A stretch of 64,000 nucleotides of DNA from NCBI GenBank assembly GCA_903813345.2, contig CAIIXF020000003.1, positions 607,621 through 671,620 of the forward strand. Direction: 5' to 3'. Positions within the stretch are counted from its first letter, which is position 1, and each line of letters starts with the position of its first letter. This DNA is from Owenia fusiformis. Taxonomy: Eukaryota; Annelida; Polychaeta; Sabellida; Oweniidae. Position numbers and translations under genes: made by a program. Under the pieces are notes generated by a model that saw only the letters and a list, made by a program, of their open reading frames with translations, made no database searches and was not told the origin of the DNA. Below, in pieces: positions 1 to 64,000 of the stretch.

Positions 1-282
1 ACAGGGTACATACAGTCTCCATAGTTCTCATATACATGTAGATTGTAATCACGATTTTTATAATTTTTAACCAAGCTGTCTTGATTTTGCATCTGGGATA
101 TAATAATGAGTACAAGTACCAAATATCATACCTCAAGATTGAAAATAGTTGACTTTATCAAATACTGTTTGAATTTGAAACATGATTCTTGACACAACAT
201 CTTTACATCACATTTAACATCAATTAGGAACATTTCATCCTGAAAATATCACTTCAGCAAATAATACAATATTTGATATTCA

Positions 283-875
283 GAGGCCTTATCATGTGCT
301 TGTCGCAAGATCTGCGTCTGCATTGCAATTGCGAATCAACGATTTGCGCTGGCGCAACTCCTGCGTTGGATCTTATCACCTAGAGACAAATGCTTGGGTT
401 ATTCCAAATAAGTCCCTATTTGTCATTTGTAAGTTGCCTGTTGCAAATAACCTCAAAGCTATGTCCATTTTTAGCGATGCCGGAATGAACATAGCGTTTC
501 ACTTTCTTGAATTTGCGATCAGAATTTGGATTTAATTATAAAATTCGAATGTTCTAAACTTCCCTCATACCATTAACAGCTCCTTTGATTTAAGCACTTT
601 TGAAAACCATAAACTCACTTTTTATTACACAGTCACCTTTAGAAATGAACATACTTACGGAATCAGTAAAGAAACTCCTAGATTGATGCATAGATAATAA
701 TTGCCTCAAAGATGCGTAATATTTGCGATTGAATTGCGGCAGGGTAAGAGCAATGCAACTTTTTGGCAGTTGCGATTGAAACATCTTTCAATTTGCGATT
801 GCGTTGCGTTGCGCAGAGCGGATGATACAAATCCTGATTCTGCGCTGCGACGAGCAAGTGATGAGGCCCCAGCAC
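283..875. repeat. Diverged TIR (MITE-like) element
   Basis: The two ends are imperfect inverted copies: the left end reads AGGCCTTATCATGTGCTTGT and the right end, reverse-complemented, gives GGCCTCATCACTTGCTCGT. The interior has many TTGCGATTGC-like words in both orientations. No gene is visible. The ends are approximate and the arms well diverged, so it is probably an old copy. Confidence 0.4.
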
Positions 876-1197
876 TCTAGGTCCATGCCCATTTAACATT
901 ATATTCACTTAAAAGTAATTTCTACCTCCCTCAATACTTTGAGAGTAAGGGAGCATTTCAAAAGATCAATGTCAAAAAATTAAATGTATTTAAACAGATA
1001 GGGGGAGGGTTAATAACCTTTAAAGTGAACTCATCTAAATTGAATATTTGTAATTATAATATCAAGTGTGACCAACATAGTCACCATTTCTCAAATACAG
1101 TTATGAGGGGAGGGGTCAAAGATTAACTGCTCAATTACGTCTCTGTTAATAATCCAACATTGAACTTTTGAGATCTTCCCTAACCTTGATACCACTA

Positions 1198-1800
1198 TAC
1201 AGAACATATTTTTAATTTTCTGAGGATTTAAATAGATGTATATGTTAGATCAATGCATTGCCTCCAGGAAATGCACTCATAGAGATGATAAAATAATTTC
1301 GACTTTGAGACAGGGAAGATGCAAACAACCCACCCACATGTTTTTTCTGAAATGTTGTTCTGATTTTCAACCCCTTCCACCCCTGCTTTTTCAGTTTTTA
1401 TTGCATCAATATGTTGCATTTGATACACAGTTAATACCTTTAAAGGAATAAGTATTTCTGTCAGGGGTTCTAAAGATATCCATTATGGGTGACCAAAATT
1501 AGCTGAAAGCAATGGATCGCATGGGTTTTCCCTATGGGAAAATAACATGGGAAATATTGTTTTCTACTTCATCTATAAGGAATCATATTCCTTTAAAGGG
1601 GTTAACTGTGTGTCAAAACACAACATATTGATGCAAGAAAAATTAAAAAAGCAGGGGTGGAAGGGGTTGAAAATCAGGAAAGCATTTCAGAAAAAAACAT
1701 GTGGGTGGTTTTTTTGCATCTTCCCTTTCTCAAAGTCAAAATTATTTTATCATATCTAGAATTGCTTTTCCTGCAGGTAATGCAAACAGCACAGTTGTCA
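1198..1800. repeat. Palindromic MITE, family shared with 14.2-14.6 and 57.7/60.7-61.1 kb
   Basis: The region folds on itself. About 1,255-1,450 is the reverse complement of about 1,550-1,790, sharing blocks such as TTTGAGACAGGGAAGATGC and the inverse of GCAGGGGTGGAAGGGGTT. The same sequence occurs in both arms of the large inverted duplication. The unsplit text around 1,236 (TATATGTTAGATCAATG) also shows what the 57.7-kb copy looked like before a transposon entered it. Confidence 0.65.
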
Positions 1801-1964
1801 ATGACCTGAATGCATTCCATAGCAGGTATGGCCTGAATGACACTGATGATCTCTCTTTTGAGGTTTGCAATTGTCCCAAGGTCATTCTCATATACTCTAT
1901 CTCTGCCATATCCGCACAGGTAGGAACATTTTAGACGAAGAGTACAGGTTTCCTGACAGCGCAA
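1775..1964 (-). pseudogene. Relic of a DDE (Tc1/mariner-type) transposase C-terminus
   Basis: The minus-strand translation contains RVYENDLGTIANLKREI followed by IQAIPAMECIQVIDN. This resembles the C-terminal spacing of Tc1/mariner-like DDE transposases (R-V-Y-x-N ... T-I-x-x-L-K-x-x-I ... A-I-P ... V-I-x-N). It is about 60 residues long, without the catalytic core, and abuts the palindromic repeat. Family assignment is from memory of the motif pattern only. Confidence 0.35.
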
Positions 1965-2109
1965 AAGTGGCCACTGGGGAACATTCTTTAAAGTGCTTCA
2001 ACATTGTTACTATCAATCTGATGGTCATAAAATAAAGTAAGTTGGTAGGAAATTGAATTATGTACACATGTGCAAAATATCAGGGAATTATTTCTTAAAA
2101 TGACAAATA

Positions 2110-2611
2110 CTGTAAAACGGGTATTGTTAGCGAGGGGTAATTGTTAGCGATTGTTAGCGATCGCTATAGTTTCGCTAAAAATTCAATTCGCTAAAATAAA
2201 CCGGGGTTAAAATAAATCGGGCTCCAAAATTTGCGAATTCCCGGGAAACTACATGAATACTAGTATTTAAGGAGCTTTTCGTTCAGACCTCGACTTCCGG
2301 TTTGTAATTTAAAAAGGTAAATATTTTTAAATCGTATGTTTCTTTCAATATCTGAAGGATAAATAGCCATCCATCATGAGATTACAGTAGTTTGGACCAA
2401 TACCATGTGCGTTAGAAGTTTTACATTTTGATAATTCCTCTGTCATGTCCGTTATTCATTCTTCTGCCATAAATGATAAAATCTCTAATGCATTTCGCTA
2501 ATTTGATTATTTAAAGATTAATCTTCATTTCGCTAAAATTTCCCGCGCTAAAACTCCCTAAAATTGAAAAATCGCTAAAATTTCCCGGTGTCAAAATTAC
2601 CCGTTTTACAG
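2110..2611. mobile_element. MITE with CTGTAAAACGGGTA termini and TA duplication
   Basis: The left end CTGTAAAACGGGTA and the right end TACCCGTTTTACAG are perfect inverted repeats, each flanked by TA (2,108-2,109 and 2,612-2,613). This suggests a TA-targeting (mariner-type) non-autonomous element of about 500 bp. The interior repeats GTTAGCGA and CGCTAAAATT words in opposite orientations near the two ends. No open frame fits a transposase. Confidence 0.75.
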
Positions 2612-2689
2612 TATATGAGGAAAATGGTGTAAGGGTTTCCACTTCTTTTGACCACCCTGTACATGTTATCATTAAATTAAGCATCAGTT

Positions 2690-3170
2690 GCTAACTCAGA
2701 TTGATAACATAGCATAGTAGTTTTGCCAAAAACAAGCTATTTTGGATTCCATTAAATCACATTTTATAATATGTAGAAGCACATGTTGTATATAGGATAT
2801 CCTATGATTTTGAGGGATATCATTTTTATCAATGAGTTGATATCAATATCTGGATGAGTGGAAATATCCCTTTTTAAAATATATTTCAAATTGAAAGAAG
2901 TTTGTGTATCTAGCTTCCAAAGACCACCCTCCCTCTCCTTTAGTTCATACATTGTAATTATGTAAAAATATGACTTGAAAATAAATATTCATAATTTTAA
3001 GATAAATTAAAATCACATTCTGATTCACAATTATACATATTCGAATATAATACTCACATGCTTATCCATATATCCATACAAAATGATTTAATCCTATATT
3101 ATATACATCCTTTAAATTGTGTTAATGCTAAATGATGTTCTTTCTGCTGGATTGTCACTTGACATGATCT
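2690..3170. other. Non-coding, one small dispersed repeat
   Basis: No gene is visible. About 2,793-2,875 (GGATATCCTATGATTTT with GATATCAATATC) recurs in diverged form near 25,510-25,665 and 35,571-35,650, so it belongs to a dispersed palindromic family. Confidence 0.5.
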
Positions 3171-3179
3171 GTATTAATT

Positions 3180-3330
3180 ATGAGTGTTGTTGTAATTGTT
3201 GTTGTCTTGTTTATTGTTGTTGTAATTATTCAATTTGTCAATGTTGTTGGATTTGTTGTCTTGTTTTTTATTGTTGATGTAATTGTTGTTAATGTCCTTG
3301 CTGATGTTGTTGTTGTTGATTATTCTGCTC
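3180..3330. repeat. Impure GTT/GTTGTAATT microsatellite
   Basis: The run is dominated by GTTGTT and TTGTTGTAATT words. It produces hydrophobic open frames on one strand and Asn-rich frames on the other. These are low-complexity artefacts. Confidence 0.8.
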
Positions 3331-3648
3331 ATTTTCAGGGAGCTAGACTGAAAGATAACATTAAAAATCATAATCAAAATTCAATTGTTTCATATTTATT
3401 TTGAACAAATTTTGAACAAGTCCACTTTTCAATTCATAAAACGACACAAATGAAGATAAAAATATGAGATTTGTTCCACAGTTCAACAAATACTTGTCAG
3501 AAAAAAACATTCATATTGTTTACATTCATTGTTTACCTTCTACTAATTTCAGATTGATTAGATTTAGCAATTTGAAATCTATTTTATCCAATGAATATCT
3601 CAAATCATTTCATTCTAGTATCAGATGTGTTTTAGTTGCTGTTGATGT

Positions 3649-3654
3649 TTTATT
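3649..3654 (-). promoter_or_regulatory. Poly(A) signal after the NHL exon
   Basis: On the minus strand AATAAA lies 21 nt past the stop codon at 3,675-3,677. It supports this as the true 3' end of the NHL reading frame despite the LINE insertion. Confidence 0.55.
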
Positions 3655-3674
3655 GTTTCATATTTACCTTAGTC

Positions 3675-5229
3675 TCAGTAGTTGACAATGAACAGCTGGC
3701 CTTTGTCATCCCCCACTAGCAATTCACCCGCCTCATTCACGTGTACAGCATTTGGGCTGCGCACACCATCTGCAGATGTCAGGAGCAGACTATGATAAGA
3801 TAAGATAAGATAATATTTATTTTACGTCGGTTATAGTGTACAAAAAACATTAGCGCAAGCGCTATTCTCCGACTAGTGTATAATAAAATCTATGGTAAAA
3901 AGTGTAACAAATAAAATACATGCATACAATAATTTAACAGAGACATCTATAAGACATGAATAGAATAAAATTGATACATAGTATAGACTGGCTATATGAC
4001 TGAGACATCTATTGACTAGTTTATAAAATTGAGGTGATAAGTTATTATTTGCACATTGCACATTTACAATCCTGACCCTCCCATTGGGAGATTAAACGTT
4101 TGAACTCTCCCAAGGAAATTGCCAATCTGCATTTATTGGGGAGGCTGTTCCAAATGAAAGCAGCATCCACTCTGAGAGAGTGTCTACCATAGCGAGAACT
4201 ACGGTATGGAGGGACATTGATTGTGTTGGTTGATCTTAAGGAGTATCTGTGAGTGTTAGTTTGAAATAAATCTGACAAATAAGATGGGCACGTGCCTTTA
4301 ATGATTTTGTAGGTTTCAATTGCGATTTGTCGCATTCTACTGAGTGTCAGAGTAGGTACCTCAGATTTTACAAGTAGTTCTTCATAGCTAGACTTGTAAT
4401 CATTATGAACAAATCTGAGACATCGCTTCTGTAACAATTCCATTTTGACTGAGTTAAGTTTACCACAGTGATGCCATATGGTTGGGCAATAATTGAAGCA
4501 GGACAGGATAAATGCCTTGAAGATTACCATACGGGTATTTAAATCCAGGTGTTTAGAGATCCTCTTAAAAGCGTTTATCTGTCTGATATGTTGCATTGGG
4601 TGTGAGGAGTTGTACCCTGTTGTTGGAAGCGTCTGCTACAATAATAAATCCATTGCTATCTGTGCAGACACCATAGGGCTTATTCAGTTGTCCCTCTCCT
4701 GAGCCTTTCTCTCCATAATGGAGGATTTCATGGCCGTCTCTGTTGATCACTTTGATGAAATGAGCATCCCAGTCACTTACTATGATCTCACTGTTTATGC
4801 CAACTGCCACATTAAAAGGGCCTCTGAACATACCAGATGGAGAGATCAGTGTGGAGTTCCCATTTGCTGAATCCACCATATATACTCCTTTGATCCAATC
4901 AGTCACTATGAACCAACCTGCTGGCAGTGAGGCTATAGCAAGTATCCCACTTACAGGTGCTGCACAGGTGATGGTACGAATGGGCGACCCATCCTCACTA
5001 TATATGTGGATCTTGTTGCTGAAGGGGAGGGTTGTAAATGCCAGCTGGCCATCTGTGGTTTTTGTAACACGATCGAAGACCTTGTTTATTTCTTTGACCA
5101 TCTGGAATGTACTGCTGTCGTAGATCTTTGTTGTAGACCGACCTTTTGCAACTATATTCCCCAGGCTGGTCACTGTTAGATCTAATATAGGACCAGATTG
5201 GAGTTGGCTCTTGACAACACTTGGTCTGA
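3675..5229 (-). CDS. NHL beta-propeller terminal exon, interrupted by a LINE
   Basis: The exon starts after a pyrimidine-rich acceptor (AG at 5,230-5,231) in phase 1. It encodes about 255 residues of NHL/propeller repeats, with phrases such as KPYGVCTDSNGFIIVADASN and GPFNVAVGINSEIIVSDWD. Part A runs 5,229 to about 4,584. A LINE fragment then intervenes, and the frame resumes at about 3,793 with SPNAVHVNEAGELLVGDD and ends FIVNY-stop at 3,675. As it stands, translation enters the LINE and stops after about five extra residues, losing the last blade. No RING, B-box or other TRIM exon is seen upstream. The nearest upstream exon on this strand (9,203-9,308) ends in the same phase, so the NHL exon may be the C-terminus of the TINAG-like gene. 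NHL propellers mediate protein or RNA binding; the role here is unknown. Confidence 0.8.
3798..4588 (-). mobile_element. 5'-truncated non-LTR retrotransposon (LINE) 3' end
   Basis: The minus strand encodes the C-terminal part of a LINE reverse transcriptase: FILSCFNYCPTIWHHCG, YSLRSTNTINVPPYRSSRYG and FIWNSLPNKCRLA are the usual post-polymerase landmarks of jockey/CR1-like ORF2 proteins. The element ends in tandem TTATC units (about 3,790-3,815) instead of poly(A). TGATA occurs at both borders (3,793-3,797 and 4,584-4,588) and may be a short target duplication. The catalytic core and 5' end are absent, so this is a dead insertion. Confidence 0.85.
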
Positions 5230-7560
5230 CTGAAATTACACAAAAACAAATTAGACAAATAAAATAGAACACTTGAAATAGAATTTTTCATTTTTCAATT
5301 ATGATTTATGATGTTTATAAGATCAAAATAAAAACATCCAATTATAATTACAATCAGTTTAGTTCAAATGAAGATAAATATGTCATACATTTAGAAGCTC
5401 TTTTATGAATATGTGTTGCTTTTTCAAATATGCAGACGACTTTGAATTGATAATTAGGTCAACATTTTAAAGGACAGGGGTGATATTGATGTTTTGTTTA
5501 CTTTTTGTTCTATTGAACATGTATTGATTTATTAGCTTAGATCCCCTGGCTTTTATTTGGAATGATCCAAAGGGGTTCCAACCAATCTAGAACAACATTT
5601 TGTTTTAAATGACCTTCCACCAAAAATTGTTATTTGAAATATTTGATGATGAGTATTTCTGTATAAAAAGAGTGTAAAAAGAAACATTTGTTAACAGTAA
5701 ATATTAAATCTGGATTTAGAGCTTTTTCTACTATTTTCATTTTATTGTTTTAGCATAAATAGCATAGAATCAAGAGGAAATGTCTTATGATTTTTTGAAA
5801 GGGCCATGTTAACTGTTTACTGATCATACTCCAGTTTTATGAACTTTATTATATGGAAGAGGGAGGGGGAAGAGTTTCTTGTTGTTGGAGTTATTGAAGG
5901 AAGGATGTAGGGCTGCATAAATGAATGGAATATGCAATATTCTGCGGGGCAAAATATGAATTTTTTAAATTTAAGATAAATGAACAGTAACAAAATAGAA
6001 AGATTATGAACTAAAAAACTTAAATAAAATATATCAATGTACTGGTGGAAAGAAAACAGCTTTGAAAAAATTGCTATACCTATGCTGGTCTGGATTTACT
6101 TCATGTTTAACTGTGTGCAAATATCATTATTCCAAATTTCCTTGATATAAAGGCAGTTCATCATATGGCCCATGGGCCTGTAACTGAACATGCCTTCAAA
6201 TCATGCTTGAATGTGTGCCTAATTTATTTTAATTCAATTCCAAATTGTCTTGATATGAAGCTTGTTCATTTTATGACTCATGAGCTATTAATCAAAAGTG
6301 CATTCGAAATTCAAAATACATTAGCTGCTAAAACTGTGGATTGATAGAAAAATGAAAAAAATATTTTAAGACAAGTATGCTTGTGATTTTGCATTGAGCG
6401 TTTTTTCACTAGAAGGGATTTTGAAGAGGATAAGAATTTTTGAGACATGTTTTATTTTCTAAATGGAAAATTGGATTTTTCCAGGGACTGTACTGAATCT
6501 GGATGACCAAAATGAGCTGAATTCAATGGATAGCATTGAAAACATTTGGACACTTATATTTGAGCAATTCAGTTTTTCTTTCAGAATCCTATTAATATAT
6601 TAAAACAGGGAACAGTCATGCATTAAAATTGTCTTAAGATTGCTTTTTTGGTGAAAATAGGCCAGCGGAATCAAAAAGTACAGTAATATTGAAGCTGTCT
6701 AATCTAAATGCCATTGGGACTGGCTAAAAGCATTCGGATTAGGAGGTGTTCAGATTTTAAGGATTTTGCATCTGCAAGATCCTAAACTTTGAGAAAATCA
6801 ACTTAACATATGCTTTTCTTTGAGATTATGGTCAGAAAAAGTCATTGTTTAGGATTAACTGAGTGAAATTTGCTTGTAACCAAAGAGACCTTATTAACAC
6901 TTGTCAAATGTTTTTTTTAAATCATCATTTATTTGGGACCATTATGAATAAAAAATAGTACCATGGGTACTGGGCTCACATGGTGTTGCTCAACAGTGAA
7001 TGATGGCTAAAATGGCAGAAAATAAAAAAATGGATGTAATTTTTGCAGATTTTTGTAACAAAATTATTTCATACAATTACTCTTTACAGTGACATGACTT
7101 TTTACAATGCAGGTCACCTGAAATTATTGTAAAGCTAAGAAATGGCCGAAAGTGAATATGGCGAGACAAAAATGGCGACCATTTTGAAAAAAGGCAAGCT
7201 TTTGAACGAGGAGTCGTAGGGGAGTTTTCTACATTGATGTTGAACAAAAATAACTTAAAACAGGAATCCTATTGACGGAGGATTTAAAGCAAATGGTCCA
7301 AAAGTGAATTTTGCGAGACAGAAATTGTGGCCATTTTGAAAATAGGCGAGCTTTTGAACCAGGGACTATGATCAATAAACTGCTTTCGCTTTATCAAAAG
7401 TAGGTCAAATGTTTTTTTTTTATTATAATTTCTTCTATTTGATCGCATATTTGAATTCTGATTTTCTACCAAAACAACTTTGATTTGTAGTTATTTATTT
7501 TATATGGCACAATGTTAAAATAAAATGTTCATATAGTATTACAGATACGTATTATTAATC
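5230..7560. other. Long AT-rich intron or intergenic stretch
   Basis: No exon with coding signature, no TIR pair and no RNA gene could be recognised. If the NHL exon belongs to the TINAG-like gene, this is intron. There are two diverged copies of GGCGAGACAAAAATGGCGACC-type text near 7,160 and 7,310, an internal duplication about 150 bp apart. Confidence 0.5.
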
Positions 7561-8830
7561 AAACAAGGAAAATACTTCCTAGAGGACAATGCTTTCTCTA
7601 ATATTGGATTTTTATATTTTTATATAGTGACCTTCATACTTAATAAGTCATACAAATTCTTTTCCTGGCAGATATCAGTGCAAACGATATTTACAGGAGG
7701 ACAATAATTCCTCTTACATTACTTGTCCTGGCAGATATTGTAGCAAACCAAGACAATATTTCCTGGAGGACAATACTTTCTCTTATAGTAGATTTCCATA
7801 CTATTATATAGTGACCTACATACATAACAAGTCATACAAACTCTTCCTGGCAGATGTCAATGCAAACGAGGACAATATTAACAGGAGGACAATAATTCCT
7901 CTTACATTACTTGTCCTGGCAGATATTATAGCAAACTAGGACAATATTTTCCGAAGGACAAAAATAACTCCTACATAAGATTCCCATACTAAACAAGTTA
8001 TACACAGTCTTTTCCTGGGAGATATACATGCCAACTAGGACAGTATTTCCTAGAGGACAAAAATTCCTCTTACATTAATTTCTCAAACTTTCATATGGTG
8101 ATCTTTAAACTTAACAAGTCATACAAAGTCTTCTCCTGATGGATACCAATCCAAACTAGGACAATATTCCCTGAGGGACAATAGTTCCTCTTCACTAGAT
8201 TCCCATTAATATTTTGACCTTCAAACTAAAGCAGTCATACAAAGTCTAGTCCTGGCAGATATCAATGCAAACTAGGACAATATTTCCCGGGGACAATAAT
8301 TCATTTTACATTAGATTCCCATACATTAATATGTTAATTTTCAAACTAAAGCAGTCATACAAAGTCTAGTCCTGGCAGATATCAAACTAGGACAATATTT
8401 CCCGGGGACAATAATTCATCTTACATTAGATTCCCATACTTTTATACAGTGATCTTCATACTTTACCAGTCATACAAAGTCTTGTTCTGCCAGAAATCAA
8501 TGCAAACTTGGACAAAATTCCTTGAATAGCAATACTTTCTCTTATATTAGATTCTCACACATTCATTTGGTAACCTTCATACTTTACCAGTCATGCAAAG
8601 TCTTGTCCTGATAGATATCAATGCAAAATAGGACAATATTTCCCGGGGGACGATAATTCATCTTACATTAGATTCCCATACATTCATTTGGTAACCTTCA
8701 TACTTAACAAGTCATGCAGTTTTCTCCTGGCAGATATCAATGCAAACTAGGACAATATTCACTGAAGGACAATAATTCCTCTTACATCAGATTCCTATAT
8801 TTTAATATGATGATGTTAATACTGAACCAA
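7560..8830. repeat. Tandem satellite, about 115-160 bp unit, 9-10 copies
   Basis: The unit contains AAGTCATACAAAGTC, TCCTGGCAGATATCAATGC, AAACTAGGACAATATTTCC and AATAATTCCTCTTACATTAG. Spacing of the GTCATACAAA landmark is about 115-122 bp in the distal half and longer in the proximal half. It is non-coding. Confidence 0.85.
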
Positions 8831-9202
8831 TCATAAAATCTAAAATTTTTAATTTTCAAAATAACTCTAAGACCTTGTTCTATAAGAATCCAGTGAGAAA
8901 CTTAGGGCACACAAAGTTTTTTAATATTTTGCTCAGCTGCTGACCTATGAAGAGAAGCTTGAGAAGGTCAAATCTTAAATCTTGATGATTTTGAAAAAAT
9001 ACTTTTTTGACCTGTTTAACCTTTTTTTGACCTTGAGCTGAAACTCTTAAATCTAGAGTCAGATTTGAACTTCTGGCATTTAATTTATCAAAAATTATGT
9101 TATTCTAGGAAAATGGTGGCCATTTTGAAATTAAGCAGCCATCTTGAAAATTCTTTCTTGAACAAAGCTAGTGTGAGTATGAGCATACTTAATAAAACTC
9201 AC
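8831..9202. other. Non-coding flank of TINAG exon 9
   Basis: Nothing recognisable. If the donor at 9,202-9,201 is not used, the minus-strand frame stops at 9,189-9,191, three residues after the Gly codon spanning the junction. Confidence 0.4.
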
Positions 9203-9308
9203 CTGTTACACCAACCACGTATGACTCAATTTCACATTCATTCACGCCCTTCTGGATTCGAAAATATCCCTGTTCTCCCCATTGTTTTCCCCAGGAGTTG
9301 GCAACAAT
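9203..9308 (-). CDS. TINAG-like exon 9 (catalytic-Asn region)
   Basis: The acceptor is TTTTCAG before ATTGTTGCC and the donor is ACAG followed by GTGAGT. It encodes IVANSWGKQWGEQGYFRIQK then GVNECEIESYVVGVT. ANSWG is the papain-family motif around the structural Asn, and G-V-N-E-C-x-I-E matches the end of cathepsin B and TINAG proteins. It enters in phase 0 from exon 8 and leaves in phase 1. Reading through the donor ends after GEFY, which would also be a plausible TINAG C-terminus, so terminal and internal use are both possible. Confidence 0.85.
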
Positions 9309-9985
9309 CTGAAAATTTACATTTTAAGACATTCTTTCACAAACAAACATGCTGCACTGGTCGATCAAGAAGGTAGCAAGGGGCCCACATTTTAAGTCTG
9401 GTAAAAATGTCAGCAGAAAAAATTTTGGGCCCAAAAATTTTCCGCATTGCCCCCCCCCCCCTTTTAATCTGCCAGTGTATGTATGGACCCTAACAATGTC
9501 ATATTAATAAGTATATTTAGACAAATTGATTTCTGATCAGTGACTGCTACTTCAAATAAGGAGTTACATTTTCTCAAACTATTGTACATGTCTAGTGTCA
9601 ACATTTTCAAAAAAATCTAGGATGTTTTGTGTTTATCTTGTATCCACAATTTCTGGATACTTTTTCAATTGACTGATTGTTATTAGTTAAACAATTGTTG
9701 TAAATCATCATTTTCATGTACATACAGTGCATAATGTGTTTCATAATGGCCATACACCATCACTGTCAATCCTAGTCACAGGGATCTGAAATCTGCAGAA
9801 ACCATACACAATTTTAAATTATATGCACCATCTTCCACTTTCAAATGATGAAAAGAATGGTGTAAAAATAGGACACTCGATAGCTTCCAACTTTACTACC
9901 ATATACTCCATATTTTTGTCAATGTAATAGTCCAAGGGTCATTATTCTAATGTTGCACTCGTTAGCTAAATAATCATTTCCTTAC
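9309..9985. other. Intron 8 of the left TINAG-like gene
   Basis: Intron bounded by GTAAGG at 9,985 and TTTTCAG at 9,309 on the minus strand. It contains a C-homopolymer near 9,451-9,464 and nothing else recognised. Confidence 0.6.
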
Positions 9986-10028
9986 CCAATATTTTGTCTC
10001 TTCTTGAGAACTGCATTCAGAGCCCCAT
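9986..10028 (-). CDS. TINAG-like exon 8 (43-bp micro-exon)
   Basis: The exon completes GG|A to give Gly, then encodes WGSECSSQEETKYW, linking the His-region exon to the ANSWG exon as W-G ... K-Y-W does in cathepsin B and TINAG. The acceptor is TTTCCAG and the donor TATTGG followed by GTAAGG. It enters in phase 2 and leaves in phase 0, and both match the neighbours exactly. Confidence 0.85.
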
Positions 10029-10429
10029 CTGGAAATATGAATATGACAAAATTAGTATATTGTGCACAAATAAGGAAACACCTGCATTGGTGTTTAAAGG
10101 CACAATCAGATCTATAGGGACAGAATTACAAGCAACATGTACAGTTGACCTACCATTATATTCCATACAATCTCAAATACATAATCTCCCAAAATATTCA
10201 CAATTGGGGAAGTTATTCTGGATTCAAAGTGCAAAAGTGGGTGAAAAGTGTTTAAATAAATCGAGTCCAAATGGTTGTGAAAAACAAGTCTGGAACGATT
10301 TACGTTGAGTAGTATTGGACACCGTGTACATGGCATTTTATGTCATTTAGGTTGACAAAGTCCAAGTTGCTTTTAAACTTACATTGGACACATCATCAAT
10401 CATTCAGAAGAAGTGTTAAACAAACTTAC

Positions 10430-10587
10430 CCCACTATTCTGGCAGAGTGGTAGCCACTTAACCCGATATCATCTGGTGCAACAGAATGGCTATATATACC
10501 GCTTTTGTACATAAAGAAGTCTTCGTGCACAACAAAGGTGGCTTGGACAGGACCATTGGTGAGGATCTCCTCCATTATTTCCTTTTC
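10430..10587 (-). CDS. TINAG-like exon 7 (His region)
   Basis: The acceptor is TTATTTCAG before GAAAAGG and the donor GG followed by GTAAGTTTG. It encodes [20 protein letters not shown] then [14 protein letters not shown] and [15 protein letters not shown], the V-H-E-D-F-F-x-Y-K-S-G-I-Y-x-H block and the retained His in G-Y-H-S are characteristic of the cathepsin B/TINAG family. It enters in phase 0 and leaves in phase 2. The intron before it (10,588-11,873) holds a palindromic MITE and one end of the inverted duplication. Confidence 0.9.
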
Positions 10588-10634
10588 CTGAAATAAGATC
10601 AATGGGAGATCAATGGTCAAAATGAGATTCGTAC

Positions 10635-10685
10635 AGTTCAATACAGTTCAGTGCAGTACAATACAGTGCAGTACAGGTACAATAC
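10635..10685. repeat. Short tandem repeat of ACAGTTCAGT/GCAGTACAAT words
   Basis: About 50 bp of degenerate 10-bp units lies just upstream of exon 7 on the minus strand. Confidence 0.6.
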
Positions 10686-11346
10686 ATTAGAGCATGATTT
10701 TACAAAATGTTATATCCATGGTGATCTTGGTTAAAGTGTATATTATAGATGAACCACTAGATATAGATTGAAAGTCAAAAGAGAAATTATATCATAATAA
10801 ATTGGTACACACATGTACAACAATTTAGCATCTATTTATTTTCTGCTGACTTAATGTAACTTAGCTTCAACTAAACCTTAAAAATAAAAATAGAATGGAT
10901 AGAAATTGTAGGTTTTCTAATGGTAGTGAATGAATTAGAGAATAACTTGGATAGGTTAAATCTAGGACAGTCATTTTTAAAGATTTTTTTCAGAAAAACA
11001 GTTTTGACTTAAATTAGAACTTAAATGTGATAACCTTAGTCTCACCTTGCAAATCATGCCTATTTCAAGTGACAATAACAACTAAAAACTGAGACTGGAC
11101 CCCCCCCCTCCATCGTCTACTGATTATAACTTATAATACATGTACATGAATAACCCACAGTGAGCACCATCAATCTTCATTATTCAGTTATTAAAACTGA
11201 AAGTGCGGTTACTCTTTTTACTTCCGATTTGGACTCCGGAAGAGCCTCCCATCGTCTGCTTCAGGGGGGGGGGAGATTTCCCAAAGATGACCTTTCATAT
11301 TGGCACGTTCGAAAACAAATTTTATAAACAGGCCTCATTTGCCATA

Positions 11347-11524
11347 GTCATATAAATCTGACCCTCGTATGATGTTATTTGTTGTTATTTTTCTGATTTG
11401 GATATTTATTTTTTCTTATTTTCTTGCATACAAGACGGTGTATGCAAAGAAAATGATAAAAAATAAATCCAAATAAGAACAAGAAATATCGAAGAACAGC
11501 ATACAACGGTCGGATTTATATGAC
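11347..11524. mobile_element. 178-bp palindromic MITE with TA duplication
   Basis: It begins GTCATATAAATCTGACC and ends GGTCGGATTTATATGAC, with TA on both sides (11,345-11,346 and 11,525-11,526). The interior is also largely self-complementary around TTGCATACAAGACGGTGTAT. It lies in the intron between exons 6 and 7. Confidence 0.75.
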
Positions 11525-11873
11525 TACATTTGCCATTGAGCTGAATCTCCCAATGTTCGCTGTAGTTTTATGAGTATTCTCTACAAGTTTGGATGGAATA
11601 ACTTCAATAGTATTACCGTAGGTTTAAAATGATGATATTGAACGTTAACGCCATTTCCACGATTTCATGATTGTTCACGTGATCGCATCTTGCAATTTCA
11701 TTGGAGATGATGCTGAAGATGACGTAATGGGGAATCCCCGAATACGATAGATATGAAAGAATTATGGGAGCTACTCACTTCTTCTGGTCTGCTGGTTAGA
11801 TTAGATTAGATTTAAATCAGACCACATATAATCAAACACTAGATCTAAAAATACAATATTGAATTCAACTCAC

Positions 11874-12030
11874 ATTGTTAGGCATTCTGTATGGTTTATC
11901 CATTTTGTAGATTTTGTTTTTCTTGGAACATACACCATTCTTAGATCTTGCTGATGATCTTTCTACTTGGCATGTTTTCTTAGAGCTGTATAAGCCACTG
12001 GTATAAGGGTAGCATTCGTCATCTGCAACT
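11874..12030 (-). CDS. TINAG-like exon 6 (left copy)
   Basis: The acceptor is ATTATTTTAG before AGTTGCAG and the donor CAAT followed by GTGAGT. It encodes VADDECYPYTSGLYSSKK then CQVERSSARSKNGVC and YKMDKPYRMPNN. D-x-C-Y-P-Y is the conserved cathepsin B/TINAG motif after the left domain, followed by a Cys-rich loop. It enters in phase 2 and leaves in phase 0, 157 bp. It differs from the right copy at two visible residues (D/E, A/S). Confidence 0.9.
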
Positions 12031-12879
12031 CTAAAATAATACAAACACTGTTAAAATCACCGGCTTTTACTTAGAACAGTTCCCTTGACAAATAATATAA
12101 TTCCAAATCGTAAAACCTCTTATAAAAAATACTAGTATATGTATTTTCCAAATTTTTAGAAGATATATATAGGTTTTAACCTTATAGTGGATTTTAAAGG
12201 CTGTCTAAATGAACCTAAATACATATAAACATGTATATGTTTGATTAGATTTATAAATCACCTAAATATCATTCTTGAAGTGTAGGTTGTCACTAAATGT
12301 GAACATCAAAACCAAAATATGAAGTGAATTAAGAAATGTATGGTTCCAGGTAATCTACATGTACATAAAAACACATAATTTTTCAACAATACATCCCGAG
12401 TTAAAAACCCCCAATTCAGTGAATTGTTTTTTTGTGAACCCTGTTTTTCTCACAATATATTTTTAGTTATCCACATTTTCTCCCATTTTAAAAGCCTGAT
12501 TTTTTCCTTGTTGAATTCGAGAGACCCCGGTTTTTCTAGAATTTCACATATTTTAAGAATATGAATCATGATTTTCAACCACATTTTTCCAAACCCTGAT
12601 TTTTATAAACAAATCCTGATTTTTGTTCATTTAGTTTTCTTCCGATTTATTTTCTTTCGATTTTCTCTTAATTTTAAATCTGGATTTTCCAGAACAGAAC
12701 TCTGATTTCATCAAGAAATGGTTGAATTATGGACCTTGGAGTCTCATGCTGCCCCGTTTTTCCTGAAACTTGTGTCATTAAAAGCAGAATAAAAATGCCT
12801 CCATCGGTACATTATTCTGCTGTACAGAGTCCTTCTTTTTAGCGCGTTTTCCTCCCCAGCTGTAGGAATCAAACATAAA

Positions 12880-13210
12880 GAGAAGACCTTATCCTATATG
12901 TATGTAATATATTCCCCTTATATGAATCTGCTAGAGGCTAAGTAATACGTCAATGCGATCTTGATTTGAAGAATGTACCAAACCAAACATAAAGATTAGA
13001 TCTATATAATATGTGCCCCTCATAAGAATCTGCTAGAGGCTAAGTAATAAGTCAATGCGATCTTGATTTGAAGAATGTACCAAACCAAACATAAAGATTA
13101 GACCTTTTTTCTTTACATATGTAATATGTTCCCCTTAATCGAATCTGCTAAAGGCTAAGTACTCAGTCAAAGCATTTTGATTTGAAGAATGTATCTAAAT
13201 CAAACATTAA
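12880..13210. repeat. Tandem repeat, about 115 bp, 3 copies (left arm)
   Basis: Units carry GAATCTGCTAGAGGCTAAGT, TGATTTGAAGAATGTACC and AAACATAAAGATTAGA. The mirror-image array is at about 62,000-62,330. Confidence 0.8.
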
Positions 13211-13239
13211 AATTATACCTAATCCCATATATAAGGGTT

Positions 13240-13470
13240 ATGTACTGGGAGGTATTGGATATGGGGTTTATCCAGAGGGAGATGTGCATATCTCACGAGG
13301 GATGATTCATATGCAAAGTCATTTTATTGCATTACCGGAAGATATGCACCGGAAGCGGGAAGATATGCACCGAAGCGGGAGATATGGAGGTTCTGGATAT
13401 GGAAACCTCAAAATCGGGATACGGGATATATCTTACCAACTTAATTCCCTAAAACTCCTCTTGGCATAGG
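13240..13470. repeat. Dispersed repeat with CCGGAAGCGGGAAGATATG units
   Basis: It contains short internal repeats (GAAGATATGCACCGGAAGCG), with copies at 44,590-44,905 (partial) and 61,720-61,960 (right arm). The frames across it are by-products of the repeat. Confidence 0.75.
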
Positions 13471-13770
13471 ATACAATACTATATCCCCTTATGCAAATCA
13501 TACTGAAGGCTTGGTTATGTTGTTTAAAATTAAACATCATCCTTGCATGGACATGACAATTCATGGCATTTTAAAGAAATCTTGTGATGGGACAACTGTG
13601 CATGAATGTAAGATGTTTTTGCTGTCATCTGTTACAATTTATTTCCCTTTGGCATTTATGCATGATTGTTATTTGTTTTGATTGTAAATAGGTTGCATAT
13701 ATATTTTACATGATTATTATTTGTTTTTATTGTAAATGGGTTGCATATATATTTAAGTTCTTGCACATAC

Positions 13771-13921
13771 CCTTGTAATCTCATGTACTCCCATGCGCTA
13801 TCCAAGTGTCCCCCTGTACATCCAGGTTGCTTGTCCCCAATGCAAGAGATAAGTTGTTGTGGGGAGAAATCGACCTTGATTTCACTAGTCATTTTCATTT
13901 TAAGCCGATCCGAGGTAACAT
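13771..13921 (-). CDS. TINAG-like exon 5 (left copy)
   Basis: The acceptor is CTTTCAG before ATGTTACC and the donor CAAGG followed by GTATGT. It encodes DVTSDRLKMKMTSEIKVDFS, then PQQLISC and GCTGGHLDSAWEYMRLQG. L-S-P-Q-x-L-L-S-C ... G-C-x-G-G-x-L-D-x-A-W is the family signature after the active-site helix. It enters in phase 1 and leaves in phase 2. Two residues differ from the right copy (E/G and P/L). Confidence 0.92.
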
Positions 13922-14149
13922 CTGAAAGAGAAACTATTATTGTGTGGGACTGGGATAGTCTTGCACCGAAGCAATGTGTCAATCCACTTATCATGTTCCT
14001 CATTTTACAGAAATTTCTTTCATTTAGTATGTAGCTTGATGAAATCCAAACTGTTGGAATTGACGGGACACACTTGAAATAATAATGTGTAAATGAGAAA
14101 TGCACATAGACCTTGAAAGGAATTTGGATATTATATATTTAAAGCCTCG

Positions 14150-14590
14150 CAACAGATTCTGGACCCCTTCCACTCCTGCTCTTTAAATTTTTCGTTGCAT
14201 CGATATGTTGTGTTTTTAGACACAGTAAATCCCTTTAAAGGAATAAGTAATTCCTTGGAAAACAATATATTCCATGTTATTTTCCCAACTCATGCAATCC
14301 ATTGCTTTCAGCTTAATTTTGGTCACCCATAATGGATATATTTAAAACCCCTGAAGGAACTACTTGTTCCTTTAAATTGTGTCTCAAAGCGAAACATATT
14401 GATGCAACAAAAATCAAAAAAGCAGTGGAGGATTAGGTCAAAAAGCAGGACAGCATTTCAGAAAAACTTGTGGGTGAGTTGTTTGCATCTTCCCTGTCTC
14501 AAAGTCAAAATTGTTTTATCATCTCTATGAGTGCTTTTCCATTGATCACTATATGCACCTGTTTAAATCCTCAGAAAATAGCCCAAATCC
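14150..14590. repeat. Palindromic MITE copy in left arm
   Basis: Same family as 1,198-1,800. It contains GGAATAAGTAATTCCTTGG, a CCATTATGGGT-type core, and TTCCCTGTCTCAAAGTC near the right end. It is uninterrupted here, whereas the right-arm counterpart carries a 3-kb insertion. Confidence 0.75.
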
Positions 14591-14662
14591 AACATATGAA
14601 ATCTATTGCGGTACTTTCCGTCCTCCTTTAATAAAACTATTTCAGTATTTTCTTTGACTCAC

Positions 14663-14895
14663 CAGTTGTACTAATTGCCCAGGATGAGGCACAATCCCCC
14701 TGGTCTCAGATTTTAGACACGTGTCCCTTTGATGCCTTGCGCAAGTCATATTCCCTTGGGAAGGTTTTGTCTGCGCTCACCCGACTTTGCCTTATGGGTA
14801 TTGCATCACTTGGTGGCAATAGTGTCCCCAATTTGTACTTCATTCCGAATGTCAAGCGTTTATCCTGCAGAAAGGAATAGCTACCAGCTTTCCAC
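14663..14895 (-). pseudogene. TINAG-like exon 4 (left copy) with in-frame TGA
   Basis: The acceptor is TGTAACTTGTAG before GTGGAAAGC and the donor ACTG followed by GTGAGT. It encodes WKAGSYSFLQDKRLTFGMKY, the propeptide-to-mature junction and the active-site helix DQGDCASSWAIS. The catalytic Cys of cathepsin B (C-G-S-C-W) is Ser here (C-A-S-S-W), as in TINAG proteins, so the protein is not a protease even when intact. The codon before DQGDC is TGA (14,706-14,708); the right copy has CGA (Arg). Four other residues differ. It enters in phase 2 and leaves in phase 1. The nonsense codon would remove the whole mature domain from a full-length product. Confidence 0.9.
14706..14708 (-). other. Premature stop codon in left TINAG-like copy
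   Basis: TGA on the minus strand, one transition (CGA to TGA) away from the right-arm sequence at the same place. Confidence 0.9.
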
Positions 14896-15200
14896 CTACA
14901 AGTTACATTTAAGAAATAAATTACCAAAGATATATAGATTGCGGGGTACATTGTTATTGTTTGTTTAGTATTTATTGCATTAATTAACAAAAATGTCAAT
15001 TGCCCTTAGGCATTACAGACATCTTCGCCAATAAAGAAAATACATATAATGCAGAAAATTAATTGGAAAAAGTGTAAGAGACAAATTGATAATCTTAATA
15101 GGTAAAATGAATGAAAATGAAAGATAAAAACATCATGACCACTTGAAGGTGACGTAAGAAAGTGTTATAGAAATATATTTTTTTACAAAAATAGTTCATA

Positions 15201-16304
15201 GTACCCCGGACAGGTTGTATGATGCAGTCGTGTTTTTACTCTATATTTGCAATAGAACAACCATTCTTATTCAAATTTTCATATTTTATTCTGGAGACAA
15301 TTTCCAACGTGGAAAAAAATATTTTAACGAAATTCCTAATTTTATGATTTTAATAGGCTTTTTTCAAAAACAATCCACTGTCAATAAAATACAGGTTTTG
15401 CTTTACTTGAACAATTAAACTTTTAACGTCATTTCAAAGATTGTCTAGTTATTGAATTTTTGCTCGCCTAAAGTCTTTCCAGATGTATTTGATGCCATAT
15501 TAATTATGGCTGATTATTGTTATTCATTTTTGTCATATTCAATAGGCCTAATATTATTACAGTGCATTAGGCCAATGAAAAACTTGTTACTCTGGGTCAC
15601 GTTTCCTCTGAAAACGCACCTTTTTCTCCACTGGGTTTTTCCACCACCGTCACTCAGCATGCAAGCCCATGGCACGTAAATTGTACCATGCTTTTAAAAT
15701 GTCAGGTCTCCCTGACAATTTCATGATAAAATTTGACACAGCTATATTAACATCTCTGAAGGATCTAATGCCAAGAATACTTGAAATTGGAGATTCGTAA
15801 TGTTTTACTTCATTTTGGACAGTATTGAACAGTTCCATCGGGTTGAACTCATGTCTGTGGACAAGAAGATTGACCTCCTCTATCTAGGCTCAATCTAGGG
15901 AATGCTTCACAAAATGAGACCCAGAGCAACAAGTTTTCATTGGCCTAATGTACTGTAATAATATTGAATATGACTCAAGTGACCAACAATAATCAGCCAT
16001 AATTATTAATATGGCAACAGATATATCCGGAAAGACTTTAGGCGGCTGAAAATTCAATAGCCAGGCAATATTTGAAATGACGTTAAAAGTTCAATAGTTC
16101 AAGCAAAAACCTGTATTTTATTGACAGTGTAGTGTTTTTGAAAAAAGCCCGTCAAAATCATAAAATTGGGAATTTCGTTAAAATATTTTTTTCCATGTTG
16201 GAAATTGTCTCCAGAATAAAATATGAAAATTTTAATAAGAATGGTTGTTCTATTGCAAATATAGAGTTAAAAAACGACTGCATCATACAACCTGTCCGGG
16301 GTAC
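15201..16304. mobile_element. 1.1-kb TIR transposon with TA duplication
   Basis: Termini are GTACCCCGGACAGGTTGTAT and its inverse; the arms are about 400 bp long. It is flanked by TA (15,199-15,200 and 16,305-16,306). The right arm of the duplication has the uninterrupted target (minus-strand text TTCATAATGTTTGATCATAG near 57,050), so both the borders and the 2-bp duplication are confirmed within this window. The unique core is about 15,610-15,890. Confidence 0.92.
15650..15838 (-). other. Short open frame in the transposon core
   Basis: 62 codons, not recognised; it includes YESPISSILGIRSFRDVNIA and KLSGRPDILKAWYNLRAMG. It is the only non-palindromic part of the element, so it may be a remnant of a transposase or of captured host sequence. 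There are no catalytic motifs to decide. Confidence 0.3.
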
Positions 16305-16369
16305 TAATGTTTGATTATAGTCTGTTTGATGATTCTATTAATACCCCCCCTGGCCAAAATTTCTTTCAA

Positions 16370-17420
16370 AATTATGCAGTTTTTACCACTCTTACCATTT
16401 TTATGTGATTTTTGGACAAATTCGTTTTTTTAGTAAAGATATATAATGATCTTAAAAACAAGGTGTATGTTTTACATGTACTTTTGATATGCAATATGCC
16501 ACACTGGGACCTCAGGATCCATGTGCCACTGTGGTATAAGTGTGTGCAAATAAATAAATGAAAAAACACATTTTGATAACATTGGGTTGGACTATTATAT
16601 AACTCAAAGTTTATATGGGACCTTTACTACAACCAAAATGCCGTCACCTCTCAACTCACTGTATTATTCTAAGTATGATTGATTATAATTCTTTTTTACA
16701 TACATTTTGTAATAATAATATCGCCTTTAAAGTCCCCATGTTAAGTTTGAAAATACGTTTTTTATCATTCATTTACTATTTGTCATTTGTTATTTTAGAG
16801 ATTTTTGAAAACAAACAAATATTTTCATGCATTGATGAGTTCATTTCTCTCCTATTTATGTACCACTTTTCTTATTTTTTCTGCAAAAACAAGCAAGGAT
16901 GAATGCTATGAATAGGTATGAATTATTGCTTATCAAAAGAAACGTGTGACCTCTAAAAGTTAGTTTACATAAATTCATGATTTTTAGTACAAAAAAATCC
17001 TTCAAAAACCACTTCGAAATTAAAAAAAAGTTTCACATATCACACATTGATAGCCTTTGGTAACACTAAAATAGAAGCCAAAGTGGTTCAAACTTTATAT
17101 GGAAGCTGTAAGTATTTAATACAGTTGTGTGTAGAAGCGTTTCACTTTAAATTATGATTTTAGATTTTCTAGCAAAAATCGCCTTCTTTAAACTCATCTC
17201 ATTTTGTCCAAGTTAGTGACTGTATGAGATCTGGTACTATTATTTGAGACATGACCAACATATATGTAACATATTGGTTTAAATATCATCCCGACGGGTG
17301 TATATTTTAGATTAGACCCCTAGTGTCTGTCTAGAGAAATTTATTTCAGAAACAATTGTAAAAGTGAGACTAAAATCTAAGCCAAAGTGGTTTAAACTTT
17401 TTATGGAAGCTTTAAGTATT
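16370..17420. repeat. Dispersed repeats in left arm (LINE-tail-like and CCCCAT/AAGTTTG MITE)
   Basis: About 16,470-16,560 (ending with a TTTGCACACACTTAT-type tail, antisense) and 16,600-17,420 (AAAGTCCCCATGTTAAGTTTG ... CAAACTTTATATGGAAGC) are matched by 55,950-56,910 in the right arm. The second family also occurs as a separate element at 38,951-39,774. Confidence 0.6.
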
Positions 17421-17605
17421 TAACTGCATTAACTGTTAACATTCTATCGAAATCCATGTATTCTGAAAGCAAAACAAAAATGTGTATGTTTTTGGTCCAC
17501 CCCATTGAATTTTGATCTTTAAACTTTATGTCAGCGATTATCAATGCAATTCCTAGTTTGGAAAGGCTTTATATATTAATTAAAAATGTAAACTTTTGTA
17601 CTGAC

Positions 17606-17716
17606 CCTTTATTGCCCTCATTCACATGGTTTATGATCGAGTCCCTGATGAGACAATCCAGACCTTCACATTCCCAAACATAGTGGTCATCATTTTCGAT
17701 GTCTTCTATACAAATG
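17606..17716 (-). CDS. TINAG-like exon 3 (left, splice-competent copy)
   Basis: The acceptor is TATGTTGCAG before CATTTGTATAG and the donor AAAGG followed by GTCAGT. It encodes ICIEDIENDDHYVWECEG, then LDCLIRDSIINHVNEGNKG. The Cys-rich beginning resembles the small Cys module that precedes the C1 domain in TINAG proteins, and V-N-E-G-N-K-G leads into W-K-A-G of exon 4. 111 bp, entering and leaving in phase 2. It is the only left-arm copy retaining a GT donor. Confidence 0.8.
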
Positions 17717-17769
17717 CTGCAACATAAAGATATACAGTATATATATAATATATAATATGGCACTTGCCC

Positions 17770-18000
17770 TTTATTTGCCCTCATTCACATTGTCTATGAT
17801 CGAGTCCCTGATGAGACAATCCAGACCTTCGCATTCCCACACATAGTGGTCATCGTTTTCGATGTCTTCTATACAAATGCTGCAACATGAACATATATAG
17901 TACATATATAATATATATATATATAATATGGCACTTGCCCTTTATTGCCCTCATTCACACGGTCTATGATCGAGATTAATCCGAACTTTCGCATTCCCAC
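17770..18000 (-). repeat. Extra exon-3-like copies beside the gap
   Basis: Two more copies lie at 17,770-17,886 and 17,930-18,000 (cut by N). Instead of GGGTCAGT after AATAAA they read GGGCAAGTGCC, losing the donor; one has an extra base in the run. The last carries the same GAAAGTTCGGATTAATC sequence as right-arm copy 5, which anchors the alignment of the two arms. Confidence 0.8.
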
Positions 18001-18500
18001 NNNNNNNNNNNNNNNNNNNNNNNNNNNNNNNNNNNNNNNNNNNNNNNNNNNNNNNNNNNNNNNNNNNNNNNNNNNNNNNNNNNNNNNNNNNNNNNNNNNN
18101 NNNNNNNNNNNNNNNNNNNNNNNNNNNNNNNNNNNNNNNNNNNNNNNNNNNNNNNNNNNNNNNNNNNNNNNNNNNNNNNNNNNNNNNNNNNNNNNNNNNN
18201 NNNNNNNNNNNNNNNNNNNNNNNNNNNNNNNNNNNNNNNNNNNNNNNNNNNNNNNNNNNNNNNNNNNNNNNNNNNNNNNNNNNNNNNNNNNNNNNNNNNN
18301 NNNNNNNNNNNNNNNNNNNNNNNNNNNNNNNNNNNNNNNNNNNNNNNNNNNNNNNNNNNNNNNNNNNNNNNNNNNNNNNNNNNNNNNNNNNNNNNNNNNN
18401 NNNNNNNNNNNNNNNNNNNNNNNNNNNNNNNNNNNNNNNNNNNNNNNNNNNNNNNNNNNNNNNNNNNNNNNNNNNNNNNNNNNNNNNNNNNNNNNNNNNN
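18001..18500. other. Assembly gap (500 N)
   Basis: A round-number gap lies inside the exon-3 tandem cluster, exactly where the left arm of the inverted duplication would end. Its real size is unknown. It may hide the left gene's first exons, the rest of the second protease domain, or a misjoin. Confidence 0.98.
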
Positions 18501-18709
18501 TTCTTCAATTCACATATTGTAGATCTAAGATTAGAAAGAGAAATGTGTAATCCAAGTAAACAAAAGAATATTACAATATGCACATTGTCGTAAGGGGTGA
18601 TGACAAATGAGTAAACAATTTTAAAGCTATACAATTCGAATAGGTTTTCTGAAACTATCAATAGTATGATAGGTGGGAGATGCATCAATGCAAATAAATT
18701 TCAACTTAC

Positions 18710-18917
18710 GAATAGTCATTGTTATCCGAACAGCATCTTCCATTGATGCATGCGCAAACTACAGTTGTCATAACCCAGGAGTCACTGATTATTATCCCAG
18801 CACAATATGAATTGAAATCATCATTTATCTCCCCGTATGAAACATAAACCATGTAAGCATATTCCTCAAAATCAGAGACAATTTTCTTTCCACTAGTTGA
18901 CTTAAACTGTTTGGTTT
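18710..18917 (-). CDS. Exon 7 of TSP1-protease gene: second, His-less trypsin-fold domain (start)
   Basis: The acceptor is TTTTTCTCTAG before AAACCAAAC and the donor TATTC followed by GTAAGTTG. It encodes the N-terminal third of a chymotrypsin-fold domain: YAYMVYVSYGEIND, YCAGIIISDSWVMTTVVCAC and INGRCCSDNNDY. The usual T-A-A-H-C is T-T-V-V-C, so the catalytic His is missing and this is a serine-protease homologue domain. The rest of it (Asp and Ser regions) is not seen before the gap. It enters in phase 1 and leaves in phase 2. The layout C-A-C-x-N-G-x-C-C-S-x mirrors the C-V-C-Q-G-G-H-C-C-S-E of the first domain, suggesting internal duplication of TSP1 plus protease. Confidence 0.85.
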
Positions 18918-19748
18918 CTAGAGAAAAATAAAGAAGTGAAGAAGAAATTTTAGAGATTCATTTATGTAGGTGTACGATGATTTAAAGTATAAGGTTACAT
19001 GGGCGATTGCGTTGCCAATGTTTACAACGTCACGGTCTGTTAGCCCATGGTATGACTCCGGAATATGAAGAATTCGTAACACAATATAGCGCGGCATCAT
19101 TTGAATCAATATTAAATGAGGTGCATAAGTCTTGGTTGCTTTTATAAATACATATCCTGGAGAAAACCTCTGGCAAAATGGTCGAAATATGTCTCTCATC
19201 ACAAGGGGTCAAAAACGTGAATATTTTCATTTGAATTTGAACACAATATACAAGACCCAATACGGTGATATAAGCATATTTACGATAATTTGGATTATGA
19301 TTTATATGTAATAATGAATTATGATTTTAAAATAAATGTCATCTGTTTAAGAACCCCTTATCCCACTATTGAAAATGAATTCTAGCAACTAAATGTGAAT
19401 ATTGAATATATGATGAAAAAGAGAAATAGACCTGACACCCAGACACTCTTTTCACACATGATAGGTGGCACAATTAGTATGAAGGGCTCATTGCACAGTT
19501 CTGATTTTTACATGTAGTTTTGAATTTGTCAGTACTCAATATGTAATAGATCTATTTTATATTGATAACACTTGTTGATGATACCCTAATACCACTTTGT
19601 TAAAATCTTTGACGGATTTGGTCGATTCATTGCTGAAAAATACTTGTAAAAATGTGGCACACGTTTCTGGGACATGTTTTTTATGTTAACATATATGCCT
19701 TTTGAACGGGAACGCTTTCTCTCACAGCTATTAACTTGAAATGTGTAC

Positions 19749-19910
19749 CTTGGCACAGTTCCTTCTCTTCCTTGCTGCATCTCTCTTTGGTGTTAAAAAA
19801 CGTTTGGTACTGTGTATTATTTAGACTAAAGTAGCCATTGAAAAGGCAGTACTTCACTCGTATCCTTGTGTCGCCTTTCTTATGACAAGTCTGACTCCAG
19901 TCACTCCATT
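19749..19910 (-). CDS. Exon 6: second TSP1-like repeat
   Basis: The acceptor is GTGCTTAAG and the donor CCAAG followed by GTACAC. It encodes EWSDWSQTCHKKGDTRIRVK, YCLFNGYFS and ERCSKEEKELCQ. W-x-x-W-x-x-x-C and the following G-x-x-R-x-R-x-x-x-C pattern fit a thrombospondin type-1 repeat, with the usual Trp ladder opposite Arg residues. It enters and leaves in phase 1. TSP1 repeats bind matrix glycans and proteins. Confidence 0.8.
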
Positions 19911-20554
19911 CTTAAGCACACGTGAGTAATATGTTATGATTGTTATACATTTTTCGATAATAAATTGCTTAATAACTCTCATTCAGCATAAATATGCGTT
20001 TTTCTCATTTCTAACTCGTTTAAGCATTTATTAACCAAACTATTCTCACTAGGATAATCCTCGCTACTATGTCACACTAAGTTACAGCTTTGTATATTTT
20101 ATATTTTTGTGTAGATGTAACTATTCTATTTTAAAAATATGAAATATTAATAACTAGATAAAGTTCGATTAAAGACTCCAAATTGAAGCTGGGTAAGTAG
20201 CTAATTAGGTAGCTGAGTAAGTAGCTGAGTACCTAGTTGAGTAGGCAGCTGAGTGAGTAAATATTATAGCATAGTGTCAGGGTTGCAAAAATAAAGAAAA
20301 CCATAGAGTTGACCCAGACGTTGGCAATGAGTGTCCAAATTTTGAATTAAGTTAGCTTAATGGGTCCTCTTGTTTTTGCTACCAGTAATTTCATTTGAAT
20401 CCAATGTGATATTTTTTCAATTTATATTTTTTCTTCACTTTAATCGACTTAACATGGGGATTTAATCATATCGATTTGTGGAAATTTCAAAACGACGTTT
20501 TTACACGTATAAGTACATATTTTTGGAAAACGCCAAATTCTCATTCACTATATA

Positions 20555-20857
20555 CAGGGTGTTTCATGATGACGGTCCCCAAATCAACCGCCAATCCTAA
20601 GTAGCATACCACTATATGTTATATATCATATGAAAGCTTGTTTAATTCTGGACTTATTTAAATAACTTTGAATAAGCTCAGCAGTCTCTACAACTTGCTT
20701 CAAACCTCTACAAAGGGTACCCATTTCACCTTAAGCATAGAATGAGGGTATAGTGACTATTAGATATAAGTTTACTAATTATGTTCCCCTTGACCAGTTA
20801 TGCTAGAATTTGATATGATTGGTTGTGGATTGGGGACGGTCATTATGAAACACCCTG
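20555..20857. mobile_element. 303-bp MITE, CAGGGTGTTTCAT termini, TA duplication
   Basis: Inverted ends are CAGGGTGTTTCATGATGACG and CGGTCATTATGAAACACCCTG-type, flanked by TA at 20,553-20,554 and 20,858-20,859. It is mariner-like by target and termini and non-coding. It lies in the intron between exons 5 and 6 of the TSP1-protease gene. Confidence 0.85.
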
Positions 20858-21339
20858 TAGATTGATGATATTGTGAAATAAAGATCAATTTCTCAAGGTG
20901 AAAGGTGAATGTCTAGGTAGGTCACGTTTCGAGGCCCTTTTGGGCCGTGTGACCCTTAGCTACCCATTGTAAGGTGACCTGAGGTCAAAGTCAAAGTTTA
21001 TTGGCTAAGGCCATTTTAAGGTTAAATGTTAATTTCTAGGTATTTGGAGTTGAGAGCCTTGTTGGGGTTGCTGTGACCCTTTGGGATTCACGAACCGGTG
21101 ACTTGATTTCATGAAGTTAATCTTAAAAATGAGTCTAGGTCAAATGTCAATCTAGCAATTTGGCATTTTTGACAATTTGGGGCTGCTTTGACCATTTGTT
21201 ACAAATTGTATCGGACAGATTACCAGCAAAGAGTGTAATGTTATTTCTTTAAGGGACATATTCACACAACATATAGGGTCAACTTTAACTTAATCGATAT
21301 TTTTTTACCTTAAACATTTGTTAAGTTAAATTCAAATAC
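20858..21339. other. Intron sequence with diverged AGGTCA-type words
   Basis: Several AGGTCAAAG/GAGGTCAAAG and CTAGGT words recur between 20,890 and 21,180, probably an old tandem array. No exon is visible. Confidence 0.4.
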
Positions 21340-21514
21340 CTGCTATTTTATCAGATATCCATGGCAACAAATGAGGGACGTCTGTGTGTACTGTTTCTCC
21401 TTCGCTGTACCTAGTGCAGCCACGTAGAGTAATCATACTCATTATACCTATGACAACAGATCTATGTGGCCATACAGTGCCGTCCGTACATACCAATGGA
21501 CCACCACTGTCACC
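21340..21514 (-). CDS. Exon 5: catalytic Ser region of the trypsin-fold protease
   Basis: The acceptor is TTTTCCAG before GGTGAC and the donor GCAG followed by GTATTT. It encodes GDSGGPLVCTDGTVWPHRSV, VIGIMSMITLRGCTRYS and VPHLLPWISDKIA. GDSGG carries the nucleophile Ser195, and P-x-x-x-x-W-I marks the C-terminal helix. The preceding exon ends in T-P-C-K, so the residue at the S1-pocket position 189 is Thr rather than the Asp of trypsin. Specificity is therefore not trypsin-like. It enters in phase 0 and leaves in phase 1. Confidence 0.92.
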
Positions 21515-21649
21515 CTGGAAAAACAATAGAATACAGTTAATAAATGATCGAATATGATTTCATAAATTGGTAAATTTACTACATTGATAAAACATAGACC
21601 GGTGCCTTTGTATTGAAAGTTTAATTGATTAAAATTGATTTGAACTCAC

Positions 21650-21768
21650 CTTGCATGGTGTCCCTTTACCCTTAGCAGTGGTCCCTACAACAGTCTGAGT
21701 AGCATTTATAATACTTCCACTATCACTATACGTCGCAACATCTAACTTCCTCAGCACGTCAGAGGCAG
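21650..21768 (-). CDS. Exon 4 of the TSP1-protease gene
   Basis: It encodes ASDVLRKLDVATYSDSGSII and VVGTTAKGKGTPCK. L-R-x-L-x-V is the strand after the A-G-W-G motif in chymotrypsin-fold proteases, and the exon ends immediately before G-D-S-G-G. The acceptor is AATTAAG, weak in pyrimidines, and the donor is CAAG followed by GTGAGT. Phases 1 and 0 match the neighbours. Confidence 0.85.
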
Positions 21769-22201
21769 CTTAATTAATACGAGTATTTAAATTAAATGTA
21801 TTAACTAACCTGCAAATGTTTCCATAGTCTTCAGTATTACAATTAGAACCAAGTATAACTATTCTTAGCCTTGCCCAAGTCGGTCTCTTTTACTTATCTT
21901 GATTTCTATTTTGACCGCCTTGTACCATAAGAAAGCTTTGTGCTTAACCGACTCAATGTTAATGTCGGCAAATTTGACCAAGCGACGAGGGCCCCGCAGC
22001 GTTAGCTTATTAATATGCACGGACAAGAACAAGTACACTTTTCACGATCAAATCCTCCGGCAAATCTTGACAATGCATCATGAAAATACAAATATTTGAT
22101 CAGATAAAATATCAATCAGAGTTAAGTGGATGCCGGAGCATCGATCGGATACCGAGAGGTGAGAAGGTTTCAACAAGAAACGTTTAAACGATAGCTGAAA
22201 T

Positions 22202-22468
22202 TGTTGAACATATTAGCTCAATCACTGATTAAGATCGAGGACTAGACTGCATGGACTGATCTTCGCGCATTTTCATCGCTGTTATGTACTCATTGTACAT
22301 GTATTGTCAAAAGTATTATCGTTCAGTGTAACAGTTTCACACCTGTAATTGCTATACGCATGCGCAGAATAAACGTATTGTGTTCGTAGTATTATCGCCC
22401 ACAAATACATTGTTCTGTTAAGCTTATTATCCGAATAACTTCATCAATGGTAGCATGAATACATAACA
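22202..22468 (+). repeat. Probable 5' LTR
   Basis: The stretch starts TGTTGAACA, ends ATACATAACA, contains AATAAA at 22,368-22,373, and is followed at once by a primer-binding site. No matching 3' LTR was found downstream of the integrase relic, so the call rests on context. Confidence 0.5.
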
Positions 22469-22469
22469 G

Positions 22470-22480
22470 TGGCGATGAGG
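22470..22480 (+). other. Primer-binding site (tRNA-Ser type)
   Basis: TGGCGATGAGG matches, with one mismatch, the complement of the CCTCGTCGCCA 3' end of animal tRNA-Ser(GCT). It is correctly placed just after the LTR. Confidence 0.6.
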
Positions 22481-22654
22481 ATGATTGGATATTAACAACC
22501 CATTATCCAGTGTTTAATTTTAACTCAGTTGTGTACAATTGCGATATGAACTGAAGGAGAATCAAGGATTACTGGTAAAAAATCAATATTTTTTTTCATT
22601 TCTACAAATTTAAATTTACGATCGGACAGTTACTACCACAGTCAATCAATCATC

Positions 22655-23234
22655 GTGGCGACTAGATATCTAAAAATCGAGGCATTCGATGAACTTTCCG
22701 AGAAATGGGAGATATATTTTGAACGCTTAGAACAACTTTTCGTTGCAAGTGATATACAGGAAAATAAACAAGTTGCAACTGCATTAACAATGATAGGACG
22801 CAAGGCCTATGGAGTCTTACGTTCCATGGCAGCGCCGATTAAACCCAAGGATTTATCGATGGAGGATATAAATACCTTTTTGAAAAACCACTAATCATTG
22901 CTGAACGTTATCGATTTTACAAACGGGTTCAAGCCAAATCTGAGTCTGTTTCAAAATACGTAAGTGAAATCAAACATTTATCCACATCTTGTTAATTTGA
23001 AGCTTTTCTACCACAAGCTTTAAGAGACAGATTTGTTTATGGATTGAGCCTCGAACGCGCCCAACGTAGATTGTTAACGGAGGATAAATTAACATTTACA
23101 CGTGCTGTAGAAATAGCGACATCTATGGAACAGGCAGATAAAGATATTAAGCAAACGCACAATAGTGGGGAGACAGAGGTAAAACGGATTGTGCCTAAAC
23201 AAATCTTGCCCACGATGCAAGTATTCAAATCATG
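22655..23234 (+). pseudogene. Gag-like remnant of the retroelement
   Basis: Two pieces in different frames: EKWEIYFERLEQLFVASDIQ with KQVATALTMIGRKAYGVLRS, then after a frameshift LSLERAQRRLLTEDKLTFTR. W-x-x-Y-x-x-R-L-E-x-x-F is typical of the start of Ty3/Gypsy Gag in animals. It has a frameshift and a stop, and no zinc knuckle remains. Confidence 0.75.
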
Positions 23235-23259
23235 ATGAGACAGACTGTTATTTCAAGGA

Positions 23260-24128
23260 CGCTATTTCACATATTATGGACGATGGAATGGAACGCCCCG
23301 TAGCTTTCGTATCTCGTACTATCTGGATACAACTATAACATTGAATATCGCAAAGGCCGGGAAAATTCAAATGCTGATGTACTGAGTCGGTTACCCATGC
23401 CAACACTCTCACAGAATAAGTCATCCGCATATATTCACAACATTAACTAGATAAATGCCGTTCCAGTATCTGGAGATGACTTGGCCCGAGAAACATTGAA
23501 AGACCCCATTCTCTCAAAAGTACTTAACTATCTTAATGAAGAATGGTTCAATCTGGATAATCGAATCGAAGCAGAAGCAAAATCATGTCAGGGCTGTATA
23601 CGACAACAAAAAAATCAAAAGCCTGCCCCCCTACACCAATGGCAGCAATGGCAGTGGCGAGAAAAACCATGCCAAAGAATACATATTGACTATGCAGGCC
23701 CTCTAGATGGCAACATGTGTCCTACTGTTGTTGATGCACACTCGAAATGGCCAGAAGTACAAAACAGAAGTACAGAACAAAATCGACTGCTTCAACAAGA
23801 ACTAGTGGAATGCTACAAAGTATTTTTCATAGATATACATTTTCGGAACATGCAGTAGGCGATAATGGACCACAATTCGTATCCAATAAGTTTGAAAACT
23901 TCATGGAGGGGAATGGTATTAAACATACAACTAGTGCTCCAAATCACCCTGCTAGTAATGGCCAGGCTGAATGGCTCGTGCAGACGGGATGTGATGAAAC
24001 ATGAAGGCGGGACAATGAACCAAAAATTGGCTAAGTATTTGCTAACATACAGATCAGTTCCCCACAGTTTAACTAACATATCCCAAGCAAATCTTACTTG
24101 GACGGGAAAACAAGAATGGGCATTCTAA
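23260..24128 (+). pseudogene. RNase H tail and integrase remnant; RT core deleted
   Basis: MERPVAFVSRT and EYRKGRENSNADVLSRLP are the end of a Ty3/Gypsy RNase H domain. The integrase follows with broken frames: C-Q-G-C zinc-binding residues, RIHIDYAGPLDG, then GDNGPQFVSNKFENF and NHPASNGQAEW. Protease and the reverse-transcriptase active site are absent, so the copy cannot move by itself. Confidence 0.85.
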
Positions 24129-24865
24129 AGCCAAGCGGTCAATATAGTGAAATATTAGACCTTGGGCATTCGAAATGACGTTATTGTACTATTAATGAGT
24201 GCTTTCATAATTCCAATGTACATTTAATTACATAATATATTGTAACTCTGGAGAAATACTCGACCAGATCATCGAAGTTCAAGTCGTAGACGAATAGTTT
24301 GCTTTGTTCATGCGGGTAAACCTGAAAACGTTTTGATTGGTCAATCAGCCTGAAGCCACACGTCGTGTCCATGCGATCTTGCCAATCAATAAGGTTTCAC
24401 GATACCCCTGACAGCGTAGGAATTATGGAAATCTCGAAACCGCTGAATAAATTATCATAATATCAGCGATGATGCATTAGATTGTACAAGGCGTTAATAA
24501 TTCAAGATCAGGATAAAAAATACCGACTTGGGCAAGGCTTAGCTATTCTAACAATAGATATATTGCTCCTTTGGTCTAGGCCTATATTCGATGGAATCAA
24601 TGTTTCTGTTCATTGTTCCTATTAATATATTTAATGTATTCACACCATGATCAGAAGTCTACCATAATGTCGTATTTTGTTATATTTCACAGTCATATAT
24701 ACAGTATAGTCACATGTATTTTTACTTATTTAATAAATGTTGTTTTATTATTGTTCTCTTAAAAAACAAGATGTCAATTTTGGACGAACCCAATTTAAAT
24801 AGGTCAAACTTTGTGTTTCAAAGTTCACGTTTAAAAACGTGCACAGGACAAGTCACAATACTTAC

Positions 24866-25203
24866 AATTTCCTTTAAATACGCCCCATCCTGCTATTTCA
24901 CAGTCCCATCGCTCCCATTCGCTATGTCTAATGCAAGTCTCTTCTGCAGGACCTCTACATCTACTAGTTGGAAGGTCACATGGTCTTACATTTCGTTTTG
25001 TGAAGTCCAGTGGTGTATCGAGTTTTATCATTGCGATGTCTTTTCTTAATGGGTTGCCGTATGAATCAGTTGCATAATCCTCGTGAATTATGACACTGGA
25101 TACTTGTCTAGTTTGACCGTCGTCTTTATGACCTTTTGTAGTGCTATGGGGTTTCAGTAAGCCAGCAGTCACGTTCAAATTTTTCAGATCACATTTCGAG
25201 TCC
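24866..25203 (-). CDS. Exon 3: catalytic Asp region of the protease
   Basis: It encodes VTAGLLKPHSTTKGHKDDGQ, VSSVIIHEDYATDSYGNP, RKDIAMIKLDTPLDF, VRPCDLP and EIAGWGVFKGN. D-I-A-M-I-K-L contains the catalytic Asp102 and A-G-W-G is the conserved turn. The acceptor is AATTTGGAG (phase 2, completing TT|G) and the donor AATT followed by GTAAGT (phase 1). The first Met-looking position in this frame is not a start; the frame continues from exon 2. Confidence 0.9.
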
Positions 25204-25865
25204 CTCCAAATTCAAGATTAAGTAATCAAATATTGATCTTTATTCCACAGTTACCATGATATTCATAAGATAACATGTCAAAACAAAAACTGTAATTTTG
25301 TAATCAGTGGTAAAATATGATAGTTTTGACAAATTTTCGCCATAGCATACGGTGTTTTAGCCATGACATACTGCGCCGTATTCTATGAATTAAGGATTTT
25401 TGCTAATTCAGTCTCAAAACGAGGCTAAGTGTCAACATCGTCGGATCATTTGGAAAATTCGAATTAAATCACTTAATTTCCGACGATTCTGATGATGACT
25501 TTAATTATGGAATAAAAACAACATCCTATGATTTACTCGTGATATGATTTTAATCCACTCATGGATATTGATATCTGCACTCTCTCGCCACGCTCGCTCG
25601 TGCAGATATCATATCCATTCGTGGATAAAAATCATATCACTCAAAAATCATAGGATATCCTCTATATATCTTTTTAACATATCGTTATGTTGATTCACGG
25701 ATATACATCGATGTAAAATTGCTAGTAGGTGTACAAAAAGTGATATCAATAGGGTAATGGATCGTTGTCGAAATTGGGTTCGTGGACGTAATATGAACGA
25801 CTTTACAAAAACGTATAATCAAAAGAAGATTAGAATATAAGTAGTATAAAAGATAAACTTCTTAC
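25204..25865. repeat. Intron 2 with a palindromic MITE-like block (about 25,510-25,665)
   Basis: CATCCTATGATTT, GTGATATGATTTTAATCCAC and TGATATCTGCAC are repeated in inverse order around a TCTCGCCACGCTCGCTCG centre. Related sequence is at 2,793-2,875 and 35,571-35,650. Confidence 0.7.
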
Positions 25866-26253
25866 AAAAACTTGAAGTCCTCCGAACAGCAATGGCCTCC
25901 TTGACAAACACAATGCGCTGCAGTCATAATCCATACGTCTGTAAGAATGATGCCGCCGCAGAAGTGACCAGTTTCTTCGCTTCCATATTGAACACTTTTT
26001 GATATGGAGACAATATAAGAATACATTGAAATGTTATACACGCGTTGACCGCCAGTCGATCTTCCCCCATCGAATGTTATTAAACAACCAGCGCATTGTT
26101 CTTCTTCAGATGGTTGTTGGCCGAAACATCTGTCACTCGGTTGTATGCTTTCCCTATCGTCCATGCATATCTTACGACGTTCTCTCCAACCACACCGTGC
26201 CATCATACCAGGACATCGGCTCCAAGGGCCCCACGCCAGCCAATGCGGGACAT
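25866..26253 (-). CDS. Exon 2: TSP1 repeat plus catalytic His region
   Basis: It encodes WLAWGPWSRCPGMMARCGWR, ERRKICMDD and CFGQQPSEEEQCAGC, a six-Cys TSP1 repeat (W-x-x-W-x-x-W spacing, G-x-x-R-R). It continues with the protease start, VYNISMYSYIVSISK, and HFCGGIILTDVWIMTAAHCV, with catalytic His57 in TAAHC. The residues after the presumed activating Arg read V-Y-N-I instead of I-V-G-G, so zymogen activation would be atypical. An extra C-V-C-Q-G-G-H-C-C insert follows the His. Entry is phase 1 (G|AT) and exit phase 2. Confidence 0.92.
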
Positions 26254-26663
26254 CTTGATATAGTGATAAGAGCAAAAACGTATTACGGTGTTAAAAATTG
26301 CCAAGATTTTACGATCGCACCATTCGTTTTATTAGGAAAGTGATTGGTACCTTTAAAAGGGTTATTTTATGGTACGCCCGTGGTATTCTATGATCATGCA
26401 TGTTGTTAACAATATTTTCAATGGAATTAAGATTTTACGGATATTTACTATGATTTTCGATGGTGATGAGTGGTTTGGTAATTTATTTAGCTTAGTTTAA
26501 CTGGACAAGTCATGCTTTTTACCATATCGCATTAGATGATCTTTAGTCACTGGGATGTTGTGATAATATATACTGATAAAAGGGTTAATGATGCTAGATA
26601 CTATCTACAAAGCAAGAGTGGGTTTGTTGATGCGGTTAAAATACAAATTTCATATGAACGTAC

Positions 26664-27273
26664 CTGGTATTCGAGCTTTGTTAAGACTTTTTACAACAAT
26701 CTGATGTTTTTTGCTAAGAGCCTTTATCTTTTTCAGGGCTTCTGCAATAGCAGGCGAATTCTGCATAAACTTAAAGGTTTTAAATGCAGCCAGGAGTCCT
26801 TTAAAATTGTCAATGTCTGTACGAAAAGTTTTTCGTTCTTCTGTGATTACATCAGATATGAGTTTTATTAATCGTTTGGTTTCGGTTTCGAATTCGGTTG
26901 TAACGACAGTTGTTGTTGCTATTTTCGAGTTAAGGTTGTCTTTCAAATCTGTTAATTTCTTTTTGGTATTTTTTAAAAGATTCGGTAAGCCTTTCATTGT
27001 AGACAATAACTTGCGAATAACTCCACTACTTTTCTTCAAATGTACTTTATCTTTGTTTGCTATATTTTCTTTCTTAAGATATTCTCTTATATCTGATTCT
27101 GCCAAACCAAGACGTATAGTCAGCTCATCAACGGTCATTTTTTCAACTAATGTATCGATAGGCTTGTTCAAATACTTGATTACAACAACATCATCTGTCT
27201 CATCCGTGTCATCCATACAAACAAAGTCCTGTACGAGCAACATCAGGACGCATACGGAGTATGAAAAATGCAT
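26664..27273 (-). CDS. Exon 1 (coding): signal peptide and Lys-rich helical region
   Basis: Start at the ATG of MHFSYSVCVLMLLVQDFVC. A consensus acceptor (TTTATTCACAG, AG at 27,283-27,284) lies 10 nt upstream, so a 5' non-coding exon exists further right and the in-frame TTG at 27,282 is not the start. After the signal peptide come an acidic MDDTDETDD stretch and about 165 residues rich in Lys, Leu and Ile with heptad-like spacing (for example LLKNTKKKLTDLKDNL). No known domain was recognised. The donor is ACCAG followed by GTACGT (phase 1). The visible gene totals about 666 codons over seven exons. Confidence 0.85.
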
Positions 27274-27757
27274 GTCTCTCAACTGTGAATAAAACCGAAA
27301 AAATAAACTATTCTAAATATTTTTTTTATATTTTTTAAACTTTTTTTGAAAATATAAACTATTTTTAAAATATAAACTATTTTAAACAAAACAAAGTTGA
27401 CACATGGAAATCGTAGCCTATAAGTTAATAAAATATACTTACATCTCGGAAAAATAAAATGCACCTTGTGGCAGATGCATCCAGATAAAAATATGAGTTT
27501 AATAAATTATGATAGCATAACAAGGTGGATAAATAAAAATGCATGAGTGATCTAAAACAATTTGTTATTTTGTTATTATCATTAGACCACAACAATATCA
27601 TATCGAAAGCAGAATCAATAGAAAAACTATTCTTGTTGACTAGTACATGCATGGTTCAAATGTTTGCTTTGTATAAAATGCGGTTATTTCAATCGCAAGC
27701 ACAATTGTATATTTCATTATGATCACCTAACGACACATTATTCATGTATTCCTTTTT

Positions 27758-30700
27758 AGCGGAATCAATTGGTGAATGATCTTGCGTTTTCATACTAAAG
27801 TTTGTTTTTGAGTTTTTTCTTATAGTTTTATGTATTTAAAGATATTTAAGCGACAGGGCCCTTTTTCTAAAGCCCTTTTTAGAAAAATAATTGAGATTAC
27901 ACAGGATACCTGTTATTTCTGCTTTTGAACACAATTTTAATAGAAAATTCAAATTCCAAACTCCCTGTCTCACTAGAATTCATCAATGGAGAATGGGAAT
28001 TGAGCAACCAAACTTGGCACAAAGTTAGATCCTAGGATAAACTCTAATCTTAGGGCTTTGTTTTTTTCTTTGCTTTTTGTGATATCATATATTTGCCTAG
28101 CAACCACATAGCAACCGCCTAAAATAACATATTTTACAATATAAATCCACTTTATATATGCTAGGATCCTATAAGACCATTACAAAAAAAGTATTCTTAT
28201 CCTAAAATACAACAATTTTAACATATTTACAGAAGTGACACCACCATGTTACATAGCAACAACATGGCAACAGGTTACATTGCCCATTTTGACATTTGCA
28301 GACTATATATCTATTATATGTTCACTGCTTTTGGATCTCTTCCACATTATTTCTTAACATAAAGAAAATGTATCGATGCAGTTATGTCTAACCATTTTCC
28401 CTAGCAACGGCTTGAAATTAAGGTTAAATTTGCCTAGCAACATCTTAAAATAGCAATGTTTCTCATAAGAATTTCACTATTTATCCACTATATGTACTTG
28501 AAGAAAATCAATATATATGTCTTTTGTAATTTATAAAGCTTTATAGTTACTCACTTAAAAATCTTTAGTCTCTTGTGTAAAGCATGATGGGACATATCTT
28601 GTCTTACGCATATCAAATTGCAATTCATGTTTCAGTTCTGAGATAAAGTAAACACGAAATATTCATCACATTGATACTTGATACATTTTCAGCATTGATA
28701 CCCCTAAGATAATACTTTATTTTGGTGAATTGCTTCAATTCCCTTTGCAGGTGCATAGTTCGATGCAGTAGAATGCACCATGGCATTTGCGGTTCCCTTT
28801 GCAGTCACATTTGGAACATCCACATTTAATTAATGACTTTACATGGCTCAGATGCTTGCAACAGTATTTTCCATCTGGGTACACACAATCCTGATGCGTT
28901 CCTAAACCATCCCAATAGACTTGGTGAAGGAAGAACTGGATCCACTATATACCATTGCCCCCTTACATGTGCTTCTTGTCAAAAGGGCACCTGTAAGATC
29001 ATTACATAAGTTCCATTGCTTGAAAACTGTCACCTTGCTATGATGGTAAAATCCAGATAAAATAATAATAAATCAATGTGTGCAGGGTGATGCAGGCGCA
29101 ATACTTCATGAATTATGCGTATCAGTTCCAGTAAGGGCGTGGAACATTGGCAGCATAGTGCTCAAGCAAATTCATAAATTGGAATGTAGGGTTAGTTTTG
29201 CCTTTTGAAAATGCTATGTAGATCTCAATCTGTAGCTCAGAGGCACAGGCTATTAGGCTATCACAACATTACTGTCCACCAATCTTATCATAAGTGTCCT
29301 GCAACCTTTTCCGATACCTTTAGACACATCCAAAAACATATTTGTATCTGCCTCTTCCTGGGAGCAGGGACTATTATGGCACAATTAGCAGGATTACTGA
29401 TGCACTCTCCTTCAATGGTTGAGACAAAGATTCTATCGTCTGCAATAATATGTCTTGTAACAGTTGCTAGTAGTGCAAGAAACTCTATCTTGTTGTCAGT
29501 TTCTGAGAAATCCTATCCTAACACCAAACTACCAATCAATTGGCAAGACTTTCTTGAAAGATAGAGCTCTTTGCACAATTCCTACATCCTTCAGCATCTC
29601 AAGTGGTAAAACTTGAAACTTTGAAATTAATGACTTTTATGTTTCAGCAAAGCCTAGATAGGATTTTAAGCTTTTAACAAGTATAACCTTGACCTAATGA
29701 TTTAATCAGTAAAATATGGTGTCTTGATTTAAAATCTATATACTTTCTAGTATTTTGAACACGCCCTGCTGGGATACAGAAACCCCATATGCTGGGTTCA
29801 GTGGAACATTACTATTCAAATGTGAAAAATTAACAATGTCATGAGGCAGATACATATATGCTTTTGCATGTGTCTCATGGTGTCGGAAAAGGTTGCAGGA
29901 CATTTATATACTGGAACTGATACCACATCTAGACTTCATCTGGACCATCAGAGCAAGGTGACAGTTTTCAAGCAATGAAACTTATGTAATGATCTAACAG
30001 GTGTCCTTTTGACTCTAGCAGATCGCCCATCTACCGTAACAATAGAAGTTATGGGCACACTTATCCTGATTCATTATCCTGGTTTACCAGCCTACAAACA
30101 GTGAGACAAATCTCAATACCATACATACATATTAATTTTCTTCAAGTAAATAATAGTGGATATATAGTGAGATTTTTATGAGAAACATTGCTATTTTAAA
30201 CTGTTGCTAGGTCATTGCTAGGCAAATTTAACCATTATTTAAAGCCGTTGCTAGGAAGTTGCTAGGGAAAATAGTCAGGCATAACTGCATCATTTATGCT
30301 TAAATACAATTTCTGTATGTTAAGAAATAATTTGGAAGGGATCCAAAAGCGTACAAGTGAGTATATAATAGGAATATAGTGTGCAAATGTCAAAATAGGC
30401 ATTGTAACCTGTTGCCATGTTGTTGCTATGCAACATGGTGATGTCACTTTTGAAAATATGTTTGAATTGTTGTATTTTAGGATAAGAAGACTTTTTGTAA
30501 TGGTCTTATAGCATCCTAGCATATATTAAGTGGATATATATTTTAAAATATGTTATTTTAGATGGTTGCTATGTGGTTGCTAGGCAAATATATGATTTCA
30601 CAAAAGATCAAACCTCTCAGATTAGAGCTTATCTTAGGGTCCAACTTTGTGCCAAGTTTGGTTGCTCAACTTCCATTCTCCATTGGTGAATTATAGTGAG

Positions 30701-30923
30701 ATAAGGAGTTTGAAATTTGAATTTTCTGTTAACATTGAGTTAAAAAGCAGTAATAATGGGTATCCTCTGTAATCTCGATTATTTTTCTAAAAAGGGCTTT
30801 AGAAAAAGGGCCCTGTCTCTAAAATGTCTTGAAATACATAGAACAATAAGAAAAAACTCCAAAACGAACTTTAGTATGAAAACGCAAGGTCCCTATGGGG
30901 GCCTTGCACCAATTGATTCCACT
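27758..30923. mobile_element. Long-armed TIR (foldback-type) element, about 3.2 kb
   Basis: It begins AGCGGAATCAATTGGTG and ends CACCAATTGATTCCACT. The arms stay recognisable for more than 700 bp (GACAGGGCCCTTTTTCTAAA, CCTAGCAACCACATAGCAAC, TGTTGCCATGTTGTTGC) and, with gaps, out to about 29,060 on the left and 29,930 on the right. The core has remnants of a minus-strand protein. No clear target duplication was found. Confidence 0.8.
28745..29515 (-). pseudogene. Decayed element-encoded protein (EADT / FHALTGTDT / Cys-rich tail)
   Basis: Pieces in order on the minus strand: FLALLATVTRHIIADDRIFV, QEEADTNMFLDVSKGIGKG with LMIRLVDSNVVIA, LPMFHALTGTDTH, then a Cys-rich end LIKCGCSKCDCKGNRKCHG with CIELCTCKGN and a stop at about 28,745. 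From memory, the same order of motifs (E-A-D-T-x-M, F-H-x-x-T-G-x-D-T, C-G-C-x-x-x-C) recurs in repeat-associated proteins of many invertebrates. Frames are broken several times. Confidence 0.55.
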
Positions 30924-31409
30924 ATTTGCAAATAATTGCAAGGCATATTGTTTTCAAGTCGTGATGCACCTGTTTCAATATAAACGATACTCGTCAACAA
31001 ATAATGACTACCTTGGTTCCCATATCGTTACATTCAAACATTTAGTATAATTAATTGTGACCATTATCGTAAGGTCCATGCTATCCTGTCAATGTCTAAA
31101 TCGTTTGTTCCGTAATTACCACAGTTAAAAAATTAATGACCAATTTGATAGATATGAACCATTTAGTTCATGCCATGAAGTTGAAAATTTATCCAGACCG
31201 AAATGACGGTAAAATCTCAATAAATCATCAGTAAATGAACGGAAAGTAGTTAAAACAGAGCAAAAATCGTGAATTTTGACAATGTTGTCAGTACATCGTC
31301 GAAAGGAAGACAAAGAGAGGTTAACATTAAGAATAATACATACCATATTTTATCTTCTACTATTTGCAAATTCGTGTGAAAAGTTTATTTCATGTTTTTA
31401 AAACGTTAA
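30924..31409. other. Non-coding stretch between elements
   Basis: No element ends or exons recognised. A 73-codon minus-strand frame at 31,125-31,346 lacks any known motif. Confidence 0.4.
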
Positions 31410-31994
31410 GGTACCACGAGACAAATTGTATGTACACAGTATGGATAGGACGTATGTTAAGGTTGATGCTAATGGAGTTGAAATTGTCAAAAATCATTTA
31501 GACTTCTTGATTAAACACAAGATCAAACCAACAGAGAAACAAGAACATTTGCCTAAAGTCTTTTGGATACCTAAGTTACATAAAGACCCTTATAAATATA
31601 GATTTATTGCTGGTTCTAGGGTTTGTTCTACTAAAAAGCTTTCTGGGCTATTAACTAGGCGTCTCCGAGCTGGAGTCTTACTGTAATGCCATTTTTAGAA
31701 ATTCTGGGGTTTTATAACCATATGTTGATCCTTAAAAATTCGAAGGACCTTTTATCTTTTGATCAACCGAATTATTCAAAAGTTAAATGTATTTCCACAT
31801 GGAATTTTTCAACACTACACATCAATTCCCAATAACAAATTCACCCCGGTTTAAAAGAAATTATGGTCCCCTTTCCTTACGACCATTACTGGCCCTGACT
31901 GTGTATGAATAATTAGGCAAAATAATTGTAATTAGGTCACCATATAAATCAATAGAAAGTAGGACCAAAATTTGATAGGACCACCTACCCTATT

Positions 31995-32514
31995 ACACTG
32001 GAATAGCCTGACTACGGTAAAGTCAGATACCGTCGTCACAAATGGCGGACATAACCGTCGCTTCAATTAGATTTTAATGAACTATGTATTTAATAGAGCA
32101 CCTAGACTAAATTCCTTTGGAACAACAATCAATAAAAATGTCTTAATACCCATTGTACAGTTAATAAAATTCTACCATCGAAATAAAGTTTTTAATTTAA
32201 CCGATCAAAATGAGATACGGGCCAACGGACACAGTAATAACCTTATGCTGTTGTCTTCCTAAATTACTCAAATTCAGATTCCGTTGTCATTGACGATATC
32301 GAAGACGCTATATTGTGGCGATTCTAGACCCAATTTGATCGAAAATGGGATTTCATCTGATACATTATCACAAGAGCTTAATGCATGCGCAGAATTAGCG
32401 ACGGTAAAATCTCATGAAACGAGGAGCAAGTGATTAAACAGTTGAAGCGACGGTTATGTCCGCCATTTGTGACAACGGCATCTGACTTTACCGTAGTCAG
32501 GTTATTTCGGTGTA
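31995..32514. mobile_element. MITE with about 60-bp near-perfect TIRs inside the RT relic
   Basis: CCTGACTACGGTAAAGTCAG at 32,008 and CTGACTTTACCGTAGTCAGG ending at 32,501 belong to 60-bp arms with about two mismatches. Weaker complementarity extends outwards to TTACAC/GTGTAA. It interrupts the RT frame between the FSTL motif and K-L-K-E-E. About 150 bp of extra sequence on its left side is unexplained. Confidence 0.8.
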
Positions 32515-33365
32515 AAATTGAAAGAGGAAATATTTAGTATCATTAAAAACACAATGAAAGGTAGTAGATTTAAATTTGTAAATTGTAATTCAAATAGGGC
32601 TTTCTTTTCGAGTGATCAACATGAAAAGTATATTTCTTTTACTGCAATACAACTTTGTGAGGTTTTAGGCTTTTTGATTGATAACATTTATGTAATGTTT
32701 GGGAATACTGTTTTACGTCAAAATATAGGAATACCAATGGGGACAGATTGTGCTCCTCTTTTGGCAGACCTTTTTCTATTCTCGTATGAATATAAGTTTA
32801 TAGCAAAAGATGATGAAAGATAAGACAAAATTCCACATAGTTAAACTTTTTAGTAAAACAGATAGGTATAAAGATGACCTATTGAGTTTGAACAACCCTG
32901 GATTTGAAGATTTTGTAAATGAGATATACCCTTCCGAGTTAGAGTTAAAAAAGACCAATGAATCGAACATGAATGCGCCTTATCTTGATCTTCTCATTAA
33001 CACACTGTGGCTAGTCGATCAATGTGGATGCAGTCATGTATATGCAATGTTTCGTGGGTTCTCGCGTACATTATAGGGAATGGGGTCGTTGAAAAAATAT
33101 GACAGACAATCGAGGTAAGTGATCTCAGAGTTTCTACTTAACATATTGACTTGAAATCTTGCATACATATTCAATATACATAGTATGACAATGTGTGAAA
33201 GTTTCAGCTAGCATATTCCTGTTATAGGGAAGATATTTGAACAACATTTCGTAAACGTCAACATATATGTATCAAATGGATTCAACTATGTATCATTTGG
33301 ATTCAGAACGGTAACAAATGGATGCTATAATAAATTATGCTTTTATCATGATGATTTATTTACAG

Positions 33366-33626
33366 ATGGACAACTGGCCAGATTTTCTTTGTATCCATTG
33401 TTTGGATAAACATTCCTTATTCAGTGAAGTAATTAGCCACATCATTACAATACACCCTCATGAAGAATTGAAAATTGATAGACTTTATATAGACCCGTCA
33501 ACTGGAAAATGCCATTACAGAAGAAAAAATTATGGTTTCATCCCTAATACTGTGAATTTGAAAAACGGGTCCATAACATGTAATGATGACAATGAAGATG
33601 TTGAAATTAGGTACGCCAATCAATGA
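33366..33626 (+). CDS. Zinc-finger-like exon inside the TIR transposon
   Basis: It follows an acceptor (ATTTATTTACAG) and opens with MDNWPDFLCIHCLDKHSLFS, then HIITIHP. This is a C-x2-C ... H-x4-H finger-like unit, followed by YIDPSTGKCHYRRKNYGFIP. A possible donor (ATTAG followed by GTACGC) is at 33,610. Product unknown; a DNA-binding N-terminus of an element protein is a guess. Confidence 0.4.
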   Translation: MDNWPDFLCIHCLDKHSLFSEVISHIITIHPHEELKIDRLYIDPSTGKCHYRRKNYGFIPNTVNLKNGSITCNDDNEDVEIRYANQ

Positions 33627-33695
33627 AGTATGATATACACGGATGAGTAAATATAGATTATTTGAACAAAAGTGCAGAATTCTTCCATTAGATGG
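33617..33695. repeat. Direct repeat copy 1 inside the transposon
   Basis: AATCAATGAAGTATGATATA through AGTGCAGAATTCTTCCATT is repeated with two small differences at 34,602-34,674, bracketing the minus-strand zinc-finger fragment. Confidence 0.85.
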
Positions 33696-34040
33696 TTCAA
33701 AAGTGTTGCTTTGCTACAGAACGTTTTTGTACAGGCATCACATTTTAACCTTTCTCCCCTGGTATGGATGCGCTCATGTCTAGTGAGCCTTGAATTGGAT
33801 GCTAGCACCTTCTCACATCCCTGTAAAATAGCAATATCTGCTCCTGAGTTTTGAAGTATCAATCAAATAAAACATTTAACTCAAATCTGCACTTTTTTCC
33901 CAGGCCATGTTGTTCTTTACCATGCGTTTTTAGTGCGCTTTTGCTATTGAAAAGGTTGCCGCATTCATCGCACATGTGGCGTGTTGGGGCAGTTTCCTCC
34001 ACTGGCTGTACGACAACCAGATCCATCTGCAAAATAGTTG
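33690..34040 (-). pseudogene. C2H2 zinc-finger fragment(s), minus strand
   Basis: After a TATTTTGCAG acceptor (about 34,027): MCDECGNLFNSKSALKTHGK and EQHGLGKKC. Further left come CEKVLASNSRLTRHERIH and CDACTKTFCSKATLLNH. These are ordinary C2H2 fingers. There is no start or end of a full gene, and the second finger has lost one Cys context. Probably captured host sequence or a decayed element gene. Confidence 0.6.
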
Positions 34041-34601
34041 TGATATATATGGAAAATAAAATCAAGATGTCCATCATCTTGAGTAAACATCAGATTATCG
34101 TCGGGCATCAAATATTCACCATATACTACTGTAAAATTATATTTTTGTTGAATTATTGTCCCAACTCAAGTTTATATGTAACCATAGTTGTTTCTTCCTG
34201 ATGTATCCAATGAGAGCGTTTAAGAAATATATGTAAAATATTAAAAATACACACATTCAAAATGATTCAATTAAAACCTAGCCAGTCTGTTCATTGAATC
34301 CAATTAGAACGTCTACTAATCCACATGATACATCATAATTATTTCATACCATAACCCCAAAAATATTATAAAATGCGTTGTATTTGTATTTTACACCACA
34401 CAGACATATTTGTGTACGTGAAATAATTATATTACTTGAATTTTTTATTCCCCATTATAAGGTAAACATATGGCAATTATACATACCTTCTCACAGCTAT
34501 GAGCGAGGTGATAAAACTGGTCGAGTGAACTCGTTTTAGTTATCTATTCGCTGTAAAATTATCAGAGAATGTGTGTTTATAGCGTTGCTTTGGTTTGGTG
34601 A

Positions 34602-34674
34602 ATCAATGAAGTATGATATACACGGATGAGTAAATATAGATTATTTAACAAAAGTGCAGAATTCTTCCATTGAA
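34602..34674. repeat. Direct repeat copy 2 inside the transposon
   Basis: Partner of 33,617-33,695; the two enclose about 0.9 kb. Confidence 0.85.
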
Positions 34675-34996
34675 AAGTACAGAGGCGGGTACTCACGAAA
34701 CATTACATGTGCTTGACTGCATCCACATAGATCGACTAGCCACAGTGTAACATCGAACACGACAACAGTATAATTGTAAGTTGTATGATAAACTAGATGA
34801 TTTCAACTTTGATATTGTGAATTGTCCCCATTTAGACAGTAATATTCCATTAAATCCAGCATATGGGGTCTATGCATCCCAGCTTATTAGATATGGCAGG
34901 GCATGCTCTAAATATTTAGATTTCAAGTCAAGACACAATACCTTAGTGAACAAACTGTTAGGTCAAGGTTATACTTGTATAAAGCTTAAGAAATAA

Positions 34997-36630
34997 CTTC
35001 TGGTCTTTGCTGAAAAATAAAAATCATTAAGGACGGGTGTCATTAAGGCCCCTTTTTAGCCCCCAAAGATATCTGATAATAATGCATATCATATTGAAGA
35101 AAAATCATTTGTGCTTTATAAAAATACAATTTCAGCGAATTTTGACCTTTGAGTCATTTAAAGATCATAAACCATTTTGGGTGTTTTTACAAAAAATTCT
35201 TTATTTATTGTTGTCTAAGTAAATAATGTATAAATATAAAACAATTTAAATATATTAAAATGTAACATATGAAATACTGAAGAAAAGAGACGATTAAAAC
35301 TATTTTCATAGAAAAGCACATAGGGCAATATTGGCAAAATGCAAATGCTATTTTGGTAGGTTCTGGGCTAGCAATGGGTACATTTCAACTGTGACTCTAA
35401 TGGATTACTATTGAATTTTATCAACATCACAGGGCAACATTTAAGCAACTTAAATACAAGGAAAATCAAAGATTTCCTCACATTTCTAAAACGAGGAACA
35501 AAAGCATAAATTCAAGGAAAAGAAATGATGGCCTGTGCCAAATTATAACATATGAGTGGCACAGTAGATGATATGTATAGGATATCATATAATTTTAAAT
35601 GATTTCATTTTTATCTCCGAGTTAATATCAATATCTTTGACTATTCATTTAGTCATTCAATTGTAAACTTTCACTTGAAAAAATAAATCTTCAAGATTTG
35701 TTGAATTTTCTACCGAAAATCAGCTAGATCTACTCCCCCTCCGTTTATTTCTTCTGATCATCGGGCATAATTCTTATTTGAGACTATATTTAACACCTCT
35801 TGTGAAAATTTGAATGAAAATGGCACAAAACTCTTAGTTTGAGAGGGATTTTCTCTAAACTTACAGTATTGATTGACCTGGAATGTGGAACCAATTATAG
35901 AGACTACTTTTCCATGTTTTACCAACACGGTTACAGTAAGAGAGTTCGCACAATGGGGGAACTTTAGGGTACAATTTCTTCATAATTAGCCTTCTTTAAT
36001 TCTAGATACCATATACCATATATTTTCTATTATACCATATACCATATACTTATACCATATACGATAGATTTTGCCCCCTCTTATACAATATACAATAATT
36101 TTTCAGCCTCTTATACGATATACAATATCTCTATACACCCCCCCCCCCCCCCATTGTACTCTCATCCTCTGATGTGTGTGGCCTCTTGACAATTTTCACA
36201 TATTTTAACATGAGAAATCCTCAATTAATCAAATCCACTACTCATTGATAATTACTCAGACTAGAAAAAAATCAGTCAAGTTGGCAAATTATCAATATTA
36301 TCAAATGCATTCAATTCTTATTTTTGATAAATTAAGATATCACACGTGAGTATACACTGCTTCTGTTCGTTATGATTCAATAGTCTATAAGCATTTATCC
36401 ATGAAGTGCGTCGATACACTGGCGATTCCTATTCGGTACTATGGAATATATCTTATTATGCCTTCTAGGACGCTTATGCAAAGAAATGGTTTACATTCAC
36501 TGGAAGCACGAGTTGGTACATACTTTGAACGTCTATCCAGCAATTATACCATGATAACAGTTTATCTCATTAACTAACAGAAGGTCAAAAACTACTCGGT
36601 GACATACTTTCCAGCGAGCGTTGAGAATGA
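34997..36630. other. Non-coding; microsatellites at 35,999-36,150
   Basis: Nothing coding was recognised. 35,571-35,650 is a diverged copy of the GATATC palindromic family. 35,999-36,130 is built of ACCATATACCATATA units, followed by a C-homopolymer at about 36,138-36,152. Confidence 0.6.
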
Positions 36631-36643
36631 GGTCACGTTTACT

Positions 36644-37911
36644 GGCTTACGGACAACTCATCCCCTAGACAACTCATCCCTGGACAACTCATCCCCTAGA
36701 CAACTCATCCCCTAGACATCTCATCCCCTGGACAACTCATCCCCTGGACATCTCATCCCCTAGACAACTCATCCCCTGGACAACTCATCCCCTAGACAAC
36801 TCATCCTTTATCACATGAAGCCAAATTGTTTTTTTTGGAAAATAAATATTTATTAGATACATCTTTAATCTTTCACTTTATTGACACAAATAGAATGGTC
36901 AAACAGTCAAACGTGCCATTAAAACTTTCATCACTTGTCCTTATATTGCATGACTTGATTTCATGAAAAAAAATAAAGTTTTCTCTCTGCATAATTTTGT
37001 AACATGAAGTTCAATAACTTAATCTGTGACTGCTGTGAAAAAAATAATCTTTGGATTAAAGAATATTTGAACATTGAACAACAAACATATTATGACATCA
37101 AAGGAGCTTATGACATCAAAGCAGCTTCTTCAGTCAATGTTAACATAATATTGAAATTGTATATTAAAAGAAAAATTAAAGGTAAATATTTAAAAAACAA
37201 ATTACAGATTAATTGGTTGATTATCTCCTTGACAATACCATAGTAGTACCATGGTATATCACAGTTTTTTAAACAATTTTCCAGATTTCCCCCCAAGAAA
37301 GTCTTTGTTCACTTGTACACAGAAGACAAAATCGTAGCTTTAATACCTCACTATTGTTATGTAAATGGAGAGTTAGAAGTGCAGATCTTAACCATTTTTG
37401 AAGTTCTGTTTACATGACAAAAGTGAGGTATTAAATCGAGGATCATGTTGTCTTCTGAACTATTTGTTAGCATGTTCACATGTACATCTTCTTAGACATA
37501 TGATATTCTGCCTACTACTGGAGAAATAAGGAAAAGACAAAGATCGTACCTTTGAGGCTCTGACATTTTGTTACCGAAACAATATGTTTACAACATAATC
37601 GAGTGGAGTACCAGTGTTCATTTAATATATGATTTTGAAACTTAAAACTGATTATGATAACCAATACATTTAAAAATCATTTGAATAATATATGAATTAA
37701 TAATATTACATTAAATTACTCAAACATGCCAAAGGATGAGTTGTCAAGGGGATGAGTTGTCCAGGGTATGAGTTGTCTAGGGGATGACTTGTCCAGGGGA
37801 TGAGCTGTCCAGGGGATGAGTTGTCTAGGGGATGAGTTGTCCAGGGGATGAGTTGTCTAGGGGATGAGTTGTCCAGGGATGAGTTGTCTAGGGGATGAGT
37901 TGTCCGGTTAC
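36644..37911. mobile_element. TIR element whose arms are a minisatellite, 10-bp duplication
   Basis: The left arm (36,651-36,806) and right arm (37,733-37,905) are arrays of the 16-17-bp unit GACAACTCATCCCCTA in opposite orientation. CACGTTTACT occurs exactly at both outer borders (36,634-36,643 and 37,912-37,921), a 10-bp target duplication typical in length of Mutator-like elements. The interior has no transposase. Confidence 0.85.
37321..37455. repeat. Nested palindrome
   Basis: AGAAGACAAAATCG ... TTTAATACCTCACT on the left is mirrored by AGTGAGGTATTAAA ... GTTGTCTTCT on the right. The arms are about 45 bp with a 45-bp loop. Confidence 0.7.
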
Positions 37912-37921
37912 CACGTTTACT

Positions 37922-38294
37922 TATGCTTCGATTAGCAGTAATACCCAACGCATATGGATAAACAACTAAGAAAATGTTGCAAACATATTTAGGCACCGAA
38001 TGCGCCACTCTATATTCAGTCTTACCTTATGCTGTCAGAAAGTTTTGAATAATTGTCGACATCAACATCGTCTGTTGTCAAATTAGCCGCCATATTTGTC
38101 GGGATTCAGTAAAACACAACTCGGGACACTGACTTGCTGGAACGAAATTCTGAACACAGGATATTGATCACCCGGGGTGATAAGGGTTAAAGAAAGAATA
38201 TTGAATATGAGATTCAAAAAGTAGCAACTCATGTCTCACATACCTAAACCCCAGATCCTCGATCGATGTCATATATACTGTATATCAATGCTAT
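37922..38294. other. Non-coding flank
   Basis: No feature recognised before the small gap. Confidence 0.4.
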
Positions 38295-38317
38295 NNNNNN
38301 NNNNNNNNNNNNNNNNN
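38295..38317. other. Assembly gap (23 N)
   Basis: Run of N. Confidence 0.99.
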
Positions 38318-38950
38318 GGAGAGGGTGTGGCTTAACACAATGGTATAGTGTTATATTCTTCAATAGCAGCCTACATTATAATACTGTAATCAGGAAGGCG
38401 TGAATGCCCGCCGTTAATGAAAACATAATTATTTTTGATTGTTTGACTGGGGGACTTATAGGTTACATTGTAGGTACAACTACATGTTGACTGTTAGATA
38501 TTTGTGAATCATGTAAAGATTGGTAGAGTAAAATGTCATCCCCTTATTTCCACATTGTCATAATTTCATTTTTGCTGATATTGAGAAATCAGAGGTTGAA
38601 GTATACTAGTAAGTGATTGTCCCATTATTTCCACAGTGTTATAACTATTAGTCACATGATCAAAATTATGTAATCTGATTGGCTCTGGTGTGGATATAAC
38701 AAGGTGGGCCTAAACGTTTTTCCTCATTTCCCCCTTATAACAATGTGGCACTGCAAGGAGATGAGATCCATTGAGATGGACCTCAGAAATGAATTCCTCG
38801 TGAAAAATTGAGAAAGATAGTATACTTATCTCAAAACCTGCAAAAAGTGAGTTATAACAATGTGGAAATAATGGGACGATGTACATGATTCTTTTTACCC
38901 CACAATTTCGTGGAGAGGAGAACATTACAACCGTCCGATCATCTCTTTAA

Positions 38951-39774
38951 AGGCCCCATATAAAGTTTAAACCACTTAGGCTTATATTGTAGTCTTACCC
39001 AATGTTATCAAAGTGTGATATGTGAAACTTTTTTTTTAATTTCAAAAAGTGTTTTTGATAGACTTTTTGTTCCAAAATTTGTGAATTTATTTAAAACCAA
39101 TTAGAGATCACTCATATCTTCTAATTAGCCACAATTCATAACAATGCATAACATTTATCCTCCCATGTTTTTTGCTGAAAAAATTCAGAAAATCGGTTCA
39201 TAAATAAGCAAAAAATGAACTTATCAGTGCATGAAAATGGTTCTGAGAAAAATGCATTTCAAAATTTTAGTTCTCATAGAAACCACTGGTACAATGATAT
39301 CTTAAACATAATTTATTCTTCCTTTTAACCTGGTTCTAAATCAACATTGTTTTTTATGAAAGTCTAGCATATTTAGAAAAGATTCACATGGAAAAAAATT
39401 TCAATTTTAAAATTTCAAAAAGTTTTTGCTACCTTAGTGACATCACTAATGTTTCAAAATATTTTCGATATGCTGAAACATTGAAGTGGCCAATTAAATA
39501 TGTCATTTTATTATTGAAATAGTGTGTCCTTTGTTCAATCTTTGCATTGGTGTTAAAAAGATAATCTTTTTTGAAATGCATTAAGAAATATTTGATGATT
39601 AAGAAATTTCAACTTTTTTTGAAAAATGGCGGGAAATTTGAATATTTGAGAAATGAATTGCTCACAACTTTTTTTTCAAAATTTTTTTTGTTCAAAAATC
39701 TCTAAAATCACTTTTTAAGTCCTGAGAAATAGTAAATGAATGATAAAAAAAATTTCAAACTCTAGACGGGGACT
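38951..39774. mobile_element. MITE with TTAA target duplication
   Basis: The ends AGGCCCCATATAAAGTTT and the inverse of AAAGTCCCCGT-type text are bracketed by TTAA (38,947-38,950 and 39,775-39,778), as for piggyBac or Kolobok elements. Relatives lie in both duplication arms (16.6-17.4 and 55.95-56.8 kb). The interior is AT-rich and non-coding. Confidence 0.7.
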
Positions 39775-39778
39775 TTAA

Positions 39779-40460
39779 CACCAAAACGTGTCACATCACA
39801 ATTCATTGTTGGTGCCATTTTGAATCTTAATTTTGTTCTGTCAATCATCGGCAAAGCATGTCTCGGTGCGTCTGGGGTAGAATTCTTAGGAAGGTCAGGC
39901 CGGGCAGGAATACCAATGGGGTCACTTTTTGAAAAATTCCAGGGCTCACATTTAACAATGACAACTTTTGCCCAAAAGCACATGTACACTGCTCAAAATG
40001 TAGAAAAATTGCTACGGGCCTGAATCTCACCCCCATGCATTCAGTTACATTACTGACATTCTTCTTTGTGGAAATTGATATGTGTATATCCTGCCACCCC
40101 TATAAAATAATGGACTTGCCCACATGCCGTGGTCTCTTTGATCCACTTGTAAAATATATATAACCAAAAAATGGTGACATCTATAGCACGAAATTTACCT
40201 TGAAAACGTCCCCTCCTTAAAATTCCCACCAACATTAATTCGTGTGACATATTTAAGGCAGATGAAATTAGTAAATTGAGCTACTCAAATGAATAACTGA
40301 TCAAACGAGTGAATCGAATCGACTTAAATTAGTACATGATAACAGCAAACTCGATCAACAGTACTCATTTTTTGTCATGTATTCCTTCCAGTATGATGAA
40401 TGATTTTCATCGATCAATAACACATGTAATGCCTACTATATTCATTTAATAATTCTTTCA
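39779..40460. other. Non-coding stretch
   Basis: Overlapping frames of 60-75 codons lie on both strands at 39,760-40,040 without motifs. Nothing supported. Confidence 0.4.
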
Positions 40461-40461
40461 T

Positions 40462-40765
40462 TACGTCATTGGCTGTTCTCATTAGCAAGTAACCAATCAG
40501 CGCAGTGAACATAATTGTAAAGGAGTAAATGAAGGTGGAACTTAGAAAAGCACATTATCATTATATGAATAAGTTGGGAATACTGAACAATTTCATATAT
40601 TCGAAGGAGTAAGCAGACAGAGAACGACTACAGCATACAAACAATTAATGAGATAAACGTTATTAAATACATACGGCACTACATTTGAATAAAAAAGAAC
40701 GAGATAAACATAAAAGGGTAGCTACAGTTAGACAGTTAACGCACGATTAACAATCTAAACGGAAA
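40462..40765 (+). promoter_or_regulatory. Promoter/5' leader block, unit 1
   Basis: It starts TTCATTACGTCATTGGCTG, then AACCAATCAGCGCAGTGAA (CCAAT box), GGAGTAAATGAAGG in the TATA position, and a leader ending TTAACAATCTAAACGG before the ATG. The same order recurs at 43,176, 47,166, 48,990 and 50,655, which is what marks it as functional sequence. Confidence 0.7.
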
Positions 40766-40841
40766 ATGTCGAGTCTTTGGATATTCACACTCCTCGGGTG
40801 CTTGTTGTTTATTTCTGCAACACAAGCTCAAGTAAGCACAA
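40766..40841 (+). CDS. Signal-peptide first exon, unit 1
   Basis: ATG to the donor ACAA followed by GTAAGT. It encodes MSSLWIFTLLGCLLFISATQ then AQVST: a hydrophobic signal peptide with probable cleavage near T-Q-A-Q. It ends in phase 1 (A|), fitting exon 2 at 52,252. An in-frame earlier GTAAGC would give phase 0 and a quick stop in exon 2, so it is not the donor. Confidence 0.75.
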
Positions 40842-41204
40842 GTAAGTACATATTGTTATATTTGTATTTAATGTCACTCTTGTATTTTCTAATACTAAGA
40901 ATATATGACTCTTAATCTCTTGCTTATTATTTGAAAACAAAGTATTTATGATTCTTATCGAGAATCCAGTGCATCTGAATAAACGTGAACCAATAATGCA
41001 AAAATCCCCACTGTCCTATGCAAATGTGCTTCAATTTAGTTTATAATGAACTAGAGATATACGTCCTTAAAACGCATGACCTTCCATCCAATATCCATTT
41101 CCTACAACGTTTTAGCTTCTTGCACTTTATTTTATTATTCCATCCATGCTAATTATGTCTTAGTATTTGAAACGAATTTAGACTTGTTCTGCAATAAACT
41201 AATA

Positions 41205-42265
41205 TTTCTTTGTCTAAGGGACTTTTGCGTTACGGCGTAGTCGAAGGTTACGGACATTATCCCAATCCATGTACTATTCACTTAATTTACAAATCCACCA
41301 TAAACAAACATTCAAGCATACAGCATTTGTCTAAGAACCTAATGCGGTACGACGTAGTCGAAGGTGACGGGCATTGTCTGATCCACTATTCACTTCAATT
41401 ACAAATCCACTAGTAACAAACATTCAAGCATAGAGGATTTGTCTAAGAACCTACTGCGTTACGACGTAGTCGAAGGTGACGGGCATTTTCCTAATCGAAT
41501 ATTCACTTCATTTACAAATCATTATATTAACAAACATTCAAGCATACAGGATTTGTCTAAGAACCTACTGCGTTACGACGTAGTCGAAGGTGACGGGCAT
41601 TTTCCTAATCGAATATTCACTTCATTTACAAATCATTATATTAACAAACATTCAAGCATACAGGATTTGTCTAAGAACCTAATTCGTTACGACGTAGTCG
41701 AAGGTGACGGGCATTGTCTAATCCACTATTCACTTCAATTACAAATCCACCATAAACAAACATTCAAGCATACAGGATTTGTCTAAGAACCTACTACGTT
41801 ACGACGTAGTCGAAGGTGACGGGCATTTTCCTAATCGAATATTCACTTCATTTACAAATCAAACAAACATTCAAGCATACAGGAGTTGTCTAAGGACCTA
41901 ATGCGTTACAACGTAGTCGAAGGTTACGGGCATTTTCCCAATCCACTATTCACTTCATTTACGAATCCACTAAAACAAACATTCAAGCATACAGGATTTG
42001 TCTAAGGATCTACTGTGTTACGACGTAGTAGAAGGTTACGGGCATTTTCCCAATCTACTAATATCTTCATTTACGAATCCACTAAAACAAACATTCAAGC
42101 ATACAGGATTTGTCTAAGAACCTACTGCGTTACGACGTAGTCAAAGGTGACGGGCACTGTCCTAATCCAATATTCACTTCATTTACAACCCATTATAAAC
42201 AAACATTCAAGCATACAGGATTTGTGTAAGGACCTAATGCTTTACGACATCATCGTATAACCATC
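41205..42265. repeat. Tandem satellite, 105-114-bp unit, about 10 copies
   Basis: The unit contains CAAACATTCAAGCATACAGG, ATTTGTCTAAGAACCTACTG, CGTTACGACGTAGTCGAAGG and TGACGGGCATTTTCC. Perfect-period stretches of 114 bp are divisible by three, which keeps frames open over several units. It lies in the intron after the unit-1 first exon. Confidence 0.9.
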
Positions 42266-43170
42266 GTAAACATACATACATCTCAGAGTAGGATACTTTT
42301 CCAGGAACCTTATTATCTAATTACAATTAATTTATACCTTTATACTCAATTGGCCAAGGAGAAAGTACAAAATGAGAGAACTAATCCACAGAGTTTTAAT
42401 AAGAACGTGTATCTTAACCTTCCTATTATTTCATAATAATACAAAATAAAGCAAACGTTAAGATTAATTTTACAAAATATTACTGTAATTATAATGGCCG
42501 CATATACACCCAATGCAGACAGAGCCTGTGGGAAATATTTGGTGCGGCAGAAATGTGCGTTTGGTGTGGAGGTTAATGATCATTCTTGAATTTTAATATT
42601 GGATATTTCATACGTCACTTATGGGACAATTCATATCATATCATGTCAATCATGTCAACGGCGCATATGGGTATAATTTGAAGTCCCGAAACGGCTTAGT
42701 TTCATAAATATCTCAAATTTAATAGCTATTAGAAAACTGAACCCTGATTATTCGGAGGTCATTATAACACTTCAATGATAAACGCAATGCAACATGGTTT
42801 ATATGCGCAAACTGTTTAACCAAAAATTAAAAAGTCAATAGATACATTTAATATAGTGAGTCTACCCTGTATAATCATAATCATTAAAGAACAACAGCAT
42901 ATCAGAATATTTTTATACTTTGTGTAAAGTGTAAGTGTAATGTTATGATTTAATTTAATTACTATGGCCGAACTCGCTTATAGTGGGTGTCAAATTAAAT
43001 TATCCCTCCACAAGTAGACGATCAAGGCATCTAGTATTTTAAAAGGGGAATGCATTAAAAATACAATTATTCAAACGGCATCAGATATTTTAGCAGTAAA
43101 CAGATTAGTGTAGTTGATATTTTCATGGTTTTTAGAAGATCTAGTGAGTCACGCAATTGACGATGTTAAT
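42266..43170. other. Non-coding spacer between units
   Basis: No exon recognised. It resembles in outline the spacers after the other units (for example the AGATTTTAGAAAA-type text and notes of CTGATGATTCA found throughout 42.7-52.1 kb), suggesting that whole units were duplicated. Confidence 0.5.
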
Positions 43171-43175
43171 TCATT

Positions 43176-43455
43176 TCATTACGCCATTGGCTGTTCTTAT
43201 TAGCAAACAACCAATCAGCGCAGTGAAAATTATTGTAGAGGGGTAAATAAACACTGGAGAACGTCACATAATCATACTTATATGAATAAGCTGCGAATCC
43301 TAAACAATTCCACTTTATTCCGAGAAGAAAGCAAATCTAGAACACCTGCAGCATAAAGACAGTAGCAAAAGACAATATTAATTAAAATACACTTTATTAA
43401 ATACAAAGGCGTAACAATCCGAAATCACAAGATACCCATAAAATCTACAGTTAGA
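43176..43455 (+). promoter_or_regulatory. Promoter block without exon (orphan unit)
   Basis: TTCATTACGCCATTGGCTG, CAACCAATCAGCGCAGTGAA and GTAGAGGGGTAAATAAACAC are in the same order as in unit 1. The leader follows up to CTACAGTTAGACAGTTATC, but the ATG/signal-peptide exon and its donor are missing and the text jumps into intron-like sequence. It is a unit that lost its exon by deletion. Confidence 0.7.
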
Positions 43456-44589
43456 CAGTTATCACAAAAATTGAATTTTTGCTTTTTGCACTTTTATTTT
43501 ATGTTATAATTTTGTTATGTAAACCAGTGTATAGCCCTACTTGTTCTGCATTAAACATAATAATTTTGTAAACTTCAACAGTAGCACTGGCACTACTTTG
43601 AGCTCAATACCTTTCGTTATCGCAGTTATTTTTAAGCACACTAATATTATCCTATCGTATCATCATTAATTCGTTGTAAAAGTCATTTAATTATTCAGAG
43701 GTCTTCATAGGTCATTCAGGTGATAGGTCACTTCAACGAGGATATTTTTTATGCATTTAACATTTCCAAGTTATCGTTATCTGGACCTATGAATCATCAG
43801 TTCTCATATTTTGGAAATCTATGAAAATATCATGCACATTAATATGTTTGTTTTCGAAATAACTCATGGCTTTTAGGTTATTGTTTTTAATACCATTACA
43901 TTTAAAATGTGAAGTGCCTCGATCTACCACGTCATTATTTGCAATTCTGTGTAATGGAGTTGTAGTATTAATTGACACCGCAGGGTTAGTTCGATATGGC
44001 TCCTATTATGTAAGATATGAAGCTACATTAGTATGTAAATTTTTGAAATAACCATTACCATTACGTTTAAAATGCTTCAATCTACACGCCATAATATTCT
44101 GTGATTTCTGTATTATAGCAGGGTTGATTATAGGCCTTGAAATTTTTCTCATTCTTGTGACTGGCAGTCGTTGTAAGATTTTTGTAATTAGTTGCCTTTT
44201 GTCATGTTACTGTTTTTTACTGTTTTTAACTAGTTAGTTTAGTTTTAGTTTAAAATAGTTTATTTTTGTGTCACTGATATTACAATATACATATAAAATA
44301 CATAATAAAAACAACATTTTGTAACATCACCAGCCGGTGCCGACTTATGAGACACAGTATACATTAGATCTGAGTGTCACCCATTACTACCCCCAATGGG
44401 CAGCTTGGGTCAACATTCATAAAGACAGAGACAAAAAATGTCCCTGGTAAAAATTTATACATTATTAACCAATGATATAAATTCAGTCTGGTTAATCAGT
44501 TTGGCATAAATAAGCAGTTCATGATATTGTCAATCATTATATTAAATACATATATTGCACCTAATGTGATATGAATATTGCATAATAAA
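43456..44589. other. Non-coding spacer
   Basis: Contains unit-type spacer text (GTTTTCGAAATAACTCATGG at 43,851) related to the 49.6-50.6 kb tandem array. No exon. Confidence 0.5.
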
Positions 44590-44905
44590 TACATTTATCC
44601 TATGCCAAGTAGAGTTTTAGGGAGATAAGTTGGTAAGATATATCCCGTATCCTGATTTTGAGGTTTCCATATCCAGAACCTCCATATCTCCCGCCATATC
44701 TCCCGCTTCGGTGCATATCTTCCCGCTTCCGGTGCATATCTTCCCGCTTCCGGTAATGCAATAAAATGACTTGATTTGTTTATTTTTACACCTTGTACTA
44801 TTGAAATGGCCGTATGCCCCTGAAAACTCTACTTGGTATAGGATAAAGCAGTTATGTACGGTCGGTTTGGATATGGAGTTCATCCCTCGTGAGATATACA
44901 ACGGT
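44590..44905. repeat. Third copy of the GAAGCGGGAAGATATG dispersed repeat
   Basis: TATCCTATGCCAAGTAGAGT through GGTAATGCAATAAAATGAC matches 61,720-61,880 and the inverse of 13,320-13,470. The far end is replaced by different sequence. Confidence 0.8.
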
Positions 44906-44925
44906 CCCTCAGGTAGATATGCGTA

Positions 44926-45087
44926 TAACTTACAGTTTGATATTTCTAAATTTGTATAGTTAATCTTTATTATTAAATGTCACGACAATAAATGAAATAA
45001 TATTGTTAACTTACAGTTTGATATTTCAAAATTTGTATAGTTAATCTTTATTATTAAATGTCACGACAATAAATGAAATAATATTGT
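44926..45087. repeat. 81-bp near-exact tandem duplication
   Basis: TAACTTACAGTTTGATATTT to ATGAAATAATATTGT is present twice back to back (second start 45,007) with one substitution. A recent event. Confidence 0.95.
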
Positions 45088-46079
45088 GACAAAGCATTTA
45101 TTTATGACCTAAGAGTATAATAATTCCATGGATTGCATATGTATAGTAAAATGTTCACTGAACATTATTTATTATGGTCTGAATAAAAATTCAACGTAAG
45201 GTAAACTTCAAGCTTAGCTTTATGGGAGTCAAGGGATAAAGCCAGCACTATCATCATCCAGAATTGCAAATAATGATCGTATACGATCGAGGCACTCAGT
45301 TAAGAAAATGGTATTTATACAATGATCTAAAAATGGTTCAATTCTTTTTCAACAATAAACATATCAATAAGTTTATATTTTAAAGCTTTTAGAAAATTGA
45401 GCACTGATGATTCAGATGGTCGGATCATTTTAACATTTCAATGGTAGATGCATACGGCGTTTCTGCCTTGAAGTGACCTACAACTCCAATAACTGTAAGA
45501 GGACAAATGGTAAACTGTATCAGAATATGTATACTTTGAGTATCGTTTCAAGGTGGCGGTGATTTCACTTAATTACTGAAGCCACACTCACTTATAATGG
45601 GTGCTAAATCACTCGGATTATTCATCTACGAATAGGCGATCAAGGCACTGAACATTTCAGAGTGAACTGTATTAAAAAGACATGACATATTTTAACGATA
45701 AAGGGATTATTAATGCAATTGATATTTTCATAGATTTTAGAAAATTGAACACTGATGATTCAGAGTTCCGGTATATCATAACATTGAAATGTTAAATGCA
45801 CAGAACATATCCGTGTTGAAGTGACATATACCCTGAATGACCTAGGATGGCCTTTGGACATTAAAATGACTTTTCCAATGGAATTACATTGCACCATAGT
45901 ATTTTCTCATTGCATTATCAACATGTTTTCTCATAATACCTGGAGGTTACTTACAATATGAAATGAATTATTTATGATGATGATCAATGCGATGATATTA
46001 CATTTTAAACAGACTATTAATCTTTAGATTTGGTTCGGCTATACAATATAATAATACATTTTTAGTGATTGTAATATTA
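45088..46079. other. Unit-type spacer
   Basis: Contains repeated words ATTTTAGAAAATTGA and TGATGATTCAGA, seen across the array. No exon. Confidence 0.45.
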
Positions 46080-46755
46080 GTGACAAAATGGATAAATGTG
46101 TGACTCAAATGAATGAATACTGTCGTATAAAATGGGCAAATGTGTGACTCAAATAAATGAATACAGTCGGATAAAATGGGTAAATGAGTGACTCAAAGGA
46201 ATGAATATAGTCGGATAAAATGGGTAAATGTGTGACTCAAATGAATGAATACAGTCGGGTAAAATGGGTAAATGTGTGACTCAAATGAATGAATACAGTA
46301 GGATAAAATTGGTAAATGCGTGACTCAAATGAATGAATATAGTCGGATGAAATGGATAAAATGGATAAATGAGTGACTCAAATGAATGAATATAGTCGGA
46401 TAAAATGGGTAAAATCGATAAATGAGTGACTGGAATGAATGAATACAGTCGGATAAATTAGGCTAAATGATGAGTGACTCAAATGAATGAATACAGTCAG
46501 ATGAAATGGGTAAATGAGTGACTCAAATGAATGAATATAGTCGGATAAAATGGGCAAATGAGTGATTCCAATGAATGAATATAGTCGGGTAAAATTGGGT
46601 AAATGATTGATTCAAATGAATGAATACAGTCGGATAAAATGGATAGATGAGTGACTCATGAATGAATACAGTCGGGTAAAATTGGTAAATGAGTGACTCA
46701 AATGAATGAATATAGTCGGATAAAATGAATAAATGAGTGACTCAAATGAGTATAT
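46080..46755. repeat. Tandem minisatellite, about 45-50-bp unit, about 14 copies
   Basis: The unit is AAATGAGTGACTCAAATGAA followed by TGAATACAGTCGGATAAAAT. It is regular but has no unique spacers. Confidence 0.92.
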
Positions 46756-47165
46756 GAATGACCAGAGCTAGTAACTGAGTCACGCAAGTGACGATGGTTA
46801 CAACAATCTTTTATGAATACTAGTATCTACAACTATTTTTGATGTTGAGTATTAGCTATCAATTTTTTCAATTTCTCTTCAACATATGTTGTAATGACTT
46901 CAGTATGAATGAAATGTCCCTTGGTGTTCTGGTCCTGGATTGTAATATTGGTTCTCGATTGGAGGAGGGAGGGGTATGTTAGAAATTGTTTCTTTTCATG
47001 TTAGATCATGGTTTTGGGATTTTCTTATGACAGATTTAGACTTACAGTTTGCTTTTCATGTTGGGTTTCTTTTAAGTTTTTAGTCACCTTTTCCTTTGGC
47101 ATTTGCGCTTATATATTCGACCAATAGTATTCACGCATTGCCTACAAGATTCCTTCAATCATTCC

Positions 47166-47474
47166 TTTCATTACGCCATTAGGTGTTTCCATTAGCAAAC
47201 CAATCAGCACAGTGAAAATTATTGTATTGCGGAAACTGAGAGGGCCACATAATCATAATTATATTAATAGCCAACGAACACTAAACAATTCCACTTTATT
47301 CCGAGGAGTAAGTAGACCAATATCAAATGCAGCATATGGAGACAGTAGCAATAAGCATTTAATAAAAATAAACTTTATTAAATATACGGAAGACATAAGA
47401 TTTGAATTCGAAATAACAAGATAGACATAAAAGAGTGCCTATAATTATCGGACGATTATCAATTAAAACATAAA
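47166..47474 (+). promoter_or_regulatory. Promoter/leader block, unit 2
   Basis: TTCATTACGCCATTAGGTG, AAACCAATCAGCACAGTGAA and ATTATTGTATTGCGG. The TATA-like AAATAAA seen in other units is missing. The leader has AACAATTCCACTTTATTCCG and ends AATTAAAACATAAA before the ATG. Confidence 0.65.
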
Positions 47475-47547
47475 ATGGTGAGCCTTCATTTATTTGGACT
47501 GTTGTGGTGCTTGTTTGTTTCTATAACACAAGCTCAAGTGAGCACCA
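47475..47547 (+). CDS. Signal-peptide first exon, unit 2
   Basis: MVSLHLFGLLWCLFVSITQ then AQVST, with donor ACCA followed by GTAAGT, phase 1. One codon shorter than unit 1. Confidence 0.75.
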
Positions 47548-48989
47548 GTAAGTACATATAGTTATATTTGTATTTAACTTCACTTTTATTTTAATATTAT
47601 TGATATATGACTTCCCCATCTCTTGCTGAACATTTTGAACATAACATGTTCTGGAGAAAATGAATATTTCTTCTATTTTTAATTGTTTTTCAAATTCAAT
47701 GCAGTTTGTTAGCACTTGGTACAAAGGCCAATAATACGAAACTCTCCACTCTCTCATGGGCACATGTGCTTAGATTTTGACAATAAACGAACTGATTTTG
47801 CGTCGAAGCATTTATTTATGACCTAAGAGTATACTATTGCATGTAGTTTCCATTAATGAATTCACCTCGTACAAGCATAATTATGATTTAACAAGAGAGT
47901 CATATCTTCTTTCAAGCATTATATCAGAATATTCATATTTTTGTACAATGTGGCAACATGTTAACTTAACATTTTATTATTCCGTATGGTCTAATTATAA
48001 TTCAAGACAAGGCAAACTTCAAGCTCAACTTAACATACTATTAATTATTAGGTTCTCATACAATGGACGTCAAATTCGACTATCCCTAAGCTGGAATTCT
48101 CGTTTAGAATTTTATGGCATATTGCCAGCTCTATCATTTTTCAGAATTGCAAATGAAGATCGTATGAAATCGAGGCACTCACTTAAATTAATAGTATTTA
48201 ACAGACAATAATATATTAATGATATTTTTATAGATTTTAGAAAATTGATCACTTATGATTCATATCAACATAACATTCATTTAAATGTTAAATGCAGAGA
48301 ACATATTCGTCTTGAAATGACCTACACCCCAATTTACTTATGAAGGTCTATTAAAATGACGTTTGCAACGGGTAAATAATGATACGATAGAATTGCATTA
48401 ATAGTCTAATACGGTTTATGGGCGCAAACTGTTTTACCAAAAATGCAAAAAAATATTATAACGTATCTACCCTGTATAATCATAATTATAATCCAACAAA
48501 TTGCTGTCTCCTAAACTTTTATATCTATAATAGCTATTATAACTTGAATATTTATACTTTGTGTAAAGTTTCTAGCGCAACACATAGAGGTTATGTTAAA
48601 TGCAGAGAGCCAATTCGTTTTTAAATGACATATACATTGAAAGACCTAAGAACATTTATGGACATTACAATGACTTTTTCAATAGAATCATATTGTACCA
48701 ATTTCATGGCACAGGTCGACAGAAGAAAATACTTTAGATTTGGTTTAGTTATACAATGATATATTTATTAAGTTATTTACCTTTCAAGTGTCCAAAAATA
48801 GATTATTATCCAAAAATACCACGGTAAATGTTAAACACAATAGACAGAATTTACCTATGAATGTCGTCAACATATTAATATACATTGAACAGTTCACTTC
48901 GAGGAGGATGAGTTTGTGCATTTCCATGTTATGGTAATCAGGAACTCTGGGTCGTCAGAGCCCAATTTTTAAAGGCTATGAAATTGTCA
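47548..48989. other. Spacer between units 2 and 3
   Basis: Intron-like and spacer text. A 124-codon plus-strand frame at 47,837-48,211 has no recognisable motif and overlaps unit-type repeats. Not supported as a gene. Confidence 0.4.
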
Positions 48990-49170
48990 TCTACATTAAA
49001 ATGTATTGTAGAGGGGTAAATAAAGGCAGAACGAAATTGAATTAACATTATATGAATAAGCTGGGAATACTAAAGACAGTAGCAATAAACAATAAACAAG
49101 GCAAAACAATATAGACATAAAGGATTGGCTACTTAGGCATTTATCGCACGGTTAACAATTTAAACAAAAA
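48990..49170 (+). promoter_or_regulatory. Promoter/leader block, unit 3 (5'-truncated)
   Basis: GTAGAGGGGTAAATAAAGGC and the leader up to TTTAAACAAAAA are kept. The CCAAT-box part found in the other units is missing here. Confidence 0.55.
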
Positions 49171-49243
49171 ATGGCGAGTCTTCTGGTATTTGGATTCTTG
49201 TGGTGCTTGTTAATGTCCATAACACAAGCTCAAGTAAGCACAA
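49171..49243 (+). pseudogene. Signal-peptide first exon, unit 3, donor destroyed
   Basis: MASLLVFGFLWCLLMSITQ then AQVST. The expected donor ACAA-GTAAGT reads ACAA-ATAAGA, so normal splicing is lost. Together with the truncated promoter this unit is probably dead. Confidence 0.7.
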
Positions 49244-49619
49244 ATAAGAACATTTATTTATTTTTGTTAATTTCACTCAAAAACCCTGACCTTGCATCCA
49301 GTATCCCTTTTACTTTTAGGTTGTTTAACTTCATGTTATAATTTTCTACATTCAAATTGATGCAGAATTGTTAAAGATAATACTTTTGAAAAATTCGTCA
49401 GAAGTATCGGTGTATTTTTGAATTAATAATTATTTGCAATTAATACATCCTATCATCATTAATTCGTTGAAAAAGTCATTAAAATGCTCAAAGTTCTTCT
49501 ATGGTCATTCAGGGGATAGGTCACTTCAAAGTTTTATGCATTTAACATTTCCAAGTTATGGTGATCTTAAACTCTGTGTCATCAGGGCTCAATTTTCGAA
49601 TTGCTGTGGAATATCATCG

Positions 49620-50560
49620 ACATTAATATGTTTATTTTCGAAAGAATTTATGGCTTTTTGGTAATTGAATTCAATAACATTTTCAAGTTATGGCGATTTG
49701 GAACTCTGAATCATCTGTGCTAAGTATTCTAAAGGCTATGGAAATATCATCTACATTAACGTGTTTATTTTCGAAAGAACTCGTGGCTTTTTGGTAATTG
49801 TATTTAACAACATTTTCAAGTTATGGCGATCTAGAGCCCTGAATCATCAGTGCTAAGTATTCTAAAGGCTATGGAAATATAATCTACATTAACGTGTTTA
49901 TTTTCGAAATAACTCGTGTCTTTTAGGTAATTGCATATTATTCTTTAACTTTAAAATGTTATTTGCTTTGACGTGCTTCGACATGATTTTAAATTCTGTA
50001 CGATGCCAAAGTTAAAGTATTTAATGAGATAATCTAATTTGAGCCTTATAATATGTTAAAAGGTTTCATTTTATGTTATATGATTTTAATTATAATGGTC
50101 TAAATGAAACTTCAAATCAGACAGCAACTTTTGCTAATACATCCTAGATCATTCAGGGTATAGATCTCCTCAGGAGGATATGTTTTATGCATTAAACAGT
50201 CGCAAGTTATGGTTTTCTAGAACTCTGAATCATCAGTGCTCATGTTTTCAAATGTTATCGAAATATAATCTACATTAAAGTGTTTATTTTCGGAATAACT
50301 CATGGCTTTTTGGTAATTGTACATAATAACATTTCCAACTTGTGGTTTTCTGGAACTCTGAATCATCAGTGTTGAATTTCGAAAGACTATTAAAATATCA
50401 TCAACAATAAAGTGTTTATTTTCGAAGTTACTCATGTTTTTAGTAATTGTATATAATAATATTTCTAGGTTATTTTTTCTTGAACTCTGAATCATCAGTG
50501 CTCAGTTTTCGAAAGGCTATGACAATATCATCTACATTAGTATGTTCATTTTCAAAACAA
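49620..50560. repeat. Tandem array, about 130-bp unit, about 7 copies
   Basis: The unit contains GGCTATGGAAATATCATCTA, TTTATTTTCGAAAGAACTCG, GGCTTTTTGGTAATTGTA and CTCTGAATCATCAGTGCT. Isolated copies are at 43.79-43.93 kb. Confidence 0.85.
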
Positions 50561-50654
50561 CCCATGTCTTTTTGGTAAATATATAATACTCTTAGCATAT
50601 CGAGGCAATTGTATAATTGCAGATTTTAAGTTTAAAATTATAGGGATGATCCGA

Positions 50655-50967
50655 TGTGGCTGTTCTTAATAGCTAGCAACCAATCAGCTCAGTAAAAAAA
50701 TTGTAGAGGAGTATATAAAGGCAGAACTAAGAAAGCTACATTATCATTAAATAACTAAGCTTGCAATACTAGACAATTCCGTTTTATTCCAAAGAGTAAC
50801 GAGACAGAGAACAACTGCAGCATAATAAGACAATAGTAATACGCATTTAATAAAATAAACTTTATTACACATACGGAAGAAATACATTTGAATCCGAAAT
50901 AACAAGATCAACATAAAAGCGTGGCTATAGTTGGGCAGTTATAGCACGATTAACAATTTAAACAAAA
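50655..50967 (+). promoter_or_regulatory. Promoter/leader block, unit 4 (best TATA)
   Basis: GCAACCAATCAGCTCAGT (CCAAT at 50,680) and TATATAAAG at 50,712-50,720 are about 32 bp apart. The leader contains CAATTCCGTTTTATTCC and ends TTTAAACAAAA before ATGGCG. It is the most complete promoter in the array and the closest to exon 2. Confidence 0.8.
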
Positions 50968-51043
50968 ATGGCGGGTCTTCATTTATTTGGACTGTTGTTG
51001 TGCTTGTTATTTATTTCTATAACACAAGCTCAAGTAAGCATCA
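50968..51043 (+). CDS. Signal-peptide first exon, unit 4 (right TINAG-like gene exon 1)
   Basis: MAGLHLFGLLLCLLFISITQ then AQVSI, with donor ATCA followed by GTAAGT, phase 1. It is joined by phase to exon 2 (A|AT gives Asn). Probable product: secreted TINAG-like protein. Confidence 0.8.
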
Positions 51044-52251
51044 GTAAGTACATATAGTTATATCTGTATTTAATTTCACTTTTCTCATCTTTTCTAATAT
51101 TTAGAATAAATATATCATATATTTTATTCATAACAAATGGAAAGTACGATTTTCCCCGAAAATTTGAAAGTGGGGTTACATATACGTACAAGGTTTGACT
51201 AGGATGGCAGCATGAGCACCTCACCTTTTAGCTTATGTATATAAGATCGGAGATTCTTTATATCACAGGTTGACTTTTCATAAAGACAAAGTTGTGCGAT
51301 TGAATAATAGAGTTTAGTTTTCCAAAATGTTGTGGAATTGTTTTCTTTGCGAATTAGCCAAGATTTAAAGCTATTATATGCAAACGCTGAAATCATTAGA
51401 TCAATTACACTTTCATCACCTCTTTTTAAAATAATATTATTGCCTATGACAGTACTTTTCCAAGATATTTTAATTTTGAATAAATATACATTCGCATCTC
51501 TTTTATTTGATCGCACTCTAAGATGATATGTTTCAAATTGTTTTCAATCATACAAACATTGAATAATTGTGATCTATTCTTTGGAAGAATATCATGGAAC
51601 ATTTTATGTTAAAGTAAGCTAATTTAGAATATATGAGTTCCCTTATATTTTGTGTAATATTTAAGATATTCATAATTCGTTTCTTGTTTTGGGGATTTTA
51701 GACTTTTATCACACGAGTACACGATCGAGCCACTTGGTGTTTTATTCCCTAAACTTTTATATCATTGATTTTCTTGAACTATTATACAGAATATTCATAC
51801 TTTGTCTATATGTTCTAGCGTCAACGTCATAGAATATTAATCATTTAAGTTGCATATATAGGGATTCAAATTGGGTTGCCCACGTCGTGTCATTTAAAAT
51901 GTCAATACATCTTCTCAACTCTGTAAGCGTACTGAATTGGATATCATGTTGCAGCAGATCGAGGCACTTCATATTCTAAAGAGAATTTCAATTACTTAAA
52001 AGTTATTTCAAAAGTAAACATCAACATCAATGTAGATGATATTTCCGTAGTCTTTTGAAAATTGAGCACTGATGATTCACAATTTCATTGCTTCGAAATA
52101 TTAAATGCCTACAGCATATCCGTCTTGAAGTGACATAAACCGTTAATGTTATTGGAAGAACAATATACATTTAAATTACTTTATTACAATATTGATGAAA
52201 TGTTGTATTATTTTATCCCGGCGGTTCAGTAACAGGTTTCCTTTTTTCCAG
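51044..52251. other. Intron 1 of the right TINAG-like gene
   Basis: AT-rich. Frames at 51,199-51,526 on both strands have no motif. Acceptor TTTTTTCCAG at 52,251. Confidence 0.5.
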
Positions 52252-52318
52252 ATGACTGTAAGGTTGATGGCAAAGTATATCGTCCTGGGAGCATAAGGAA
52301 GGTCTACTGCCAGGAATG
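52252..52318 (+). CDS. Right TINAG-like exon 2 (Cys module)
   Basis: It encodes DCKVDGKVYRPGSIRKVYCQ then E, and TG| that becomes Cys with exon 3. D-C-x-x-x-G-x-x-Y-x-x-G-x-x-x-x-x-x-C-x-x-C-x-C is the VWC-like Cys module that precedes the C1 domain in TINAG proteins. It enters in phase 1 and leaves in phase 2, donor GAATG followed by GTAAGT. No counterpart was found for the left copy. Confidence 0.8.
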
Positions 52319-52654
52319 GTAAGTAATTCCCATGTGTTATAACTTTTATGTTGAAATTGACCATAGTCATGATTGCCATGGTCCATAACTGTTGAATGCA
52401 GTGAAGTACCATGGTCATACTATTGTCGATCCTGGTCGCTAAAAATGGCATAATTACATATCATGATAAACACCACTTTCATACTTTGGGTTGTCCTTTC
52501 TGCAGTATGCTATGTCATCAAATGCAATGAAAGCATGGTAAAAATTACGATGAAATATCATCAAAATGAATGGTTTTGGCCATGACAAGCTGTCCGTTAA
52601 CATGTTACACCCTTATGTTAAAGAGCATGATTTCACTAGTTCCTATTGTGCTTC

Positions 52655-53690
52655 AGGGTCAAACTAGTTCGAGTGACCATTGTAGTTTCATTGTCAAACC
52701 CATTCATTTAGATAACAGTTCATTTGACCATTGCAGTTTCATGTCAAAACCATTGTTTTAGACAACAGTTCAAGTGACCATTGCTGTTTCATTGTCAAAA
52801 CCATTGCTTTAGACAACAGTTCAAGTGACCATTCCAGTCTCATTGTCAAACCCATTCATTTAGATAACAGTTCAAGTGACCATTGCTGTTTCATTGTCAA
52901 AACAATTGTTTTAGACAACAGTTCAAGTGACCATTGGTTTCGACAACAGTTCAAGTGACCATTGCTTTCGACAACAATTCAAGTGACCATTGCAGTTTCA
53001 TTGGCAGTTTCATTGGCATTGTCAAACCCATTCATTTAGCCAACAGTTCAAGTGACCATTGCAGTCTCATTGTCAAAACCATTTCTTTAGACAACAGTTC
53101 AAGTGACCATTCCAGTTTCATTGTCAAACCCATTCATTTAGATAACAGTTCAAGTGACCATTGCGATTTCATTGTCAAAAGCATTGCTTTAGACAACAGT
53201 TCAAGTGACCATTGCAGTTTCATTGCCAAAACCATTGCTTTAGACTACAGTTCAAGTGACCATTGCTTTCGACAACAGTTCAAGTGACCTTTGCTTTCGA
53301 CAACAGTTCAAGTTACCATTACAGTTTCATTGCCAAACCCATTGCTTTAGACAACAGTTTAAGTGACCATTGCAGTTTCATTGCCAAAACCATTGCTTTA
53401 GACTACAGATCAAGTGACCATTGCTTTCGACAACAGTTCAAGTGACCATTGCTTTCGACAACAGTTTAAGTGACCATTGCTTTCGACAACAGTTCAAGTG
53501 ACCATTGCAGTTTCATTGCCAAAACCATTGCTTTAGACAACATCTCAAGTGACCATTGCAGTTTCATTGTCAAATCCATTGCTTTAGACAACAGTTTAAG
53601 TTACTATTACAGTTTCATTGCCAAAACCATTGCTTTAGACAACAGTTTAAGTGACCATTGCAGTTTCATTGTCAAAACCATTTGCATTTG
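52655..53690. repeat. Minisatellite in intron 2
   Basis: Units combine AACAGTTCAAGTGACCATTG and CAGTTTCATTGTCAAAACCA with TTGCTTTAGAC; period about 51-57 bp with some 28-bp short forms. Frames through it (S-S-D-H-C-S-F) are by-products. Confidence 0.92.
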
Positions 53691-55119
53691 ACGGCATTCC
53701 ATGGTCTAAAACATTGAATTTGACGATATTCCATCGTTTACATCAAGTTTAAATGCATTTGACTATATTTTACCAAAAAACAGCACATATGTTACAGAAG
53801 AACTGCTGCCCATGATTTGCAATGATGTCATTTGACGGTCATGATCGACCATTGAATTCAATGGTAAATTATATACCCGAGTGAAAAAAACTGAAAAGTC
53901 TTCTATTTAAGGAGTTAAGAAGTCTGTTGACCCAATGGAAAAAATGGTACCATTGGAAACTATAATACTGGCCTATAACATGTGATAGGTGTTAAGGACA
54001 TCAACTTCAATTGAAATCGATATTATTTCCTATATCTACAAATTACTACCTTTCCAACGATGCCAAAATGGGCAGAGATAGGGTCAATCGACTTGTTAAG
54101 TTCATACAATGTCTGTTTTCCCACTCAGGTAATATTGTTAATCTGTATCTAAAAAAACGTTTCATTGTCTTATCAGTTAATTGTCATCCAATACAGTGAA
54201 ACTTTGATCACCAGGTTTATGGCTTTGCATTTAATGGTAGTCATAATTAAACCTATTGCATTTGATTGTTTATTGGGGTATGACCGTGCTATTTAATGCA
54301 CAAGTTTAAATATTAAATACCAGAAACCATTAGATGCCATGGTAAATGAGAGTTATTATTTTATGTCCATGGTAATTAATGGTCATGTTTGACAGTGAAG
54401 TATCATAAAATGCCAAAGTCAACCGACAATTATATGTTTGGCACCGATCCCTGGTAGTTAATATACATGTTTGACAGTGAATAACAAGTTGACAAATAAT
54501 GATTTTATAACCATTTAAACATTTTCTATTATTAAAGAAGCACTTGCTGATTAACATATAATTAACTTTTCAAACAGATGAAACGATTCTAATATTGACT
54601 TAAAGAGATACATACTGATTATACATATTAGGTTTATTCAAATAATACTTCTTGCTCTATTTAAGAAGAAAATGCTGGTGTGTAACCTCATAAAGAGGGC
54701 CATGCTGGTGTAATTCCTTATGTTGACATATGACAAAGCAGCACATAGCACCACCAGTTAAAGAGCATGGCAAGATTTAAATTCCTACAACTTTAGAATT
54801 TGGCTGTAGGTTGAAATTTTAATGAAGTGATGCTCTTAAACTGGCGGTTCTATTTGCCACTTTTCTATTTTATTTCAAAATTTAAGAAATAAGAAACAAA
54901 TGCTGCTTCATTTTTAAAATTGTAATGTGCAATATCCATTTGCAACAAATATCCTTATATCACTCCCAAACTATCACATATTATATTTTACCAATCACAA
55001 TATACAATTAGAGGAGGTGTAGGTAACATAAGAAGGCATTCTTTAATATCATACTTTAATATCAGTAATAATTTGACAATTAATAATCAAATTGAAAGTG
55101 GACTAATATCCATATCTTC
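53691..55119. other. Intron 2, distal part
   Basis: Nothing coding. ATGGTAAATG/CCATGG words recur. Confidence 0.4.
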
Positions 55120-55640
55120 ATGCTGCAGTATATTTGTAGAAGACATGGACAATATCGACTATTACGTGTGGGATTGTAATGGTATAGATTTTCTGATAAG
55201 GGACTTCATAATAGTTGAAAGTGGACTAATGTCTTCATATTGAAGCCTATGTGTAGAAGACTTGGACAATGCCGACTATTACGTGTGGGAGTGTAATGGT
55301 ATAGATTTTCTGATTGGGAATAGATAATAATTGAAAGTGGACTAAAATCCATATCTGCATTTGCAGCATATGTGTAGAAAACTTGAACAATGTCAACCAG
55401 TACATGTGGGATTATGAAGGTTTGGATTGTCTCATCAGGGACAATGCTGACCATTGCATCTGGGAGTGTAATGGTGTAGATTGTCTGTATATGTTTATGT
55501 TGCAGCATTTGTATAGAAGACATGGACAATGACGACCACTATGTGTGGGAATGCGAAAGTTCGGATTAATCTCGATCATAGACTGTGTGAATGAGGGCAA
55601 TAAAGGGCAAGTGCCATATTATATATACTGTATATGTTTA
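55120..55640 (+). repeat. Tandem array of decayed exon-3 copies (right)
   Basis: Five diverged copies start near 55,127, 55,240, 55,367, 55,440 and 55,506. Each preserves V-E-D-M-D-N ... Y-V-W-D-C-N-G-I-D (for example DNADHCIWECNGVDCL). They contain stops or lack the donor (GGGCAAGTGCC in copy 5), so only the sixth copy can serve as an internal exon. Confidence 0.8.
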
Positions 55641-55648
55641 TGTTGCAG

Positions 55649-55759
55649 CATTTGTATAGAAGACATCGAAAATGATGACCACTATGTGTGGGAATGTGAA
55701 GGTCTGGATTGTCTCATCAGGGCCTCGATCATAAACCATGTGAATGAGGGCAATAAAGG
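55649..55759 (+). CDS. Right TINAG-like exon 3
   Basis: The acceptor is TATGTTGCAG and the donor AAAGG followed by GTCAGT. It encodes ICIEDIENDDHYVWECEG and LDCLIRASIINHVNEGNKG. It completes Y-C-Q-E-C-I-C with exon 2 and leads into W-K-A-G of exon 4 by GG|G. 111 bp, identical in length and phase to the left copy. Confidence 0.85.
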
Positions 55760-57376
55760 GTCAGTCCAAATGTTTACATTTTTAATTAATACATAAAGCC
55801 TTTCCAAACTAGGAATTACATTGATAATCGTTGACATAAAGTTTAAAGATCACAATTCAACAGGGTGGGCCAAAAACATACACATTTTTGTTTTCCTTTC
55901 AGAATACATGGATTTCGATAGAATGTTAACAGTTAATGCAGTTAAATACTTAAAGCTTCCATAAAAAGTTTAAACCACTTTGGCTTAGATTTTAGTCTCA
56001 CTTTTACAATTGTTTCTGAAATAAATTTCCCTAAACAGGCACTAGGGGTCTTATCTAAAATATACACCCGTCATGATGATATTGAAACCAATATGTTACA
56101 TATATGTTGGTCATGTCTCAAATAATAGTACCAGATCTCATACAGTCACTAACTTGGACAAAATGAGATGAGTTTAAAGAAGGCGATTTTTGCTAGAAAA
56201 TCTAAAATCATAATTTAAAGTGGAACGCTTCTACACACAACTGTATTAAATACTTACAGCTTCCATATAAAGTTTGAACCACTTTGGCTTCTATTTTAGT
56301 GTTACCAAATGCTATCAAAGTGTGATATGTGAAACTATTTTTTAAATTTCGAAGTGGTTTTTGAAGGATTTTTTTGTACGAAAAATCATGAATTTATTTA
56401 AAACTAACTTTTAGAGGTCACAAAACGTTTCTTTTTATAAGCAATAATTCATAACAATTCATAGCATTCATCATTGCTTGTTTTTGCAGAAAAAAAATAA
56501 GAAAAGTGGTACATAAATAGGAGAGAAATGAACTCATCAATGCATGAAAATATTTGTTTGTCTTCAAAAATCTCTAAAATAACAAATGACAAATAGTAAA
56601 TAAATGATAAAAACATATTTTCAAACTTAACATGGGGACTTAAAATGCGATATTATTATTACAAAATTTATGTTAAATACAAAAGAATTATAATCAATCA
56701 TACTTAGAATAGTACAGTGAGTTGAGAGGTGAAGGCATTTTGGTTGTAGTAAAGGTCCCATATACAGTTTACCCAATGTTATCAAAATGTGTTTTTTATT
56801 TATTTATTTGCACACACTTATACCACAGTGGCACATGGATCCCGAGGTCCAAGTGTGGCATATTGCATATCAAAAGTACATGTAAAACATACACCTTGTT
56901 TTTAAGATCATTATATATCTTTACTAAAAAAAACAAATTTGTCCAAATATCACATAGAAATGGTAAGAGTGGTGAAAAACTGCATAATTTTGAAAGAAAT
57001 TTTGGCCAGGGGGGTATGAATAGAATCATCAAACAGACTATGATCAAACATTATGAACTATTTTTGTAAAAAATATATTTCTATAACACTTTCTTACGTC
57101 ACCTTCAAGTGGTCATGATGTTTTCATCCTTCTCATTCATTCATTTTACCTATGATTATTAATTTGTCTCTTGCACTTTTTCCAATTAAGTTTCTGCATA
57201 ATATGTATTTTCTTCATTGGTGAATATGTCTGTAATGCCTTAGGGCGATTGAAATTTTTGTTAATTGTAATTTATTAATTAATGCAATAAATACTAAACT
57301 AAAATACTAAATACTACATTAACTATGTACCCTGCAAGATATATATCTTTGGTAATTTATTTCATGCAACTTGTAG
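55760..57376. other. Intron 3 of the right gene
   Basis: Holds the CCCCAT/AAGTTTG MITE pair (55,950-56,780) and a LINE-tail-like stretch (56,795-56,910, TTTATTTATTTGCACACAC). The uninterrupted target of the left-arm 1.1-kb transposon is at about 57,045-57,060. Confidence 0.65.
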
Positions 57377-57609
57377 GTGGAAAGCTGGTAGCTATTCCTT
57401 TCTACAGGATAAAAGCTTGACATTCGGAATGAAGTACAAATTGGGGACACTATTGCCATCAAGTGATGCAATACCCATAAGGCAAAGCCGGGTGAGCGCA
57501 GACAAAACCTTCCCAAGGAAATATGACTTGCGCAAGGAATCGAAGGGGCATGTGTCTAAAATCCGAGACCAAGGGGATTGTGCCTCATCCTGGGCAATTA
57601 GTACAACTG
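57377..57609 (+). CDS. Right TINAG-like exon 4 (intact)
   Basis: It encodes WKAGSYSFLQDKSLTFGMKY, KLGTLLPSSDAIPIRQSRVS, KYDLRKESKGHVSKIRDQGD and CASSWAISTT. The active-site Cys is replaced by Ser (C-A-S-S-W), as in TINAG proteins, which bind basement membrane instead of cleaving. Phases 2 in, 1 out. It has no stop, unlike the left copy. Confidence 0.93.
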
Positions 57610-57723
57610 GTGAGTCAAAGAAAATACTTAAATAGTTTATCAAAGGAGGACAGGAAGTATCGCAACAGATTTCATATGTTGGATTTGGGCTATTTTCTGA
57701 GGATTTAAACAGGTACATATGTT

Positions 57724-60702
57724 CACTGGGGGGTATCGTGATGCAACAACACCGTGTTGTTGCATCAAGATGGCCAGACTTCCGGTGATCGATTTTCGAA
57801 CGATATTTTGTTTTCCCAATTTAAACCCATTTCTAGGACGAGTTGCTCAATAATCATACACATGCAGCTAGCGCATGATCTATATTTTGAAAAACTGTCG
57901 TTAGTATACATGTAGCATCATCAAGAAGCTATAAATTCGCGGTTTTAATTCCTCACTATTGATGCAACAACACCACTCTGTTTATTATCGATGATACAAC
58001 AACACCAATGTGCTGATGCAAAAACGCCAATATAATGTATCATTGAACAACAAGAGAAACTGTTTATGTCCTGTTTACAGGTGTTGGTCGGGACATGAAT
58101 AAAACGCGTGAGTCCGTGGTCCATGAATGAAACGTATTTTGTTTGGTTTCTTAATGTATTTGTATCTGAAAAATAAAGATTATCATACGAACATTTTCTA
58201 AATTAAATGCCCTTGATTTACCGTATGGAAATTGTATACAAATAACTAATATAATCATGGAAAGACAACAGATATCAGTCATTTTGTGTTGTTTGTACCT
58301 CAATTGAAATACTCATTTCTGATTGGTTGATGAGCGGGCAACAATATGTATTGTTAGTACCTCAGTGTAAATAATCGCATCTGATTGGTCTATTAGCGGT
58401 CAACATTTTTGCCTGTACCTCACTTGTGCATCATGGGATATCATATTATTGACCGCGTATGTTACTGTACTACACTTGTGAATTATGGGAAATATGACGT
58501 CACAATGCTGACAGAAAAAACATGGTAGACGGACATTTTGTAAACGTTGATGAAAGTGATACTTTTCTACACGACGAGTATAGCAAAAATACAAATAGAA
58601 ACGCAAAATTAACATTGATTTACTAATGAGTACGCAGTTATGTGCCGAAAACAGAGAGTTTAGCTTCAACTGTCTTCAGATTGATTTTCTTAAAAGATTA
58701 TTGCTGGCGGGGTTCGGGGAGAAGATTATGAAGCCATGATTGATGACTGTCGTCTATATGTGTATTATTAGTTTCTTCTGACTAACAAAACAATTGTAGA
58801 CCTCTCCATTCGGTCAACCGTCAAAATCATATACCTCGACTGTAAACCTTGAAACTACTGTTGACCTCGACCTTCGGTCTCTGTCAACAGTAGTTTCTCG
58901 GTTTACAGTCTCGGTATACAATTTTGCCGGTTGACCTTTGGAGAGGTCAACAATTGTATACTGCTGACCGCTACTAGGTACTGTTGACCGCTACTTTTGA
59001 AAAAATGTTTTTTGAATGTTGATTTTTTTTTAATTTTGAAAAAATAAGTTGTGTAAAAAATTACAAGTATTCGACGGTTTTGAGATTTTTGCTAAAATAT
59101 GATACCTTTACTTATCAAATATGTTCACTTGATATTCGATTATATATTCGTCCAATTATTATATTCTTCGAACTAACAAACAATTGTTCACCTCTCTATT
59201 CGGTCAACTGACCAAAGTGTATACCTCAACAGTAAACACTGAGAGTACTGTTGACCTAGATCTCCGGTCTCGGTCAACAGAACTTTCAAGGTTTACAGTA
59301 TCGGTATACAATTTTGACAGTTGACCTCAAGAGAGGTCTACAATTGTATATTGTATATTATGAGGTTATATAATGGTTCATTCTGTATATCGTGTTTATA
59401 CTCGAGTGAGTTATCCCACCCAAAGTATGACGTCATTTATCAAGTTGAAGAGTTGTATACGCTGCTCAGGAGTCGTGTACGCTATCCAGGAGTTGTACAT
59501 CGTTCTCAAGAGTTGTATAGGATGAGTGTTGGTTTAATGATATTGCAGTTATACAATGCTATTATATAGAGGTTATTTACTAAGAGGGATTCAATATTGG
59601 TTTTATTCCGAGGGACAATATGATATGTCCCGAGGGCCCGGGGGAATCTGGGATTACTGTACCCCTATCAGTTTACCTTTTTGGGCCCTAAATCCTATCA
59701 CTTTTGTTTACCTTTTTACTTAGTCGGAGAGAACGAATCCACAGAGAGCAATACTTCTACATGTGCACCGTGCAAGATTTTCATTAAACGTGTAACTAAA
59801 CCTCCCTAATAAAGTCAATTAGACGTTTTTACTCGTTGGCTCTCCAAATTGGAGGAAATAAAGAATCATATCATATCATAGATGAAGCAATCATCTCATT
59901 AACATGCTTTTTGAAATGTTCTCCGATAAGCTCACGAATGTTACAGTGAAACTGTTTTAGCTATATTTTGACAGTGGTAACGTACATCTACTATATCTAG
60001 TTTATCACTGTTCTACAGATGGATGACAGATAATTTCCAATAGCTCGTCATGTTTACCGAGAACGAAAGATGTTTGTCCACCATTTTGAATGATACTAAA
60101 TGGAGTCAGGGTCATCAAGCTATGGAACAGTGGTTTATGAAAATAGATTGGGTTACTGTAGCTTGCCATGTTAAAGGCGATTGAACTATGTTATAGAACA
60201 ACGTCCAGTACATAATGATATTTAAAAGTATAAATTTTTGAAAATATATGTAAAGAATCTTCGCCCGCAGGACGTGTATTTTGAATGCCTTGAGAAGAAC
60301 GCAAATGGGTAATGGGTAACGGTGTCGCAATCGTAGCATTTAAAAATCTGTTCCTCTCGAGATTTATGGTCTTCTGAAATTATACTATTAATTGGTGTTG
60401 CTGCATCATTGCTAAAATCTAGAGGAGTGTTGTTGCATCTTCGGTTTGGTGTTGTTGCATCAATAGTGAGGAACTAAAACCGTGAACTTATTGCTTCTTG
60501 ATGATGCTACATGTATACTAATGACAATTTCTTTAAATATAGATCGTGCGCTAACTGCACGTGTATGGTTGATTGAGAAACTCGTCCTAGAAATGGGTTT
60601 AAATTGGGAAACAAAATATCGTACGAAAATCTAACACCGGAAGTCTGGCCATCTTGATGCAACAACACGGTGTTGTTGCATCACGATACCCCCCCCCCCG
60701 TG
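57724..60702. mobile_element. 2,979-bp TIR transposon with subterminal GATGCAACAACACC motifs
   Basis: The ends CACTGGGGGGTATCGTGATG and the inverse of the right end share about 270 bp. TATGTT flanks both sides (57,718-57,723 and 60,703-60,708). Paralogous unsplit copies at 1,236 and in the left arm show the empty site. Terminal sequence includes a perfect palindrome built of GATGCAACAACAC and its inverse, and the motif recurs five or more times near each end, like transposase-binding subterminal repeats. Two hairpin blocks and no recognised transposase inside. Confidence 0.88.
58790..59345. repeat. Two tandem long palindromes inside the transposon
   Basis: 58,795-58,965 and 59,180-59,345 each fold into a hairpin. 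The stem words GACCTCTCCATTCGGTCAAC and GTTGACCTTTGGAGAGGTC enclose TTGAAACTACTGTTGACC and its inverse. The two palindromes are diverged copies of each other, about 390 bp apart. Confidence 0.85.
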
Positions 60703-60714
60703 TATGTTAGGCCA

Positions 60715-61130
60715 TTGGAAAAACACTCATAGAGATGATAAAACAATTTCAACTTTGAGACAGGGAAGATGCAAACAACTCACCCGTAAGTTTTTTTGAA
60801 ATGCTGTCCCTCTTTTTTACCCACAATCCTCCCACAATGCTTTTTCAAATTTTGTTGCATCAATATGTTTCGCTTTGAGACACCGTTTACCTCTTTAAAT
60901 GAACAAGTAGTTCCTCCAGGGGTTTTAAATATATCCATTATGGGTGACCAAAATTAAGCTGAAAGCAACGGATTGCATGAGTTGGGAAAATAACATGGAA
61001 TATATTGTTTTCCAAGGAATTACTTATTCCTTTAAAGGGATTTACTGTGTCTAACAACATATCGATGCAACGTAAAATTTAAAAAGCAGGGGTGGAAGGG
61101 GTCCAGAATCTGTTGCGATGCTTTAAATAT
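60715..61130. repeat. Right half of the split palindromic MITE
   Basis: Continuation of the 1,198-1,800 family beyond the transposon (CACTCATAGAGATGATAAAA through GCAGGGGTGGAAGGGGTCC). Confidence 0.75.
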
Positions 61131-61343
61131 ATAATATCCAAATTCCTTTCAAGGTCTAGGTGCATTTCTCATTTACACATTATTATTTCAAGTGTGTCCC
61201 GTCAATGCCAACAGATTGGATTTCATCAAGCTATATACTAAATGAAAAAAAAATTCTGTAAATGAGGAATATGATAAGTGGATTGACACAATGCTTCGGT
61301 GCAAAACTATCCCAGTCCCACACAATAATAGTTTATTTTTCAG

Positions 61344-61494
61344 ATGTTACCTCGGATCGGCTTAAAATGAAAATGACTAGCGGAATCAAGGTAGATTTCT
61401 CCCCACAACAACTTATCTCTTGCATTGGGGACAAGCAACTTGGATGTACAGGGGGACACTTGGATAGCGCATGGGAGTACATGAGATTACAAGG
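61344..61494 (+). CDS. Right TINAG-like exon 5
   Basis: It encodes DVTSDRLKMKMTSGIKVDFS, PQQLISCIGDKQLGCTGGHL and DSAWEYMRLQG. The acceptor is TTTTTCAG and the donor CAAGG followed by GTATGC. Phases 1 in, 2 out; 151 bp as in the left copy. Confidence 0.92.
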
Positions 61495-61719
61495 GTATGC
61501 GCTAGAACTTAAATATATATGCAATAATAATCATGCATAAATGCCAAAGGGAAATAAATTGTAACAGATGACAGCAAAAACATATAACATTCATGCACAG
61601 TTGTCCCATCACAAGATTTCTTTAAAATGCAATGAATTGTCATGTCCATGCAAGGATGATGTTTAATTTTAAACAACATAACCAAGCCTTCAGTATGATT
61701 TGCATAAGGGGATATAGTA

Positions 61720-62330
61720 TTTTATCCTATGCCAAGAGGAGTTTTAGGGAGATAAGTTGGTAAGATATATCCCGTATCCCGATTTTGTGGTTTCCATATC
61801 CAGAACCTCCATGTCTCCCGCTTCGGTGCATATCTTCCCGCTTCCGGTGCATATCTTCCGGTAATGCAATAAAATGACTTTGCATATGAATCATCCCTCG
61901 TGAGATATGCACATCTCCCTCTGGATAAACCCCATATCCAAAACCCCCAGTACATAACCCTTATATATGGGATTAGGTATAATTTTAATGTTTGATTTAG
62001 ATACATTCTTCAAATCAAAATGCTTTGACTGAGTACTTAGCCTTTAGCAGATTCGATTAAGGGGAACATATTACATATGTAAAGAAAAAAGGTCTAATCT
62101 TTATGTTTGGTTTGGTACATTCTTCAAATCAAGATCGCATTGACGTATTACTTAGCCTCTAGCAGATTCTTATAAGGGGCACATATTATATAGATCTAAT
62201 CTTTGTGTTTGGTTTGGTACATTCTTCAAATCAAGATCGCATTGACGTATTAATTAGCCTCTAGCAGATTCTTATAAGGGGAATATATTACATACAAATA
62301 GGATAAGGTCTTCTTTTTATGTTTGATTCC
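61720..62330. repeat. Right-arm copies of the 13.24-13.47 repeat and the 115-bp tandem array
   Basis: 61,720-61,960 mirrors 13,240-13,470 and 62,000-62,330 mirrors 12,880-13,210. Copy number is the same in both arms. Confidence 0.85.
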
Positions 62331-63190
62331 TACAGCTGGGGAGGAAAACGCGCTAAAAAGAAGGACTCCGTACAGCAGAATAATGTACCGATGGAGGCAT
62401 TTTTATTCTGCTTTTAATGACACAAGTTTCAGGAAAAACGGGGCAGCATGAGACTCAAAGGTCCATAATTCAACCATTTCTTGATGAAATCAGAAGTCTG
62501 TTCTGGAAAATCCAGATTTAAAATTAAGAGAAAATCGGGGTTTCTAGAAGTAAATCGGAAGAAAACTAAATGAACGAAAATCAGGATTTGTTTATAAAAA
62601 TCAGGGTTTGGAAAAATGTGGTTGAAAATCATGATTCATTTTCTTAAAATATGTGAAATCCTAGAAAAACCGGGGTCTCTCGAATTCAACAAGGAAAAAA
62701 TCAGGCTTTTAAAATGGGAGAAACTGTGGATATCTAAATATATATTGTGAGAAAAACAGGGTTCAAAAAATAATTCACTGAATTGGGGGTTTTTAACTCG
62801 GGATGTATTGTTGAAAAATTATGAGTTTTTATGTACATGTAGATTACCTGGAACCATACATTTCTTAATTCACTTCATGTTTTGGTTTTGATGTTCACAT
62901 TTAGTGACAACCTACACTTCAAGAATTGATCTTTTAAATGATATTTAGGTGATTTATAAATCTAATCAAACATATTCATACATACATGTTTATATGTATT
63001 TAGGTTCATTTAGTCAGCCTTTAAAATCCACTATTAGGTTCAAACCTATATATTATATCTTCTAAAAATTTGGAAAATACATATACTAGTATTTTTCATA
63101 AGAGTTTTTACGATTTGGAATTATATTATTTGTCAAGGGAAATGTTCTAAGTAAAAGCCGGTGATTCTAACAGTGTTTGTATTATTTTAG

Positions 63191-63347
63191 AGTTGCAGAT
63201 GAAGAATGCTACCCTTATACCAGTGGCTTATACAGCTCTAAGAAAACATGCCAAGTAGAAAGATCATCATCAAGATCTAAGAATGGTGTATGTTCCAAGA
63301 AAAACAAAATCTACAAAATGGATAAACCATACAGAATGCCTAACAAT
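63191..63347 (+). CDS. Right TINAG-like exon 6 (gene runs off the window)
   Basis: It encodes VADEECYPYTSGLYSSKK, CQVERSSSRSKNGVC and YKMDKPYRMPNN. The acceptor is ATTATTTTAG and the donor CAAT followed by GTGAGT, phase 0 out. Exons 7-9 with the His and Asn regions should lie beyond 64,000. Confidence 0.92.
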
Positions 63348-63577
63348 GTGAGTGGAATTCAATATTGTATTTTTAGATCTAGTGTTTGATTATATGTGGT
63401 CTGATTTAAATCTAATCTAATCTAACCAGCAGACCAGAAGAAGTGAGTAGCTCCCATAATTCTTTCATATCTATCGTATTCGGGGATTCCCCATTACGTC
63501 ATCTTCAGCATCATCTCCAATCAAATTGCAAGATGCGATCACGTGAACAATCATGAAATCGTGGCAATGGCGTTAAA

Positions 63578-64000
63578 GCAGATATGAAATGGTATTTTTT
63601 AACCTAAAGGAATCAATATAATTTTTTGATAAATGTATTCGGACATATTTTCTCATCAGTAGTGCGAAAACTATTTCACTCTAGCGATCGTTATAGCTGC
63701 TTAATAAGCAATATTCGAATTGGTTGTGACGTTATTGGCCCCCACGTGATCTCTCACTGGTCCCCACATGGCCCATAACGTCATAATGCCAAAATGTTTT
63801 GTTTTGGTTTACACTACAATCCTATGGTTGCCGTGACGTTGTGATTACTAAGGAACCAATAAACCAAAGCTATATTTTGTATATGACGTTACTTATCACG
63901 TGGGGGCCAATTTGATTGATCAGTTAGTTTTATTTCGTTATTTATGACCGTTAGCAGTTATCTAACATTTATTTTATGATGACTATCGCAAGAACTCTAC
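63578..64000. other. Intron 6, unique to the right copy
   Basis: No similarity to the left copy's intron. Contains two inverted words CCCACGTGAT/ATCACGTGGG (63,741 and 63,896) about 150 bp apart, probably the ends of a small TIR element. Confidence 0.5.

Follow-up and report, generated by a model that had tools for sequence, protein, structure and literature searches.

Organization of the array at locus A

Several promoter-like blocks with signal-peptide exons precede a single second exon in the annelid Owenia fusiformis, raising the question of whether one gene is served by all of them. The window analyzed is a stretch of 64,000 nucleotides containing the 5' part of this gene (locus A). Four leader ORFs have their ATGs at 40766, 47475, 49171, and 50968, and all lie 5' of exon 2 (52252-52318). 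The features of the array, all on the + strand, are listed below.

40424-41056, +: unit 1, with promoter-like block, presumed 5' UTR, leader, and intron start; the block has a CRE-like TTACGTCA, ATTGG, and CCAATCAGC at 40491-40501
40766-40841, +: coding part of leader exon 1, MSSLWIFTLLGCLLFISATQAQVST plus 1 nt, phase 1, donor A/GTAAGT, intact at loci A, B, C, and D
43169-43462, +: unit 2, promoter-like block with CCAATCAGC at 43209-43219 and no leader exon; leaderless in B and C too
47117-47640, +: unit 3, with promoter-like block, CCAATCAGC at 47198-47208, leader, and intron start
47475-47547, +: coding part of leader exon 3, MVSLHLFGLLWCLFVSITQAQVST plus 1 nt, phase 1, donor A/GTAAGT, intact at A, B, C, and D
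49003-49278, +: unit 4, with shortened block lacking CCAATCAGC, leader, and intron start
49171-49243, +: leader 4, MASLLVFGFLWCLLMSITQAQVST; the donor GT reads AT
49447-50600, +: tandem repeats of about 130 nt, in intron 1
50657-51111, +: unit 5, with CCAATCAGC at 50678-50688, TATATAAAGG near 50710, presumed 5' UTR, leader, and intron start
50968-51043, +: coding part of leader exon 5, MAGLHLFGLLLCLLFISITQAQVSI plus 1 nt, phase 1, donor A/GTAAGT, intact at A, B, C, and D
52252-52318, +: common exon 2, (N)DCKVDGKVYRPGSIRKVYCQE(C), phase 1 in and phase 2 out, one per locus

The original prediction was that four first exons, all ending in phase 1, act with their promoters as alternative starts of one secreted-protein gene. 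ORFs are present at all four positions, and all read ...TQAQVS(T/I) at the end as predicted; they encode signal-peptide-like sequences, with cleavage presumed, and not a separate segment of the mature protein. The phase-1 end was found at 40766, 47475, and 50968 but not at 49171, which has no usable phase-1 donor due to the change of GT to AT, so three of the four leaders at A are usable by canonical splicing. The acceptor of exon 2 is polypyrimidine/CAG and its donor is GTAAGT; as had been proposed, no other compatible downstream exon was seen. The spacers between the units are about 1.4-3.7 kb long. A tRNA scan found nothing.

Recurrence of the array at four loci

The array is present in front of four genes. 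A genome search for genes with these leaders found arrays 5' of exon 2, on the same strand, in three paralogous genes (B, C, and D) on the same chromosome, while the related genes E, F, and G have one leader each within the stretches searched. Each of A, B, C, and D has one exon 2 and one gene body on that strand, and exon 2 is always 3' of the array. In B unit 5 and exon 2 are about 38 kb apart, a distance that counts against a set of promoters feeding one gene. Matches to the units occur in at least 20 places in the genome, at least 19 of them at the four C3 loci and at least one on C4. This collinear recurrence at three other loci puts the array far beyond chance. In a phylogenetic tree, units of like position cluster together whatever their locus (UFBoot 100 for groups 3, 4, and 5, and 98 for group 1), indicating that the array existed before it spread to several loci.

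An assembly artefact, in which collapsed or mis-ordered haplotypes made the row of units, is the least probable of the explanations considered. The genome does have several closely similar loci, and most aligned windows of A, B, and C, spacers included, show about 90-99% identity. However, the order of the units is the same at all four loci despite clear divergence and different insertions. Dispersal as a mobile element was also considered and rejected. The unit matches are nearly all at the four C3 loci, and relatives of the 130-nt intron-1 repeats were found in a genome search only at loci of this gene family, so transposition is not supported. Promoter-only copies are present in B and C, and there are additional copies of exon 3.

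Content of the spacers

The fetched spacers hold no convincing copy of exon 2 or of the body exons. A private exon 2 for each leader, which would have contradicted the original prediction, was not found between the leaders and 52252: blastn with exon 2 gave only one 20-nt match (E 1.6), and among the tblastn matches listed all had E values of 8 and above, both results being chance-like. No tblastn match to exons 2-9 at E <= 1 was present in this interval at A. In the fetched spacers of all four loci, which for B omit about 30 kb of the unit 5-exon 2 interval, only two such matches fell inside, both in D (E 0.37 and 0.98), and one of them contains a stop. A genome-wide DNA search with exon 2 found nothing in that 30-kb part of intron 1 of B. 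No acceptor was seen in the alignment for downstream leaders.

The alternative offered with the original prediction, that the units are what is left of complete tandem genes whose later exons were lost, is disfavored by these searches and very unlikely. Several gene copies do lie on the same chromosome; downstream of A, genes F and G follow within about 85 kb. But the fetched spacers of the four loci show no convincing remains of exon 2 or exons 3-9, and those of A are shorter than the roughly 14-kb gene body. The spacers also hold the intron-1 repeats of the family, as expected if only the 5' end was duplicated.

More improbable still is splicing of each leader to a private, unrelated exon in its own spacer, giving separate small secreted peptides. 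Stop-free stretches of up to 60 codons are common to the spacers of A, B, and C, but such stretches are numerous: 35 of at least 30 codons occur on the + strand, in every frame and some over leaders, and none is outstanding (as counted with no shuffled control). In addition, every intact leader keeps the phase that fits exon 2.

Conservation of the leader exons

Leaders 1, 3, and 5 are more conserved than their surroundings. All twelve copies at A, B, C, and D are intact with a canonical donor. Over the four loci 16 of 222 leader sites are variable versus 145 of 884 sites in noncoding flanks (p = 0.00017), and over A-C alone 11 of 222 versus 87 of 911 (p = 0.016), with related, non-independent copies pooled in both counts. 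Taken singly over A-D, units 1 and 3 each have fewer variable sites in the leader than in the flank (p = 0.02 and 0.03, respectively); over A-C they do not differ significantly (p = 0.46 and 0.15). The near-identity of A-C gives comparisons among them little power, and much of the conservation signal is contributed by D, in which the flank of unit 1 is partly replaced.

Neutral simulation of units 1, 3, and 5 jointly left all 12 leaders intact in one of 4000 runs (0/4000 in an earlier run). The number was 5/4000 without D1 (11 leaders), 1/4000 without indels, 28/4000 without either, 33/4000 for the nine leaders of A-C only, and 97/4000 at half rate without D1. The relative rate is 0.52 at codon positions 1 and 2, 0.84 at position 3, and 1.08 in noncoding sequence. 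Indels over the whole tree are in multiples of three in four of five cases in leaders versus 14 of 58 in noncoding sequence (p = 0.02). Parsimony gave 10 nonsynonymous, 6 synonymous, and no disruptive changes in units 1, 3, and 5. This mix alone shows no clear departure from neutral (P = 0.10 for 0/17 disruptive, P = 0.06 for 2/2 indels in threes), and counting nonsynonymous against synonymous changes was set aside as a test because the changes are too few to decide.

Leader 4 is decaying in most copies. Its donor reads AT in A and B, was lost in D through an 8-nt deletion, and is intact in C. The donor phase therefore fits the common acceptor in 13 of 16 leaders over the four loci, the failures being A4, B4, and D4. 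No significant constraint was detected on leader 4, and with the donor lost at three of four loci, a working role for leader 4 is not supported. Its state shows that units can decay.

The promoter-like blocks

The blocks share a CCAAT word but not all of the predicted elements. The window has exactly four copies of AACCAATCAGC, each at a block (40491, 43209, 47198, and 50678). With up to one mismatch there are five matches versus 1.23 +/- 1.16 expected, a number reached in one of 100 shuffles. Five promoter-like blocks with the same order of elements had been predicted; the CCAAT word CCAATCAGC is present in four of them but absent before 49171. No leader exon accompanies the block at 43169-43462, which is not supported as a leader unit. 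Unit-4 blocks lack CCAATCAGC at all four loci. Similarly, CCAATCAG is found at -259 to -291 in all 12 copies of units 1, 3, and 5 and in none of the four before unit 4; the single-leader gene E also lacks it. The predicted TATA-like word is clear only in unit 5, where TATAAAGG adjoins the CCAAT word (about -256 to -253) at all four loci, but the other units, 1 and 3 included, have it weakly or not at all. Upstream ATGs in the presumed 5' UTRs of units 1, 3, and 5, pooled over related, non-independent copies, number 18 versus 30.5 expected, and none of 300 shuffles was that low.

The strong TATA-like word of unit 5 raises the possibility that only this proximal unit, with its TATATAAAGG, works, and that the upstream units are by-products of duplication that have not yet decayed or are kept, for example, as enhancers. 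The leader of unit 5 is the least variable (4 of 78 sites), the locus duplicates readily (intron repeats, promoter-only copies, extra exon-3 copies), leader 4 is broken at three loci, and units 1 and 3 singly are not significant over A-C. Against this, neither leader 1 nor leader 3 is broken at any of the four loci, a rare outcome in the simulations, in which units 1, 3, and 5 were treated jointly, and each is less variable than its flank over A-D. An array with unit 5 as its only working member is unlikely, although it is the strongest of the competing explanations.

The gene body and the encoded protein

The gene is predicted from its sequence to encode a secreted, inactive cathepsin-B-like protein of the TINAG type. 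Exons 3-6 are inside the window, and exons 7-9 are beyond its end (C3, about 672554-673964).

55649-55759, +: exon 3, (C)ICIEDIENDDHYVWECEGLDCLIRASIINHVNEGNK(G), phase 2 on both sides
57377-57609, +: exon 4, start of the Peptidase_C1 domain, with QGDCASSWAI, catalytic Cys to Ser
61344-61494, +: exon 5, Peptidase_C1 domain
63191-63347, +: exon 6, the last exon inside the window

The protein matches Peptidase_C1 (PF00112, E = 2.2e-60), and its best solved relatives are procathepsin B (E = 2.9e-47). The body exons matched in genes A-G are free of stops, and exon 4 has CASSWA in all of them, with Ser at the position of the catalytic Cys. Replacement of this Cys by Ser is characteristic of the TINAG family, and the protein thus resembles TINAG and TINAGL1 in having a cathepsin-B-like C1 domain with this change. 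Vertebrate TINAG has an N-terminal somatomedin-B-type domain. In contrast, Pfam found no such domain here; the N-terminal part gave two hits at E <= 1, far below the cut-off and neither of them somatomedin B. For this reason the protein is named TINAG-like rather than TINAG.

A probable leader-only cluster of first exons

The array is probably a multiple-first-exon cluster in which the variable part is only a leader. Its conservation in front of three sister genes suggests a working set of alternative promoters, and the original proposal is borne out in part: the single exon 2, the matching phase, the presence of the array at four loci, and the conservation of leaders 1, 3, and 5 agree with it, but leader 4 and block 2 do not. 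Several core promoters would lie in tandem, each with a first exon made up of 5' UTR and signal peptide. Transcription would start at one block, its leader (phase 1, A/GTAAGT) would be spliced to the sole acceptor at 52252, and any leaders 3' of the chosen start would be removed with the intron. Cleavage of the signal peptide probably falls after TQA, and at A this would give a near-identical mature N-terminus for every leader (QVST-N-DC or QVSI-N-DC). Promoter choice may then set the timing, place, or level of expression and not the protein made. Units 1, 3, and 5 would be the working members, with unit 4 decaying and unit 2 leaderless.

The array may have arisen by repeated local duplication of a segment running from the promoter through exon 1 into the beginning of intron 1, and later been copied along with exon 2 to four loci. 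More tentatively, a cassette of promoter-plus-signal-peptide units and exon 2 may have been multiplied as a block onto gene bodies of different ancestry. It could serve as a multi-promoter switchboard for a secreted family with a near-constant mature N-terminus, with units 1, 3, and 5 under selection at four loci.

The array can be seen as a modified form of the first-exon organization of vertebrate UGT1 and protocadherin genes. The variable exon 1 of UGT1 encodes the acceptor-binding pocket and is a large part of the enzyme, and the first exons of clustered protocadherins and GCNT2 encode functional protein parts, while here there is only a leader. With ordinary alternative promoters and alternative 5' exons, the choice of start alters regulation and not the mature protein. 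The array is alike in this respect, but it consists of tandem duplicates with an intact signal peptide and donor, common to four paralogues. UGT1 (UGT1A) has tandem first exons, each with its own promoter, and one common set of downstream exons (PMC1885805; PMC3325998), and the acceptor-binding pocket is in the N-terminal domain (PMC1885805). The likeness is the row of first exons before one set of constant exons, present here at A, B, C, and D. In the array, however, a first exon holds nothing beyond 5' UTR and signal peptide and would leave the mature protein almost unaltered, and four genes each have the entire array in front of them. GCNT2 and the clustered protocadherins (PCDH) are named as having, or being organized like, multiple-variable-first-exon clusters (PMC1885805).

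Literature searches found no report of TINAG with alternative first exons, and none on promoter/first-exon duplication or on first-exon alternatives that leave the mature protein unchanged. By title and the start of the abstract, nothing relevant combined multiple first exons, a signal peptide, and tandem duplication. TINAG was absent among the matches listed for TINAG with cathepsin B and mollusc or annelid, and among the papers listed for TINAG-like genes and gene family expansion, one on a stink bug genome (PMC7071726) contains the TINAG-like name once.

Known clusters like that of UGT1 create protein diversity, while a leader-only array would separate multiplication of promoters from diversification of the protein. 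The four copies of the array and three single-leader relatives in one genome provide a natural experiment on the benefit of extra promoters where the mature product stays nearly constant. Gene prediction at such loci could mistake every leader for a gene of its own, or miss it.

Leader exons and promoter-like blocks

The array in the window consists of repeated promoter-like blocks (units 1 to 5) and short leader exons upstream of a single exon 2, and its likeliest interpretation is a set of alternative promoters in which every promoter has its own leader exon, to be joined to that exon 2. Leader open reading frames were found at all four of the sites originally predicted, and every one encodes a short hydrophobic peptide ending in TQAQVS(T/I).

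Features of the gene in the window
40766, leader 1
47475, leader 3
49171, leader 4
50968, leader 5
43169-43462, promoter-like block of unit 2
40491, 43209, 47198 and 50678, exact AACCAATCAGC
49447-50600, 43654-43975, 45300-45896, 48209-48700 and 52026-52205, repeats of about 130 nt in intron 1, some inverted
52252-52318, exon 2
55649, 57377, 61344 and 63191, exons 3, 4, 5 and 6
directly past the window end, exons 7-9

The original prediction that all leaders end in phase 1 holds for three of the four (A followed by the donor GTAAGT); in leader 4 the donor GT reads AT, so that donor is unusable. The five blocks were also described as alike. Exact AACCAATCAGC is present in four of them and absent from the block preceding leader 4, and the unit 2 block has no leader. 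The proposed downstream exon is confirmed as exon 2, with good splice sites. The intron following unit 1 has tandem repeats of 112-114 nt (41209-42248), and a 134-codon open frame inside them (41382-41786) appears accidental.

Gene body and predicted product

The predicted product of the joined exons has 368 residues and matches Peptidase_C1 (E = 2.2e-60), and its closest relatives of solved structure are procathepsins B. Ser replaces the active-site Cys (CASSWA), while the catalytic His stretch (GYHSVRIVG) and Asn stretch (ANSWG) are retained, which we take to be the TINAG pattern. The product is called TINAG-like because no somatomedin-B domain was found in it.

Extra tandem copies of exon 3, with phase 2 on both sides, lie at 55127-55607 in the window, where they look degenerate, and at loci B and G, where three and two, respectively, are stop-free; these two loci may therefore use exon 3 repeatedly or as alternatives. 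Intron 2 contains a 51-nt minisatellite (52666-53700), and loci B, C and D have one too.

Related loci

The leader array is present at four paralogous loci. The genome assembly (G000; 498 Mb, 525 contigs) was searched, with the window at positions 607621-671620 of contig C3. Unit-5 DNA matched at least 20 places, 19 on C3 in four clusters and one on contig C4.

Loci of the gene family
A, C3, the window
B, C3 near 2.43-2.45 Mb, minus strand
C, C3 near 3.53-3.54 Mb, plus strand
D, C3 near 4.40-4.42 Mb, minus strand
E, C4, single unit-5 match
F and G, C3 at 706 and 739 kb, found by exon 2 search

Exon 2 was found at seven places, one in each of A-E plus F and G. A leader profile detected 16 leaders, four each at A, B, C and D, and one leader fragment in D. 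Exon 2 is downstream of the array at each of these four loci, with both on one strand. Promoter-only extra copies precede unit 1, two in B and one in C. Genes E, F and G have one leader each within the approximately 5.7, 10 and 13.8 kb upstream examined, respectively. The matched body exons of A-G contain no stop (exon 3 of D is partial, since the stretch examined ends inside it), and the DNA of C that was examined yielded no exon 8.

A second, inverted gene body occupies 9201-17878 of the window (minus strand), with exons 3-9 and protein 86-100% identical to that of A. Neither exon 2 nor a leader was found for it and its exon 4 carries a stop; this gene body is probably a pseudogene truncated at its 5' end. 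Its exon-3 copies adjoin a run of 500 N (18001-18500).

Spacers and history of the array

A tblastn search with exons 2-9 (E <= 1) covered the array and intron 1 of each of A-D, for B all but about 30 kb of this intron, and gave two chance-like matches, both in D (E = 0.37 and 0.98). Exon 2 alone gave only chance-like matches to the spacers among the matches listed. The spacers hold the repeats of about 130 nt. A genome-wide search located these repeats at no loci other than those of this gene family, E, F and G among them, which makes it probable that duplication involved the promoter, exon 1 and a portion of intron 1. These repeats are possible enhancer elements.

In a tree of the noncoding flanks, leaders cluster by position rather than by locus, with UFBoot values of 100 for groups 3, 4 and 5 and of 98 for group 1, and therefore the array predates its copying to four loci. 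Locus D is the earliest split among the four array copies.

The 5' module and the gene bodies appear to differ partly in history, given the discordance of exons 4 and 2. In exon 4, A differs from B, C or D at 38-48% of synonymous sites, and G differs from B by 5% and from C by 14%, yet the G leader is single and distant. Exon 2 tracks the array, with synonymous differences of 16% for A-B and 43% for B-G (about 13 synonymous sites). At synonymous sites, exon 6 of A resembles exon 4 in being far from its counterparts in B, C and D; exon 5 differs mainly in protein, and exons 7-9 are closer. This suggests recombination or gene conversion, as seen in short exons only.

Conservation of the leaders

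Leaders 1, 3 and 5 are conserved relative to their flanks. Variable sites among A-D number 16/222 in leaders versus 145/884 in flanks (p = 0.00017), and among A-C, which are about 90-99% identical across most aligned windows, 11/222 versus 87/911 (p = 0.016), the related copies in these leader statistics not being independent. Within A-C, unit 5 is significant (p = 0.013), and units 1 and 3 singly are not (p = 0.46 and 0.15). Leader 4 does not differ significantly from its flank (6/68 versus 26/184, p = 0.18). Pooled over pairs, pN/pS is 1.36 in unit 4, against 0.49 in unit 1, 0.41 in unit 3 and 0.57 in unit 5, all from few changes; the 10 nonsynonymous and 6 synonymous changes in units 1, 3 and 5 are not decisive alone.

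Neutral decay was simulated along the flank tree, and the runs in which all 12 leaders stayed intact were counted. There were 0/4000 such runs, and 1/4000 with unit-specific starting sequences. Omitting the unit 1 copy of locus D, whose flank rate is inflated because part of the promoter has been replaced, gave 5/4000; the corresponding numbers were 1 with no indels, 28 with no indels and without this copy, 33 for A-C only, and 97 at half rate without this copy. Indels in multiples of three make up 4/5 in leaders versus 14/58 in noncoding DNA (p = 0.02). CCAATCAG is found in 12/12 copies of units 1, 3 and 5 (A-D) and in F and G, and is missing from all four unit 4 copies and from E. Presumed 5' UTRs contain 18 upstream ATGs versus 30.5 in shuffles, with 0/300 shuffles as low.

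Proposed mechanism and comparison with known clusters

Transcription would start from one of several promoters, and the leader exon of that promoter would join exon 2. The leader is probably cut after TQA, which would leave the mature proteins of A identical except, at most, for T or I at the fourth residue. Promoter choice would affect expression.

The UGT1 and protocadherin clusters are described as tandem first exons with their own promoters and common downstream exons (PMC1885805; PMC3325998). The Owenia array shares this overall plan, with putative promoters, but here the repeated exon is only the leader. A leader-only array is undescribed in the literature searched, which comprised titles and abstract starts, with most subscription papers outside coverage.

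Other open frames in the window

From their translations only, open frames at 22550-23858 and 31402-33076 resemble pieces of retroelements, and those at 24831-26290 (minus strand) resemble exons of a trypsin-like protease with a thrombospondin-like part.
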